Shown here: one piece after another, positions 1-36,209 of the stretch
How the letters are laid out: each line of letters starts with the position of its first letter
Numbering within the stretch: the first letter of the stretch is position 1
Assembly (NCBI GenBank): GCA_902500785.1
Contig: CABVRW010000039.1
Location: 1-36,209, forward strand
DNA length: 36,209 nt
Origin: an uncultured Nitrospira sp.
GTDB taxonomy: Bacteria > Nitrospirota > Nitrospiria > Nitrospirales > Nitrospiraceae
Reading direction: 5' to 3'
The notes under the pieces: model-generated
What the model saw: only the letters and a program-made list of their open reading frames with translations
Database searches by the model: none
What the model was told of the DNA's origin: nothing
Position numbers and translations under genes: made by a program

Positions 1-441
1 AAAAAACCCGCTTCCGTGTGGAGATCAGACCTGCCTACTGACCGAGATTCATCCGGACACCCCGGCGGATGACCAACCTGGACGTCCCGCGCCTCCCCTT
101 CATCGGGCTCATTATGCGAGCCGTGCCTCCTACTGGCACCGAGATGGAAGCGTGTCCCTTCGGACTTCGTCTCGAAATTGCGACAGGCGCGACCCCCGAA
201 CCCACTCACGCGGCACGAAAGCGGGGGTTTCAACCTTATCCTGGCTCCACCTCCCTTCAACTCCGTCAGTTATCGGGGTAACCATGCCTCAGTTGAAATC
301 AATGAGGTAATTGGCACCATTGCCTCTCCCTGTCGCTGTCCCGTATCGCCCCACCCCACTCGACGATCCGATGACAGGATTGCATTTCGATCCTCATAAG
401 CAAGTGAACTTTCGCACCTTCGTCACGCTGTCGGAAAATTG
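1..441. other. Non-coding left flank
   Basis: I see no convincing gene here. The open frames are short, lack a Shine-Dalgarno (SD) sequence and resemble no family I know. One imperfect hairpin can be drawn from ACCCCCG at 192-198 and CGGGGGT at 222-228, the second arm followed by TTTC. It could be a terminator of a gene outside the window, but it has no long T tract. The right part (442-576) is the hsp20 upstream region described separately. Confidence 0.5.
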
Positions 442-487
442 TCCTCTGGCATCGAGTCTGCAACTCCTCTGGCATCGAGTCTGCAAC
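442..487 (+). promoter_or_regulatory. Tandem 23-bp duplication with two sigma-54-like -24/-12 elements
   Basis: A 23-bp unit at 442-464 is repeated perfectly and without spacer at 465-487. Each copy contains TGGCATCGAGTCTGCA (447-462 and 470-485), in which GG and GC are separated by exactly 10 bases. This fits the sigma-54 pattern TGGCACG-N4-TTGCW with three mismatches. If used, transcription would start about 12 bases after the GC, leaving a leader of roughly 80 to 105 bases before hsp20. No IR-type CIRCE element (HrcA operator) was seen. The repeat is seen directly; its promoter role is inferred. Confidence 0.55.
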
Positions 488-576
488 ACTGTCCCTACAT
501 CACAGCGAATTCAAGGGCACTGTGACAAGAAACCGGATCATGATTCACCTCCCCACACCGTAAAGGAGACATGACC

Positions 577-1050
577 ATGAGTGGACTTACCCGTTGGGAG
601 CCATTTCGAACACAGGGAAACCCGTGGCGAGAACTGGAAGATGTCGAGAAGCGCCTGTCCGCGCTCTGGGGCCGGACACCCAGCAAGGTGGAAGGCCAGA
701 AGGAAGCGATTTCGGTCGCAGAATGGTCTCCGCTCGTCGACATCACCGAAGACGAGAAGGAGTATGTGATCAAGGCGGAACTGCCGGAGGTCAAGAAGGA
801 AGACGTCAAGCTCACCGTTCAGGACAATGTGCTGGCCATTTCCGGCGAGCGGAAATACGAGAAGGAAGAGAAGGACAAGAAGTATCATCGCGTCGAGCGG
901 GCCTATGGCAGCTTCTTGCGGAGCTTCACGTTGCCGGAGGATGCGGACGGCAGCAAGGTCGCGGCGGAATACAAGGACGGCCTTCTCAAGGTGCACCTGC
1001 CGAAAGCGGAGCGGGCGAAGCCGAAATCCATCGAAGTGAAGGTGTCCTGA
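577..1050 (+). CDS. Hsp20 / alpha-crystallin family small heat-shock protein
   Basis: This is an ATP-independent holdase chaperone that binds unfolding cytoplasmic proteins. The alpha-crystallin domain covers roughly residues 50-155. It begins with WSPLVDITEDEKEYVIKAEL, includes the LPEVKKEDVKLTV strand pair and GERKYEKEE, and ends with the family signature A-x-x-x-x-G-L-L-x-V-x-L-P (AEYKDGLLKVHLP). The length of 157 residues is normal for bacterial class A/B Hsp20. ATG 577 is preferred over ATG 571 because AAGGAGA (563-569) lies 7 bases before 577 but almost touches 571. It leads a rightward run of stress genes. The upstream tandem sigma-54-like element suggests activator-dependent control. 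Confidence 0.95.
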   Translation: MSGLTRWEPFRTQGNPWRELEDVEKRLSALWGRTPSKVEGQKEAISVAEWSPLVDITEDEKEYVIKAELPEVKKEDVKLTVQDNVLAISGERKYEKEEKDKKYHRVERAYGSFLRSFTLPEDADGSKVAAEYKDGLLKVHLPKAERAKPKSIEVKVS

Positions 1051-1066
1051 GCGGAAGGAGTATGCC

Positions 1067-1216
1067 ATGTTCCGACATCCCCGATACTTGGACATCCCCT
1101 GGGAGATCCATTGGCATCCCGAAGATGCGTTTCACCGTCACCGGTGGCTCATGCTGTTCGTAATCCTCGCGACACTGCTGCTGATCGGTGTGGGGGTCAC
1201 GAGCGGATGGTGGTAG
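1067..1216 (+). CDS. 49-residue single-pass membrane protein
   Basis: I do not recognise this small protein. It has a clear ribosome binding site (GGAAGGAG, 1053-1060, six bases before the ATG) and sits only 16 bases after hsp20, so it is probably co-transcribed. The N-terminal half is rich in His, Pro and Trp (WEIHWHPEDAFHRHRW, residues 12-27), and is followed by one hydrophobic helix (LMLFVILATLLLIGVGV, 28-44) and a short TSGWW tail. The pattern fits a membrane microprotein with its His-rich end on one face, perhaps metal or heme binding. That role is only a guess from composition. Confidence 0.6.
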   Translation: MFRHPRYLDIPWEIHWHPEDAFHRHRWLMLFVILATLLLIGVGVTSGWW

Positions 1217-1267
1217 CGCTCGTTCGGGCTCACTGTCCGAGGAAAGCGGCAGGAGGAGTAGACTGTC

Positions 1268-1918
1268 ATGTTCAAGAACCGTGAAGAAGCCGGCGAACTC
1301 CTCGCGCAGGAACTGATCACGTTTTGCAACGATCCCACCGCTATTCTTCTCGCATTGCCGCGCGGGGGGGTCGTGGTGGCGTATCAATTGAGCCTGGCCC
1401 TGCATCTCCCGCTTGATGTGCTCATCACCCGCAAGATCGGCGCGCCGGACAATCCTGAATATGCCCTGGGTGCGGTCAGTGAAACAGGAGCGGTCTACTG
1501 GAATCGCGAGGCGCTGGCGGGGCTGTCACTCTCGGACCGGGAACTTGCGAGCGCCGTCCACGCACAGCAAAAAGAAGTCGCCAGGCGAGTGGCCCTCTAC
1601 CGGCAGGGACGGCCGTTCCCGGCCCTGAAAGACCGGACCGTCATTCTCGTGGATGACGGCCTCGCTACAGGCGCAACATTTTTTGCCTCCGTGGCGACCG
1701 CACGTCAGAGAAACCCGCGTAGCGTGATCGGAGCCATCCCTGTGGGCCCACGCAGCACCATGCAAGAAGCCAGGAGCCTAGTCGACCAGTTGATTGTCCT
1801 GCGGGTGCCGGAACCGTTTTACGCCGTGGGAAATTTCTATCGTGACTTTGAACAGGTTGAGGATCGAGAAGTGCTGCAATATCTCAATTTGGCCGAAGAA
1901 GCGTTCATGACCAAGTGA
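1268..1918 (+). CDS. Predicted phosphoribosyltransferase (COG1926 type)
   Basis: This is a type I phosphoribosyltransferase-fold protein. The PRPP-binding loop VILVDDGLATGAT is at residues 125-137, and an N-terminal LALPRGGVVVAYQ segment (28-40) and RKIGAPDNPEYALGAV (55-70) are typical of the COG1926 group. Length is 216 residues, as usual. The substrate is not known for this group. Such genes often lie beside Usp, Hsp20 and erythromycin-esterase-like genes in stress islands, which matches the surroundings. The SD sequence AGGAGGAG (1251-1258) lies nine bases before the ATG. Confidence 0.88.
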   Translation: MFKNREEAGELLAQELITFCNDPTAILLALPRGGVVVAYQLSLALHLPLDVLITRKIGAPDNPEYALGAVSETGAVYWNREALAGLSLSDRELASAVHAQQKEVARRVALYRQGRPFPALKDRTVILVDDGLATGATFFASVATARQRNPRSVIGAIPVGPRSTMQEARSLVDQLIVLRVPEPFYAVGNFYRDFEQVEDREVLQYLNLAEEAFMTK

Positions 1919-1926
1919 TAGCAGGG

Positions 1927-1960
1927 CTGCGTCCGCCGTGGGTCGGCGGATCCGGCGCAG
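1927..1960 (+). promoter_or_regulatory. Stem-loop between phosphoribosyltransferase and BCAM0308-type gene
   Basis: TCCGCCG (1932-1938) pairs with CGGCGGA (1944-1950) around a TGGGT loop. An outer stem CTGCG (1927-1931) with CGCAG (1956-1960) extends it past a one-sided bulge. There is no T tract, and the hairpin ends 16 bases before the next start codon, so it could be an attenuator or an RNA-stability hairpin rather than a terminator. Confidence 0.4.
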
Positions 1961-1976
1961 AAAGGGTATCCGACCG

Positions 1977-2471
1977 ATGAACACACAAATAGAAGGCGGA
2001 CACGGCGCGCGCCACGATCGATTCGTGCAAGAGTATGAGCATGATTCATACAAAACGCCGGGCAAGCTGAAGGAGCCCACAGTCTGTAAATCCTGCGGGG
2101 CCCTGTTCCATAAGGGACGCTGGACCTGGAAAACCAAGCCGGCCGGGGCCCATGAGATCGTGTGCCCGGCTTGCCGCCGCATTCAGGACAACTACCCTAA
2201 AGGCTTCGTCACTTTGAAAGGGTCCTACATAGAGCAGCACCGCGATCAGGTCATGGGTGTGATTCACAACACCGAGACGCAGGAAAAGAAGGAACACCCG
2301 TTGGCCCGCATCATGACGATCGTTGAGCAGCCGGACGGACTGGTCGTCTCCACCACCGACACCCACTTGCCTCGGCGTATCGGCGAAGCGCTGAAACATT
2401 CACATCACGGCGAGTTGGAGGTCCGCTATGACAAGGATGAGGAGTTTGTCCGTGTCATGTGGACCGGTTAG
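1977..2471 (+). CDS. BCAM0308-like zinc-ribbon protein
   Basis: This 164-residue protein matches the BCAM0308 family (related to the NMD3 N-terminal zinc domain). It has two CxxC knuckles in the first third, CKSC and CPAC, with GALFHKGRWTW between them, followed by an alpha/beta region ending in RYDKDEEFVRVMW. The family is named after a Burkholderia cenocepacia gene in a locus induced by low oxygen; RNA binding is suspected but not shown. ATG 1977 is chosen, with AAAGGG about 10 bases upstream. An in-frame GTG at 1938 would lie inside the upstream hairpin. The flanking phosphoribosyltransferase and Usp genes support a stress role. Confidence 0.75.
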   Translation: MNTQIEGGHGARHDRFVQEYEHDSYKTPGKLKEPTVCKSCGALFHKGRWTWKTKPAGAHEIVCPACRRIQDNYPKGFVTLKGSYIEQHRDQVMGVIHNTETQEKKEHPLARIMTIVEQPDGLVVSTTDTHLPRRIGEALKHSHHGELEVRYDKDEEFVRVMWTG

Positions 2472-2564
2472 GGGGCTTGGTCCGGCCGCCGTTTTCCAGC
2501 GATAACAGTGGTGGTATCACTCGAATGGTCGGGGCAACCGGATCCCAAGCGAGAAGGAGTGGGC

Positions 2565-3116
2565 ATGGGCGGATGGGAGCGAGCAGGGAGTCGGTTGTGC
2601 GGTCCGCTGGCCGGAGGGATTCTGATCGTCATCCTGACGTGGATGCCGGCAGCGGCCGAGATGCAGGTCCTTCCGGGAGCAGCGGCAGATCTCGATCAGG
2701 CCACGGTCAATGACGTGCTCGCAACATTCCAACGAGCGGAAAAGGCGCTTCACGCCCGCGATGTGGATGGCATGATGGCGCTCTATTCGGAACAGTACGA
2801 TTATCATGGGTTGAAAAAGGCCGACATGCGCAAGGTCTGGACCAACCTATTCGATGAGTTTCAAGAACTTTCCGATACCCATCACTTTTCTCGATTCATC
2901 AAGGTCGGATCCGGAGCCAAGACCATCATCGAAGTGACCTGCACAGGCAGCTTGTCGGGCCTGTCGAAAACCAGCGGCTTACGTGTGCCGATCGACAGTT
3001 GGTATGAGGAAGTTCACTACATGACGTTCGAAGACGGACAGTGGCGCATTCGCGGCAACGTCGGCGACGCTCCACGGGTCATGCCGTTCGGCACGTCGCC
3101 ACATCCGTTGTTCTAG
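2565..3116 (+). CDS. Secreted NTF2-like / SnoaL-type protein
   Basis: The first 28 or so residues form a signal peptide (hydrophobic LCGPLAGGILIVILTW, then MPAAAE). The rest resembles the NTF2-like fold: an alpha-helical start (VNDVLATFQRAEKALHARDVDGMMALYSEQYDYHG) followed by beta strands ending in YMTFEDGQWRIRGN. These small cone-shaped proteins bind ligands or act as isomerases; no active-site set can be assigned, so function is unknown. ATG 2565 has GAAGGAG (2553-2559) at a good distance. An upstream in-frame ATG at 2508 would bury the signal peptide. Length 183 residues. Confidence 0.7.
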   Translation: MGGWERAGSRLCGPLAGGILIVILTWMPAAAEMQVLPGAAADLDQATVNDVLATFQRAEKALHARDVDGMMALYSEQYDYHGLKKADMRKVWTNLFDEFQELSDTHHFSRFIKVGSGAKTIIEVTCTGSLSGLSKTSGLRVPIDSWYEEVHYMTFEDGQWRIRGNVGDAPRVMPFGTSPHPLF

Positions 3117-3169
3117 CAGGCCGTCGGCGAGAGAGTGACTCAGGCCGTGCCTGACAGCCCATGGTTGCC

Positions 3170-3236
3170 TCTGTGCCTTTGGTCGATTCTGAGCGCTGCA
3201 AGAGATTGGAGAGATTGTTCAGCATCCTAGCAGGGA
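3170..3236. repeat. Possible degenerate dispersed element (relative of 35460-35565)
   Basis: The reverse strand reads TGCTAGGATGCTGAACAATC and then a region with GCGCTCAGAATCGACC. It resembles the element near 35555, which reads CTAGCAGGATGTTGAAAACG followed by a similar GCTCAAGG stretch. I recall related short elements between genes in Nitrospira-type genomes, but identity here is low and the match is short. Confidence 0.3.
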
Positions 3237-3246
3237 AAGGAGTCCA

Positions 3247-4104
3247 ATGCGTGTCCTGATCGCACTCGACTGGTCGGAGCAGACGTTCGCCGCAGTTCGG
3301 GAGGTCTCGTATCTCTACGATCTGCAGGAAGTCATCCTGGTGCACGGTATCGACCTGGGCATGTTTCAATATCCGATCGTCGCGGAAGTGAGCAACATGC
3401 AGGGGTACGATGAATTTCGGACAGCCATGGAGAAGGCGGGTCAGCAATTGTTGGATCACACCACCACCCTGCTGCCCTCCGAGGGTCTGTCGATCACGCG
3501 TGTGTGCGAGTTCGCCAAACCGGCGTCGCTGATTCTCGATAAAGCTCGGGAGACCGGGGCGGATCTTATCGTCATCGGGGCGCGCGGGCGAGGCCGGGTC
3601 GGCGAGATGGTCCTGGGCAGCGTCTCCCATCGAGTCGCCATGCATGCAGACTGCACGACGCTGGTCGTCAAAGAGCGCCAGGGGCCGGTGAAACGCGTCA
3701 CCGTCGCGATCGAAGGCCATGAGGATGGCACGCGGATCAAGGCTTGGCTCCTCAGCCATCCGTTCAAGAATTCGGTCGATCTTACCCTTGTCAGCGTCGT
3801 ACGCCCGATTCCATCCACCGAACCGTTCAGCCTCTTCCCGCTTCAAGACTGGACGGGAATTGCCGTGCGTTCCGCCGAGGATCTGGTCAAGGACTTGGCC
3901 GCGTCGGTCATGAACCATCGTTATACGGTCGGCACGCAAGTGACCATCGGTGATCCCACCGACATCCTGACGGAGCGTGCCCGGTCGTCAGATCTGCTGA
4001 TCATCGGCTCTCACGGCCGCAAAACATTGGAGCGATTTCTCTTAGGAAGCATCTCCCACGCCCTATTGCACCACGTTCCCTGTCCGGTCTTGATCGTGCG
4101 ATGA
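3247..4104 (+). CDS. Tandem-domain universal stress protein UspA
   Basis: Two Usp domains lie in one 285-residue chain (about 1-140 and 150-285). Both have the ATP-binding signature G-2x-G-9x-G-[ST]: GARGRGRVGEMVLGSVSH in the first half and GSHGRKTLERFLLGSISH in the second. Such tandem Usps are ATP-binding cytoplasmic stress proteins linked to growth arrest, starvation and low oxygen. The SD sequence (AAAGGAG) lies a few bases before the ATG. It shares its orientation with hsp20 and the phosphoribosyltransferase. The 130-base gap before it may hold its own promoter; the candidates I saw there are weak. Confidence 0.92.
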   Translation: MRVLIALDWSEQTFAAVREVSYLYDLQEVILVHGIDLGMFQYPIVAEVSNMQGYDEFRTAMEKAGQQLLDHTTTLLPSEGLSITRVCEFAKPASLILDKARETGADLIVIGARGRGRVGEMVLGSVSHRVAMHADCTTLVVKERQGPVKRVTVAIEGHEDGTRIKAWLLSHPFKNSVDLTLVSVVRPIPSTEPFSLFPLQDWTGIAVRSAEDLVKDLAASVMNHRYTVGTQVTIGDPTDILTERARSSDLLIIGSHGRKTLERFLLGSISHALLHHVPCPVLIVR

Positions 4105-4153
4105 ATCTCGGACCATTGCGGCGCGAGACGCCGAAACATAAAGGAGCCCACGC

Positions 4154-4516
4154 ATGAAAACGTTCAGCATCCTCTCGGTTGTGTGTCTCATCATTCTCGG
4201 CAGTTCATGGGCCACCGCGCAAACCAACCGCGGCAATCCGCGGGACGGACAAGCCATCTATGAAAAACAATGCGTGCGTTGCCATGGCGACAAATTGGAC
4301 GGCGCCGGACCCGACAGCCAGTACCTGATCGTACGACCTGCCAATCTTCAATCCGTGAACTCGCGGGCCAAGACCGATTGGGAACTCTTGATCACGATTG
4401 CGAATGGCGCGCTCTTCAGTCCGATGCACGGGTATCGTGGGAAACTGACGGACCAGCAGATGCTGGATGTGTTGTCCTATATCCGGAGCATGGCGACGCC
4501 GGAGTTCGTGAGTTAG
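4154..4516 (+). CDS. Small periplasmic mono-heme cytochrome c
   Basis: A cleavable signal peptide (MKTFSILSVVCLIILGSSWATAQ) precedes a class I type cytochrome c with one heme motif CVRCH at residues 40-44. The distal Met is probably that of SPMHG, and the chain ends with the usual helix (MLDVLSYIRSMA). At 120 residues it is a single-domain electron carrier. It is closely similar along its whole length to the cytochrome at 21285-21650, including G-P-D-S, LLI.I.NG.LFSPMH and RG.L.D..M.DV. AAGGAG (4141-4146) is the SD sequence. The next gene is a thiol-disulfide membrane protein, which fits cytochrome maturation or redox supply. Confidence 0.9.
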   Translation: MKTFSILSVVCLIILGSSWATAQTNRGNPRDGQAIYEKQCVRCHGDKLDGAGPDSQYLIVRPANLQSVNSRAKTDWELLITIANGALFSPMHGYRGKLTDQQMLDVLSYIRSMATPEFVS

Positions 4517-4540
4517 CCCACCGGCGTTGTGGGCCAGGCG

Positions 4541-5737
4541 ATGATTCGACAGCGTCTTCTCCGCGCGAGCCTGCTGCTCATGCTGCTAGGGCTCTTCGGT
4601 GAACACGTTCCTGTTCGCGCATCCGACACCGTTGCGGATCTGGAAGTCTTCGTCCGGGCCGGGTGCCCGCACTGCGAGGCGGCGAAGACCTTCCTGCAGG
4701 AACTCCGGCGACGCCGGCCTGGGCTTCGACTCCTGATTCGGGATGTCGGTCAAGACCAGGCTGCATTGGTCCGGCTCGAAATGCTCGCGACACAGTATGC
4801 AGTGAGTCCGATCGGTGTGCCCGCCTTCTTCCTGCAGGGAGAGCTACTCATCGGCTATCAGGACGCGCAGACGACCGGTGCTCGCCTCCTCGCTCGTCTC
4901 GACGCGACGTCTGCGACCTCCGACGCCGAACCCTTTGCCGTCTGCCGTCCGGCACAACCGGATTGCACCGCCTCCGCGCAAGGTCCCGCGGACGACAGCG
5001 TGGTGCTTCCCTGGTTCGGCCGCCTCAGCCATCAGGAGATCGGGCTCCCTCTGTTTACTTTTGCCATCGGGCTGCTCGACGGCTTCAACCCCTGCGCGAT
5101 GTGGGTGTTGTTGTTTCTCTTGTCGCTTCTCGTCACGCTCCAAGACCGCATCAAGATGACCCTGGTCGCCGGGACGTTCGTCCTGGTGAGCGGCTTGGTA
5201 TATTTTGCGTTCATGGCCGCCTGGTTGAATGTCTTCCTGATCGTAGGCCTGTCCCGTACGGTCCAACTCGCGCTCAGCGGCCTCGCCATACTCATCGGCG
5301 CGGTCAATGTGAAAGATTTTTTCGCCTTCCGGCAGGGACTGTCATTCAGCATTCCGGAGGCCGCTAAACCTGGCCTCTACGCACGGCTCCGTCGGATTAT
5401 CCAGGCCGAGAATCTTACGGGCGCCCTGATCGGGGTCATGATCCTCGCCGGCCTGGTGAACATCGTCGAGCTGCTGTGCACAGCCGGTTTTCCGGCTCTC
5501 TACACTCATATCTTGAGCGCCCAAGCGCTCTCCTCCTGGCAGTATTACGGCTACCTCGGTCTCTACAACGCGGCCTATATGTTGGATGACGCGCTGATGG
5601 TGGTGATCGCAGTCGTCACCCTGGGACGCCGAAAGCTGGAAGAACGGGAAGGACGGTGGTTGAAACTGATCAGCGGGGCGGTCATGATCGGACTCGGCAT
5701 CCTGCTCCTTGTGAAACCGGGCCTGATCTCGGGATAA
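4541..5737 (+). CDS. Thioredoxin/glutaredoxin-like domain fused to a CcdA/DsbD-like membrane domain
   Basis: After a signal peptide (MIRQRLLRASLLLMLLGLFG, then HVPVRA) comes a periplasmic thioredoxin-fold domain with redox motif CPHC in RAGCPHCEAAKTFL. It is followed by a membrane region of about six helices that opens with DGFNPCAMWVLLFLLSLLV and later has VNIVELLCTAGFPALY. One cysteine in each of the two halves of the membrane region is the pattern of DsbD/CcdA electron-carrying proteins. The likely role is moving reducing power from the cytoplasm to a periplasmic partner. The start is uncertain: a GTG at 4529 is also in frame and neither has a strong SD sequence. It ends three bases before the next gene. 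Confidence 0.8.
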   Translation: MIRQRLLRASLLLMLLGLFGEHVPVRASDTVADLEVFVRAGCPHCEAAKTFLQELRRRRPGLRLLIRDVGQDQAALVRLEMLATQYAVSPIGVPAFFLQGELLIGYQDAQTTGARLLARLDATSATSDAEPFAVCRPAQPDCTASAQGPADDSVVLPWFGRLSHQEIGLPLFTFAIGLLDGFNPCAMWVLLFLLSLLVTLQDRIKMTLVAGTFVLVSGLVYFAFMAAWLNVFLIVGLSRTVQLALSGLAILIGAVNVKDFFAFRQGLSFSIPEAAKPGLYARLRRIIQAENLTGALIGVMILAGLVNIVELLCTAGFPALYTHILSAQALSSWQYYGYLGLYNAAYMLDDALMVVIAVVTLGRRKLEEREGRWLKLISGAVMIGLGILLLVKPGLISG

Positions 5738-5740
5738 TCC

Positions 5741-8485
5741 ATGCAACGTATTCGACCACTCCACAGAACGACTTCGCGAGACGACGGTCACGACTCGGGC
5801 CATGTCGTCTTAAGCGATGGCACGACGGCGCTCCTGCGCACCGCTCAACCGAGCGACGCCGAAGAATTGCAGCGGTTCGTCGAGTCCCTGTCGCCCGCGG
5901 CGACACGCCACAGGTTTTTCTCTGAAACCGCGCCACCCGCCGAAGTGATCCGCGCGCTCTGTGATTCCTCCGACCCGCAACGGAGTCTGACCGTGATGGC
6001 TCTCCGTCGGCAGAACGACGCCCTTCGCATCATCGCTTCCGGCTCCTATCATGCGCGGGACCCGCACCAGGCTGAAGTGGCCATGGCGGTCGATGATCGA
6101 CTCCATGGCCATGGACTCGGCACGATTCTCCTGGAGCGTCTCGCGCTCTTGGCGATCCGCCACGGCTTCACAAGACTCTGGGCCGTCACCCATGCCGACA
6201 ATGTGGCCATGCGCGAAGTGTTCGCCTCCTCCGGATTCCCCATGGAAGAACATGTCGAAGGCGGCGACATGGAAGTCGAGCTGTCGTTGACTCCGACCGA
6301 CCACAGCGTGCGCCAATCCGAGTGGCGCGAACGGGTCGCCACCACCGCCTCGCTCCGTCCCCTCTTTCACCCCCAGGCCGTCGCCGTGATCGGCGCTTCA
6401 CGCGCTCCCCAGAGTATCGGCTACCGATTGCTCGACGCGCTGCGCAGCAACCGGTTTCACGGCCGCTGTTACGCGATCAATCCGCATGCCGCCACCATCG
6501 CCGGACTGGAGGCCTATCCGTCGCTTCGTGCGCTGCCTGAGCCGGTCGATCTCGCCGTCATCGCCGTTCCCAAGGAGGCCGTCCTGTCTGTGGTCGACGA
6601 CTGTGCGGCGACCGGTGTCCGCGCGCTCGTGGTCATCACCGCCGGATTCGCGGAAGTCGGAGAAGAAGGACGCCGGTTGCAAGAACAGGTATTGGAGAAG
6701 GTTCGACAACATGGCCTGCGCATGATCGGCCCCAATTGCTTCGGCATCGTGAACACTGATCCGGCCGTGCGGCTCAATGCCACCTTCACCTCCACCTTTC
6801 CTCGCCCCGGTTCGATCGCTATGTCGTCACAGAGCGGCGCCTTGGGGCTGGCCCTGCTCGCCGCTTCCGAGCGGCTGCAGCTCGGCATCTCGACCTTCGT
6901 CAGCGTCGGCAACAAGGCCGACGTGTCGGTCAACGACCTCCTGCAATACTGGGAGAACGATCCCGCGACGAACGTCATCCTGTTGTATGTCGAATCGTTC
7001 GGCAACCCTAGGCGGTTTGCGCAGATCGCCCGCCGTGTCAGCCGCAACAAACCGATCGTGGCATTAAAGGCAGGCCGTACCTCTTCAGGCAAACGCGCCG
7101 CCGGATCCCATACGGCCGCACTGGCGGCGAATGATGTGGCGGTGGAGGCCCTGTTTCAACAGACCGGCATCTTGCGCGCCGAAACGGTGGAAGATATGTT
7201 CGCATTGTCGGCAGGCTTGTCGGAACAACCGTTGCCCAGCGGCAATCGTGTCGGGATCCTAACCAACGCCGGTGGGCCGGCCATCCTTTGCGCGGATGCC
7301 TGCGAAGCCGGCGGTCTGGAAGTGCCGGAATTGTCCCAACACACGACGACGCGCCTTGCGGCATTCCTGCCGCCGACGGCGGCCCTGCGCAACCCGGTCG
7401 ACTTGATCGCGTCAGCCAGGCCGGAACAATATGCCCAGGCCATCACCGCGCTGTTGGAATCCGACGATATCGATGCCCTCATCATTTTGTACATCGCCAT
7501 CACGGCCACCGATGTCGACCCGATCGCCGACGGCATCACAACGGGCATCCTGGCGGCGCGGGCCACGCAAGCCACAAAGAAGCCGGTCTACATCGGCTGG
7601 ATGGTGGAATCGGATCGCGAACGCAGATTTTCGCTCACGAGCGAAACCATTCCCGTCTTTGCGCTACCGGAACTCCCCGCGCGCGTCTTGGGAAAAATAT
7701 CCGGATATGTGCAGTGGCGAGATCGTCCTGCGGGCATGGTGCCGGATTTCGACGATCTGGACATCCAGACGGTGACCCGCATCTGCAGGGAAGCCCTTGC
7801 CACACGTGGAGACGGCTGGCTGACGGCCGCCGAAACACGCAGCCTGTTGAACGCGATGTCGATCCCGCTCCCGCCGGGCGGGATCGCGACGACTGCGGAC
7901 GATGCCGCCGCCCTCGCCGCGCAAATCGGATTCCCGGTGGCCGTCAAGCTGGCCTCCCATACACTCGTCCATAAAACAGAAATCGGCGGCGTGCATTTGA
8001 ACCTGGCCACGAAAACAGCGGTGCATGACGCCTTTGACCAGATCGCGGCGCAGCTGACGCACGATAGAAACCTCGACGCGATGGAAGGGGTGTTGGTCCA
8101 ACCGATGGTGACCGGCGGTGTCGAAGTCATGGCCGGCATGGTCCAGGATCCTTCCTTCGGTCCCTTGATCGGCTTCGGGCTCGGCGGGATTCACGTCGAA
8201 ATCTTGGGAGATGTGCGCTTCCGCATTACACCGTTGACGGAGTTGGATGCCGCGGATCTGATTCGCAGCATTAAGGGCTATCGTCTGTTGCAAGGCTATC
8301 GCGGCCACCCGCCCGGCGACGTCGACGCGATCCAAGCGCTCTTGCTCCGGTTGTCACGGCTGGTCGAAGAAGTGCCGGAGATCGTCGAACTGGACCTGAA
8401 TCCGATCTTCGCCTTGCCGCCAGGGCAAGGCTGCATGATTGTGGATGCGAGGATCAGGGTGGCGAAGGGTCCCGTACCGCTTTAG
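5741..8485 (+). CDS. GNAT acetyltransferase fused to ADP-forming acyl-CoA synthetase
   Basis: This 914-residue fusion has an N-terminal GNAT domain (about 20-185, acetyl-CoA loop near RLHGHGLGT), then a CoA-binding Rossmann domain (AVIGASRAPQSIGY, about 214-228). Succinyl-CoA-synthetase-like domains follow (SQSGALGLALL; GSHTAAL with His457, the expected phospho-histidine), and a C-terminal ATP-grasp domain holds GFPVAVKLASHTLVHKTEIG. Relatives either make ATP from acyl-CoA or, like Pat/YfiQ, acetylate lysines of metabolic enzymes. In the Salmonella/E. coli Pat type GNAT is C-terminal; here it is N-terminal. His457 is kept, so the synthetase part may be active. It is coupled to the preceding gene by a three-base gap. 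Such fusions occur in hypoxia-type clusters. Confidence 0.88.
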   Translation: MQRIRPLHRTTSRDDGHDSGHVVLSDGTTALLRTAQPSDAEELQRFVESLSPAATRHRFFSETAPPAEVIRALCDSSDPQRSLTVMALRRQNDALRIIASGSYHARDPHQAEVAMAVDDRLHGHGLGTILLERLALLAIRHGFTRLWAVTHADNVAMREVFASSGFPMEEHVEGGDMEVELSLTPTDHSVRQSEWRERVATTASLRPLFHPQAVAVIGASRAPQSIGYRLLDALRSNRFHGRCYAINPHAATIAGLEAYPSLRALPEPVDLAVIAVPKEAVLSVVDDCAATGVRALVVITAGFAEVGEEGRRLQEQVLEKVRQHGLRMIGPNCFGIVNTDPAVRLNATFTSTFPRPGSIAMSSQSGALGLALLAASERLQLGISTFVSVGNKADVSVNDLLQYWENDPATNVILLYVESFGNPRRFAQIARRVSRNKPIVALKAGRTSSGKRAAGSHTAALAANDVAVEALFQQTGILRAETVEDMFALSAGLSEQPLPSGNRVGILTNAGGPAILCADACEAGGLEVPELSQHTTTRLAAFLPPTAALRNPVDLIASARPEQYAQAITALLESDDIDALIILYIAITATDVDPIADGITTGILAARATQATKKPVYIGWMVESDRERRFSLTSETIPVFALPELPARVLGKISGYVQWRDRPAGMVPDFDDLDIQTVTRICREALATRGDGWLTAAETRSLLNAMSIPLPPGGIATTADDAAALAAQIGFPVAVKLASHTLVHKTEIGGVHLNLATKTAVHDAFDQIAAQLTHDRNLDAMEGVLVQPMVTGGVEVMAGMVQDPSFGPLIGFGLGGIHVEILGDVRFRITPLTELDAADLIRSIKGYRLLQGYRGHPPGDVDAIQALLLRLSRLVEEVPEIVELDLNPIFALPPGQGCMIVDARIRVAKGPVPL

Positions 8486-8502
8486 GAAATGAAGGTCCTT
8501 CC

Positions 8503-8559
8503 GGTCGTGGCACGACCACCGAATTGACAGCCGGAGTCTTTTCCGAATTCGAAAGACTC
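8503..8559. terminator. Two hairpins between convergent genes
   Basis: Between the convergent ends at 8485 and 8607 there are two perfect stems: GGTCGT/ACGACC (8503-8508 with 8512-8517) and GAGTCTTT/AAAGACTC (8534-8541 with 8552-8559, ten-base loop). The second stem carries short T and A runs within its arms. They are placed to stop transcription from both sides, although a classic long T tract is missing. Confidence 0.5.
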
Positions 8560-8606
8560 GCTGAGGCCGTCAAGGTTCAAACCGGACCCGCTCGCGTCGG
8601 GAGGGC

Positions 8607-9146
8607 TTACTCTCCGGCCGCCGCCGCATGCGCTTCACAGCCGCCGCCGGACGAATCCGGCTTGCGACCCTCTTCTTCCCACACCCTGCGTCTCGCCCCG
8701 ACATGCGTCAGCAAACATTCCGCCGTCGCGAGCAGTTCCCGCACGTGGCGAGCGGACGTATCGACATAATGCGCGAGATCAAAGATCGGCACCTGCAGGC
8801 ACACCTCGGCTCGATTTTTTCGCTCAGGCGAGAACACGATACGATGCGCGGGAGGCTGAGGATGCTCGCAGGGCTTCAGGAGATCCAAGGTCTGGAAAAA
8901 TACTCGACAGAGCCGCTGCAGGTTCCCCAGGATCTCACGATGTTCGGCATCGTCATTGAGCGGCAACTGAGCCGGATCGTGAAAGGCCGCATAGAGGTTC
9001 AACTGGAATCCGATCTGAACCACGTCGCCGGCGCCGGTCTTCACGTAAAACGGATCATGATCGAAACAGACTTTGCGCGTCTCGATCATGTCGCGCAAGG
9101 CTTGTTCGGTGGCAAACGCCTGGTCGAGATTCAACTGCATCGTCAT
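8607..9146 (-). CDS. Protein of unknown function, last gene of the hemerythrin/cytochrome operon
   Basis: I do not recognise a family. The 179-residue chain has no signal peptide, no membrane helix and no heme motif. It has a conserved-looking core (CFDHDPFYVKTGAGDVVQIG, then FQLNLYAAFHDP) and several His and Cys (CEHPQPPAHR, FDLAHYVDTSARHVR, GGGCEAHAAAAGE at the end). It probably works in the cytoplasm. The ribosome site GGGAGG (9151-9156) serves ATG 9146 or ATG 9140; GTG 9158 overlaps that site and is less likely. It follows the pentaheme gene by only 15 bases and shares its operon. Confidence 0.65.
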   Translation of the reverse strand: MTMQLNLDQAFATEQALRDMIETRKVCFDHDPFYVKTGAGDVVQIGFQLNLYAAFHDPAQLPLNDDAEHREILGNLQRLCRVFFQTLDLLKPCEHPQPPAHRIVFSPERKNRAEVCLQVPIFDLAHYVDTSARHVRELLATAECLLTHVGARRRVWEEEGRKPDSSGGGCEAHAAAAGE

Positions 9147-9161
9147 GGCACCTCCCACAGC

Positions 9162-9716
9162 TTACGGCTCGCCGCCACCGTGACAGGTGAGGCACTCCGC
9201 TAGGCGGCCTGGCTGATGTGCGCCGCGACCCTTTTCATACAGCCGCCTCACCACCGCCTCGTCCCTGAGCGTAGGCTTGGTGGCCATTCGCGCGCCGAAC
9301 TCGTGACAGGCGGTGCAGGAACTCGTGCCCGTGGCGCGAAACACAAATTCGCCGTGAGGGTTCGTCCTCGTCCGCTCGGTAATTTGAGCGAGCGCCCCAC
9401 GATGTTCCGTATGGCAGGCGGTACAAGCCGTTCGTTGTGTCGAGAGCTCGCGATGCCAGGTCATGAGGGCAGGGGTCGCCCGGCTCTCGAAATACTGCTC
9501 GGAATGACACCCCACACAGCGGGCCGGACTGGGACCATGAAAGGGCTCGTGGCACTGGGTACAACCGGCTCGATCGACGTGGTATCGACTGAGGTCTCCC
9601 GGCGCCCAGAACGTCGCCGGACTTCGGGCTGTGCCCCAGCCGATCCACATCACCAGCACCAGGGTCGCCAACGCCACCACCGGGATCGCGGTTCTCGGAA
9701 GAGGGAGGTATCGCAT
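9162..9716 (-). CDS. Membrane-anchored pentaheme cytochrome c
   Basis: An N-terminal helix (IPVVALATLVLVMWIGWG) anchors or exports a 184-residue protein with five CXXCH motifs: CTQCH (52-56), CVGCH (67-71), CTACH (98-102), CTACH (134-138) and CLTCH (175-179). Extra His residues between them suggest bis-His hemes. The C-terminal third (NPHGEFVFRATG, then AHQPGRLAECLTCHGGG) repeats the layout of the separate diheme protein at 10327. It starts three bases after the stop of the cytochrome-b-like gene, so the two are probably subunits of one quinone-linked electron transfer complex. Final acceptor unknown. Confidence 0.88.
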   Translation of the reverse strand: MRYLPLPRTAIPVVALATLVLVMWIGWGTARSPATFWAPGDLSRYHVDRAGCTQCHEPFHGPSPARCVGCHSEQYFESRATPALMTWHRELSTQRTACTACHTEHRGALAQITERTRTNPHGEFVFRATGTSSCTACHEFGARMATKPTLRDEAVVRRLYEKGRGAHQPGRLAECLTCHGGGEP

Positions 9717-9719
9717 GAC

Positions 9720-10307
9720 TCACGACATTCCCGCGAAGAACAGCGCACCCGCTACGTGCAAGCCAGTGAGGACCAGGAACATGACGGTCATCGGCGCATG
9801 GATCGCCTGCCAGATGCGGAAGACTTCCTCCTGAGAAGCCATCCCATGCAATTGCGCGTCGATGTCGCTCTCGGATAATCCTTGATGTTGGAGTTCGTGG
9901 CGTTGCTCGTTGAGTGTTCTCAAGCTGAATGCATGCACCGCCTGTCCGACGATCCCACTTACCACCACGATGACCATGGACCCCATCGCCAGGATCGGAA
10001 CCAGGGCGTGGTAATGCGCGCCGGAGTGGATGAAGATCAGCAACGGTCCCAGCACGCCCGCCACCATGTGGACCCGGAACCAACCGCGTGGCCACCGACG
10101 CGCCGGACTCATGCGCTTGCGGAGCGGATACACAAACACCAACAGCGTGATGGCCAGTCCAGCCCAGCCCACCGCGTGGCCATATCGCGTATGCCCAAAG
10201 GGGGTGGCTTCGCCGAGGCTGAGCACGGCTTCGAACACCAGTGCGCTCGCCACCGCGGCGACCACGACCGCACTGACCACATAGACGCGACGCCCCATCG
10301 CTGTCAT
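9720..10307 (-). CDS. Four-helix cytochrome b-like membrane protein
   Basis: About four hydrophobic helices are seen (YVVSAVVVAAVASALVFEAV; AVGWAGLAITLLVFVYPL; VAGVLGPLLIFIHSGAHYH; ILAMGSMVIVVVSGIVGQAVH and the C-terminal MTVMFLVLTGLHVAGALFF). His residues near helix ends (RVHMVAG, IHSGAHYH, GLHVAG) could bind b hemes, as in ferric-reductase-like or NapC-partner cytochromes b. I infer a quinol-oxidising membrane subunit passing electrons to the adjacent multiheme proteins. ATG 10307 is chosen with GAGGG a few bases upstream; a longer frame would overlap the preceding gene. Confidence 0.72.
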   Translation of the reverse strand: MTAMGRRVYVVSAVVVAAVASALVFEAVLSLGEATPFGHTRYGHAVGWAGLAITLLVFVYPLRKRMSPARRWPRGWFRVHMVAGVLGPLLIFIHSGAHYHALVPILAMGSMVIVVVSGIVGQAVHAFSLRTLNEQRHELQHQGLSESDIDAQLHGMASQEEVFRIWQAIHAPMTVMFLVLTGLHVAGALFFAGMS

Positions 10308-10326
10308 GTGTGACCCTCGTCGTTCG

Positions 10327-10713
10327 TCACTTCCTGTAACGTTCCACGCCTTTATTGCCTCCGGCATGACAACGCAGACAATCCGCGAATCGGCCGGGGC
10401 CATGAATCCCCTTGGCCTTGGCTTTGAGTTCCTGCACCAACACATTATCCTGTACCTGCGCGGTCATCTGCCCCTCTTTCCCGGCTCGATGGCAATCCAC
10501 GCACGTCGTGGCACCCGTCGCCCGAAAGATCAAATCGCTGTGAGGATTGGCGGCCATGCCACCGGCGTCCGCCACCGTCAGCGCAACTGCCGGCCACTCG
10601 GCTTGCTCGAATTCTCCGCCCCGATCGGACACCGCGTAGGTCGCGGCGGACGCGGCGGCTGCCGCGGATACACCCAGGATCCACAGCAGAAGGACCGTGC
10701 GCCGTCGACTCAT
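10327..10713 (-). CDS. Diheme cytochrome c
   Basis: A signal anchor (RRTVLLLWILGVSAAAAASAA) is followed by two heme motifs, CVDCH (71-75) and CLRCH (112-116), in 128 residues. The sequence NPHSDLIFRATGATTCVDCH and the later GIHGPGRFADCLRCHAGG match the C-terminal part of the neighbouring pentaheme protein, so one seems to be a duplicated module of the other. Its ATG overlaps the hemerythrin stop (ATGA at 10710-10713), showing translational coupling. Confidence 0.88.
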   Translation of the reverse strand: MSRRRTVLLLWILGVSAAAAASAATYAVSDRGGEFEQAEWPAVALTVADAGGMAANPHSDLIFRATGATTCVDCHRAGKEGQMTAQVQDNVLVQELKAKAKGIHGPGRFADCLRCHAGGNKGVERYRK

Positions 10714-11192
10714 GACCGTTCACTCCCGCAACAGGTCCGATACCGCTCTTCAGGAATGGCGTCCATGGCTCGATACAACTCCGCGCGCTCCTCTGCGCTG
10801 ATCACCTGATCGATCGACGGGTAGAGAATCCGTTCTTCTTTCATGTTGTGCGCTTTCAGAATCTCCAACAATCGCTGTTCTTCCTGATCGCTGTCCGGAT
10901 TCTGCTCCTGGACTTTGTGGTGAATCGCTTCTAAACAGTCCCTGATCAACCGATGCTCGGTCCGCATGACCTGCGTCGGCCCGCCTTCCGCCATGCCGGA
11001 ATTCTCTTCCCACTTGGGAAACAGCACGTCCTCCTCCCACACGATGTGGCGCTGCAGGCCGAACCTGAATGCGACGAAAGCCTCCTTCGCCTGAGCAAAA
11101 TCCTTTCGCTTGCGCTCCTGGAACGAGGTGAACAGAGCATCGAGCCGATCGTGGTCCTGCTCGAACGTCACACTGATCTTTGCTTCGGACAT
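10710..11192 (-). CDS. Hemerythrin HHE-domain protein
   Basis: This is a four-helix non-heme di-iron protein of 160 residues. Expected metal ligands appear in order: EQDHDRLD, LQRHIVWEEDVLFP, MRTEHRLIRD and KAHNMKEERILYP, giving the H...HxxxE...H...HxxxE pattern. Bacterial hemerythrins bind O2 or NO, or protect iron centres from them. Its position just before a cytochrome operon segment, with ATGA coupling to the diheme cytochrome, suggests oxygen or NO handling linked to that electron chain. The C terminus (TCCGSERS) carries two adjacent cysteines of unknown meaning. Confidence 0.9.
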   Translation of the reverse strand: MSEAKISVTFEQDHDRLDALFTSFQERKRKDFAQAKEAFVAFRFGLQRHIVWEEDVLFPKWEENSGMAEGGPTQVMRTEHRLIRDCLEAIHHKVQEQNPDSDQEEQRLLEILKAHNMKEERILYPSIDQVISAEERAELYRAMDAIPEERYRTCCGSERS

Positions 11193-11206
11193 GCCGCTCT
11201 CCTTTG

Positions 11207-11695
11207 TTATGAACTACGCAGTTTGTATTCCAGATGGCAGGCGACGCAGGCTTTCAGTAGGTTGTTGAACTGCGGCAGGATCCGCTTCAGGTCCCGCGAC
11301 GGCATTGCCTCGGCCATCTTCTCAGCGGCTTCGTGATGCGCCATCGCCAGATCGTGATAGGCCGCTGGAAAGTGCTCCGGGTTCTGCCGCGCCATCGCCT
11401 GTCGGTGCATGAAAAATCCCAAGTGAGACTCTGTCAGGCCTTGAGCCAGCCGATAGTCCTCGTCGGCCAACGCCGCGACAATGGCCTGAATCGTCTCCAA
11501 ATGTTGCTGCATGACAGCCCGATGTTCCTGACGGGCTTCGGGGCCCAGCGGAATCGGCGTGCGCACGTCCGGCAGATGCACGGCCGATACCCCAGTCGTT
11601 CGCATGGCCTCGTCATGCTCCACGCACCCGGTCGTGGCTAGCGCAGCCAGAAGCACGCTCCCGAAGATAGCAAATCCGGATCGCTGTCGCGTCAT
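11207..11695 (-). CDS. Lipoprotein cytochrome c with a C-terminal heme (cytochrome c'-like)
   Basis: The chain starts MTRQRSGFAIFGSVLLAALATTGC, a lipoprotein signal with the lipobox cysteine after ATTG. A helical region rich in His and Met follows, and a single heme motif CVACH lies near the C terminus (LLKACVACHLEYKLR). A C-terminal heme after a helical bundle is typical of cytochrome c' and related proteins, which bind NO or CO. ATG 11695 is chosen because it gives a perfect signal; ATG 11722 is also in frame. No strong SD sequence is seen. A 12-bp direct repeat (11680-11691 and 11702-11713) flanks the start codon. Confidence 0.75.
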   Translation of the reverse strand: MTRQRSGFAIFGSVLLAALATTGCVEHDEAMRTTGVSAVHLPDVRTPIPLGPEARQEHRAVMQQHLETIQAIVAALADEDYRLAQGLTESHLGFFMHRQAMARQNPEHFPAAYHDLAMAHHEAAEKMAEAMPSRDLKRILPQFNNLLKACVACHLEYKLRSS

Positions 11696-11738
11696 ACTTG
11701 CATCGCTGTCGCGCTCCCCCATAAGCGTCGAGACCCCA

Positions 11739-12050
11739 TCACGCCCTATCGGTCTTGTCCTTCTTGAACGCTTCTTTCCCAGCCGCCAGAGCCGCGGCAA
11801 TCGTCGCCTCGGTCTCCTTCAGATACCGCTTGGCCTCCTCAACGGTGCGGGAGAGGTCTGCACGGATCTCTTTCGCCTTGTCTAACACCTCGCCTTCCGT
11901 CCGGCGCGCATAACCCTTGATTGCTCGACGGGTCTCCTGCCCGGAGTTCGGCGCATACAACATCGCCGCCGTCGCACCGAGGATCGCTCCGCTCAAAAAT
12001 ACCAGCACCGTCATTCCCGCTCCCGAACAGCCCTCTTGTTGATCCGCCAT
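11739..12050 (-). CDS. YtxH-domain small membrane protein
   Basis: This 103-residue protein has one N-terminal helix (GMTVLVFLSGAILGATAAML) with the YtxH hallmark YAPNSGQETRRAIKGYA just after it, then a long charged amphipathic helix (RTEGEVLDKAKEIRADLSRT onward). YtxH proteins are general-stress membrane proteins of unknown biochemistry. GGAG with an eight-base spacer supports ATG 12050; the frame continues upstream without a better start. It leads the hemerythrin/cytochrome operon and lies about 64 bases downstream of the predicted start of a strong sigma-54-like promoter. Confidence 0.85.
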   Translation of the reverse strand: MADQQEGCSGAGMTVLVFLSGAILGATAAMLYAPNSGQETRRAIKGYARRTEGEVLDKAKEIRADLSRTVEEAKRYLKETEATIAAALAAGKEAFKKDKTDRA

Positions 12051-12124
12051 CTTGAAGTCTCCTTTTTCGATGTATGAATGTCTCCGGCCTTGACTGGTCC
12101 GTTTGATAACCCCACTCCGGAGAA

Positions 12125-12140
12125 AGCAGAGGACGTGCCA
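12125..12140 (-). promoter_or_regulatory. Sigma-54 -24/-12 promoter of the YtxH/hemerythrin/cytochrome operon
   Basis: The reverse strand reads TGGCACGTCCTCTGCT. It matches TGGCACG-N4-TTGCW at all but one fixed position and has GG and GC exactly ten bases apart. It points toward the YtxH gene at 12050. The predicted start near 12114 gives a leader of about 64 bases, which contains a good SD sequence. Use of this site needs an RpoN sigma factor and an enhancer-binding activator, neither of which is in the window. Confidence 0.65.
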
Positions 12141-12413
12141 GGCGACAAGGTCGCTGTAGCCGACAACCCACTGCTTTGACAAGGCTTTTCAGGGGGCCAA
12201 GAACCGCAACGGATGATCCGGTTCTCGATTGGGGAATTCCAGAACCGGTCCGGACCCGGAACTGGCGCAAAACGCGCCACTCCTGCGCAGACCCCTCAGC
12301 GCTATACAAGGCTACAGGCTGTTGGGAATCAATGACAACAGGCTTCGCCTCGCCGGAACATCACTGAACGAAGCAGGCTGCAGCGGAGAGTCGCGGAGGC
12401 AAAGGAAGTTCGA

Positions 12414-12531
12414 GCAGGATGCGGAACACAAGTTCGGCCGCGGCGTGCTCGACCTCTGTGAAGTGTGAACGCATATCTCGTCAGAGGCTGCAGCCGGCTG
12501 TATCGAGAGCCGAACGATGGACCAAGAGGCG
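12414..12531 (+). repeat. Dispersed repeat, copy 1
   Basis: This stretch aligns nearly end to end with the reverse strand of 26060-26173, with a few one-base gaps. Shared blocks include TGCTCGACCTC, TATCTCG, GAGAG and CGAACGA, and I estimate about three quarters identity by eye. Both copies lie between genes. No open frame with a ribosome site is kept between them, so I call it a non-coding interspersed element. Confidence 0.6.
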
Positions 12532-12557
12532 TGCACTGGAGAGAGTAGTCCCTCCCA

Positions 12558-12992
12558 TCAGATCTTACCGCGGACCCACCGCACGATCTCCTGCAGGCCC
12601 AACGCACCAGGCTGCCGCGCAAGTTCGCGCCCGCCGCGCAAAACGACCAGCGTCGGGATACTGACGATGCCAAACCTAGCCGCCAGCGCCTGCTCTTCCT
12701 CCGTGTTCACTTTGGCCAGGCGAACGTGAGGTTCCAGCATCTGGGCGGCTTGCTCATAGGCAGGGGCCATCATTCGGCAGGGACCACACCAGGGTGCCCA
12801 AAAATCCACGACCAGGGGAATCTCGGCTCGCTGCGCATGGAGGTCAAAATCCGCCCCCGACAATGCGATCGGATGTCCGGTGAACAGGGGCGCATGGCAC
12901 TGACCGCACGTAGGCCGTTCCGCGAAACGAGCCGCCGGAACACGATTGATACTCCGGCAATGCGGACAGACGATATGGAGAGTGTCCGTCAC
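12558..12992 (-). CDS. trxC: Thioredoxin 2 with zinc-ribbon N terminus
   Basis: This is a cytoplasmic thiol-disulfide oxidoreductase. The N-terminal zinc ribbon has CPHC and CGQC, the mark of TrxC. The thioredoxin fold follows with VVDFWAPWCGPCRMMAPAYE (active site WCGPC) and the cis-Pro loop IPTLV. Length 144 residues is normal. The start is GTG 12992. It follows the cytochrome at 13026 by 33 bases and is probably in the same operon. TrxC in E. coli responds to oxidative stress. Confidence 0.95.
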   Translation of the reverse strand: MTDTLHIVCPHCRSINRVPAARFAERPTCGQCHAPLFTGHPIALSGADFDLHAQRAEIPLVVDFWAPWCGPCRMMAPAYEQAAQMLEPHVRLAKVNTEEEQALAARFGIVSIPTLVVLRGGRELARQPGALGLQEIVRWVRGKI

Positions 12993-13025
12993 AGCTCAGC
13001 CGCTCCCACGCCGGCTGTGGTCCAT

Positions 13026-13589
13026 TTACCGATCGCAGGACTCCCCTTCACAGCCACCCATGCCACCTCTCGGTCCACGCGGCCCCATGCCGCCCATTCC
13101 TTCGCGTGAACCCCTATGCCCCATCCCCCCGCGTGGCCCCATGTCGTGTTCGGAGCCATGCCCCGCAGCGAAAGATCGTTCATATTGGATCAGGGCCCAG
13201 ATCTCCTCGTCGGTCAGTTGATCGGCGAAACCAATCATACTCGTGCCCGGAGACCCATTCTTGATCACCCAAAAGATTTCGCCCTCCGTGCGATGGCGCC
13301 AGAATCCGTGATGCTGGAAGTTGCGGGGAGAAGGATTGAGCTGCGCGGCCACCGGCCCATCGCCGGCCCCCTCTGAACCATGACAATTCACACAGGTGCC
13401 CTTGCCCTTATACAAGGCTTTGCCCTTTTCGATCATCTCAGGCGAGTCCGGCAATGGACTCGTGAGGGCACGCGCGTCGGCCAGCTTGTCGGCGGGGACC
13501 CTGGGCTGCATCATATGTTGCTCGGCAGCCGCCACGGATGCGGTAAGACCGATGATCAACACCGCGAACACACTCCTTCTTGCCTTCAT
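13026..13589 (-). CDS. Mono-heme cytochrome c with Gly/Met-rich tail
   Basis: A signal peptide (to about residue 22) leads into a cytochrome c domain with CVNCH (66-70) and probable distal Met118 in NGSPGTSMIGF. This domain is closely similar to the last domain of the tetraheme protein at 16287 (FW.IKNGSPGT.M). From about residue 147 comes a low-complexity tail, MGPRGGMGHRGSREGMGGMG onward, rich in Gly, Met, Arg and His, and ending CEGESCDR. Such tails can bind copper or other metals; that is inferred from composition. The tail resembles that of the Spy-like protein at 23376 in style only. Confidence 0.88.
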   Translation of the reverse strand: MKARRSVFAVLIIGLTASVAAAEQHMMQPRVPADKLADARALTSPLPDSPEMIEKGKALYKGKGTCVNCHGSEGAGDGPVAAQLNPSPRNFQHHGFWRHRTEGEIFWVIKNGSPGTSMIGFADQLTDEEIWALIQYERSFAAGHGSEHDMGPRGGMGHRGSREGMGGMGPRGPRGGMGGCEGESCDR

Positions 13590-13649
13590 GCCGGTCTTCC
13601 TCTCAGCAGGTGTGATGGGAACCCTCTCGCGATGCGCCGGAACTCAGTC

Positions 13650-14693
13650 TCAGCGAAAGGTGTGCGTTTCCATGCGCGACTGAAGCGCGGCATCCAGCGT
13701 CTTCAGACTCTGTGGCTGTCCAAGGACAATCAGGGTATCTCCCTCCGCTAACATGACCTGGGGCCCGGGATTGAACTCCAGATGGCCGGATCGTCGCTTG
13801 ATGCCGACCACAATAAGCCCCCGGTCCTTATCCAGCCCACATTGGCACGGCGTCTTGCCGTCGAACTGCGATCCTTTCCCGATCGTGATCTCTTCAATCT
13901 GCAACTCCAAATGCTCGCTTTTCGTCGCCAGATCAAGAAAATCCACCACGGCCGGCCTAAGGAGCACCTGCGCAACCTGCACCCCACCGATCAGATGGGG
14001 AGAGGACACGCGGTTGGCACCGGCACGCATCAACTTTTGCTCGGAGCCCTCCTCCCCCGCCCGCGCGACGATATACAGGTCTTTATGAAGTCCGCGCGCC
14101 GTCAGCACAATGTACACATTCTCCGCATCGGTATTGACGACCGAGACCAAGCCCTTCGCTCGCTCAATACCGGCCTCCGTCAGGACGTGATCCTGCGTCG
14201 CATCCCCTTCGACGGCCATGAAACCATCCCGTTGCGCGGCCGCCACGACATCGAGATTCTTCTCCACAACCACGACCGAGACCGGCTTGGCGCGCAATTC
14301 TTTGCAAATGTGCCTTCCCATCCGGCCATAGCCACAGACAATGTAATGATCGCGGAGAGTCTTCACCTTGCCGCCGGACCGGTACTTCCCGAATACATAC
14401 TGGAGCTCACCTTCCAACGCAAATCGGGCCAGGTTGCCCAGCACATAAAACAGCGTCCCGACCCCTATGAGGATCAGGGCAATGGTAAACCCTCGACCAG
14501 CCGGCGACAGAGGATTCACCTCTCTGTACCCGACCGTCGTGACAGTGGTCACTGTCATGTAGAGGGCGTCGAAGGCCGACCACCCTTCGATCAGCACATA
14601 GCCAGCTGTTCCCAGCGCAATGACGGCACCAAGCACTGTCCCCCCGAACAACAGGTGCCGCAAGGGGTCGCCGTCCCGCCTTCTTCCTTCCAT
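13650..14693 (-). CDS. Two-helix potassium channel with RCK (TrkA-N/TrkA-C) domains
   Basis: The 347-residue protein has two membrane helices (LLFGGTVLGAVIALGTAGYV and ALILIGVGTLFYVLGNLA) around a pore loop with filter TTVGYREV (52-59). A Rossmann RCK domain with the nucleotide motif YIVCGYGRMGRH follows, and a TrkA-C domain lies at the end (GDTLIVLGQPQSLKTLDAAL). This is the MthK-like architecture of ligand-gated K+ channels. The filter has Arg where the classic TVGYG has Gly. Channels of this kind control membrane potential and stress osmoadaptation. Confidence 0.88.
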   Translation of the reverse strand: MEGRRRDGDPLRHLLFGGTVLGAVIALGTAGYVLIEGWSAFDALYMTVTTVTTVGYREVNPLSPAGRGFTIALILIGVGTLFYVLGNLARFALEGELQYVFGKYRSGGKVKTLRDHYIVCGYGRMGRHICKELRAKPVSVVVVEKNLDVVAAAQRDGFMAVEGDATQDHVLTEAGIERAKGLVSVVNTDAENVYIVLTARGLHKDLYIVARAGEEGSEQKLMRAGANRVSSPHLIGGVQVAQVLLRPAVVDFLDLATKSEHLELQIEEITIGKGSQFDGKTPCQCGLDKDRGLIVVGIKRRSGHLEFNPGPQVMLAEGDTLIVLGQPQSLKTLDAALQSRMETHTFR

Positions 14694-14753
14694 ACGTGGG
14701 CATCATCCTCTGCGGCCCATTGCGACGGCCGGGCTTTGATCGGATCGCATGTG

Positions 14754-15815
14754 TCAGAAGTCGAGTTCCACCATCTTGCGATGGAAGCGCGTGATCACGT
14801 TTGGATCGGGCGTCAGCCGGATCTGGGCCTCATCCTTCCCCTTGTAAGACAGGAGGTTGAGCACATGGCGCAAACTTTCCAGTCGCGCGGCTTGCTTGTC
14901 GTTCGCTTTGACGATGATCCAGGGACTGAAGGTCGTATGCGTCTTACTGAGCATTTCTTCTTTGTAGCGGGTGTAAGAGTCCCACAACTCCTGCGCCTTC
15001 TCATCGACCGGGCTGAGCTTCCACTGCTTGAGCGGATTCTGCCGGCGCGCTTCAAATCGACTGGCCTGCTCCTCTTTGGAAATCGAGAACCAAAACTTGA
15101 TGATCGTGACGCCGTCTTCGTACAGCATATGCTCGAATTCCGTCACCTGTTGCAAGAACCGTTGATGTTCTTTCTTGCTGCAAAATCCCATCACCGGTTC
15201 GACCACCGCGCGGTTGTACCAGCTCCGATCGAAGAACACGATTTCACCCTTGTTGGGCAATTGCCGGATATACCGCTGGAAATACCATTGTCCTCGTTCA
15301 TCGTCCGTCGGCTTCGGCAACGCGACCACCCGCATGGACCGGGGATTCAGATGCTCGGTAAATCGTCTGATCGTGCCGCCCTTCCCGGCCGCGTCCCGCC
15401 CTTCGACCAGAATGGCAATACGTTGTCCGTCGGCCTGGACCCAGCGCTGAAGCCGGACCAGCTCGACTTGGAGCTGCCGCAATTCCTGCTCGTACAGCAA
15501 CGTCTTCCGCACCTCTTCCAGATCGATATTCCTGCTCTTGATCAACTGCAGGAGACCCCGGCGCGTGTTGACCCGACGGAGATCGTCTTCGGTCAGGGTT
15601 CGACCCGCCCGACCGATCACTCCAGCCGCCAATTCTCCGTCGGTCGGCGCAACGGATTCGTAACCGTCTCCTTCCCGCGGCACTGCCGTCGGGATGATCT
15701 CTAGCTCATCCGCCTCAAGTTGCCCGTTCGTCTGCGCGACCGGGTCTACCGCTTCTGCTCCTGCGCGATCCTTTCGACTCTTGGCTTTTCCACTCGGTGC
15801 TTCGTCGGCTGCCAT
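14754..15815 (-). CDS. ppk2: Polyphosphate kinase 2
   Basis: PPK2 moves phosphate between polyphosphate and nucleotides (usually making ATP or GTP). The C-terminal two thirds carry Walker A VEGRDAAGKGGT (near 137-148), Walker B FFDRSWYNRA (near 194-203) and the lid region RFEARRQNPLKQWKLSP. An N-terminal extension of about 75 residues is charged and disordered-looking, longer than in short PPK2s. ATG 15815 is preferred, with GGGAG 11 bases upstream; a TTG at 15842 would lie right at the stop of the DsrE gene. PPK2 fits the dormancy-type gene set around it. Confidence 0.92.
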   Translation of the reverse strand: MAADEAPSGKAKSRKDRAGAEAVDPVAQTNGQLEADELEIIPTAVPREGDGYESVAPTDGELAAGVIGRAGRTLTEDDLRRVNTRRGLLQLIKSRNIDLEEVRKTLLYEQELRQLQVELVRLQRWVQADGQRIAILVEGRDAAGKGGTIRRFTEHLNPRSMRVVALPKPTDDERGQWYFQRYIRQLPNKGEIVFFDRSWYNRAVVEPVMGFCSKKEHQRFLQQVTEFEHMLYEDGVTIIKFWFSISKEEQASRFEARRQNPLKQWKLSPVDEKAQELWDSYTRYKEEMLSKTHTTFSPWIIVKANDKQAARLESLRHVLNLLSYKGKDEAQIRLTPDPNVITRFHRKMVELDF

Positions 15816-15842
15816 GCGAGTACCCGCTCCCTTCTTGCTCAA

Positions 15843-16202
15843 TCAGAATGCCACGTTCCGGTCGCGTTCGGCCACGGCCTTGATGTAATCCGGCATCCCC
15901 TTGATCACGGCGCCCGCCACAAGATCGCCCTGCCCGATCTGCCGCGCGACGGCACAAGCCCCGCAGACCCAAATCGGAATGTTGGCGGCTTGCACGGCGG
16001 CCAGCAGTTCTTTCAGCGGCGTCAAGTTCACGCCGACGACATGATCTGCCGAGCCTTTGCGCGCCGACGTCACCGCCTCATTCCACAACCACACCACCAC
16101 ATCGTGCCCCTGTTCCTTCGCTGTTTTCGCCGCCATGAACGGCAAGGTCGCCATCGTAGGGTCATCGGTGCCGCGGCTGCCGGAAATCATAAATGTCGCC
16201 AT
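15843..16202 (-). CDS. DsrE-like protein
   Basis: This 119-residue protein has the DsrE/F fold: MATFMISGSRGTDDPTMATL at the start (strand-loop), KEQGHDVVVWLWNEAV, and a Cys-containing segment IPIWVCGACAVARQIG. DsrE family members carry sulfur on a cysteine in sulfur-transfer chains; many others have no known role. The CGAC cysteines are candidates. GGGAGG five bases before ATG 16202 fixes the start. A 14-bp hairpin sits just upstream. It is near the sulfur oxidation genes, which supports but does not prove a sulfur-transfer function. Confidence 0.82.
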   Translation of the reverse strand: MATFMISGSRGTDDPTMATLPFMAAKTAKEQGHDVVVWLWNEAVTSARKGSADHVVGVNLTPLKELLAAVQAANIPIWVCGACAVARQIGQGDLVAGAVIKGMPDYIKAVAERDRNVAF

Positions 16203-16227
16203 CGAATCCTCCCTGAAGCGTCGTTCG

Positions 16228-16274
16228 TGACACGGATCTCGCAAGCAACTCCGCCCCTCACGAGATCCGTGTCA
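16228..16274. terminator. Strong 14-bp stem-loop between tetraheme cytochrome and dsrE-like gene
   Basis: TGACACGGATCTCG (16228-16241) and CGAGATCCGTGTCA (16261-16274) are perfect inverted arms around a 19-base loop. The hairpin lies 12 bases after the tetraheme stop (16287) and about 25 bases before the next start. There is no T tract on the transcribed side. It may be a Rho-assisted terminator or an RNA hairpin that sets differential expression of the two genes. Confidence 0.65.
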
Positions 16275-16286
16275 TGACTCACCTGT

Positions 16287-17702
16287 TTATTTTGACAAGC
16301 TTCTCACATAGGCAATCAACTGCCACACCTGCTCGTCCGGCAATCCGGCGAATGACATCATCCCGGTTCCCGGCGACCCGTTCTTGATGATCCAGAACAG
16401 TTGTCCGTCCGAGATGTCTTTCATCATCTTGCCGCAAGTGAAATTCCTGGGCGGCGGAACCAACGCCGCGCCCATGAAACCTTGGCCATTTCCCTTGTCG
16501 CCGTGACACATCGCGCAGGCCACGGGCTGAGCGGTTTGTAGAAACAGGGTCTTGCCGGCCTGGATGGCCGCGTCTGAACTCGGCAGCGGATTGGTCTTCG
16601 TCAGAAATTCTTGCGGTGCCTTGGCCGTTTTTCTCGGTTGCGGACAGACGCCTGTCGGTCCGCCGCTGTCGCCCGGAGACGCCTGCGCGGATTCCGGCGC
16701 GCCCTTGAAGGTCGCTTTCAGATAGGCCATCACGTCCGCCACGCCCTGTTGCCCAATGGTCAGTCCCCAATAGGGCATGGTAGGCGATTTTCCAACGGCT
16801 CGGCCGCCGTAATAAATGACGTTATAAAGATAGTCCGTCGGGAGCTTCTCGAACGGAATGTTGGCGTGAATCGCCGGCTTCGGGTTCAGGCCCGATGCGG
16901 CCGGACCATCGCCCTTGCCCGTCGCGCCATGACATTGGGCGCAATATTCCTTGTACACCACCTGGCCACGATCCAGGCTGGTCTGACCGAACGGTTCACT
17001 TTTCCAGGGCTCGTAATAGGGAAAATCATCCCACCCTCTGGTCGCAATGTATCCGGTGACATACCGCAGACCCAATTCGCTCACATCGCCCACGAACTCT
17101 CCGCTGTGCGGCACATAGTCCGGCGGGTTTGAATTAAATCGATGAATCCAATCGGCTTTGAGACGTCTCCCTGCCTCCGCCAACGAGGTGCTTTGCGGGC
17201 CCCCGATGATGTTGTCGCCTTCACGCACTTGATGACAGCCGATACAGGCATGTTCCTTAAAAATTTTCTCGCCGAAGGCCGCCTCTTGTTTGCTGAAGGT
17301 CGTCATATCGATCGCGCCGGATTTCACCTTGGGGTCCGTGAAATCGGTTTCGAGATACTTGGCGATCGATTCCGCATCGGCCTGGGACACGGCCGGATGG
17401 GGTTGCGGCGTTTGCCCCTGGTCCCAACGATAACTCTTCGCATAGAGCGGTTGTTCCTTGCCTGCCAGCCAGCCGACCAGCCATTCATGCTTGAATTTAC
17501 TGCCGGCCCCGATCAAATCGGGCGCTTTCTTTTCCAGACGAGACAAGGGAGCCCCCTCCAGTCGATGGCATCCGGCGCAATTATTCTGCACCATCTCCTT
17601 GGCTCGCCCCTGATCGCTGCCCAAGAGCAGACGCGGGAACGACACCATCCCGAGCACGAATACCAACGCACATCCGATCATCACCGTCCGTCTTCCATCC
17701 AT
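16287..17702 (-). CDS. Tetraheme c-type cytochrome made of fused cytochrome c domains
   Basis: After a signal peptide (to about residue 29) the 471-residue protein has CAGCH (42-46), CIGCH (153-157), CAQCH (254-258) and CAMCH (396-400). The first two domains, with APDLIGAGSKF and DYVPHSGEF, match the diheme protein at 27416. The third is a classic cytochrome c with distal Met in PTMPYWG. The fourth ends FWIIKNGSPGTGMMSF, like the protein at 13026. It is thus a mosaic of domains found as single proteins elsewhere in the window. It follows the sulfite oxidase cytochrome by 38 bases and may receive its electrons. Confidence 0.9.
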   Translation of the reverse strand: MDGRRTVMIGCALVFVLGMVSFPRLLLGSDQGRAKEMVQNNCAGCHRLEGAPLSRLEKKAPDLIGAGSKFKHEWLVGWLAGKEQPLYAKSYRWDQGQTPQPHPAVSQADAESIAKYLETDFTDPKVKSGAIDMTTFSKQEAAFGEKIFKEHACIGCHQVREGDNIIGGPQSTSLAEAGRRLKADWIHRFNSNPPDYVPHSGEFVGDVSELGLRYVTGYIATRGWDDFPYYEPWKSEPFGQTSLDRGQVVYKEYCAQCHGATGKGDGPAASGLNPKPAIHANIPFEKLPTDYLYNVIYYGGRAVGKSPTMPYWGLTIGQQGVADVMAYLKATFKGAPESAQASPGDSGGPTGVCPQPRKTAKAPQEFLTKTNPLPSSDAAIQAGKTLFLQTAQPVACAMCHGDKGNGQGFMGAALVPPPRNFTCGKMMKDISDGQLFWIIKNGSPGTGMMSFAGLPDEQVWQLIAYVRSLSK

Positions 17703-17740
17703 GAGGGACCCCTTTCTTACTCTCGCATCGTGGCGGCTGC

Positions 17741-18457
17741 CTATCGTGAGGCAAGCCAGGCATGAATATCAGCGATCTCCTGATGACTGAGCACTGCGCC
17801 CCAGGCCGGCATCGGCCCGCGCCCGTGAAGCACCGTTTCCCAAAACGCCCCTTCATTTTTGAGGATCCTATTACGCGCAAGTTTCGGCCCGGCACCACCC
17901 GCTGCGCCTTCTCCATGGCAGGCCTGACAATTGTGCGCATACAGCCCCGCTCCCTTCGCGGCCACGCCGGTGAGCGGACCATCGGTCGCCACACCCTGCT
18001 CTCGGGCCGGTTGGGCCATGGCCAATTCATTCTCAATGGAGGGCAACTGATCCGGAGCGCCGGGATGATTCCGCGCCGACAGATACTGCACGAGCAAGGC
18101 CGCTTCATCCTTGGAAAGATCGGCACCCCAATGCACCATCTTCTCCACCGTCGCCGTCCACCGATCACGCGGCAGCCGTTGCTGGGAGATGAGGTCGGTG
18201 GTATGACAGACGGCGCAACGAGCGAGAATCAACGTGGCCGCTTTACGAGCGACGGCGGGTTCAACTGCGGTACGCTCCTCTTCCTGAGCGGCTGTGATCG
18301 CCACCGCAACAAGGATCACCAGCAACACAATGGTGAATGGTGATAACGCTCGCCAGGCAAGGCCGCCGCGACCGAGAGTCCGAGATGGTCGGGGTATGTC
18401 CGTTGAGGGCTTGAGGGACGCGAGAACGACGCGGGATGACGTAGGCCGCATGCTCAT
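17741..18457 (-). CDS. Diheme cytochrome c, probable electron acceptor of the sulfite oxidase
   Basis: The chain has an N-terminal region with one hydrophobic helix (LSPFTIVLLVILVAVAITAA) and two heme motifs, CAVCH and CQACH. The first domain has a helical LPRDRWTATVEKMVHWGADL segment; the second ends GPMPAWGAVLSHQEIADIHAWL with a probable Met ligand. The ATG at 18457 overlaps the sulfite oxidase stop (ATGA, 18454-18457), so the pair is coupled as in SorAB systems, where a cytochrome takes electrons from the molybdenum subunit. The stretch before the helix is about 30 residues, long for a signal anchor. Confidence 0.85.
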   Translation of the reverse strand: MSMRPTSSRVVLASLKPSTDIPRPSRTLGRGGLAWRALSPFTIVLLVILVAVAITAAQEEERTAVEPAVARKAATLILARCAVCHTTDLISQQRLPRDRWTATVEKMVHWGADLSKDEAALLVQYLSARNHPGAPDQLPSIENELAMAQPAREQGVATDGPLTGVAAKGAGLYAHNCQACHGEGAAGGAGPKLARNRILKNEGAFWETVLHGRGPMPAWGAVLSHQEIADIHAWLASR

Positions 18458-19635
18458 GCCGCCACCGTCACAGTCAGGCGATCCCACCCGCTCCAGAGGA
18501 ACCCACCGGGATTCCACGGACTCGTTACCGGCTGTCGCTCACCCCGCGCATCCGTGGCGCGGCAAAGAATGGCTGTGGGTCCGACGGATTTGGCGTTCCA
18601 GATGTATTGCCATTGCCGCCAGGCGTAGGGCTGCTCTTCGCCGACGAACCGGGCCGGTTCCCACGTACGGCCGTCGTCGCAGGACACCTCGACCTGCGTG
18701 ACCGCTACGTCGCCGGCCCAAGCGACACCTTGAATCGTGACCGGTCCCTTCCGTACCGTGTCTCCCTCCGCCGGTGCGGCAATGAGCGACTTGACGAGCA
18801 TCTGTTCGACCGGGACCATGGCGCTCCCCGGCAAGCCGGAAGTCGGTTGAACGGCGGTCTCAGGGATGCGATAGGCCTGCTGCATGTAATACCCGGGCGT
18901 CTCGTCCGCGCGCACGGTGATCTCGGTCAACCACTTCATGCAGGATTCCGCCATCCAGCCGGGCGTAATCACCCGTAGCGGCGCGCCATGCAATAGAGGC
19001 AATGGTCGGCCGTTCATCTCATATGCCAGCAGCGTATCCGGATGGAGAGCCTTGGCGAGCGGAATGCTGCGCGTGAACAGGGGGACCGTCGCCAGAACCG
19101 GACGGTCGGCGCCCTGAAATTGCACGTGCAGCCCTTGCGGTTTCACTCCGGCTTGTTGCAGCACATCACGCAGCCGCACGCCGGTCCATTGCGCATTGCC
19201 GACCGCTCCTCGTTCCCACTGCACGCCGGGGACTTTGGGACGATGGTGCGCGCGTCCGTTTCCGCTGCATTGCAACACGGCCGTGAGCGTAACGGCTTCG
19301 AATTGTTGTAAGTCCTTGAGGCTGACACTCAGCCCTTCTTTGACCAACCCCTTCACCGTCAGCCGCCAGGCATCGGATTGCACCGTCTCGGCTGCGGGCG
19401 GGCCGAAGTGACTCCGAACGAAAAACCGTTCATTGGGCGTCAGCCAGGAGGTAAATTCACGCACGGGCGTTTCTGCGTCGAACGGCCGCGTGACCCGCAC
19501 GGTCAGGGGTCCGGTGCCCAGACTCCCCTCACTTCCGTACGCGGCGTCGACCGTGGGAAACCTTGGACCCACGACGAGGCCGACCCCGATTCCTTGCAGC
19601 AACGTCTTCAACCATGCTCGCCGAGATACCGTCAT
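18454..19635 (-). CDS. Sulfite oxidase family molybdenum enzyme (SorA-like)
   Basis: The 393-residue precursor starts with a twin-arginine type signal (SRRAWLKTLLQGIGVGLVVG). The oxidoreductase molybdopterin-binding domain has the Mo-binding cysteine C123 in LQCSGNGR, the segment LHGAPLRVITPGWMAESCMKW, and a C-terminal Mo-co dimerisation domain (GVAWAGDVAVTQVEVSCDDG, W.P...). This family oxidises sulfite to sulfate in the periplasm; some members act on other sulfur or organic substrates. It overlaps OsmC upstream (ATGA, 19632-19635) and the cytochrome downstream. It is distinct from the SoxC-like protein at 24669. Confidence 0.9.
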   Translation of the reverse strand: MTVSRRAWLKTLLQGIGVGLVVGPRFPTVDAAYGSEGSLGTGPLTVRVTRPFDAETPVREFTSWLTPNERFFVRSHFGPPAAETVQSDAWRLTVKGLVKEGLSVSLKDLQQFEAVTLTAVLQCSGNGRAHHRPKVPGVQWERGAVGNAQWTGVRLRDVLQQAGVKPQGLHVQFQGADRPVLATVPLFTRSIPLAKALHPDTLLAYEMNGRPLPLLHGAPLRVITPGWMAESCMKWLTEITVRADETPGYYMQQAYRIPETAVQPTSGLPGSAMVPVEQMLVKSLIAAPAEGDTVRKGPVTIQGVAWAGDVAVTQVEVSCDDGRTWEPARFVGEEQPYAWRQWQYIWNAKSVGPTAILCRATDARGERQPVTSPWNPGGFLWSGWDRLTVTVAA

Positions 19636-20069
19636 GATTTTCCTTCCGTCAGATCAGGAGCCGTCGCGCCATGACTATGCGGGTTCAAGTCGATCACGAT
19701 GTCCGCAGGGACGATGATCGACTGGTGCACCGTGCAGCCATGCGCCACCTTCAACAGCCGTTCCTTCAGTTCAGCCGTCACCCGATGGGGGAGCCGAATC
19801 GCCAGCAGGATCTGCCCGACTCGATGGGGGCCTTCCGCCATCGTCCATTCCGCTTCCACCTTCAGCCCTTCGCGTGAGATATCGTGACGCGCGCAGAATT
19901 GGCCGACAAAGTACCCTACGCAGCTCGCGACGGAACCGACAAACAACTCCACGGGCGTCATCCCTGCGTCCGCGCCACCCCCATCCTCCGGCTGATCCGT
20001 CACCACCCGATGGCGATCACTGAGGATGTCATACCGCGTTCCCCCCTGGTACGTCACGCTCAGTTTCAT
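19632..20069 (-). CDS. OsmC/Ohr family thiol protein (first copy)
   Basis: OsmC-type proteins reduce organic hydroperoxides or handle persulfides with two cysteines. Both are here: VASCVGYF and HGCTVH. The usual core is seen (GMTPVELFVGSVASCVGYFV, then VEAEWTMAEGPHRVGQI). Length 145 residues is normal. GGAGG five bases before ATG 20069 sets the start. Its stop overlaps the sulfite oxidase start, so it is made together with a sulfur-oxidising enzyme, which suggests persulfide or peroxide protection. Confidence 0.88.
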   Translation of the reverse strand: MKLSVTYQGGTRYDILSDRHRVVTDQPEDGGGADAGMTPVELFVGSVASCVGYFVGQFCARHDISREGLKVEAEWTMAEGPHRVGQILLAIRLPHRVTAELKERLLKVAHGCTVHQSIIVPADIVIDLNPHSHGATAPDLTEGKS

Positions 20070-20082
20070 CTCGACCTCCTCC

Positions 20083-20142
20083 GCTCGTCTTTCATCCCTC
20101 GTGTCGTACAAGGCCCGCGTGGAGAGATGCGCTTCACGCGTT
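20083..20142 (+). repeat. Possible short relative of the dispersed repeat
   Basis: This gap between the TsdA-like and OsmC genes reads TCGTCTTTCATCCCTCG, then GGCCCGCG, then GAGATGCGCTTCACG. The order and spacing resemble the copy at 26060-26173 (TCGTTCGTCTCTCG, GGCCCG, GAGATACGCGTCACG). The match is broken and may be chance. Confidence 0.3.
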
Positions 20143-20987
20143 CAATAGGGCACATCCGCCGGTTTCTCGCCCTTCGGCCAGTCGTGGCCCTTGCCGGGAA
20201 AGTCCGGACGTGGTTGAGAGTTGATATAGGCCGCCACGTCGTAGGCGTCCTGATCCGACAAGGCCCATCCCCTGGTCCGCGGCATATTCGATTTGATGAA
20301 CGAGGCGGCCACCGGAATGCGCGCCATCTCCGCGCCGATGTTGTACGACTGAGGTCCCCACAAGGGGGGCGCCGCCATTGTGCCCTGTCCGTCGGCGCCG
20401 TGACAAAATGCGCAACGGGCAGTGAACACCTTCGTTCCATTCACAACATCAGGCGATTTGGTCGGGTGCAGTCTGGGAATGCCCCTCCAGGCCATCCGAC
20501 TTCCTGAGGGAACATCCTTCGACAGCCACTCGATATAGGCCACGATCGCCCGGAGCTTATGGCTGTCGTGAGGGATCGGCTTGCCGTTCAAGCTGCGTTC
20601 GACACATTCGTTGATGCGGTCGGCCAACGTCACCACCAGCCCCGTTCGTGCACGATATTCCGGATAGGCCCGCGAGAGCCCGACATAGGAGGCTGAATTG
20701 GGATCGAGCCCTGCGTCTAAATGACAATTGGTGCAAGTAAGCCTATTGCCCACATAGGACGAGGCGAACTCTTGGGTATGGACAACTAACTGGTAGCCCA
20801 ACCGGATCTGCTCGCCGCGTCGGCCATCGGGAATAGAATCGGAGGAAGGATGAGTGAAGATCGCATCAAGCCCGTCGGACTCCGTGTGGCTGGTGACGGA
20901 TTGTCCGCCGCTTCGTGAATCCTGCGGACCGGCGCAGCCGCCGGAGAGACCGAGCAGGACTATGACTGCACACAGGCTCTTTCGCAT
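20142..20987 (-). CDS. TsdA-like diheme cytochrome (thiosulfate dehydrogenase / tetrathionate reductase family)
   Basis: The 281-residue protein begins with a lipoprotein signal (lipobox LSGGC, Cys18). Heme 1 motif CTNCH is at 85-89 in NRLTCTNCHLDAG; 39 residues on is DRINECVERSLNGKPI with Cys128. In TsdA of Allochromatium heme 1 has an unusual His/Cys ligation with a cysteine a similar distance away, so Cys128 is the likely ligand. Heme 2 is CAFCH at 192-196. TsdA joins two thiosulfates into tetrathionate, or reverses this, in the periplasm. It is first in the sulfur group, before OsmC and the sulfite oxidase. Start lacks a strong SD sequence. Confidence 0.82.
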   Translation of the reverse strand: MRKSLCAVIVLLGLSGGCAGPQDSRSGGQSVTSHTESDGLDAIFTHPSSDSIPDGRRGEQIRLGYQLVVHTQEFASSYVGNRLTCTNCHLDAGLDPNSASYVGLSRAYPEYRARTGLVVTLADRINECVERSLNGKPIPHDSHKLRAIVAYIEWLSKDVPSGSRMAWRGIPRLHPTKSPDVVNGTKVFTARCAFCHGADGQGTMAAPPLWGPQSYNIGAEMARIPVAASFIKSNMPRTRGWALSDQDAYDVAAYINSQPRPDFPGKGHDWPKGEKPADVPY

Positions 20988-21284
20988 GACGTTAGGCCCG
21001 TAACTGAATGCTCTGTACGATGGCGCCAGTCAGAAGCGGCGCGGCCAATGCCGGTAACCGATTCCATCCCGATCTTGTTGGGGACAAACGCAACAGCTTC
21101 GCGATGCTTGCTGCCGCACTACGCTACACTCCACTGCACAAGGAACGAACGGTCGTCGGCAATGTAGCATTAGTGTCATATTTCATGAAAAGGATTCAGC
21201 GTGTCGACTGCATTCAGCAGGCCTCGTCGCCCTTTTCCCACATGGACGATCCACCAAGGTATCTGTGGATGCGTCGTTTCATGC
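20988..21284. other. Intergenic region upstream of the TsdA-like gene
   Basis: No gene is convincing in these 297 bases. They should hold the promoter of the leftward sulfur genes. I found no clear sigma-70 or sigma-54 site and no strong repeat. Confidence 0.4.
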
Positions 21285-21650
21285 TCAGGACACCACTCGC
21301 GACGGTGCCAACGCCCGGATGTACCGGATCACGTCCATCATCTCCTCGTCCTTCAGGCGGCCCCTCCAAGAGTGCATCGGGCTGAACAAGACACCGTTTG
21401 AAATCGCGATCAGCAACTCAAAATCGGTCCGACCTCGGGACTCCAGCGTGTGAAAATCTTTCGGCTGCACGACGAGATCCTTCGAATCAGGCCCCTGCCC
21501 GTCTCCCATTCGGCCGTGGCAGCTGAGACAATGTGTCTTGTAGAGGGCCTCGCCCGCGTCAGGATTCCCATGAAACTCCTGCGCCGCGATCCAGCTGTTA
21601 CCGGCCACCATACACAAGAGCACCACTGCCGTCGTCAGGTGCTTGACCAT
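21285..21650 (-). CDS. Small periplasmic mono-heme cytochrome c (paralogue of 4154-4516)
   Basis: It has a signal peptide (MVKHLTTAVVLLCMVAGNSWIAAQ) and one heme motif CLSCH. The distal Met is probably in LFSPMHSW. Length 121 residues and the sequence pattern match the protein encoded at 4154 on the other strand, so the two arose by duplication. GGGAGG lies seven bases before the ATG. It is the last gene after the ZIP transporter and DUF3365 gene. Confidence 0.9.
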   Translation of the reverse strand: MVKHLTTAVVLLCMVAGNSWIAAQEFHGNPDAGEALYKTHCLSCHGRMGDGQGPDSKDLVVQPKDFHTLESRGRTDFELLIAISNGVLFSPMHSWRGRLKDEEMMDVIRYIRALAPSRVVS

Positions 21651-21706
21651 CGTGTCCTCCCTCGCTCGAGAAAACTGGTGATCTGCCCATCCTCCTGGTC
21701 ATCACA

Positions 21707-22453
21707 TCAACCGAGGCTCAACTGCAGACCCAGGATCGTCCCGATCCCGGCCAGCATCAGCAAGAATTGCGCGAAGCCCGGATCAGGACCAATGCGTCGG
21801 TGCAACCCTGGCACCAGATCCGCCAGCCCGATATAGATGAAGCTGGCCGCTGCAAGCCCAAGCACCGGGCCCATGATACCTTGCAGACTCCCGAGAGTCG
21901 TATACGCAAGTATCGCACCCGGGATCGTCGCGGCTCCGGACAACAGGTTCCACAGCAAGGCACGCGAGCGGCTGAATCCGCTATCAAGGAGCAGGGCGAA
22001 GTCGCCCACTTCTTGTGGCAGCTCATGTGCAAGTACCGCGATTCCTGTCCCGATCCCAAGCGGGACCGAGGACAGAAACGCCGCCGCGATGACTACCCCA
22101 TCGACAAAGTTATGGAGCGCGTCACCGACGAGAATCAGGGACCCCGTCGTGCCATGCACCTCGCAGGGGGATTCAGCATGGCAATGTCGCCAAATGAGCA
22201 ACCGTTCGAGTACGAAAAAGACCAAGAACCCTGCAAGTAATGCCCTAAGACTGGTCGTAAGCCCGCCTTGCTCGATGGCGCGAGGCAATAGCCCGATCAC
22301 CCCCGCCGCCAGTAGAGTCCCTGTCGCATAACTGACCAGTAAAGGCACCAACCGTTCCCGCACTCGTTTCGGGAACAACAGAAACGCGGCGGCGGCGGAG
22401 ACGGCCCCGAGGCTGCCAAGGAGCGCGAACCCGAGGATCCACCAGAGAACCAT
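21707..22453 (-). CDS. ZIP family divalent metal transporter
   Basis: ZIP proteins bring zinc, iron or manganese into the cytoplasm. The 248-residue chain has about eight helices. The metal sites are in helix 4 (DALHNFVDGVVIAAAF) and helix 5 (LAHELPQEVGDFALLL). A short His/Cys loop (WRHCHAESPCEVHG) lies between helices 3 and 4. It begins five bases after the DUF3365 stop, so it is probably co-transcribed. Confidence 0.92.
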   Translation of the reverse strand: MVLWWILGFALLGSLGAVSAAAAFLLFPKRVRERLVPLLVSYATGTLLAAGVIGLLPRAIEQGGLTTSLRALLAGFLVFFVLERLLIWRHCHAESPCEVHGTTGSLILVGDALHNFVDGVVIAAAFLSSVPLGIGTGIAVLAHELPQEVGDFALLLDSGFSRSRALLWNLLSGAATIPGAILAYTTLGSLQGIMGPVLGLAAASFIYIGLADLVPGLHRRIGPDPGFAQFLLMLAGIGTILGLQLSLG

Positions 22454-22458
22454 GGGAG

Positions 22459-23070
22459 TTAGTGATTCCCACGATCGATCGGCTGTTTGATGCTGACCGC
22501 ACCCCGCAGTTCACCCGCCTTATAGCCGACAGCCGCATCGAATGGATACCGTTGTTTCAACACCGTTCGAATGGCGTCCGGAATCTGCTCGCTCGGCCCA
22601 TGACAGAGCAGGCATTGCGGCTGAACCGCGATCGGCTTCATGAACCGGTAGTACGGCCCACCCGGTTCCGCGACGACTTCGCTATGGACCATGCCGGCGA
22701 ACGCCTCGCCTTTCGCCGACCGCTCGGCGAATTCGGACAGCGCCTGCTGCTCCCAGGCATCCGGCATGCCGAGCAACGGATTGCGCACTCGCGTCCCCAC
22801 ACGAGTCACCCGCCACCCATGCTCTCTGGAAAGCCGGCCGGCAATCTTCGGGGCTAACTCGGCGCAGACCTTGATCGCTTCCATCGGTCCTCCTTTGGTC
22901 ATTTCCTTCTTCATGGCTGCGCCCAACTCATTCAGGAAAGTCGTAGCGACCTCGGAAGCCGCCTTGTCGCGCTCGGCCACCTCGGCCCACGCAGGGATCA
23001 CGGAACATGCAAGGATAACCGCGCAGACGCCCAGAACCGTCCGCATCCTGACCGTATCTTTTATTGTCAT
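22459..23070 (-). CDS. DUF3365 periplasmic heme c protein (first copy)
   Basis: A signal peptide (VLGVCAVILACSVIPAWAEV) precedes a DUF3365 (Tll0287-like) domain with LGAAMKKEMTKGGPMEAIKVC, RVGTRVRNPLLGMPDAWE and a C-terminal heme motif CLLCH at 153-157 (QPQCLLCHGP). Such domains are seen alone or on sensor kinases and are thought to sense redox state or small gases through the heme. GGAAGGAGG lies seven bases before ATG 23070. A related protein is at 26248. Function unknown. Confidence 0.85.
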   Translation of the reverse strand: MTIKDTVRMRTVLGVCAVILACSVIPAWAEVAERDKAASEVATTFLNELGAAMKKEMTKGGPMEAIKVCAELAPKIAGRLSREHGWRVTRVGTRVRNPLLGMPDAWEQQALSEFAERSAKGEAFAGMVHSEVVAEPGGPYYRFMKPIAVQPQCLLCHGPSEQIPDAIRTVLKQRYPFDAAVGYKAGELRGAVSIKQPIDRGNH

Positions 23071-23113
23071 GGCACTTCCTCCTTCCAGCAACCGGATGGG
23101 TAGACCGCACAGG

Positions 23114-23334
23114 TCAATCCAGCCAGATGCCGGTCACGACCCCGAAGGCGAAGCTGAGCGCGAAGATTTTCGTCCACAAGCGCGGCCTCACGGTAGTGCT
23201 CATCGCCCGTCCAAAAGCCGGCGCTGGAAGCAGACCAGCAACAGCGCGAGGCTCATGGTCAGTTGCGGGGAGAGGTAGTGGACGGTCGTTGTGACCTCGG
23301 ATTGCAGCCGATCAGAAAGGAGCGCGTTGGCCAT
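23114..23334 (-). pseudogene. Broken N-terminal fragment of a cytochrome bd-like quinol oxidase subunit I
   Basis: Read on the reverse strand, three successive frames give one CydA-like N terminus. ATG 23334 starts MANALLSDRLQSEV, then VHYLSPQLTMSLALLLV (helix 1). A shift then gives TGDEHYREAA (23210-23181), and a second shift gives RLWTKIFALSFAFGVVTGI (to about 23126). This order matches the start of cytochrome bd subunit I, where helix 2 is normally followed by a MEFQFGTNW-type motif. Here that motif is lost and the frame ends WLD-stop. Two frameshifts and the missing rest (over 300 residues) show a remnant. No ORF of normal length remains. Confidence 0.8.
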
Positions 23335-23375
23335 CTGTCTCTCACGGCGACGTGCTCACCACACCACGCATCGGA

Positions 23376-23972
23376 TCAATGCTGGTGTTGTTGCTCACCT
23401 CCTTGCTTCCCGCCCCCCTGATCGCCCATGCCCCCTCCGTGTCCGCCGCCACCCATGCCACTACGCCCCATGCCGCCCATCCCCCCGTCATGCTGCCCCT
23501 CGCCTGCGCTTTTCATCTTCTCGCGATGGGTGCGATCCTTCTCCCGTTGCTCCGGTGTCAACAAGGCCACGGCCTCCCGTTTCCCTTTGATGGCCGCAAG
23601 CAGCAGCTCCCCTTCAGCTTTTTTTAGTTGATCGACCTTCGTTCGAATCAAGGAGAGGTCGGCCTGTTCCTCCTCCAGCAACGCTTGCAACTCCAGTTGG
23701 GCGATCGTGATCTCAGCCTCCATTCTGGCTTCGGTTCGTTTGCAATCCAGCTGCACGGCTTTGACCTTGCCGATCTGCTCAGACGTCAGACCAAACTCCT
23801 TCGCATGCTTCAGCAAATGCGTGAGATAACGTCCGCACTGCTCTTCTTGTTGACCTTGCATCTGGCCGCGCTTCATCCCCCCATGGCCCCCATCGGCAAA
23901 ACTGAGGCAAGCCGGCGCCACGATCAGGCCGGCGGCGCCGAATACAATCATCATCCATCGTCGCATCATCAT
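23376..23972 (-). CDS. Spy/CpxP-like periplasmic metal-stress protein
   Basis: A signal peptide (MIVFGAAGLIVAPACLSFA) precedes an all-helical LTxxQ domain: GLTSEQIGKVKAVQLDCKRT and, later, LLTPEQREKDR, the two LTxxQ-type turns of the Spy/zinc-resistance family. The tail (about 155-198) is a Gly/Met/His-rich stretch, GGMGGMGRSGMGGGGHGGGM and onward, ending QQHQH, which could bind copper or nickel. These proteins are periplasmic chaperones or metal sensors. SD sequence GGAGGGG lies seven bases before ATG 23972; three ATG codons follow in a row. It precedes the cytochrome bd remnant. Confidence 0.85.
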   Translation of the reverse strand: MMMRRWMMIVFGAAGLIVAPACLSFADGGHGGMKRGQMQGQQEEQCGRYLTHLLKHAKEFGLTSEQIGKVKAVQLDCKRTEARMEAEITIAQLELQALLEEEQADLSLIRTKVDQLKKAEGELLLAAIKGKREAVALLTPEQREKDRTHREKMKSAGEGQHDGGMGGMGRSGMGGGGHGGGMGDQGGGKQGGEQQHQH

Positions 23973-24115
23973 AAATCATCCCCTCCGCCCTGAAACCGAA
24001 ACCTTTGCGCCCATTGGATTCAGTCGGTTCCCCAGCTCTCTCCTGCTATTCGAACGCGGCACCATACATCCTCGTGACACCGGATACGCTGACAACCTAG
24101 ACAATCCGGGTGGAG

Positions 24116-24682
24116 TCAGTTCTTCGGCACGTCGGGCCTGGGATCCGGCACAAATCCATGACGATTCGGCATCTGGATCTTCGGAAGCGATCCGGCATCC
24201 ACGACCACATCCTCGGCAATAATTCCGTTCTGGTGAAGCAGCCATGCCACCACCGAGTACACCTCGTCCGGGGAGAGGCTTTGAGGCGCGGAGAACGGCA
24301 TGGCGCGATGCACGTAGTCATACAGAGTCGTGGCATAGGGCCAATAACTGCCGATGGTTTTCACCGGCTTGGGGCTGCTCAATGTGCCGATGCCCCCCAC
24401 CAAACGATCCATCGGACCTTCCTGTCCATTCGGTCCATGACAGGAAACACAGTGAGCGGCAAAAACCGCTGCGCCCTGCTTGGCGGTTCCGCTGCCCGGC
24501 GGCAATCCCTCCCCCGTCGGGGTGACGTCAATGTTCCACTTCTGCATATCTCGGTCCGTCGCGGCCTGGCCGAATCCATACCCATCCGTGCGGCCGCTCC
24601 GATCGGCCGCCTGACTATTCCACATACCGCCCACGCTCAGCAGGGCCAGTAGCCCCGCCATCATGACGTTACGCGTGAACAT
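24116..24682 (-). CDS. SoxD-like cytochrome c subunit of sulfite/sulfur dehydrogenase
   Basis: After a signal peptide (to about residue 26), the 188-residue protein has one heme motif CVSCH (78-82). The distal Met is in RAMPFSAPQSL, and the end SLPKIQMPNRHGFVPDPRPD is a very typical SoxD-type ending. Its ATG lies 14 bases inside the SoxC-like gene, showing tight coupling. In Sox systems SoxCD oxidises the sulfane sulfur bound to SoxYZ. No SoxYZ, SoxXA or SoxB gene is in the window, so this pair may act directly on sulfite or on another carrier. Confidence 0.85.
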   Translation of the reverse strand: MFTRNVMMAGLLALLSVGGMWNSQAADRSGRTDGYGFGQAATDRDMQKWNIDVTPTGEGLPPGSGTAKQGAAVFAAHCVSCHGPNGQEGPMDRLVGGIGTLSSPKPVKTIGSYWPYATTLYDYVHRAMPFSAPQSLSPDEVYSVVAWLLHQNGIIAEDVVVDAGSLPKIQMPNRHGFVPDPRPDVPKN

Positions 24683-25943
24683 TGGTCACCTGCCCGTCTG
24701 CGGCGATGCGCCAGCTCTGGATTGCGTTATAGTGATAGATAGAGTTCACTCCACGTACCGACACCAATTCCGCACGGGTGGGCTGCCGGTAGCCGGTTTC
24801 ATCTCGACATCGACTCTGCAGAATCACGTCTGTTCCATTCCATCTCCAAGGTAGGCGGAATCGGGTATGGCACTTTGGAAGGACCGGGTCCTGCAAAACG
24901 GCCTCCTGCCAAGACCGTCCCCCGTCGGTACTCACCTCGACCTGCGCGATCCGGCCTCGACCGCTCCAGGCCAATCCATTGATCTCGATCCATCCGGGCT
25001 GTACTCGCTGTCCACCGGAAGGAGACGTGATGACGGATTTGGCCTCCATGACCATCGTAAATTGGCGCGCCGTGCCGTCGGGCATGAGATCCGTATATTG
25101 CGACGTTTCCTCGCGGGTCATGAAGGGCGCCGTGCCGAGCTTGAGTCGACGCAACCATTTGATGCACGTATTGCCTTCCCATCCCGGCACAAGGAGACGC
25201 AGCGGATAGCCCTGCTCGGGACGGAGCGGTTCGCCGTTTTGTGCGTAGCAGATGAGCGCTTCCTCCATCAGCGACGCCAGGGGAAGGCTGCGTGTCATCG
25301 CCGCCGCATCACTGCCTTCGGCCAATACCCAAGACGCCTCGGGTTTCACACCAAGCTCTCCGAGCAGGGTCTTCAGGGCCACGCCCGTCCACTCGCTGGT
25401 ACTCGTGAGGCCGTGGGTCTGTTGCACCGTCTTTCCGGTCGGCGCCCGCCATTCAATGGCGGAATTGCCGGAACATTCGATAAACGCGAGCCGTGAGACG
25501 GAAGGAAAGCGTTTCAAGTCGTCCAGAGTGAAGCTCCATGGCCGTTCGACCAACCCATGAATCATGAGGCGATGCCGTGTCGGATGAATGACGGGCACCC
25601 CGTTGTGGTGTCGTTCGAAATGTAAGGCCGATGGCGTGAGCATGCCCTGCGAGTCTTGCAGGGGCGTCAACGACGCCCACCAGGAGCGGGGAACACGGAC
25701 TGCCTGCTCGAACGGCGAGCGTTGCCCGTAGGCCGTCGGCGCCGCGCCGGGCACGCGCGTCGGGTCATCCGGGACGACCGGCATGGCCGCCTCTTCGGAT
25801 CGCGCTACCGAACGCATCATCAGCGCACCGACCATCCCGACAGTGCCGGCGAGCAGGCGTCGGCGATTCACAGTCAGCGTCTCGAGAGCCTCAGTTTGGG
25901 CACGCGATTCGTTTGGCCCGTCGGGGTGTCCAGACTTCGTCAT
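24669..25943 (-). CDS. SoxC-like molybdenum sulfite/sulfur dehydrogenase
   Basis: This is a 424-residue member of the sulfite oxidase family. A twin-arginine signal (VNRRRLLAGTVGMVGALMM) exports it. The Mo cysteine is C157 in FIECSGNSAIEW. SoxC-like features include THGLTSTSEWTGVAL, PLRLLVPGWEGNTCIKWLRR and the C-terminal domain (GLAWSGRGRIAQVEVSTDGG). ATG 25943 is chosen (GGAGG five bases upstream). It overlaps the SoxD-like gene by 14 bases. It differs clearly from the SorA-like protein at 18454, so the strain keeps two sulfite-oxidase-type enzymes with separate cytochromes. Confidence 0.88.
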   Translation of the reverse strand: MTKSGHPDGPNESRAQTEALETLTVNRRRLLAGTVGMVGALMMRSVARSEEAAMPVVPDDPTRVPGAAPTAYGQRSPFEQAVRVPRSWWASLTPLQDSQGMLTPSALHFERHHNGVPVIHPTRHRLMIHGLVERPWSFTLDDLKRFPSVSRLAFIECSGNSAIEWRAPTGKTVQQTHGLTSTSEWTGVALKTLLGELGVKPEASWVLAEGSDAAAMTRSLPLASLMEEALICYAQNGEPLRPEQGYPLRLLVPGWEGNTCIKWLRRLKLGTAPFMTREETSQYTDLMPDGTARQFTMVMEAKSVITSPSGGQRVQPGWIEINGLAWSGRGRIAQVEVSTDGGRSWQEAVLQDPVLPKCHTRFRLPWRWNGTDVILQSRCRDETGYRQPTRAELVSVRGVNSIYHYNAIQSWRIAADGQVTNVHA

Positions 25944-26247
25944 AGCTTCCTCCTTGAACCGGCGATGGCGCCTCTGTCCACCGCAGTGATCATCCGAACT
26001 GTTGTCGGGACGCATCGACCCGCCGATACCAGGGACTACAAGACTGGCAAACAGGCCATCCTCTTCGTCCGTCGTTCGTCTCTCGTTACGGCCCGGCGGC
26101 AGTCCCTGTCGAGATACGCGTCACGATTCACGGAGGTCGAGCATGCCGGCGGCGAACTATTCCCGCATCTTGCCGGAGAGCGTGGGCTCGATCGCGTCCC
26201 ACATGGCCACTGTCCCCGAGGATTCCCTGATACGCCGAAACCCGCTG
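25944..26247. other. Intergenic region upstream of the SoxC-like gene
   Basis: These 304 bases hold the dispersed repeat copy at 26060-26173 and otherwise no gene. A 71-codon leftward frame across it has no ribosome site and keeps only repeat-derived similarity to the other copy, so I do not count it as a gene. No strong promoter was identified. Confidence 0.5.
26060..26173 (-). repeat. Dispersed repeat, copy 2
   Basis: Read leftward, this aligns with 12414-12531 read rightward. Shared segments in order are GATGCGG, AGTTCG, TGCTCGACCTC, TATCTCG, CTGC, GAGAG and CGAACGA. It lies between the DUF3365 gene and the SoxC-like gene. The two copies have drifted, so this is not a recent duplication. 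Confidence 0.6.
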
Positions 26248-26832
26248 TCACTCGGGCGCGGGAATCGAGATGAGAACCCCGCCCAGCACATCGCGAAGTT
26301 TGTAGTCATGCTTCGAACTGCGCGGGTCGGCGTTATGGCAGGTCACGCACACAGGCGACACCGCCAGATCCGCGTACACGGCCTGGAAATATCGCGCTCC
26401 CCCCTCCGTGACTGCTCCCTTATACGGTTGCTCGGGATGCGCCATGACCGCCTCAAGCGCTTTGCGTTCGAATTCGGTTGCAGGCGCGTTGAGCTTGCTG
26501 ATGGGATTCGAGCTGATCAACCGATATTTCACTTCGACCCCCGTCATCGATGCCAGACGCGACGACTCCTCGACGAATTGGGCCGGAAGCGGGAGTGCGC
26601 TGATCTCGCGCCACTTCTCCGACGATTCAATCACACCCCGCCGCTGCATCCGCTCCACGACATGGACGGTATAAAACGTCCGGTCGGATTCCAGCACGGC
26701 ATGGATATAATCCACCACCGTCTCCAGCGGCACGCTGCCGGCCGATTCCTTGCCCGCAAAGCCGGTTCCCCAGCCAACGGTGACGCACAGCGCAATGCTC
26801 AATCCTCCTGCAAGCCATTTCCTGGACGACAT
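26248..26832 (-). CDS. DUF3365 periplasmic heme c protein (second copy)
   Basis: Signal peptide (LSIALCVTVGWGTGFAG) followed by a DUF3365 domain of 194 residues. It includes a helical start (VDYIHAVLESDRTFYTVHVV) and a single heme motif CVTCH at 162-166 in SPVCVTCHNADP. The end (DYKLRDVLGGVLISIP) corresponds to the AVGYKAGELRGAVSI end of the first copy. It is more divergent from that copy than the two small cytochromes are from each other. A good ribosome site (GGGAGG) precedes it. Probably a heme-based redox or gas-sensing domain without an output module. Confidence 0.82.
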   Translation of the reverse strand: MSSRKWLAGGLSIALCVTVGWGTGFAGKESAGSVPLETVVDYIHAVLESDRTFYTVHVVERMQRRGVIESSEKWREISALPLPAQFVEESSRLASMTGVEVKYRLISSNPISKLNAPATEFERKALEAVMAHPEQPYKGAVTEGGARYFQAVYADLAVSPVCVTCHNADPRSSKHDYKLRDVLGGVLISIPAPE

Positions 26833-27024
26833 AACACCCTCCCTTCGAATAGGGTCTCATCGAGCCCACAGACTAGGACACCATGCTGCCTGCCGGTCTC
26901 CTGCGACTCCTCCCTCTCTGGAACAGAGGAATTGGCGTACTCGAACCACACACGTGACGGTCATCGTTCGTTCGCTTCGCCCATCACGGATGTCGGAATC
27001 CTATAGCCCTCACCTCCACGAGCG

Positions 27025-27396
27025 TTACGGCTTCAGCGACCGTATATACGCGAGCAAATCGGCCAACTGAGCCTCTTCAAAGGCACCTTCGTAGCCGGTC
27101 ATGGCCGTGCCGGGCCGCCCCTCCAGGATAATCTTGCGCAGCTGCGCATCGGTCTTGGCCTGAGTCGACTTGGCGACGAGATTGGCCGGCGGGGGAGTCA
27201 AATAGGCCGCCATATCGCTGTCGCCTTTGCCGGTCGGCCCATGGCAGTTCTGGCAGCTCTCAAGATAAATCTTCTTGCCGACCTCATGGCTCTCCTTGCC
27301 CTGAACACCCCCACTGGTTCCGCTGATCAGGATGTCGGCGGCAATCAGGAGGAACCCTCCCAGCACGACCGTCTTCATTCGATCCGCACAGGCCAT
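27025..27396 (-). CDS. Mono-heme cytochrome c, bc-complex neighbour
   Basis: After a signal peptide (VVLGGFLLIAADILIS) comes a single cytochrome c domain with CQNCH and probable distal Met in GTAMTGYEG. The length is 123 residues from ATG 27396 (GAGGAGG just upstream); ATG 27378 is another possible start. It ends the group Rieske, cytochrome b-c, diheme cytochrome and this gene, so it may carry electrons from the complex to a terminal oxidase. Confidence 0.88.
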   Translation of the reverse strand: MACADRMKTVVLGGFLLIAADILISGTSGGVQGKESHEVGKKIYLESCQNCHGPTGKGDSDMAAYLTPPPANLVAKSTQAKTDAQLRKIILEGRPGTAMTGYEGAFEEAQLADLLAYIRSLKP

Positions 27397-27415
27397 CGCG
27401 TCCTCCTCTCTCGCG

Positions 27416-28105
27416 CTATTTGAAAGTCATCATATACGCCGTGATCGCGTAAATGTCTTCATCCGGCAACGGCGGGTTCGGAATATAGGCTCCGCTGTTC
27501 GGCACGAAATCATTCGGATTCAGATTGAACCGATAGACCCAGTCCGCATTCAATCGTTCAGTGATCTTCAAAAATGAGGTACTCGATGTCCCCCCGGCAT
27601 ATCCTTTCGACGTCTTCGCCGGCGTGAAGTGGCAGTTCTGACATCCATGCTCCCGATACAGCTGTGCGCCTCGGGCCAGTTGCTCCGGCGTCCCCGCTTT
27701 CATCACGCCTTCTGGGATGCGAGCGTCCTTCCGTTTCGCGAGAAACTCCGCCGCAGCCTTCGCCTGATCGGCAGGCAAGGCCAGATGCCGCTTCTTGCGC
27801 TTCGGTTGAAAGTCGTAGCCCACAGGGTAATGTTTGAAGTCGGGATTCTGGAGCCACGCGATCAACCAGTCCTGCTGATACTTATTTCCTGCCCAGATGA
27901 GGTCCGGCGCCTTCTTGGTTTTGCGCGCGGCAGGCGCCCCTTCAATCCGATGACACTGCACACAGGTGGTCTTCACGAGTTGTTCGCCCGGATTCGCCGC
28001 TGTGCCCCTTCCGACGACCCCAAGCACGAGGACCGCCGTCATCGATGCGACGAAGCCAAGCACAATCACAGCTGAACTCACCCGCCTCAGTCGATTCTGC
28101 GCCAT
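27416..28105 (-). CDS. Diheme cytochrome c of the quinol-oxidase group
   Basis: A membrane-anchoring or signal helix (SSAVIVLGFVASMTAVLVLG) is followed by two heme motifs, CVQCH (48-52) and CQNCH (155-159), in 229 residues. Segments such as RIEGAPAARKTKKAPDLIWA and DFVPNSGAYIPNPPLPDEDI match the first half of the tetraheme protein at 16287. It follows the cytochrome b-c fusion gene and starts 19 bases before the next cytochrome, so it is likely a subunit or carrier of the complex. Confidence 0.9.
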   Translation of the reverse strand: MAQNRLRRVSSAVIVLGFVASMTAVLVLGVVGRGTAANPGEQLVKTTCVQCHRIEGAPAARKTKKAPDLIWAGNKYQQDWLIAWLQNPDFKHYPVGYDFQPKRKKRHLALPADQAKAAAEFLAKRKDARIPEGVMKAGTPEQLARGAQLYREHGCQNCHFTPAKTSKGYAGGTSSTSFLKITERLNADWVYRFNLNPNDFVPNSGAYIPNPPLPDEDIYAITAYMMTFK

Positions 28106-28281
28106 CTCCTCTCCTCCTCGTCTCTCTCCTCATTTCGTTACTCCCACACGCAATCCTGGGCCACGCGTGGCATCCTCCGCCGGCCGATCGGGCAGATTCC
28201 GGCAGGAAGAATAGCCTCGCATCATGAACCCGTCCAGGATCCCGGTGCCGATGATCGTGAGCGTTCTCAGGTCAGCCTCCG

Positions 28282-29607
28282 TTAGGTCGCACGCTTCAAA
28301 CTCAGCATGTAGGTCGTCAGGTCATTGAGCTGTTGATCGGTGAGAGGGAATTTCGGCATAAACGATCCCGGCGCCACCGATTGAGGGTCACGGAAATGTT
28401 TGAGATGCCATGCTCGATCGGGCCTCGTGTCCCCGATCGTCGAGAGGTCCGGCGCGACGGCCCCGCCCTCGCCATGGATACGATGGCAGCCGACGCAGCC
28501 AAACTGGGCATAGACCGCCTTGCCTCGCGCCACGGCCGGATCGGTCCTCGGCACCGCGTAGAGCTGCTTGATCGAAATTCCCAACAGGCCGAACACGACG
28601 AGCAAAAACAGCAGGCCACTGCCCAGCGCGACCGGCCGCCGGATGGGGTTCCGTACCGGGTTGCGATCGATGAAGGGCCAGAACAGCATGATCAGGATCA
28701 CGCACAACGGCAGGACCCAGGTTGCCAACGGTTCGAGCGGCCCATGCACATACTTGAGCAGTTCGTAATAGAAGAGAAAATACCATTCAGGCACCGGCAC
28801 GAAGCTGGTATCGGAGGGATCGGCCTTGTCCGTCAAGGGCAAGGGAATACTGAATGCCAGCATGGCGACCACGAGGAACACGGCGGCAATCACCACCGCA
28901 TCCATGTAGACCTGCCGAGGCGCGAAGGTCTCGCTGCCCAGCGATGCCCGATCGTCGGCCCACGGTCCGGCCGGTCCCACCCGCCGCAGTACGAAGAGAT
29001 GCAGGGCGATTCCGCCGACAAGAATCGCCGGCAGAAACAACACATGGATCGCAAAGAAACGAGAGAGCGTGAGCGCCCCCAAGACTTCGCCTCCACGAAG
29101 GACGCGTGAAAAGAAATCTCCGACCAGCGGGATCGTGCCCACCATGTTGATCCCGATCTGCGTCGCCCAATAGGCGGTTTGATCCCAAGGCAGCAAATAG
29201 CCCGTAAACGCGAAAGTCATGACGAGGAGAAACAGCACCACCCCCACCATCCACATGGCTTCGCGCGGGGACTTATACGCGCCGTATAGAAACGTCTGCA
29301 GCATATGGAGGCCGATGGCCACGACCATCGCCGAGGCGCCCCAATGGTGGAGGCCTCGCACGAGCCACCCGAAGGTGATCTCGGTCTCGATGAATCGGAT
29401 GCTGTCGTACGCGTGGTCGGGCGTCGGGGCATAGTAGATCGCGAGGAACATGCCCGTGGCGGCCTGGAGGACAAACAGGAACAGGGTCACGGAGCCGAAG
29501 ACGTAGATCCAACTGGCCCCGCCCGGAATCGGCTCATCGAGCAGCGTGCGCTGAACCGGCTTCAGATTCAGACGGCTGTCGAGCCAATCGTAGAGGCGAG
29601 AAGCCAT
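28282..29607 (-). CDS. Cytochrome b fused to cytochrome c (quinol:cytochrome c oxidoreductase)
   Basis: The 441-residue protein carries a full cytochrome b (N part with HHWGASAMVVAIGLH, C part with VPVPEWYFLFYYELLKYV, the Qo-site PEWY). The heme-ligand His pairs are separated by 13 residues in the first helix pair and 14 in the second, the b6-type spacing. At the C terminus is a cytochrome c domain with CVGCH (371-375) and Met417 in SFMPKFPL. The fusion replaces a separate cytochrome c1. AGGAGA lies near ATG 29607. The Rieske gene is directly upstream. Confidence 0.95.
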   Translation of the reverse strand: MASRLYDWLDSRLNLKPVQRTLLDEPIPGGASWIYVFGSVTLFLFVLQAATGMFLAIYYAPTPDHAYDSIRFIETEITFGWLVRGLHHWGASAMVVAIGLHMLQTFLYGAYKSPREAMWMVGVVLFLLVMTFAFTGYLLPWDQTAYWATQIGINMVGTIPLVGDFFSRVLRGGEVLGALTLSRFFAIHVLFLPAILVGGIALHLFVLRRVGPAGPWADDRASLGSETFAPRQVYMDAVVIAAVFLVVAMLAFSIPLPLTDKADPSDTSFVPVPEWYFLFYYELLKYVHGPLEPLATWVLPLCVILIMLFWPFIDRNPVRNPIRRPVALGSGLLFLLVVFGLLGISIKQLYAVPRTDPAVARGKAVYAQFGCVGCHRIHGEGGAVAPDLSTIGDTRPDRAWHLKHFRDPQSVAPGSFMPKFPLTDQQLNDLTTYMLSLKRAT

Positions 29608-29672
29608 GATCTCCTAACTGTCGAGGCGGTGGGTGTAGTGGTGAGTGAGATATTCAGGCTGCCGTTCGACGC

Positions 29673-30224
29673 TCACAACTCGATGCTTTCCGCCAACCCC
29701 GACTTGAAATCCTTGTACATGACCAACAGTCGACCCGATTCCACCTTGGCCGGCAACCGGTCGAGCGGGCGCGGGGCAGGGCCTCCCAGAACCTGGCCGT
29801 TGATACCGAACGAGCTGCCGTGACAGGGGCACAAAAACTTGTTCTCCGCATTGTCCCAGCGGTACCCACAACCCAGATGGGTACAGATCGGAGAAAACAC
29901 CGTGACCTCGCCTTGCGGGTGTTTCACCGCCCAGACGGCCTTGCGCGACTTGGCTTCCATCCAGCCGTCACGGGTGGTCGTCACATGGTCCAATTGAGTG
30001 GGCCGACCGGCAGGCAATTCATCAATCGCACCGACATCCACCCATGCGAGCCGCCGCCGCGTGAAGGCCGGAGAGATCAGCGAGCCGAGCAGCGGAATCG
30101 CCAACCCCATTCCGACGACACCGGCCGCCGCCAGAGTCACCCATTGGAAAAATGTTCGCCGCGACCCGACCGGAGTCGAGAACCCGCCCTCCGGTTGGTG
30201 ATCAGATAATTGGTGTTGGCTCAT
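29673..30224 (-). CDS. Rieske iron-sulfur protein of the cytochrome bc complex
   Basis: Residues 22-50 form a twin-arginine type signal anchor (SRRTFFQWVTLAAAGVVGMG). The Rieske domain has both cluster motifs: CTHLGC (114-119) and CPCHGSSF (132-139), with a disulfide Cys in each. Length 183 residues is normal. ATG 30224 is chosen; the frame stays open upstream but that part overlaps the CBS gene and shows no family likeness. No strong SD sequence is seen. It takes electrons from quinol and hands them to the fused cytochrome c. Confidence 0.93.
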   Translation of the reverse strand: MSQHQLSDHQPEGGFSTPVGSRRTFFQWVTLAAAGVVGMGLAIPLLGSLISPAFTRRRLAWVDVGAIDELPAGRPTQLDHVTTTRDGWMEAKSRKAVWAVKHPQGEVTVFSPICTHLGCGYRWDNAENKFLCPCHGSSFGINGQVLGGPAPRPLDRLPAKVESGRLLVMYKDFKSGLAESIEL

Positions 30225-30354
30225 GGGTATCGGACAGGCACTCGACGCGACTCGAAGTATACAAACAGCCGACACATCCTTCGGCATGAGAGCCGCAAAC
30301 GATCTCGAGACTCTCACGCCGACCGGTGTGCCACCTACGTCACGACCACTGCCC

Positions 30355-30798
30355 CTATGGCGTCCCGCTTTCAATATCCAGCCCGAGACCGATCCAGGCT
30401 CGCAACAAGTCATGCCGAGTAATCGAGTAGGCCACGCCCCCCTCGCGTTTCACCGGAAGATTCAAAAGACGCTTCTCCTCCATCAGCTTCACCGCCTCAT
30501 CAATCGTGGTGTCTTCTGTCACCGCGATGCGATCCTTCACCATGATCTGCTCGGCCGTCATCTGACTCAATTCCTTGTTGGCCCGAAGCACCTTGAGCAC
30601 ATCAAACTCGCTGATAAAACCAATGAGCTCATTTTTACTGTCCACGACCGGCGCACCCGACGTATGCGAGGATAACAACTCCACCGCAATCGCCAACCCG
30701 TTCTGTCCCGCTTGAAAAACCATCTCGTTGGTCGCCACAATCTGTCCCACTGTTTTGAATCCGCCCACAGGAACTCCCGGCATCGTCATCGTCGACAT
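30355..30798 (-). CDS. CBS-pair domain protein
   Basis: The 147-residue protein consists of two CBS motifs (about 10-70 and 80-140): VVDSKNELIGFISEFDVLKV in the first and LMEEKRLLNLPVKREGGVAY then SITRHDLLRAW in the second. CBS pairs bind adenine nucleotides and sense energy charge. GGGAGG five bases before ATG 30798 fixes the start. It is common in hypoxia and dormancy gene sets, for example the DosR regulon, and here lies between DUF2892 and the Rieske gene. Confidence 0.88.
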   Translation of the reverse strand: MSTMTMPGVPVGGFKTVGQIVATNEMVFQAGQNGLAIAVELLSSHTSGAPVVDSKNELIGFISEFDVLKVLRANKELSQMTAEQIMVKDRIAVTEDTTIDEAVKLMEEKRLLNLPVKREGGVAYSITRHDLLRAWIGLGLDIESGTP

Positions 30799-30914
30799 AC
30801 ACGCCTCCCTTTCTACACGAGCCACTTCCACGGGCTCCTTTCGGTGAATCATCAAGCAGCTATCCTCTGCTCATTACATCCCACTGCAGAATTATTTTTC
30901 GGCTGCCGCCGATC

Positions 30915-31133
30915 TTATCGCTTGCCCCCGGAACCCGTCGCGCACGTATTGATGCCGAACAGACTCCATGCGGGGCAAAACCCGATCGCCCCGGTGACCA
31001 GCGCAATGGTCCCCACGGCCAGCACAATTCCTGTGCCGACCGGTGGAAGACCAGCAAAGGCACCGATACCGATCAAAAGAATCCCGAGCACGATTCGAAC
31101 CGGCCTCTCAATCCCACCGACGTTGCATGCCAT
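30915..31133 (-). CDS. DUF2892 small membrane protein
   Basis: This 72-residue protein fits the DUF2892 (YgaP membrane region) pattern: MACNVGGIERPVRIVLGILL, then a second helix GTGIVLAVGTIALVTGAIGF ending in CPAWSLFGINTC. AGGAGG lies before the ATG. DUF2892 proteins are widespread, have two helices and no known activity, but often occur beside rhodanese or sulfur genes. Confidence 0.88.
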   Translation of the reverse strand: MACNVGGIERPVRIVLGILLIGIGAFAGLPPVGTGIVLAVGTIALVTGAIGFCPAWSLFGINTCATGSGGKR

Positions 31134-31282
31134 GATACGACCTCCTTCATTGAGCCTTCAGCCGTCCGCCTTCAGCTACAAGTGATGATCGCTCCATCTT
31201 CACTCCATCCCCAATCGCCTCTCATCCCGTAGGAGTCAGCGCCGTCAAAAAGGATTCACTCCCCATGGTGGATACTTGACCG

Positions 31283-31753
31283 TTACTTCGTTGTCGCAAA
31301 GCGGTACATATCGTGGCAGGTGGTGCACCGCGCCGTCATGCTCGAGAGGCGATTGAGAATTTGAATCGAGGACTCACCCTGGGCAATGCCGTCCGCCAAA
31401 TGATCCATATCCTTGTGAATCGACATGCCCATTTGTTTGAAGGCCAGAGGAAGTTTCACCATGACGGCGGGATTCACGTCCGCGGCCATCGACATCCCAG
31501 CCGCGCGCGCCGCAGCTTCCGCCGCGTTGAGGTTTTGATCCGCACTGCCCAGGACTGTCACCACCCCATGGACGGCCTTCAGCAATTGCCGCATCTCTGC
31601 CAAGACCATATCACGTTCCGTCGGTGCCAGGATGATTTCCGTGCGCCCGTCGGCACCCGGTCTGGTGTGGCCCTGCACAAACAACGCGACGATCATCACC
31701 ACCGTAATGACCCAGAGCAGCAAGGCTCCTAAACCGAGTACGCGCCAATTCAT
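31283..31753 (-). CDS. Membrane-anchored cytochrome c with C-terminal heme (c'-like)
   Basis: A start-anchor helix (LGLGALLLWVITVVMIVALF) precedes a helical periplasmic part with one heme motif CTTCH very close to the C terminus (TARCTTCHDMYRF). This layout, helices then a terminal heme, is shared with the lipoprotein at 11207 and with cytochrome c'-type gas-binding proteins. No distal Met is obvious. Start codon ATG 31753 has GGAG about 11 bases upstream. Confidence 0.82.
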   Translation of the reverse strand: MNWRVLGLGALLLWVITVVMIVALFVQGHTRPGADGRTEIILAPTERDMVLAEMRQLLKAVHGVVTVLGSADQNLNAAEAAARAAGMSMAADVNPAVMVKLPLAFKQMGMSIHKDMDHLADGIAQGESSIQILNRLSSMTARCTTCHDMYRFATTK

Positions 31754-31774
31754 GTTACGATTCGCTCCGTTCGC

Positions 31775-32140
31775 TTAGGGAGAGGGGACGCGGGACCCAC
31801 TGCCGAGAGTTCGCAGGTAGCCCGTCACATCGCGAATCTCATCATCTGAGAGAAGAAACTTCCATGTACCCATGGCGGTATTCTTCCGCCCATCGTGAAT
31901 CTCCCTCATCAGAGTCGCATCCAATTTACCTTGCACCGCGGGTTCGGTAAGGTCAGCAACCGGTGGATTGAATTTCATCACCCCCTGACCTCTTCCATCG
32001 ACACCGTGGCACCGAACACAGAGATTGGCATACAAAGACTTTCCCTTGACCTCGTCGGCTCTCGCGGCAGACCAGCCGCCCGACAACGTGGAGAGGAAGA
32101 GCAGAGACAATAGGAAAGAAAACCTAGTCTTGCTGTTCAC
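31775..32140 (-). CDS. Mono-heme cytochrome c, sigma-54-type promoter
   Basis: The signal peptide (FSFLLSLLFLSTLSGGWSAARA) precedes a cytochrome c domain with CVRCH and probable distal Met in NTAMGTWKF. The 121-residue length assumes a GTG start at 32140, supported by GAGAGG just upstream and by the complete signal; GTG 32197 is possible. Twenty-one bases separate its stop (31775) from the next start at 31753, so both cytochromes can be co-transcribed. A sigma-54-like site lies upstream at 32226-32241. Confidence 0.85.
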   Translation of the reverse strand: MNSKTRFSFLLSLLFLSTLSGGWSAARADEVKGKSLYANLCVRCHGVDGRGQGVMKFNPPVADLTEPAVQGKLDATLMREIHDGRKNTAMGTWKFLLSDDEIRDVTGYLRTLGSGSRVPSP

Positions 32141-32225
32141 CGTCCCCCTCTCTTTCGTGTTCCTTGCGTCAATGACTCCAACATGGCGTCGGTTCACCGC
32201 CCTGACCCATTAGCCATTTAGCCAT

Positions 32226-32241
32226 TGCGATCTTTGTGCCA
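32226..32241 (-). promoter_or_regulatory. Sigma-54-like promoter of cytochrome operon 32140-31283
   Basis: The reverse strand reads TGGCACAAAGATCGCA. GG and GC are ten bases apart, and two fixed positions differ from TGGCACG-N4-TTGCW. The predicted start near 32215 leaves about 75 bases before the chosen GTG. It resembles the site at 12125-12140 most closely. Confidence 0.55.
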
Positions 32242-32470
32242 ATGAGATCGTTGAGCCCGCAAGGCAAATCTTCTCAGAACACCAGGGTCGAATAAGCAAG
32301 AAGAAGGCTCACGGCGAGAGAAATGGAGAGAATAGCCCCAGTGCCGTGGGAGTTATTGACGCAAGACGCCACACTGTTCGGAGCCGGTCGAAGCTCGCCA
32401 TCGGCCGGATTTCTGCTCCGCCGCATGTCAAGAGGCTAAAAGCCGCGCCGGTCGTTTCTTAGAGTCGCAG

Positions 32471-32493
32471 TCTTTCGAAAGAGGGTTTATAAT
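32471..32493 (+). promoter_or_regulatory. TATAAT box with adjacent 12-bp palindrome
   Basis: TATAAT (32488-32493) is a consensus -10 box, but the -35 position is poor. The perfect palindrome TCTTTCGAAAGA (32471-32482) fills the spacer between the -35 and -10 boxes. A poor -35 with an operator in the spacer fits an activator of the MerR type or a repressor site. It points toward the YbaK gene about 130 bases on. Confidence 0.5.
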
Positions 32494-32620
32494 CCCCATG
32501 CCCGAGGCAAGTCGTGAGTCTTGAGGGCCGAATCCAAGGAATGGACAATTCCTCCGGAGTGATCCAAAACTCACTGCTTGGAATTTCTACACAGCGGTCC
32601 CCCACGAAGGAGGTGCGGCG

Positions 32621-33103
32621 ATGTCCATCTCTCACACACTCAAAGAGTACCTCGATCGCGAACACGTTCATTATGAGGTCTTGCCTCATCCGGCAGCCTT
32701 TCGCGCGGTGGTCATCGCCCAGACGCTCCACACGCCGGTGAATGAAATCGCCAAAGTCGTGGTGGTGAAGGCGCACCATCGCTTTGTGATGACGGTGCTG
32801 CCGGCCAGCTGGAACGTGGACCTCCACCGTCTCCGCGATGTCTTCACGACCCACCATGTGCGGCTCGCAACTGAGGACGAGATCAAAGCCCTGTTCCCGG
32901 ACTGCGAAGTCGGCGCGATGCCGCCTTTCGGGAACCTCTATGGGCTCGATGTCTACGTCGATCAGTCACTGACCGAGGATGAGGAGATTACATTTCAAGC
33001 CGGCACCCATTCCGAAGCGATCCGCATGCGATACTGGGACTTCGCGGCACTCGTCTTTCCCGTCGTGGCAGAGTTCCACCGACTGCCCTCGGAAGTGTGG
33101 TGA
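32621..33103 (+). CDS. YbaK/EbsC-like aminoacyl-tRNA deacylase domain protein
   Basis: The 160-residue single domain matches the YbaK/ProX trans-editing family, with KVVVVKAHHRFVMTVLPAS (substrate groove Lys) and the GAMPPFGNLYGLDVYVD motif near the end. These free-standing proteins remove wrongly attached amino acids such as Ala or Cys from tRNA-Pro. AAGGAGG seven bases before the ATG fixes the start. It is the only rightward gene in the right part of the window, and its own promoter and operator lie upstream. Confidence 0.88.
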   Translation: MSISHTLKEYLDREHVHYEVLPHPAAFRAVVIAQTLHTPVNEIAKVVVVKAHHRFVMTVLPASWNVDLHRLRDVFTTHHVRLATEDEIKALFPDCEVGAMPPFGNLYGLDVYVDQSLTEDEEITFQAGTHSEAIRMRYWDFAALVFPVVAEFHRLPSEVW

Positions 33104-33190
33104 CACCGAGCGAGCCGCACACGGAAACGGCGCGAGACTCACGATTCAGGAACGGTGAACGTCGCGGAGGATGACGGGTCTGAGGCGGCC

Positions 33191-33628
33191 CTATTGAGTG
33201 ATGGTCGGCTCGAGTATCATGCGGGTTTTCATCGAATTGGAGATCAGGCAATTGGCTTCGGCCTTTTCGATCAGTTCTTTGGCCTTCGCCGCATCAGTGC
33301 CTGACTGAAGCGTGATGTGCGGGCGTAATGTGATCATGGTGACCTGGAATTTCCCGTCCACGAGTTCGAGACGTCCCTCCGCCTCGCATTGATAGGCCGT
33401 AAAGGTCAATCCCGCCCGTTCCGCCAGAGACAGGAATGTCGTCATGAGACAGGTATTGGCTGCCGCGACGTACAAATCCTCCGGCGACCAGATTCCCTCA
33501 TGCCCTTTGAACTCCGGAGGGGTCGCGACCTGGATCTCCGGTTTCCCGTCGCAGGTGATGGCCCCTTTTTTCTGTTCCGTCCACTTCACCGCCGTGCGAT
33601 AGGTATAGACCTTGCTGCGAACTTCCAT
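33191..33628 (-). CDS. OsmC/Ohr family thiol protein (second copy)
   Basis: The two family cysteines are in AAANTCLMTTFLSLAERAG and EKAEANCLISNSMKT. Length 145 residues is normal. The front part (GAITCDGKPEIQVATPPEFKG) resembles the OsmC type that acts on peroxides or sulfur compounds. It is less like the first copy than like a separate subgroup. GGAGGG lies four bases before the ATG. It follows the acetolactate-synthase-like gene by 30 bases, so the two may be co-transcribed. Confidence 0.88.
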   Translation of the reverse strand: MEVRSKVYTYRTAVKWTEQKKGAITCDGKPEIQVATPPEFKGHEGIWSPEDLYVAAANTCLMTTFLSLAERAGLTFTAYQCEAEGRLELVDGKFQVTMITLRPHITLQSGTDAAKAKELIEKAEANCLISNSMKTRMILEPTITQ

Positions 33629-33658
33629 GGATCCCTCCAGGCAAAGGTAAGATTTCAG

Positions 33659-35296
33659 TCACGAGAGTCTCTTCATCCGTTCCGACAGCCGCAGATTCTC
33701 GGAATAGTCCACCGGACAATCGATGACCGCCGGTTTGCCGCAGGCCAACGCCGCCTTCAGCACCGGCCCCAACTCCGACGGCCCCTCCACTCGAAATCCC
33801 GCGGCCCCAAAACTTTTGGCATAAGCGACGAAATCGGGATTCTTGAATTCGACGCCGGAGGTCCGCTGAAAACGAACCTGCTGTTTCCAGCGAATCACCC
33901 CATACCCATCGTCTCGCCAGATGAGGATGACGATCGGTAGGCCAAGACGCACCGCTGTTTCAAGCTCTTGAGAGTTCATCAGGAACCCAGCGTCACCGGT
34001 CACGGCCACCACTTGGCGCTCGGGATAGAGAAGCTTCGCCACAACGGCGCCCGGCAGCCCGATGCCCATCGAGGCAAAGCCATTCGAAATGATGCAGGTG
34101 TTGACCTGCTCGCAGGAAAACATTCTCGCCATCCACAACTTATGAGCGCCCACGTCACACGTCACCAGCGCGTCAGGCTGGAGGGCCGAGCGCAGTTCAG
34201 TCACGATGTGCTGCGGCCGCATAGGCCAAATTCTGGACGCCGCATGCTCTTCATCGAACCCATCCTGGATGGTCTGACGACAATGCCGACCCCATTCCGC
34301 GGGAAACGAGTGCAGCGATTGTCCGATTAATTCGATCGAGAGCGCGATGTTACCGACTACCCCGACCCCGACGGCATAATGCGCATCCACTTCGGCCGGC
34401 GCCACGTCGACATGCACGATCGGTTTGTGGCGATCGGGATTCCAAAAACAGGGAGCATATTCAACCGGATCATAACCCACCGCGATTACGAGGTCGCTTT
34501 CGGCGAGCACCCTTGCCGCATAGTCCTGCATCTGCAGACCGATGGTATAGAGGGACAAGGGGTCGGAGTCCGGCATCACGCCCTTGGCCATGAAGGTATG
34601 GATAATTGGAACACCGAATCGCCGCGCAAACCGCCGCACCGATTCTGTCGTCTCCCCGCGCACGATTCCGTTTCCGGCGAGCAACACCGGTCGTATGGAC
34701 TTCCCGATGAGTTCGACCGCGCGTGCGACCTGAACCGGCACCGGTTCCGGAAGCACCGAATGTTGCACCAGCAAGGGTTCCACCAGATCGGTATCCGTCA
34801 AATCTTGAGCGGCCACGTCTTCCGGTAATTCCAAGTGCGTGGCGCCGGGTTTTTCAGTCTCAGCCACTTTAAACGCCTTCCGCACGGCTTCCGGAATGAT
34901 GTGCGGCCTGAAGATCTCCGCATTCCATTTCGTGACCGGCCGGAACATCGACCGAACGTCGATGAATTGATGCGACTCTTTGTGCATACGATCGAGTGAG
35001 ACCTGAGCCGTCAGCGCCACGAGGGGTGCGCGGTCGAGATACGCATCCGCCACACCGGTGAGCAGATTTGTGGCACCAGGCCCCAAAGTTGAAAGACAGA
35101 CGCCGGCCTTACCCGTGAGCCGTCCCTGCACATCGGCCATGAAGGCGGCAGCTTGCTCGTGCCTGGTCAGCACGAAGCTGATCGACGAGTCGAGCAGCGC
35201 GTCCATCACATCGAGATTCTCTTCACCCGGCACGCCGAACACATACCTCACGCCTTCATTTTCTAAGCAGCGGATGAGTAACTCGGATGCCTTCAT
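33659..35296 (-). CDS. Acetolactate-synthase-like ThDP enzyme
   Basis: The 545-residue chain has the ThDP-family layout: N-terminal Pyr domain (VPGEENLDVMDALLD, catalytic Glu47 in RHEQAAAFMAD, GPGATNLLTGVADAYLDRAP), a central domain, and a PP domain with GDAGFLMNSQELETAVRLGL (Mg and ThDP binding). HKESHQFIDV is typical of the AlsS/IlvB group. This catabolic-looking form would join two pyruvates to acetolactate. No regulatory small subunit gene is adjacent. ATG 35296 is chosen; the frame runs further upstream but has no better start. Confidence 0.85.
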   Translation of the reverse strand: MKASELLIRCLENEGVRYVFGVPGEENLDVMDALLDSSISFVLTRHEQAAAFMADVQGRLTGKAGVCLSTLGPGATNLLTGVADAYLDRAPLVALTAQVSLDRMHKESHQFIDVRSMFRPVTKWNAEIFRPHIIPEAVRKAFKVAETEKPGATHLELPEDVAAQDLTDTDLVEPLLVQHSVLPEPVPVQVARAVELIGKSIRPVLLAGNGIVRGETTESVRRFARRFGVPIIHTFMAKGVMPDSDPLSLYTIGLQMQDYAARVLAESDLVIAVGYDPVEYAPCFWNPDRHKPIVHVDVAPAEVDAHYAVGVGVVGNIALSIELIGQSLHSFPAEWGRHCRQTIQDGFDEEHAASRIWPMRPQHIVTELRSALQPDALVTCDVGAHKLWMARMFSCEQVNTCIISNGFASMGIGLPGAVVAKLLYPERQVVAVTGDAGFLMNSQELETAVRLGLPIVILIWRDDGYGVIRWKQQVRFQRTSGVEFKNPDFVAYAKSFGAAGFRVEGPSELGPVLKAALACGKPAVIDCPVDYSENLRLSERMKRLS

Positions 35297-35554
35297 CGTA
35301 GCCCGTCCTGCTGGCTTGCGAAAAACCTGTGTTGATACACGGCCAATGCAACGGCCCTCGTATGCAGCGCAATAGAACAACCTTCCCGCCGAATACTCAA
35401 AACGTCGATCTTCTTACGCGTCCGACCTTGGCGCACCAAGACGCGCCTTACCCCAGGCGAGGCCGCGGCAAATGAAGACCTGCGGCGTACCATTTGGCAC
35501 CTTGAGCGCCTGAACGAGGCAACAACGCCGCCGATGGACGTTTTCAACATCCTG
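35297..35554. other. Intergenic region upstream of the acetolactate-synthase-like gene
   Basis: No gene is convincing here. The left part should hold the promoter of the leftward gene. The right part (35460 onward) has a possible degenerate interspersed element. An 85-codon leftward frame across it has unusual residue content and no ribosome site. Confidence 0.45.
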
Positions 35555-35565
35555 CTAGAGGTGGT
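35460..35565 (-). repeat. Possible interspersed element (relative of 3170-3236)
   Basis: The reverse strand starts CTAGCAGGATGTTGAAAACG and goes on with GCGTTGTTGCCTCGTTCAGG and a GCTCAAGG stretch. Its start resembles TGCTAGGATGCTGAACAATC at 3236-3217 (reverse strand). I have the impression that such elements are frequent in Nitrospira-type genomes, but that cannot be tested here. Confidence 0.35.
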
Positions 35566-35971
35566 AATCGCCTGCCGCTTCAGGTTGGTACAGGACTTCC
35601 TTGATTCGCACGGTCCGCATGCCGGCTGGAACGGGCCAATCCACCGTTTCGCCGACCCGAGAGCCTAATAGCGCCGTCCCGATCGGCGCGAGAATCGAGA
35701 TTTTCTTGTCTGGGATACTGGCTTCGGATGGAAACACCAGCGTATAGACGTTCTCCATGCTGGTATCTACGTCTTCGATCCGGACTTGAGAATTCATCGT
35801 GACCACATCATGGGGGATTGCAGATGGATCCACCACATGGGCGCGATCGAGTTCATTTTCTAAACTCTCCAAATGATCCCGGTCTCTCACCTCCGCACTG
35901 ATGCGCGCCGCCAAGACGTCCCTGAGGCGATTCAAATCAAACTCGGTAATGTAGATATCGCGCGTGCTCAT
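35555..35971 (-). CDS. rnk: Rnk / GreA-type C-terminal domain protein (nucleoside diphosphate kinase regulator)
   Basis: This 138-residue protein has a short N-terminal coiled coil (RDRDHLESLENELDRAHVVD) followed by the FKBP-like GreA/GreB C-terminal domain (VTMNSQVRIEDVDTSMENVY, then FPSEASIPDKKISILAPIGT and ALLGSRVGETVDWPVPAG). Rnk-type proteins bind RNA polymerase near the secondary channel. The start ATG overlaps the UspA stop (ATGA, 35968-35971) and a duplicated SD sequence precedes it. Confidence 0.85.
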   Translation of the reverse strand: MSTRDIYITEFDLNRLRDVLAARISAEVRDRDHLESLENELDRAHVVDPSAIPHDVVTMNSQVRIEDVDTSMENVYTLVFPSEASIPDKKISILAPIGTALLGSRVGETVDWPVPAGMRTVRIKEVLYQPEAAGDYHL

Positions 35972-36209
35972 TGCCCTGCTCCTTGCCCTGCTCCTTTGGT
36001 TTCGGTCTGTTCCATCATCTGCGGCACCACCCGACGATGCCCCGGTGCGAATTTCGGTGTCTTCACGGTCAAGACCGGGCAGGTCGCCCGTCGCAACACC
36101 GCTTCAGCCACGCTGCCGAATCGTCTTCCCGAAACCCCTCGTCGACCATGGGTGCCCATCACGATCAAATCGGACCGATGCCGCAAGGCTCCGGCCAAAA
36201 TCGCATCGG
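35968..36209 (-). CDS. Universal stress protein, C-terminal part (cut by window edge)
   Basis: Only the last 80 residues are in the window; the frame is open to position 36209 and continues beyond. The Usp ATP motif is seen in DLIVMGTHGRRGVSGRRFGS, then VAEAVLRRATCPVLTVK. The tail (PGHRRVVPQMMEQTETKGAG onward) is longer than usual and ends with a GAGQ unit repeated twice, caused by a 12-bp tandem duplication. It is translationally coupled to Rnk by ATGA. Confidence 0.88.
   Translation of the reverse strand, partial: DAILAGALRHRSDLIVMGTHGRRGVSGRRFGSVAEAVLRRATCPVLTVKTPKFAPGHRRVVPQMMEQTETKGAGQGAGQ
35971..35994 (-). repeat. 12-bp tandem duplication covering the rnk ribosome site
   Basis: TTGCCCTGCTCC (plus strand) at 35971-35982 is repeated perfectly at 35983-35994. 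On the reverse strand each unit contains an AAGGAG or AGGAG SD core, so there are two SD cores 12 bases apart before the rnk ATG. The duplication is in frame for the UspA gene and adds GAGQ to its tail. Confidence 0.75.

Follow-up and report, generated by a model that had tools for sequence, protein, structure and literature searches.

Two putative periplasmic routes for reduced-sulfur electrons in a nitrite-oxidizing Nitrospira: a SorAB/TsdA operon and an accessory SoxC-SoxD1 pair

Introduction

Why would a nitrite oxidizer carry, close together on one contig, two molybdenum enzymes of the sulfite oxidase type and a cytochrome resembling thiosulfate dehydrogenase, and do these proteins constitute one system or two? 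It has been proposed that Nitrospina oxidizes sulfite by means of a periplasmic sulfite dehydrogenase (PMC3578206), and sulfite has likewise been put forward as an alternative electron donor for comammox and nitrite-oxidizing Nitrospira, with transcripts of the dehydrogenase reported from a single comammox strain (PMC7078480). A comparison of the order published in 2025 describes SorAB as largely restricted to lineage IV, a count that may or may not cover the SorA-like gene considered here, and mentions neither SoxC nor tetrathionate (PMC12342949). Our literature search, outside of which most subscription journals fell, retrieved no description of a tsdA-osmC-sorAB operon in Nitrospira, nor any account of SoxCD lacking SoxYZ as a family of its own.

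The window analysed here is a stretch of 36,209 nucleotides that makes up contig 39 of a 3.9 Mb Nitrospira genome, which is 99.6% complete. Judged by the SorA-like gene, its nearest named relatives are a Nitrospira metagenome-assembled genome (99%) and Ca. Nitrospira defluvii (85%), and the genome encodes an NxrA that scores 1576 bits against the solved nitrite oxidoreductase (NXR) of Kuenenia. The host is thus a nitrite oxidizer of the genus Nitrospira, close to Ca. N. defluvii, in keeping with the suggestion of a preliminary description of this DNA that the organism has another main energy source. AMO was not detected in the host genome, which is weak evidence of absence because the same search gave no match in controls either.

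A conserved tsdA-osmC-sorAB operon

Seven genes on the minus strand, tsdA-osmC-sorA-sorB-c4h-dsrE-ppk2, form a tight operon (Table 1) in which the intergenic gaps from TsdA to PPK2 measure at most about 70 nt. As had been described, the SorA stop and the start of the diheme cytochrome gene share an ATGA, and TsdA-like, OsmC and DsrE proteins lie nearby. Features that had gone unremarked are a second ATGA shared by the OsmC stop and the SorA start, the four hemes of the cytochrome that follows SorB, the PPK2 gene abutting DsrE, and the origin of the diheme SorB as a fusion.

Table 1. Features of the window; the operon genes, from TsdA to PPK2, stand in the order of transcription.
Feature	Position	Strand	Remarks
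TsdA-like diheme thiosulfate dehydrogenase, probable lipoprotein (LSGGC)	20142..20987	-	PF21342; best PDB matches 4wqc/4wq7
OsmC family, thiol peroxidase-like	19632..20069	-	PF02566, 2.4e-11; both family cysteines present
SorA-like periplasmic Mo sulfite dehydrogenase	18454..19635	-	Pfam Oxidored_molyb and Mo-co_dimer; twin-arginine-like signal SRRAWLK
SorB domain plus second cytochrome c domain, two CxxCH	17741..18457	-	NF052246; translationally coupled to SorA
Tetraheme c-type cytochrome (c4h)	16287..17702	-	Four CxxCH; three Cytochrom_C stretches
DsrE/DsrF-like protein	15843..16244	-	PF02635, 3.3e-19
Polyphosphate kinase 2 family (PPK2)	14754..15842	-	From translation; abuts DsrE; last operon gene
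SoxC-like Mo enzyme, orphan (SoxYZ-less) clade	24669..26015	-	TIGR04555; ATG at 25943, where the preliminary description ends, is an alternative start
SoxD1-like monoheme cytochrome c	24116..24682	-	Overlaps soxC by 14 nt
Complex III-like cytochrome b/c genes	27025..29607 (27416-28105, 27025-27396, 28282-29607)	-	Next to operon

The best PDB match of the SorA-like protein is SorA itself (2blf, 252 bits), and NF052245 is the best of all models, at 323 bits; since this score lies below the equivalog cut-off of 600, the protein is filed as SorA-like and not as a strict SorA equivalog. Equivalents of R55, H57, C104, R109, R202 and Y236 (2blf numbering), which we take to be active-site residues, are all present. 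In the cytochrome encoded downstream, residues 81-148 of the long frame match SorB (NF052246, 1.3e-12) and residues 186-257 a cytochrome c domain, so that a SorB domain is here joined in one protein to a second heme domain, in place of a monoheme SorB; two hemes are found in 48/49 homologues of the fused protein. The tetraheme cytochrome that follows is a likely electron acceptor or relay.

The TsdA-like protein finds its best PDB matches in the TsdA structures 4wqc and 4wq7 (190 and 187 bits). Two CxxCH motifs, the cysteine axial ligand of heme 1 and the distal methionine occur in all 47 homologues, in which C96, H53, R92, H164 and M209 of TsdA are conserved. The position of Lys208 in Allochromatium TsdA is occupied by Asn in the same 47/47, as it also is in 4wqc.

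The operon is near-universal in the genus Nitrospira. A full-length SorA-like gene (more than 300 bits required) was found in 26/29 genus genomes and in 71/147 genomes of the family sample, and a TsdA domain likewise in 26/29 genus genomes. Neighbours were counted at 40 Nitrospira loci with a SorA-like gene, each denominator comprising the loci with enough flanking DNA: SorB follows directly in 38/38, OsmC lies ahead within 1 kb in 36/40, the SorA stop is an ATGA in 35/40, and TsdA lies at most 3.5 kb away in 29/33, while the tetraheme cytochrome (31/35), DsrE (26/34) and PPK2 (23/33) keep the same positions. The SorA-like proteins of these loci share between 54% and 99% identity, and the arrangement is therefore old.

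An accessory SoxC-SoxD pair without Sox partners

Approximately 4 kb upstream of TsdA lies the second molybdenum enzyme, a SoxC-like protein whose gene overlaps that of a SoxD-like cytochrome, as the preliminary description had noted. It scores 575.9 on TIGR04555, above the cut-off of 420, and 362 bits against SoxC of the structure 2xts. Its partner is not a diheme SoxD: only the first of the two SoxD heme domains has a counterpart in it, the second being absent. Beyond soxCD, seen from TsdA, lie cytochrome b/c genes of the complex III type, and a cytochrome b gene is found near TsdA in most lineage I loci.

It is highly improbable that one or both molybdenum enzymes act on a non-sulfur substrate, for example nitrate or chlorate. 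Although eukaryotic nitrate reductases belong to the same fold family, they score far lower than the sulfur enzymes, both against the SorA-like protein (2bih, 99.7 bits) and against SoxC (2bii, 94 bits), and the sulfite-oxidase residues are intact.

The two enzymes had also been read as parts of a single module, which does not hold. SoxC exceeds its cut-off in 13/29 genus genomes and occurs at many different loci with differing neighbours, most of them non-sulfur genes, and for this reason SoxCD is regarded as an accessory pair outside the operon present in 26/29; a single system comprising both enzymes is rejected.

With regard to the reported lack of SoxXA, SoxYZ and SoxB, family searches of the whole host genome, on which all genome-wide absences given here rest, returned no match to SoxY (PF13501) and no SoxA, the single SoxA/TsdA domain being that of TsdA itself. 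The claim thus extends genome-wide for SoxY and SoxA, and less simply for SoxB, for which one SoxB-like paralogue (L072) lies elsewhere in the genome and scores 288 bits against a cut-off of 550. Among 198 Nitrospirota genomes sampled, SoxC was present in 25, SoxY in 21 and both together in none. In the fuller genus sample a sole genome (G003) holds both SoxC and SoxY-like genes, but its SoxYZ-like genes fall below the cut-offs for true SoxY and true SoxZ and are separated from its SoxC by about 45 kb. A mirror image has been described in the Nitrospinota class UBA7883, which has SoxABXYZ without SoxCD (PMC10839748). Membership of SoxCD in a hidden Sox system was considered and is rejected, as the family searches found neither SoxY nor SoxA and the SoxB-like protein scores far below its cut-off.

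Orphan SoxC-SoxD pairs in other bacteria

In a maximum-likelihood tree of 60 proteins, the sox-linked SoxC references (eight, all from Alphaproteobacteria) form one clade with support of 99/89, and the SoxC of the window falls outside it, among orphans. The loop carrying the molybdenum-binding cysteine reads C-A-A-N in 8/8 of these alphaproteobacterial sox-linked proteins versus C-x-G-N in 48/48 orphans; it is ECSGN in the window SoxC, and SorA likewise has C-S-G-N. All 62 orphan SoxD partners shorter than 300 amino acids contain one heme, and those that were aligned match only the first SoxD domain. Taking together the absence of SoxY and SoxA, the sub-cut-off SoxB-like protein, the one-heme SoxD and the place in the tree, the sequence evidence indicates that the window SoxC is not a sulfane dehydrogenase of the Sox cycle.

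It could still be supposed that this enzyme is a true sulfane dehydrogenase whose persulfide is borne by another periplasmic carrier, given its score above the cut-off of the SoxC equivalog model and the presence of loops specific to SoxC, EETSxYTDLMPDG among them. We consider this unlikely in view of the altered cysteine loop, the position outside the sox-linked clade, the absence of SoxY from the host and from every SoxC-bearing genome of the phylum sample, and the sulfonate genes that adjoin such pairs in other organisms.

Stand-alone soxC with a short cytochrome gene was found on plasmid records of Methylobacterium, Methylosinus, Caballeronia, Paraburkholderia, Pseudomonas, Allomeiothermus and Spirosoma, and also on a Paracoccus plasmid record, apart from any sox operon; in the Allomeiothermus record, where soxC stands at the start, the end of the record was checked for sox genes and none was found. 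In other records, from Paracoccus, Ruegeria, Rhodobacter, Ciceribacter and Indioceanicola, soxC lies inside a sox operon. Viral and phage collections yielded only one further orphan pair.

In several records (Methylobacterium radiotolerans, Methylobacterium NMS14P, Caballeronia Lep1P3, Paraburkholderia largidicola and a Pseudomonas plasmid), orphan soxCD adjoins sulfonate ABC transporters, LLM monooxygenases or TauD-type dioxygenases. Desulfonation releases sulfite, so that, by association, free sulfite would be the most likely substrate of orphan SoxCD. A methanesulfonate cluster with a SoxC-SoxD pair has been published (PMC4433239). Other orphan pairs have no sulfonate genes as neighbours, and none lies beside soxCD in the window.

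We consider it slightly better than an even bet that orphan SoxC-SoxD1 represents a separate, SoxYZ-independent family of periplasmic sulfite dehydrogenases, spread across Nitrospirota, Proteobacteria, Deinococcota and Bacteroidota, marked by the C-x-G-N loop and a one-heme partner and now labelled as Sox pathway. Many genes at present annotated as soxC may accordingly encode nothing more than a sulfite dehydrogenase.

Proposed function

From these observations we infer the substrates, the electron route and the role as follows. The reading that we favour, with a probability of roughly 0.6, is that this nitrite oxidizer possesses two independent periplasmic systems for the input of electrons from reduced sulfur, namely the operon and the accessory SoxC-SoxD1 pair. 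SorA would oxidize free sulfite to sulfate at its molybdenum centre and pass two electrons to the SorB heme, from which they would move through the second, fused heme domain to the tetraheme cytochrome. The lipoprotein TsdA would convert thiosulfate to tetrathionate, possibly reversibly, and feed the same cytochrome c pool, whereas OsmC probably deals with peroxides or reactive sulfur arising on the way. SoxC-SoxD1 would oxidize free sulfite and not SoxY-bound sulfane, its electrons going to the monoheme D1 subunit. Nitrite oxidation also delivers electrons at the level of cytochrome c. The benefit to the cell may be extra electrons, the removal of toxic sulfite, or both. The conversion of thiosulfate to tetrathionate and of sulfite to sulfate, as first surmised, hence fits the residues, operon, phylogeny and genome, with the two molybdenum enzymes set apart. 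Against this reading count the SorA-like score of 323, the lack of sulfonate genes beside soxCD in the window, the mostly non-sulfur neighbours of soxCD in Nitrospira, and the restriction of the sox-linked references to Alphaproteobacteria.

A purely protective function, in which SorAB, SoxCD, TsdA and OsmC rid the cell of harmful sulfite, thiosulfate or reactive species and yield no energy worth mentioning, is a serious competitor to which we give somewhat less than even odds. OsmC is translationally coupled to SorA, and related enzymes are known to detoxify sulfite in other bacteria (PMC6527743). Furthermore, the host has no Sox pathway, its NIR_SIR reductases are of the assimilatory type, and their matches occur only in frames of 841 and 607 amino acids, which do not resemble Dsr and are too long for DsrA or DsrB; CCG domains, possibly but not necessarily of sHdr, were also found in the genome. 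On the other hand, several extra cytochrome subunits or domains, with complex III genes alongside, go beyond what a detoxifier needs. Thus, as far as can be judged from the genes, the OsmC coupling argues for a protective element, and the extra hemes and adjoining complex III genes argue for electron transport.

Implications and comparison with known systems

If the two-system reading is correct, nearly all members of the genus Nitrospira are already equipped with an operon for sulfite and thiosulfate, in contrast to the 2025 comparison of the order (PMC12342949), and these major nitrite oxidizers would have a testable alternative or protective metabolism. If the orphan family is real, soxC alone is no marker of Sox thiosulfate oxidation, which would affect many metagenome surveys, and a simple residue rule, drawn from alphaproteobacterial sox-linked references only, may separate free-sulfite enzymes from SoxY-dependent ones.

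Compared with the SoxCD sulfane dehydrogenase of Paracoccus (2xts), the window pair also passes the SoxC model and has an overlapping cytochrome gene that matches SoxD domain 1, but it has no SoxY, SoxA or sox operon, its SoxD is monoheme, its loop is CSGN instead of CAAN, and it belongs to a separate clade. With the SoxC-SoxD pairs of sulfonate clusters (Filomicrobium, PMC4433239; Methylobacterium plasmids) it shares a stand-alone soxC with a short monoheme cytochrome, differing in that it is not situated beside sulfonate genes. The TsdA-like protein resembles the thiosulfate dehydrogenase/tetrathionate reductase TsdA (4wq7) in its two hemes, the cysteine ligand of heme 1 and the methionine at heme 2, and departs from it in the Asn that replaces Lys beside this methionine, in being a probable lipoprotein, and in that a dedicated TsdB was not recognised. 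Finally, in common with SorAB of Starkeya novella (2blf), the SorA-like enzyme has a molybdenum domain with all active-site residues, a Mo-co dimerisation domain and a coupled cytochrome gene, while it stays below the SorA equivalog cut-off, its SorB has an additional cytochrome c domain, and its genes stand in an operon with tsdA, osmC, dsrE and ppk2.

Neighbours and relatives of soxCD

The tetraheme cytochrome of the tsdA-sorAB operon seems to be composed of fused modules, which resemble two separate cytochromes of the window that both adjoin cytochrome b (see table).

Features with their positions
Feature	Position	Context	Basis
Tetraheme cytochrome	16287-17702	window	
Tll0287-like single-heme protein	22459-23091	window, one side of soxCD	
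Tll0287-like single-heme protein, second	26248-26832	window, other side of soxCD	similarity only
Separate cytochrome	27025-27396	window	
Separate cytochrome	27416-28105	window	
SoxYZ-like cluster	6000-12200	L134 (Nitrospira genome G003)	
SoxB-like metallophosphatase	1372-3060	L072 (contig 34 of the window's own genome)	

In five loci of the genus (L119, L124, L132, L133 and L135), soxCD is adjoined by a bufferin-type MNIO cluster of BufB maturase, HvfC-like and DoxX/HvfX-like genes, one or two of which are uncalled in some of these loci. Also next to soxCD there are a protein resembling TVP38, a MerA-like flavoprotein, and one protein of 255-281 aa that matches no NCBIfam model. The neighbouring family carries a fused SoxD1 of about 660-694 aa (L118, L120 and L121), whose long C-terminal extension resembles tetratricopeptide repeats. 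The cluster of SoxYZ-like carriers in G003 also holds two near-alike monoheme SoxA-like proteins and diheme cytochromes, and SoxB is absent from it. The SoxB-like protein of the window's own genome, the top such match across the 29 genus genomes, scored 288 bits against a SoxB cut-off of 550.

Orphan soxCD pairs are also plasmid-borne in Paracoccus pantotrophus and P. ferrooxidans (L136 and L155), relatives of the model Sox organism, and P. ferrooxidans has a second soxCD copy within a sox operon (L141).
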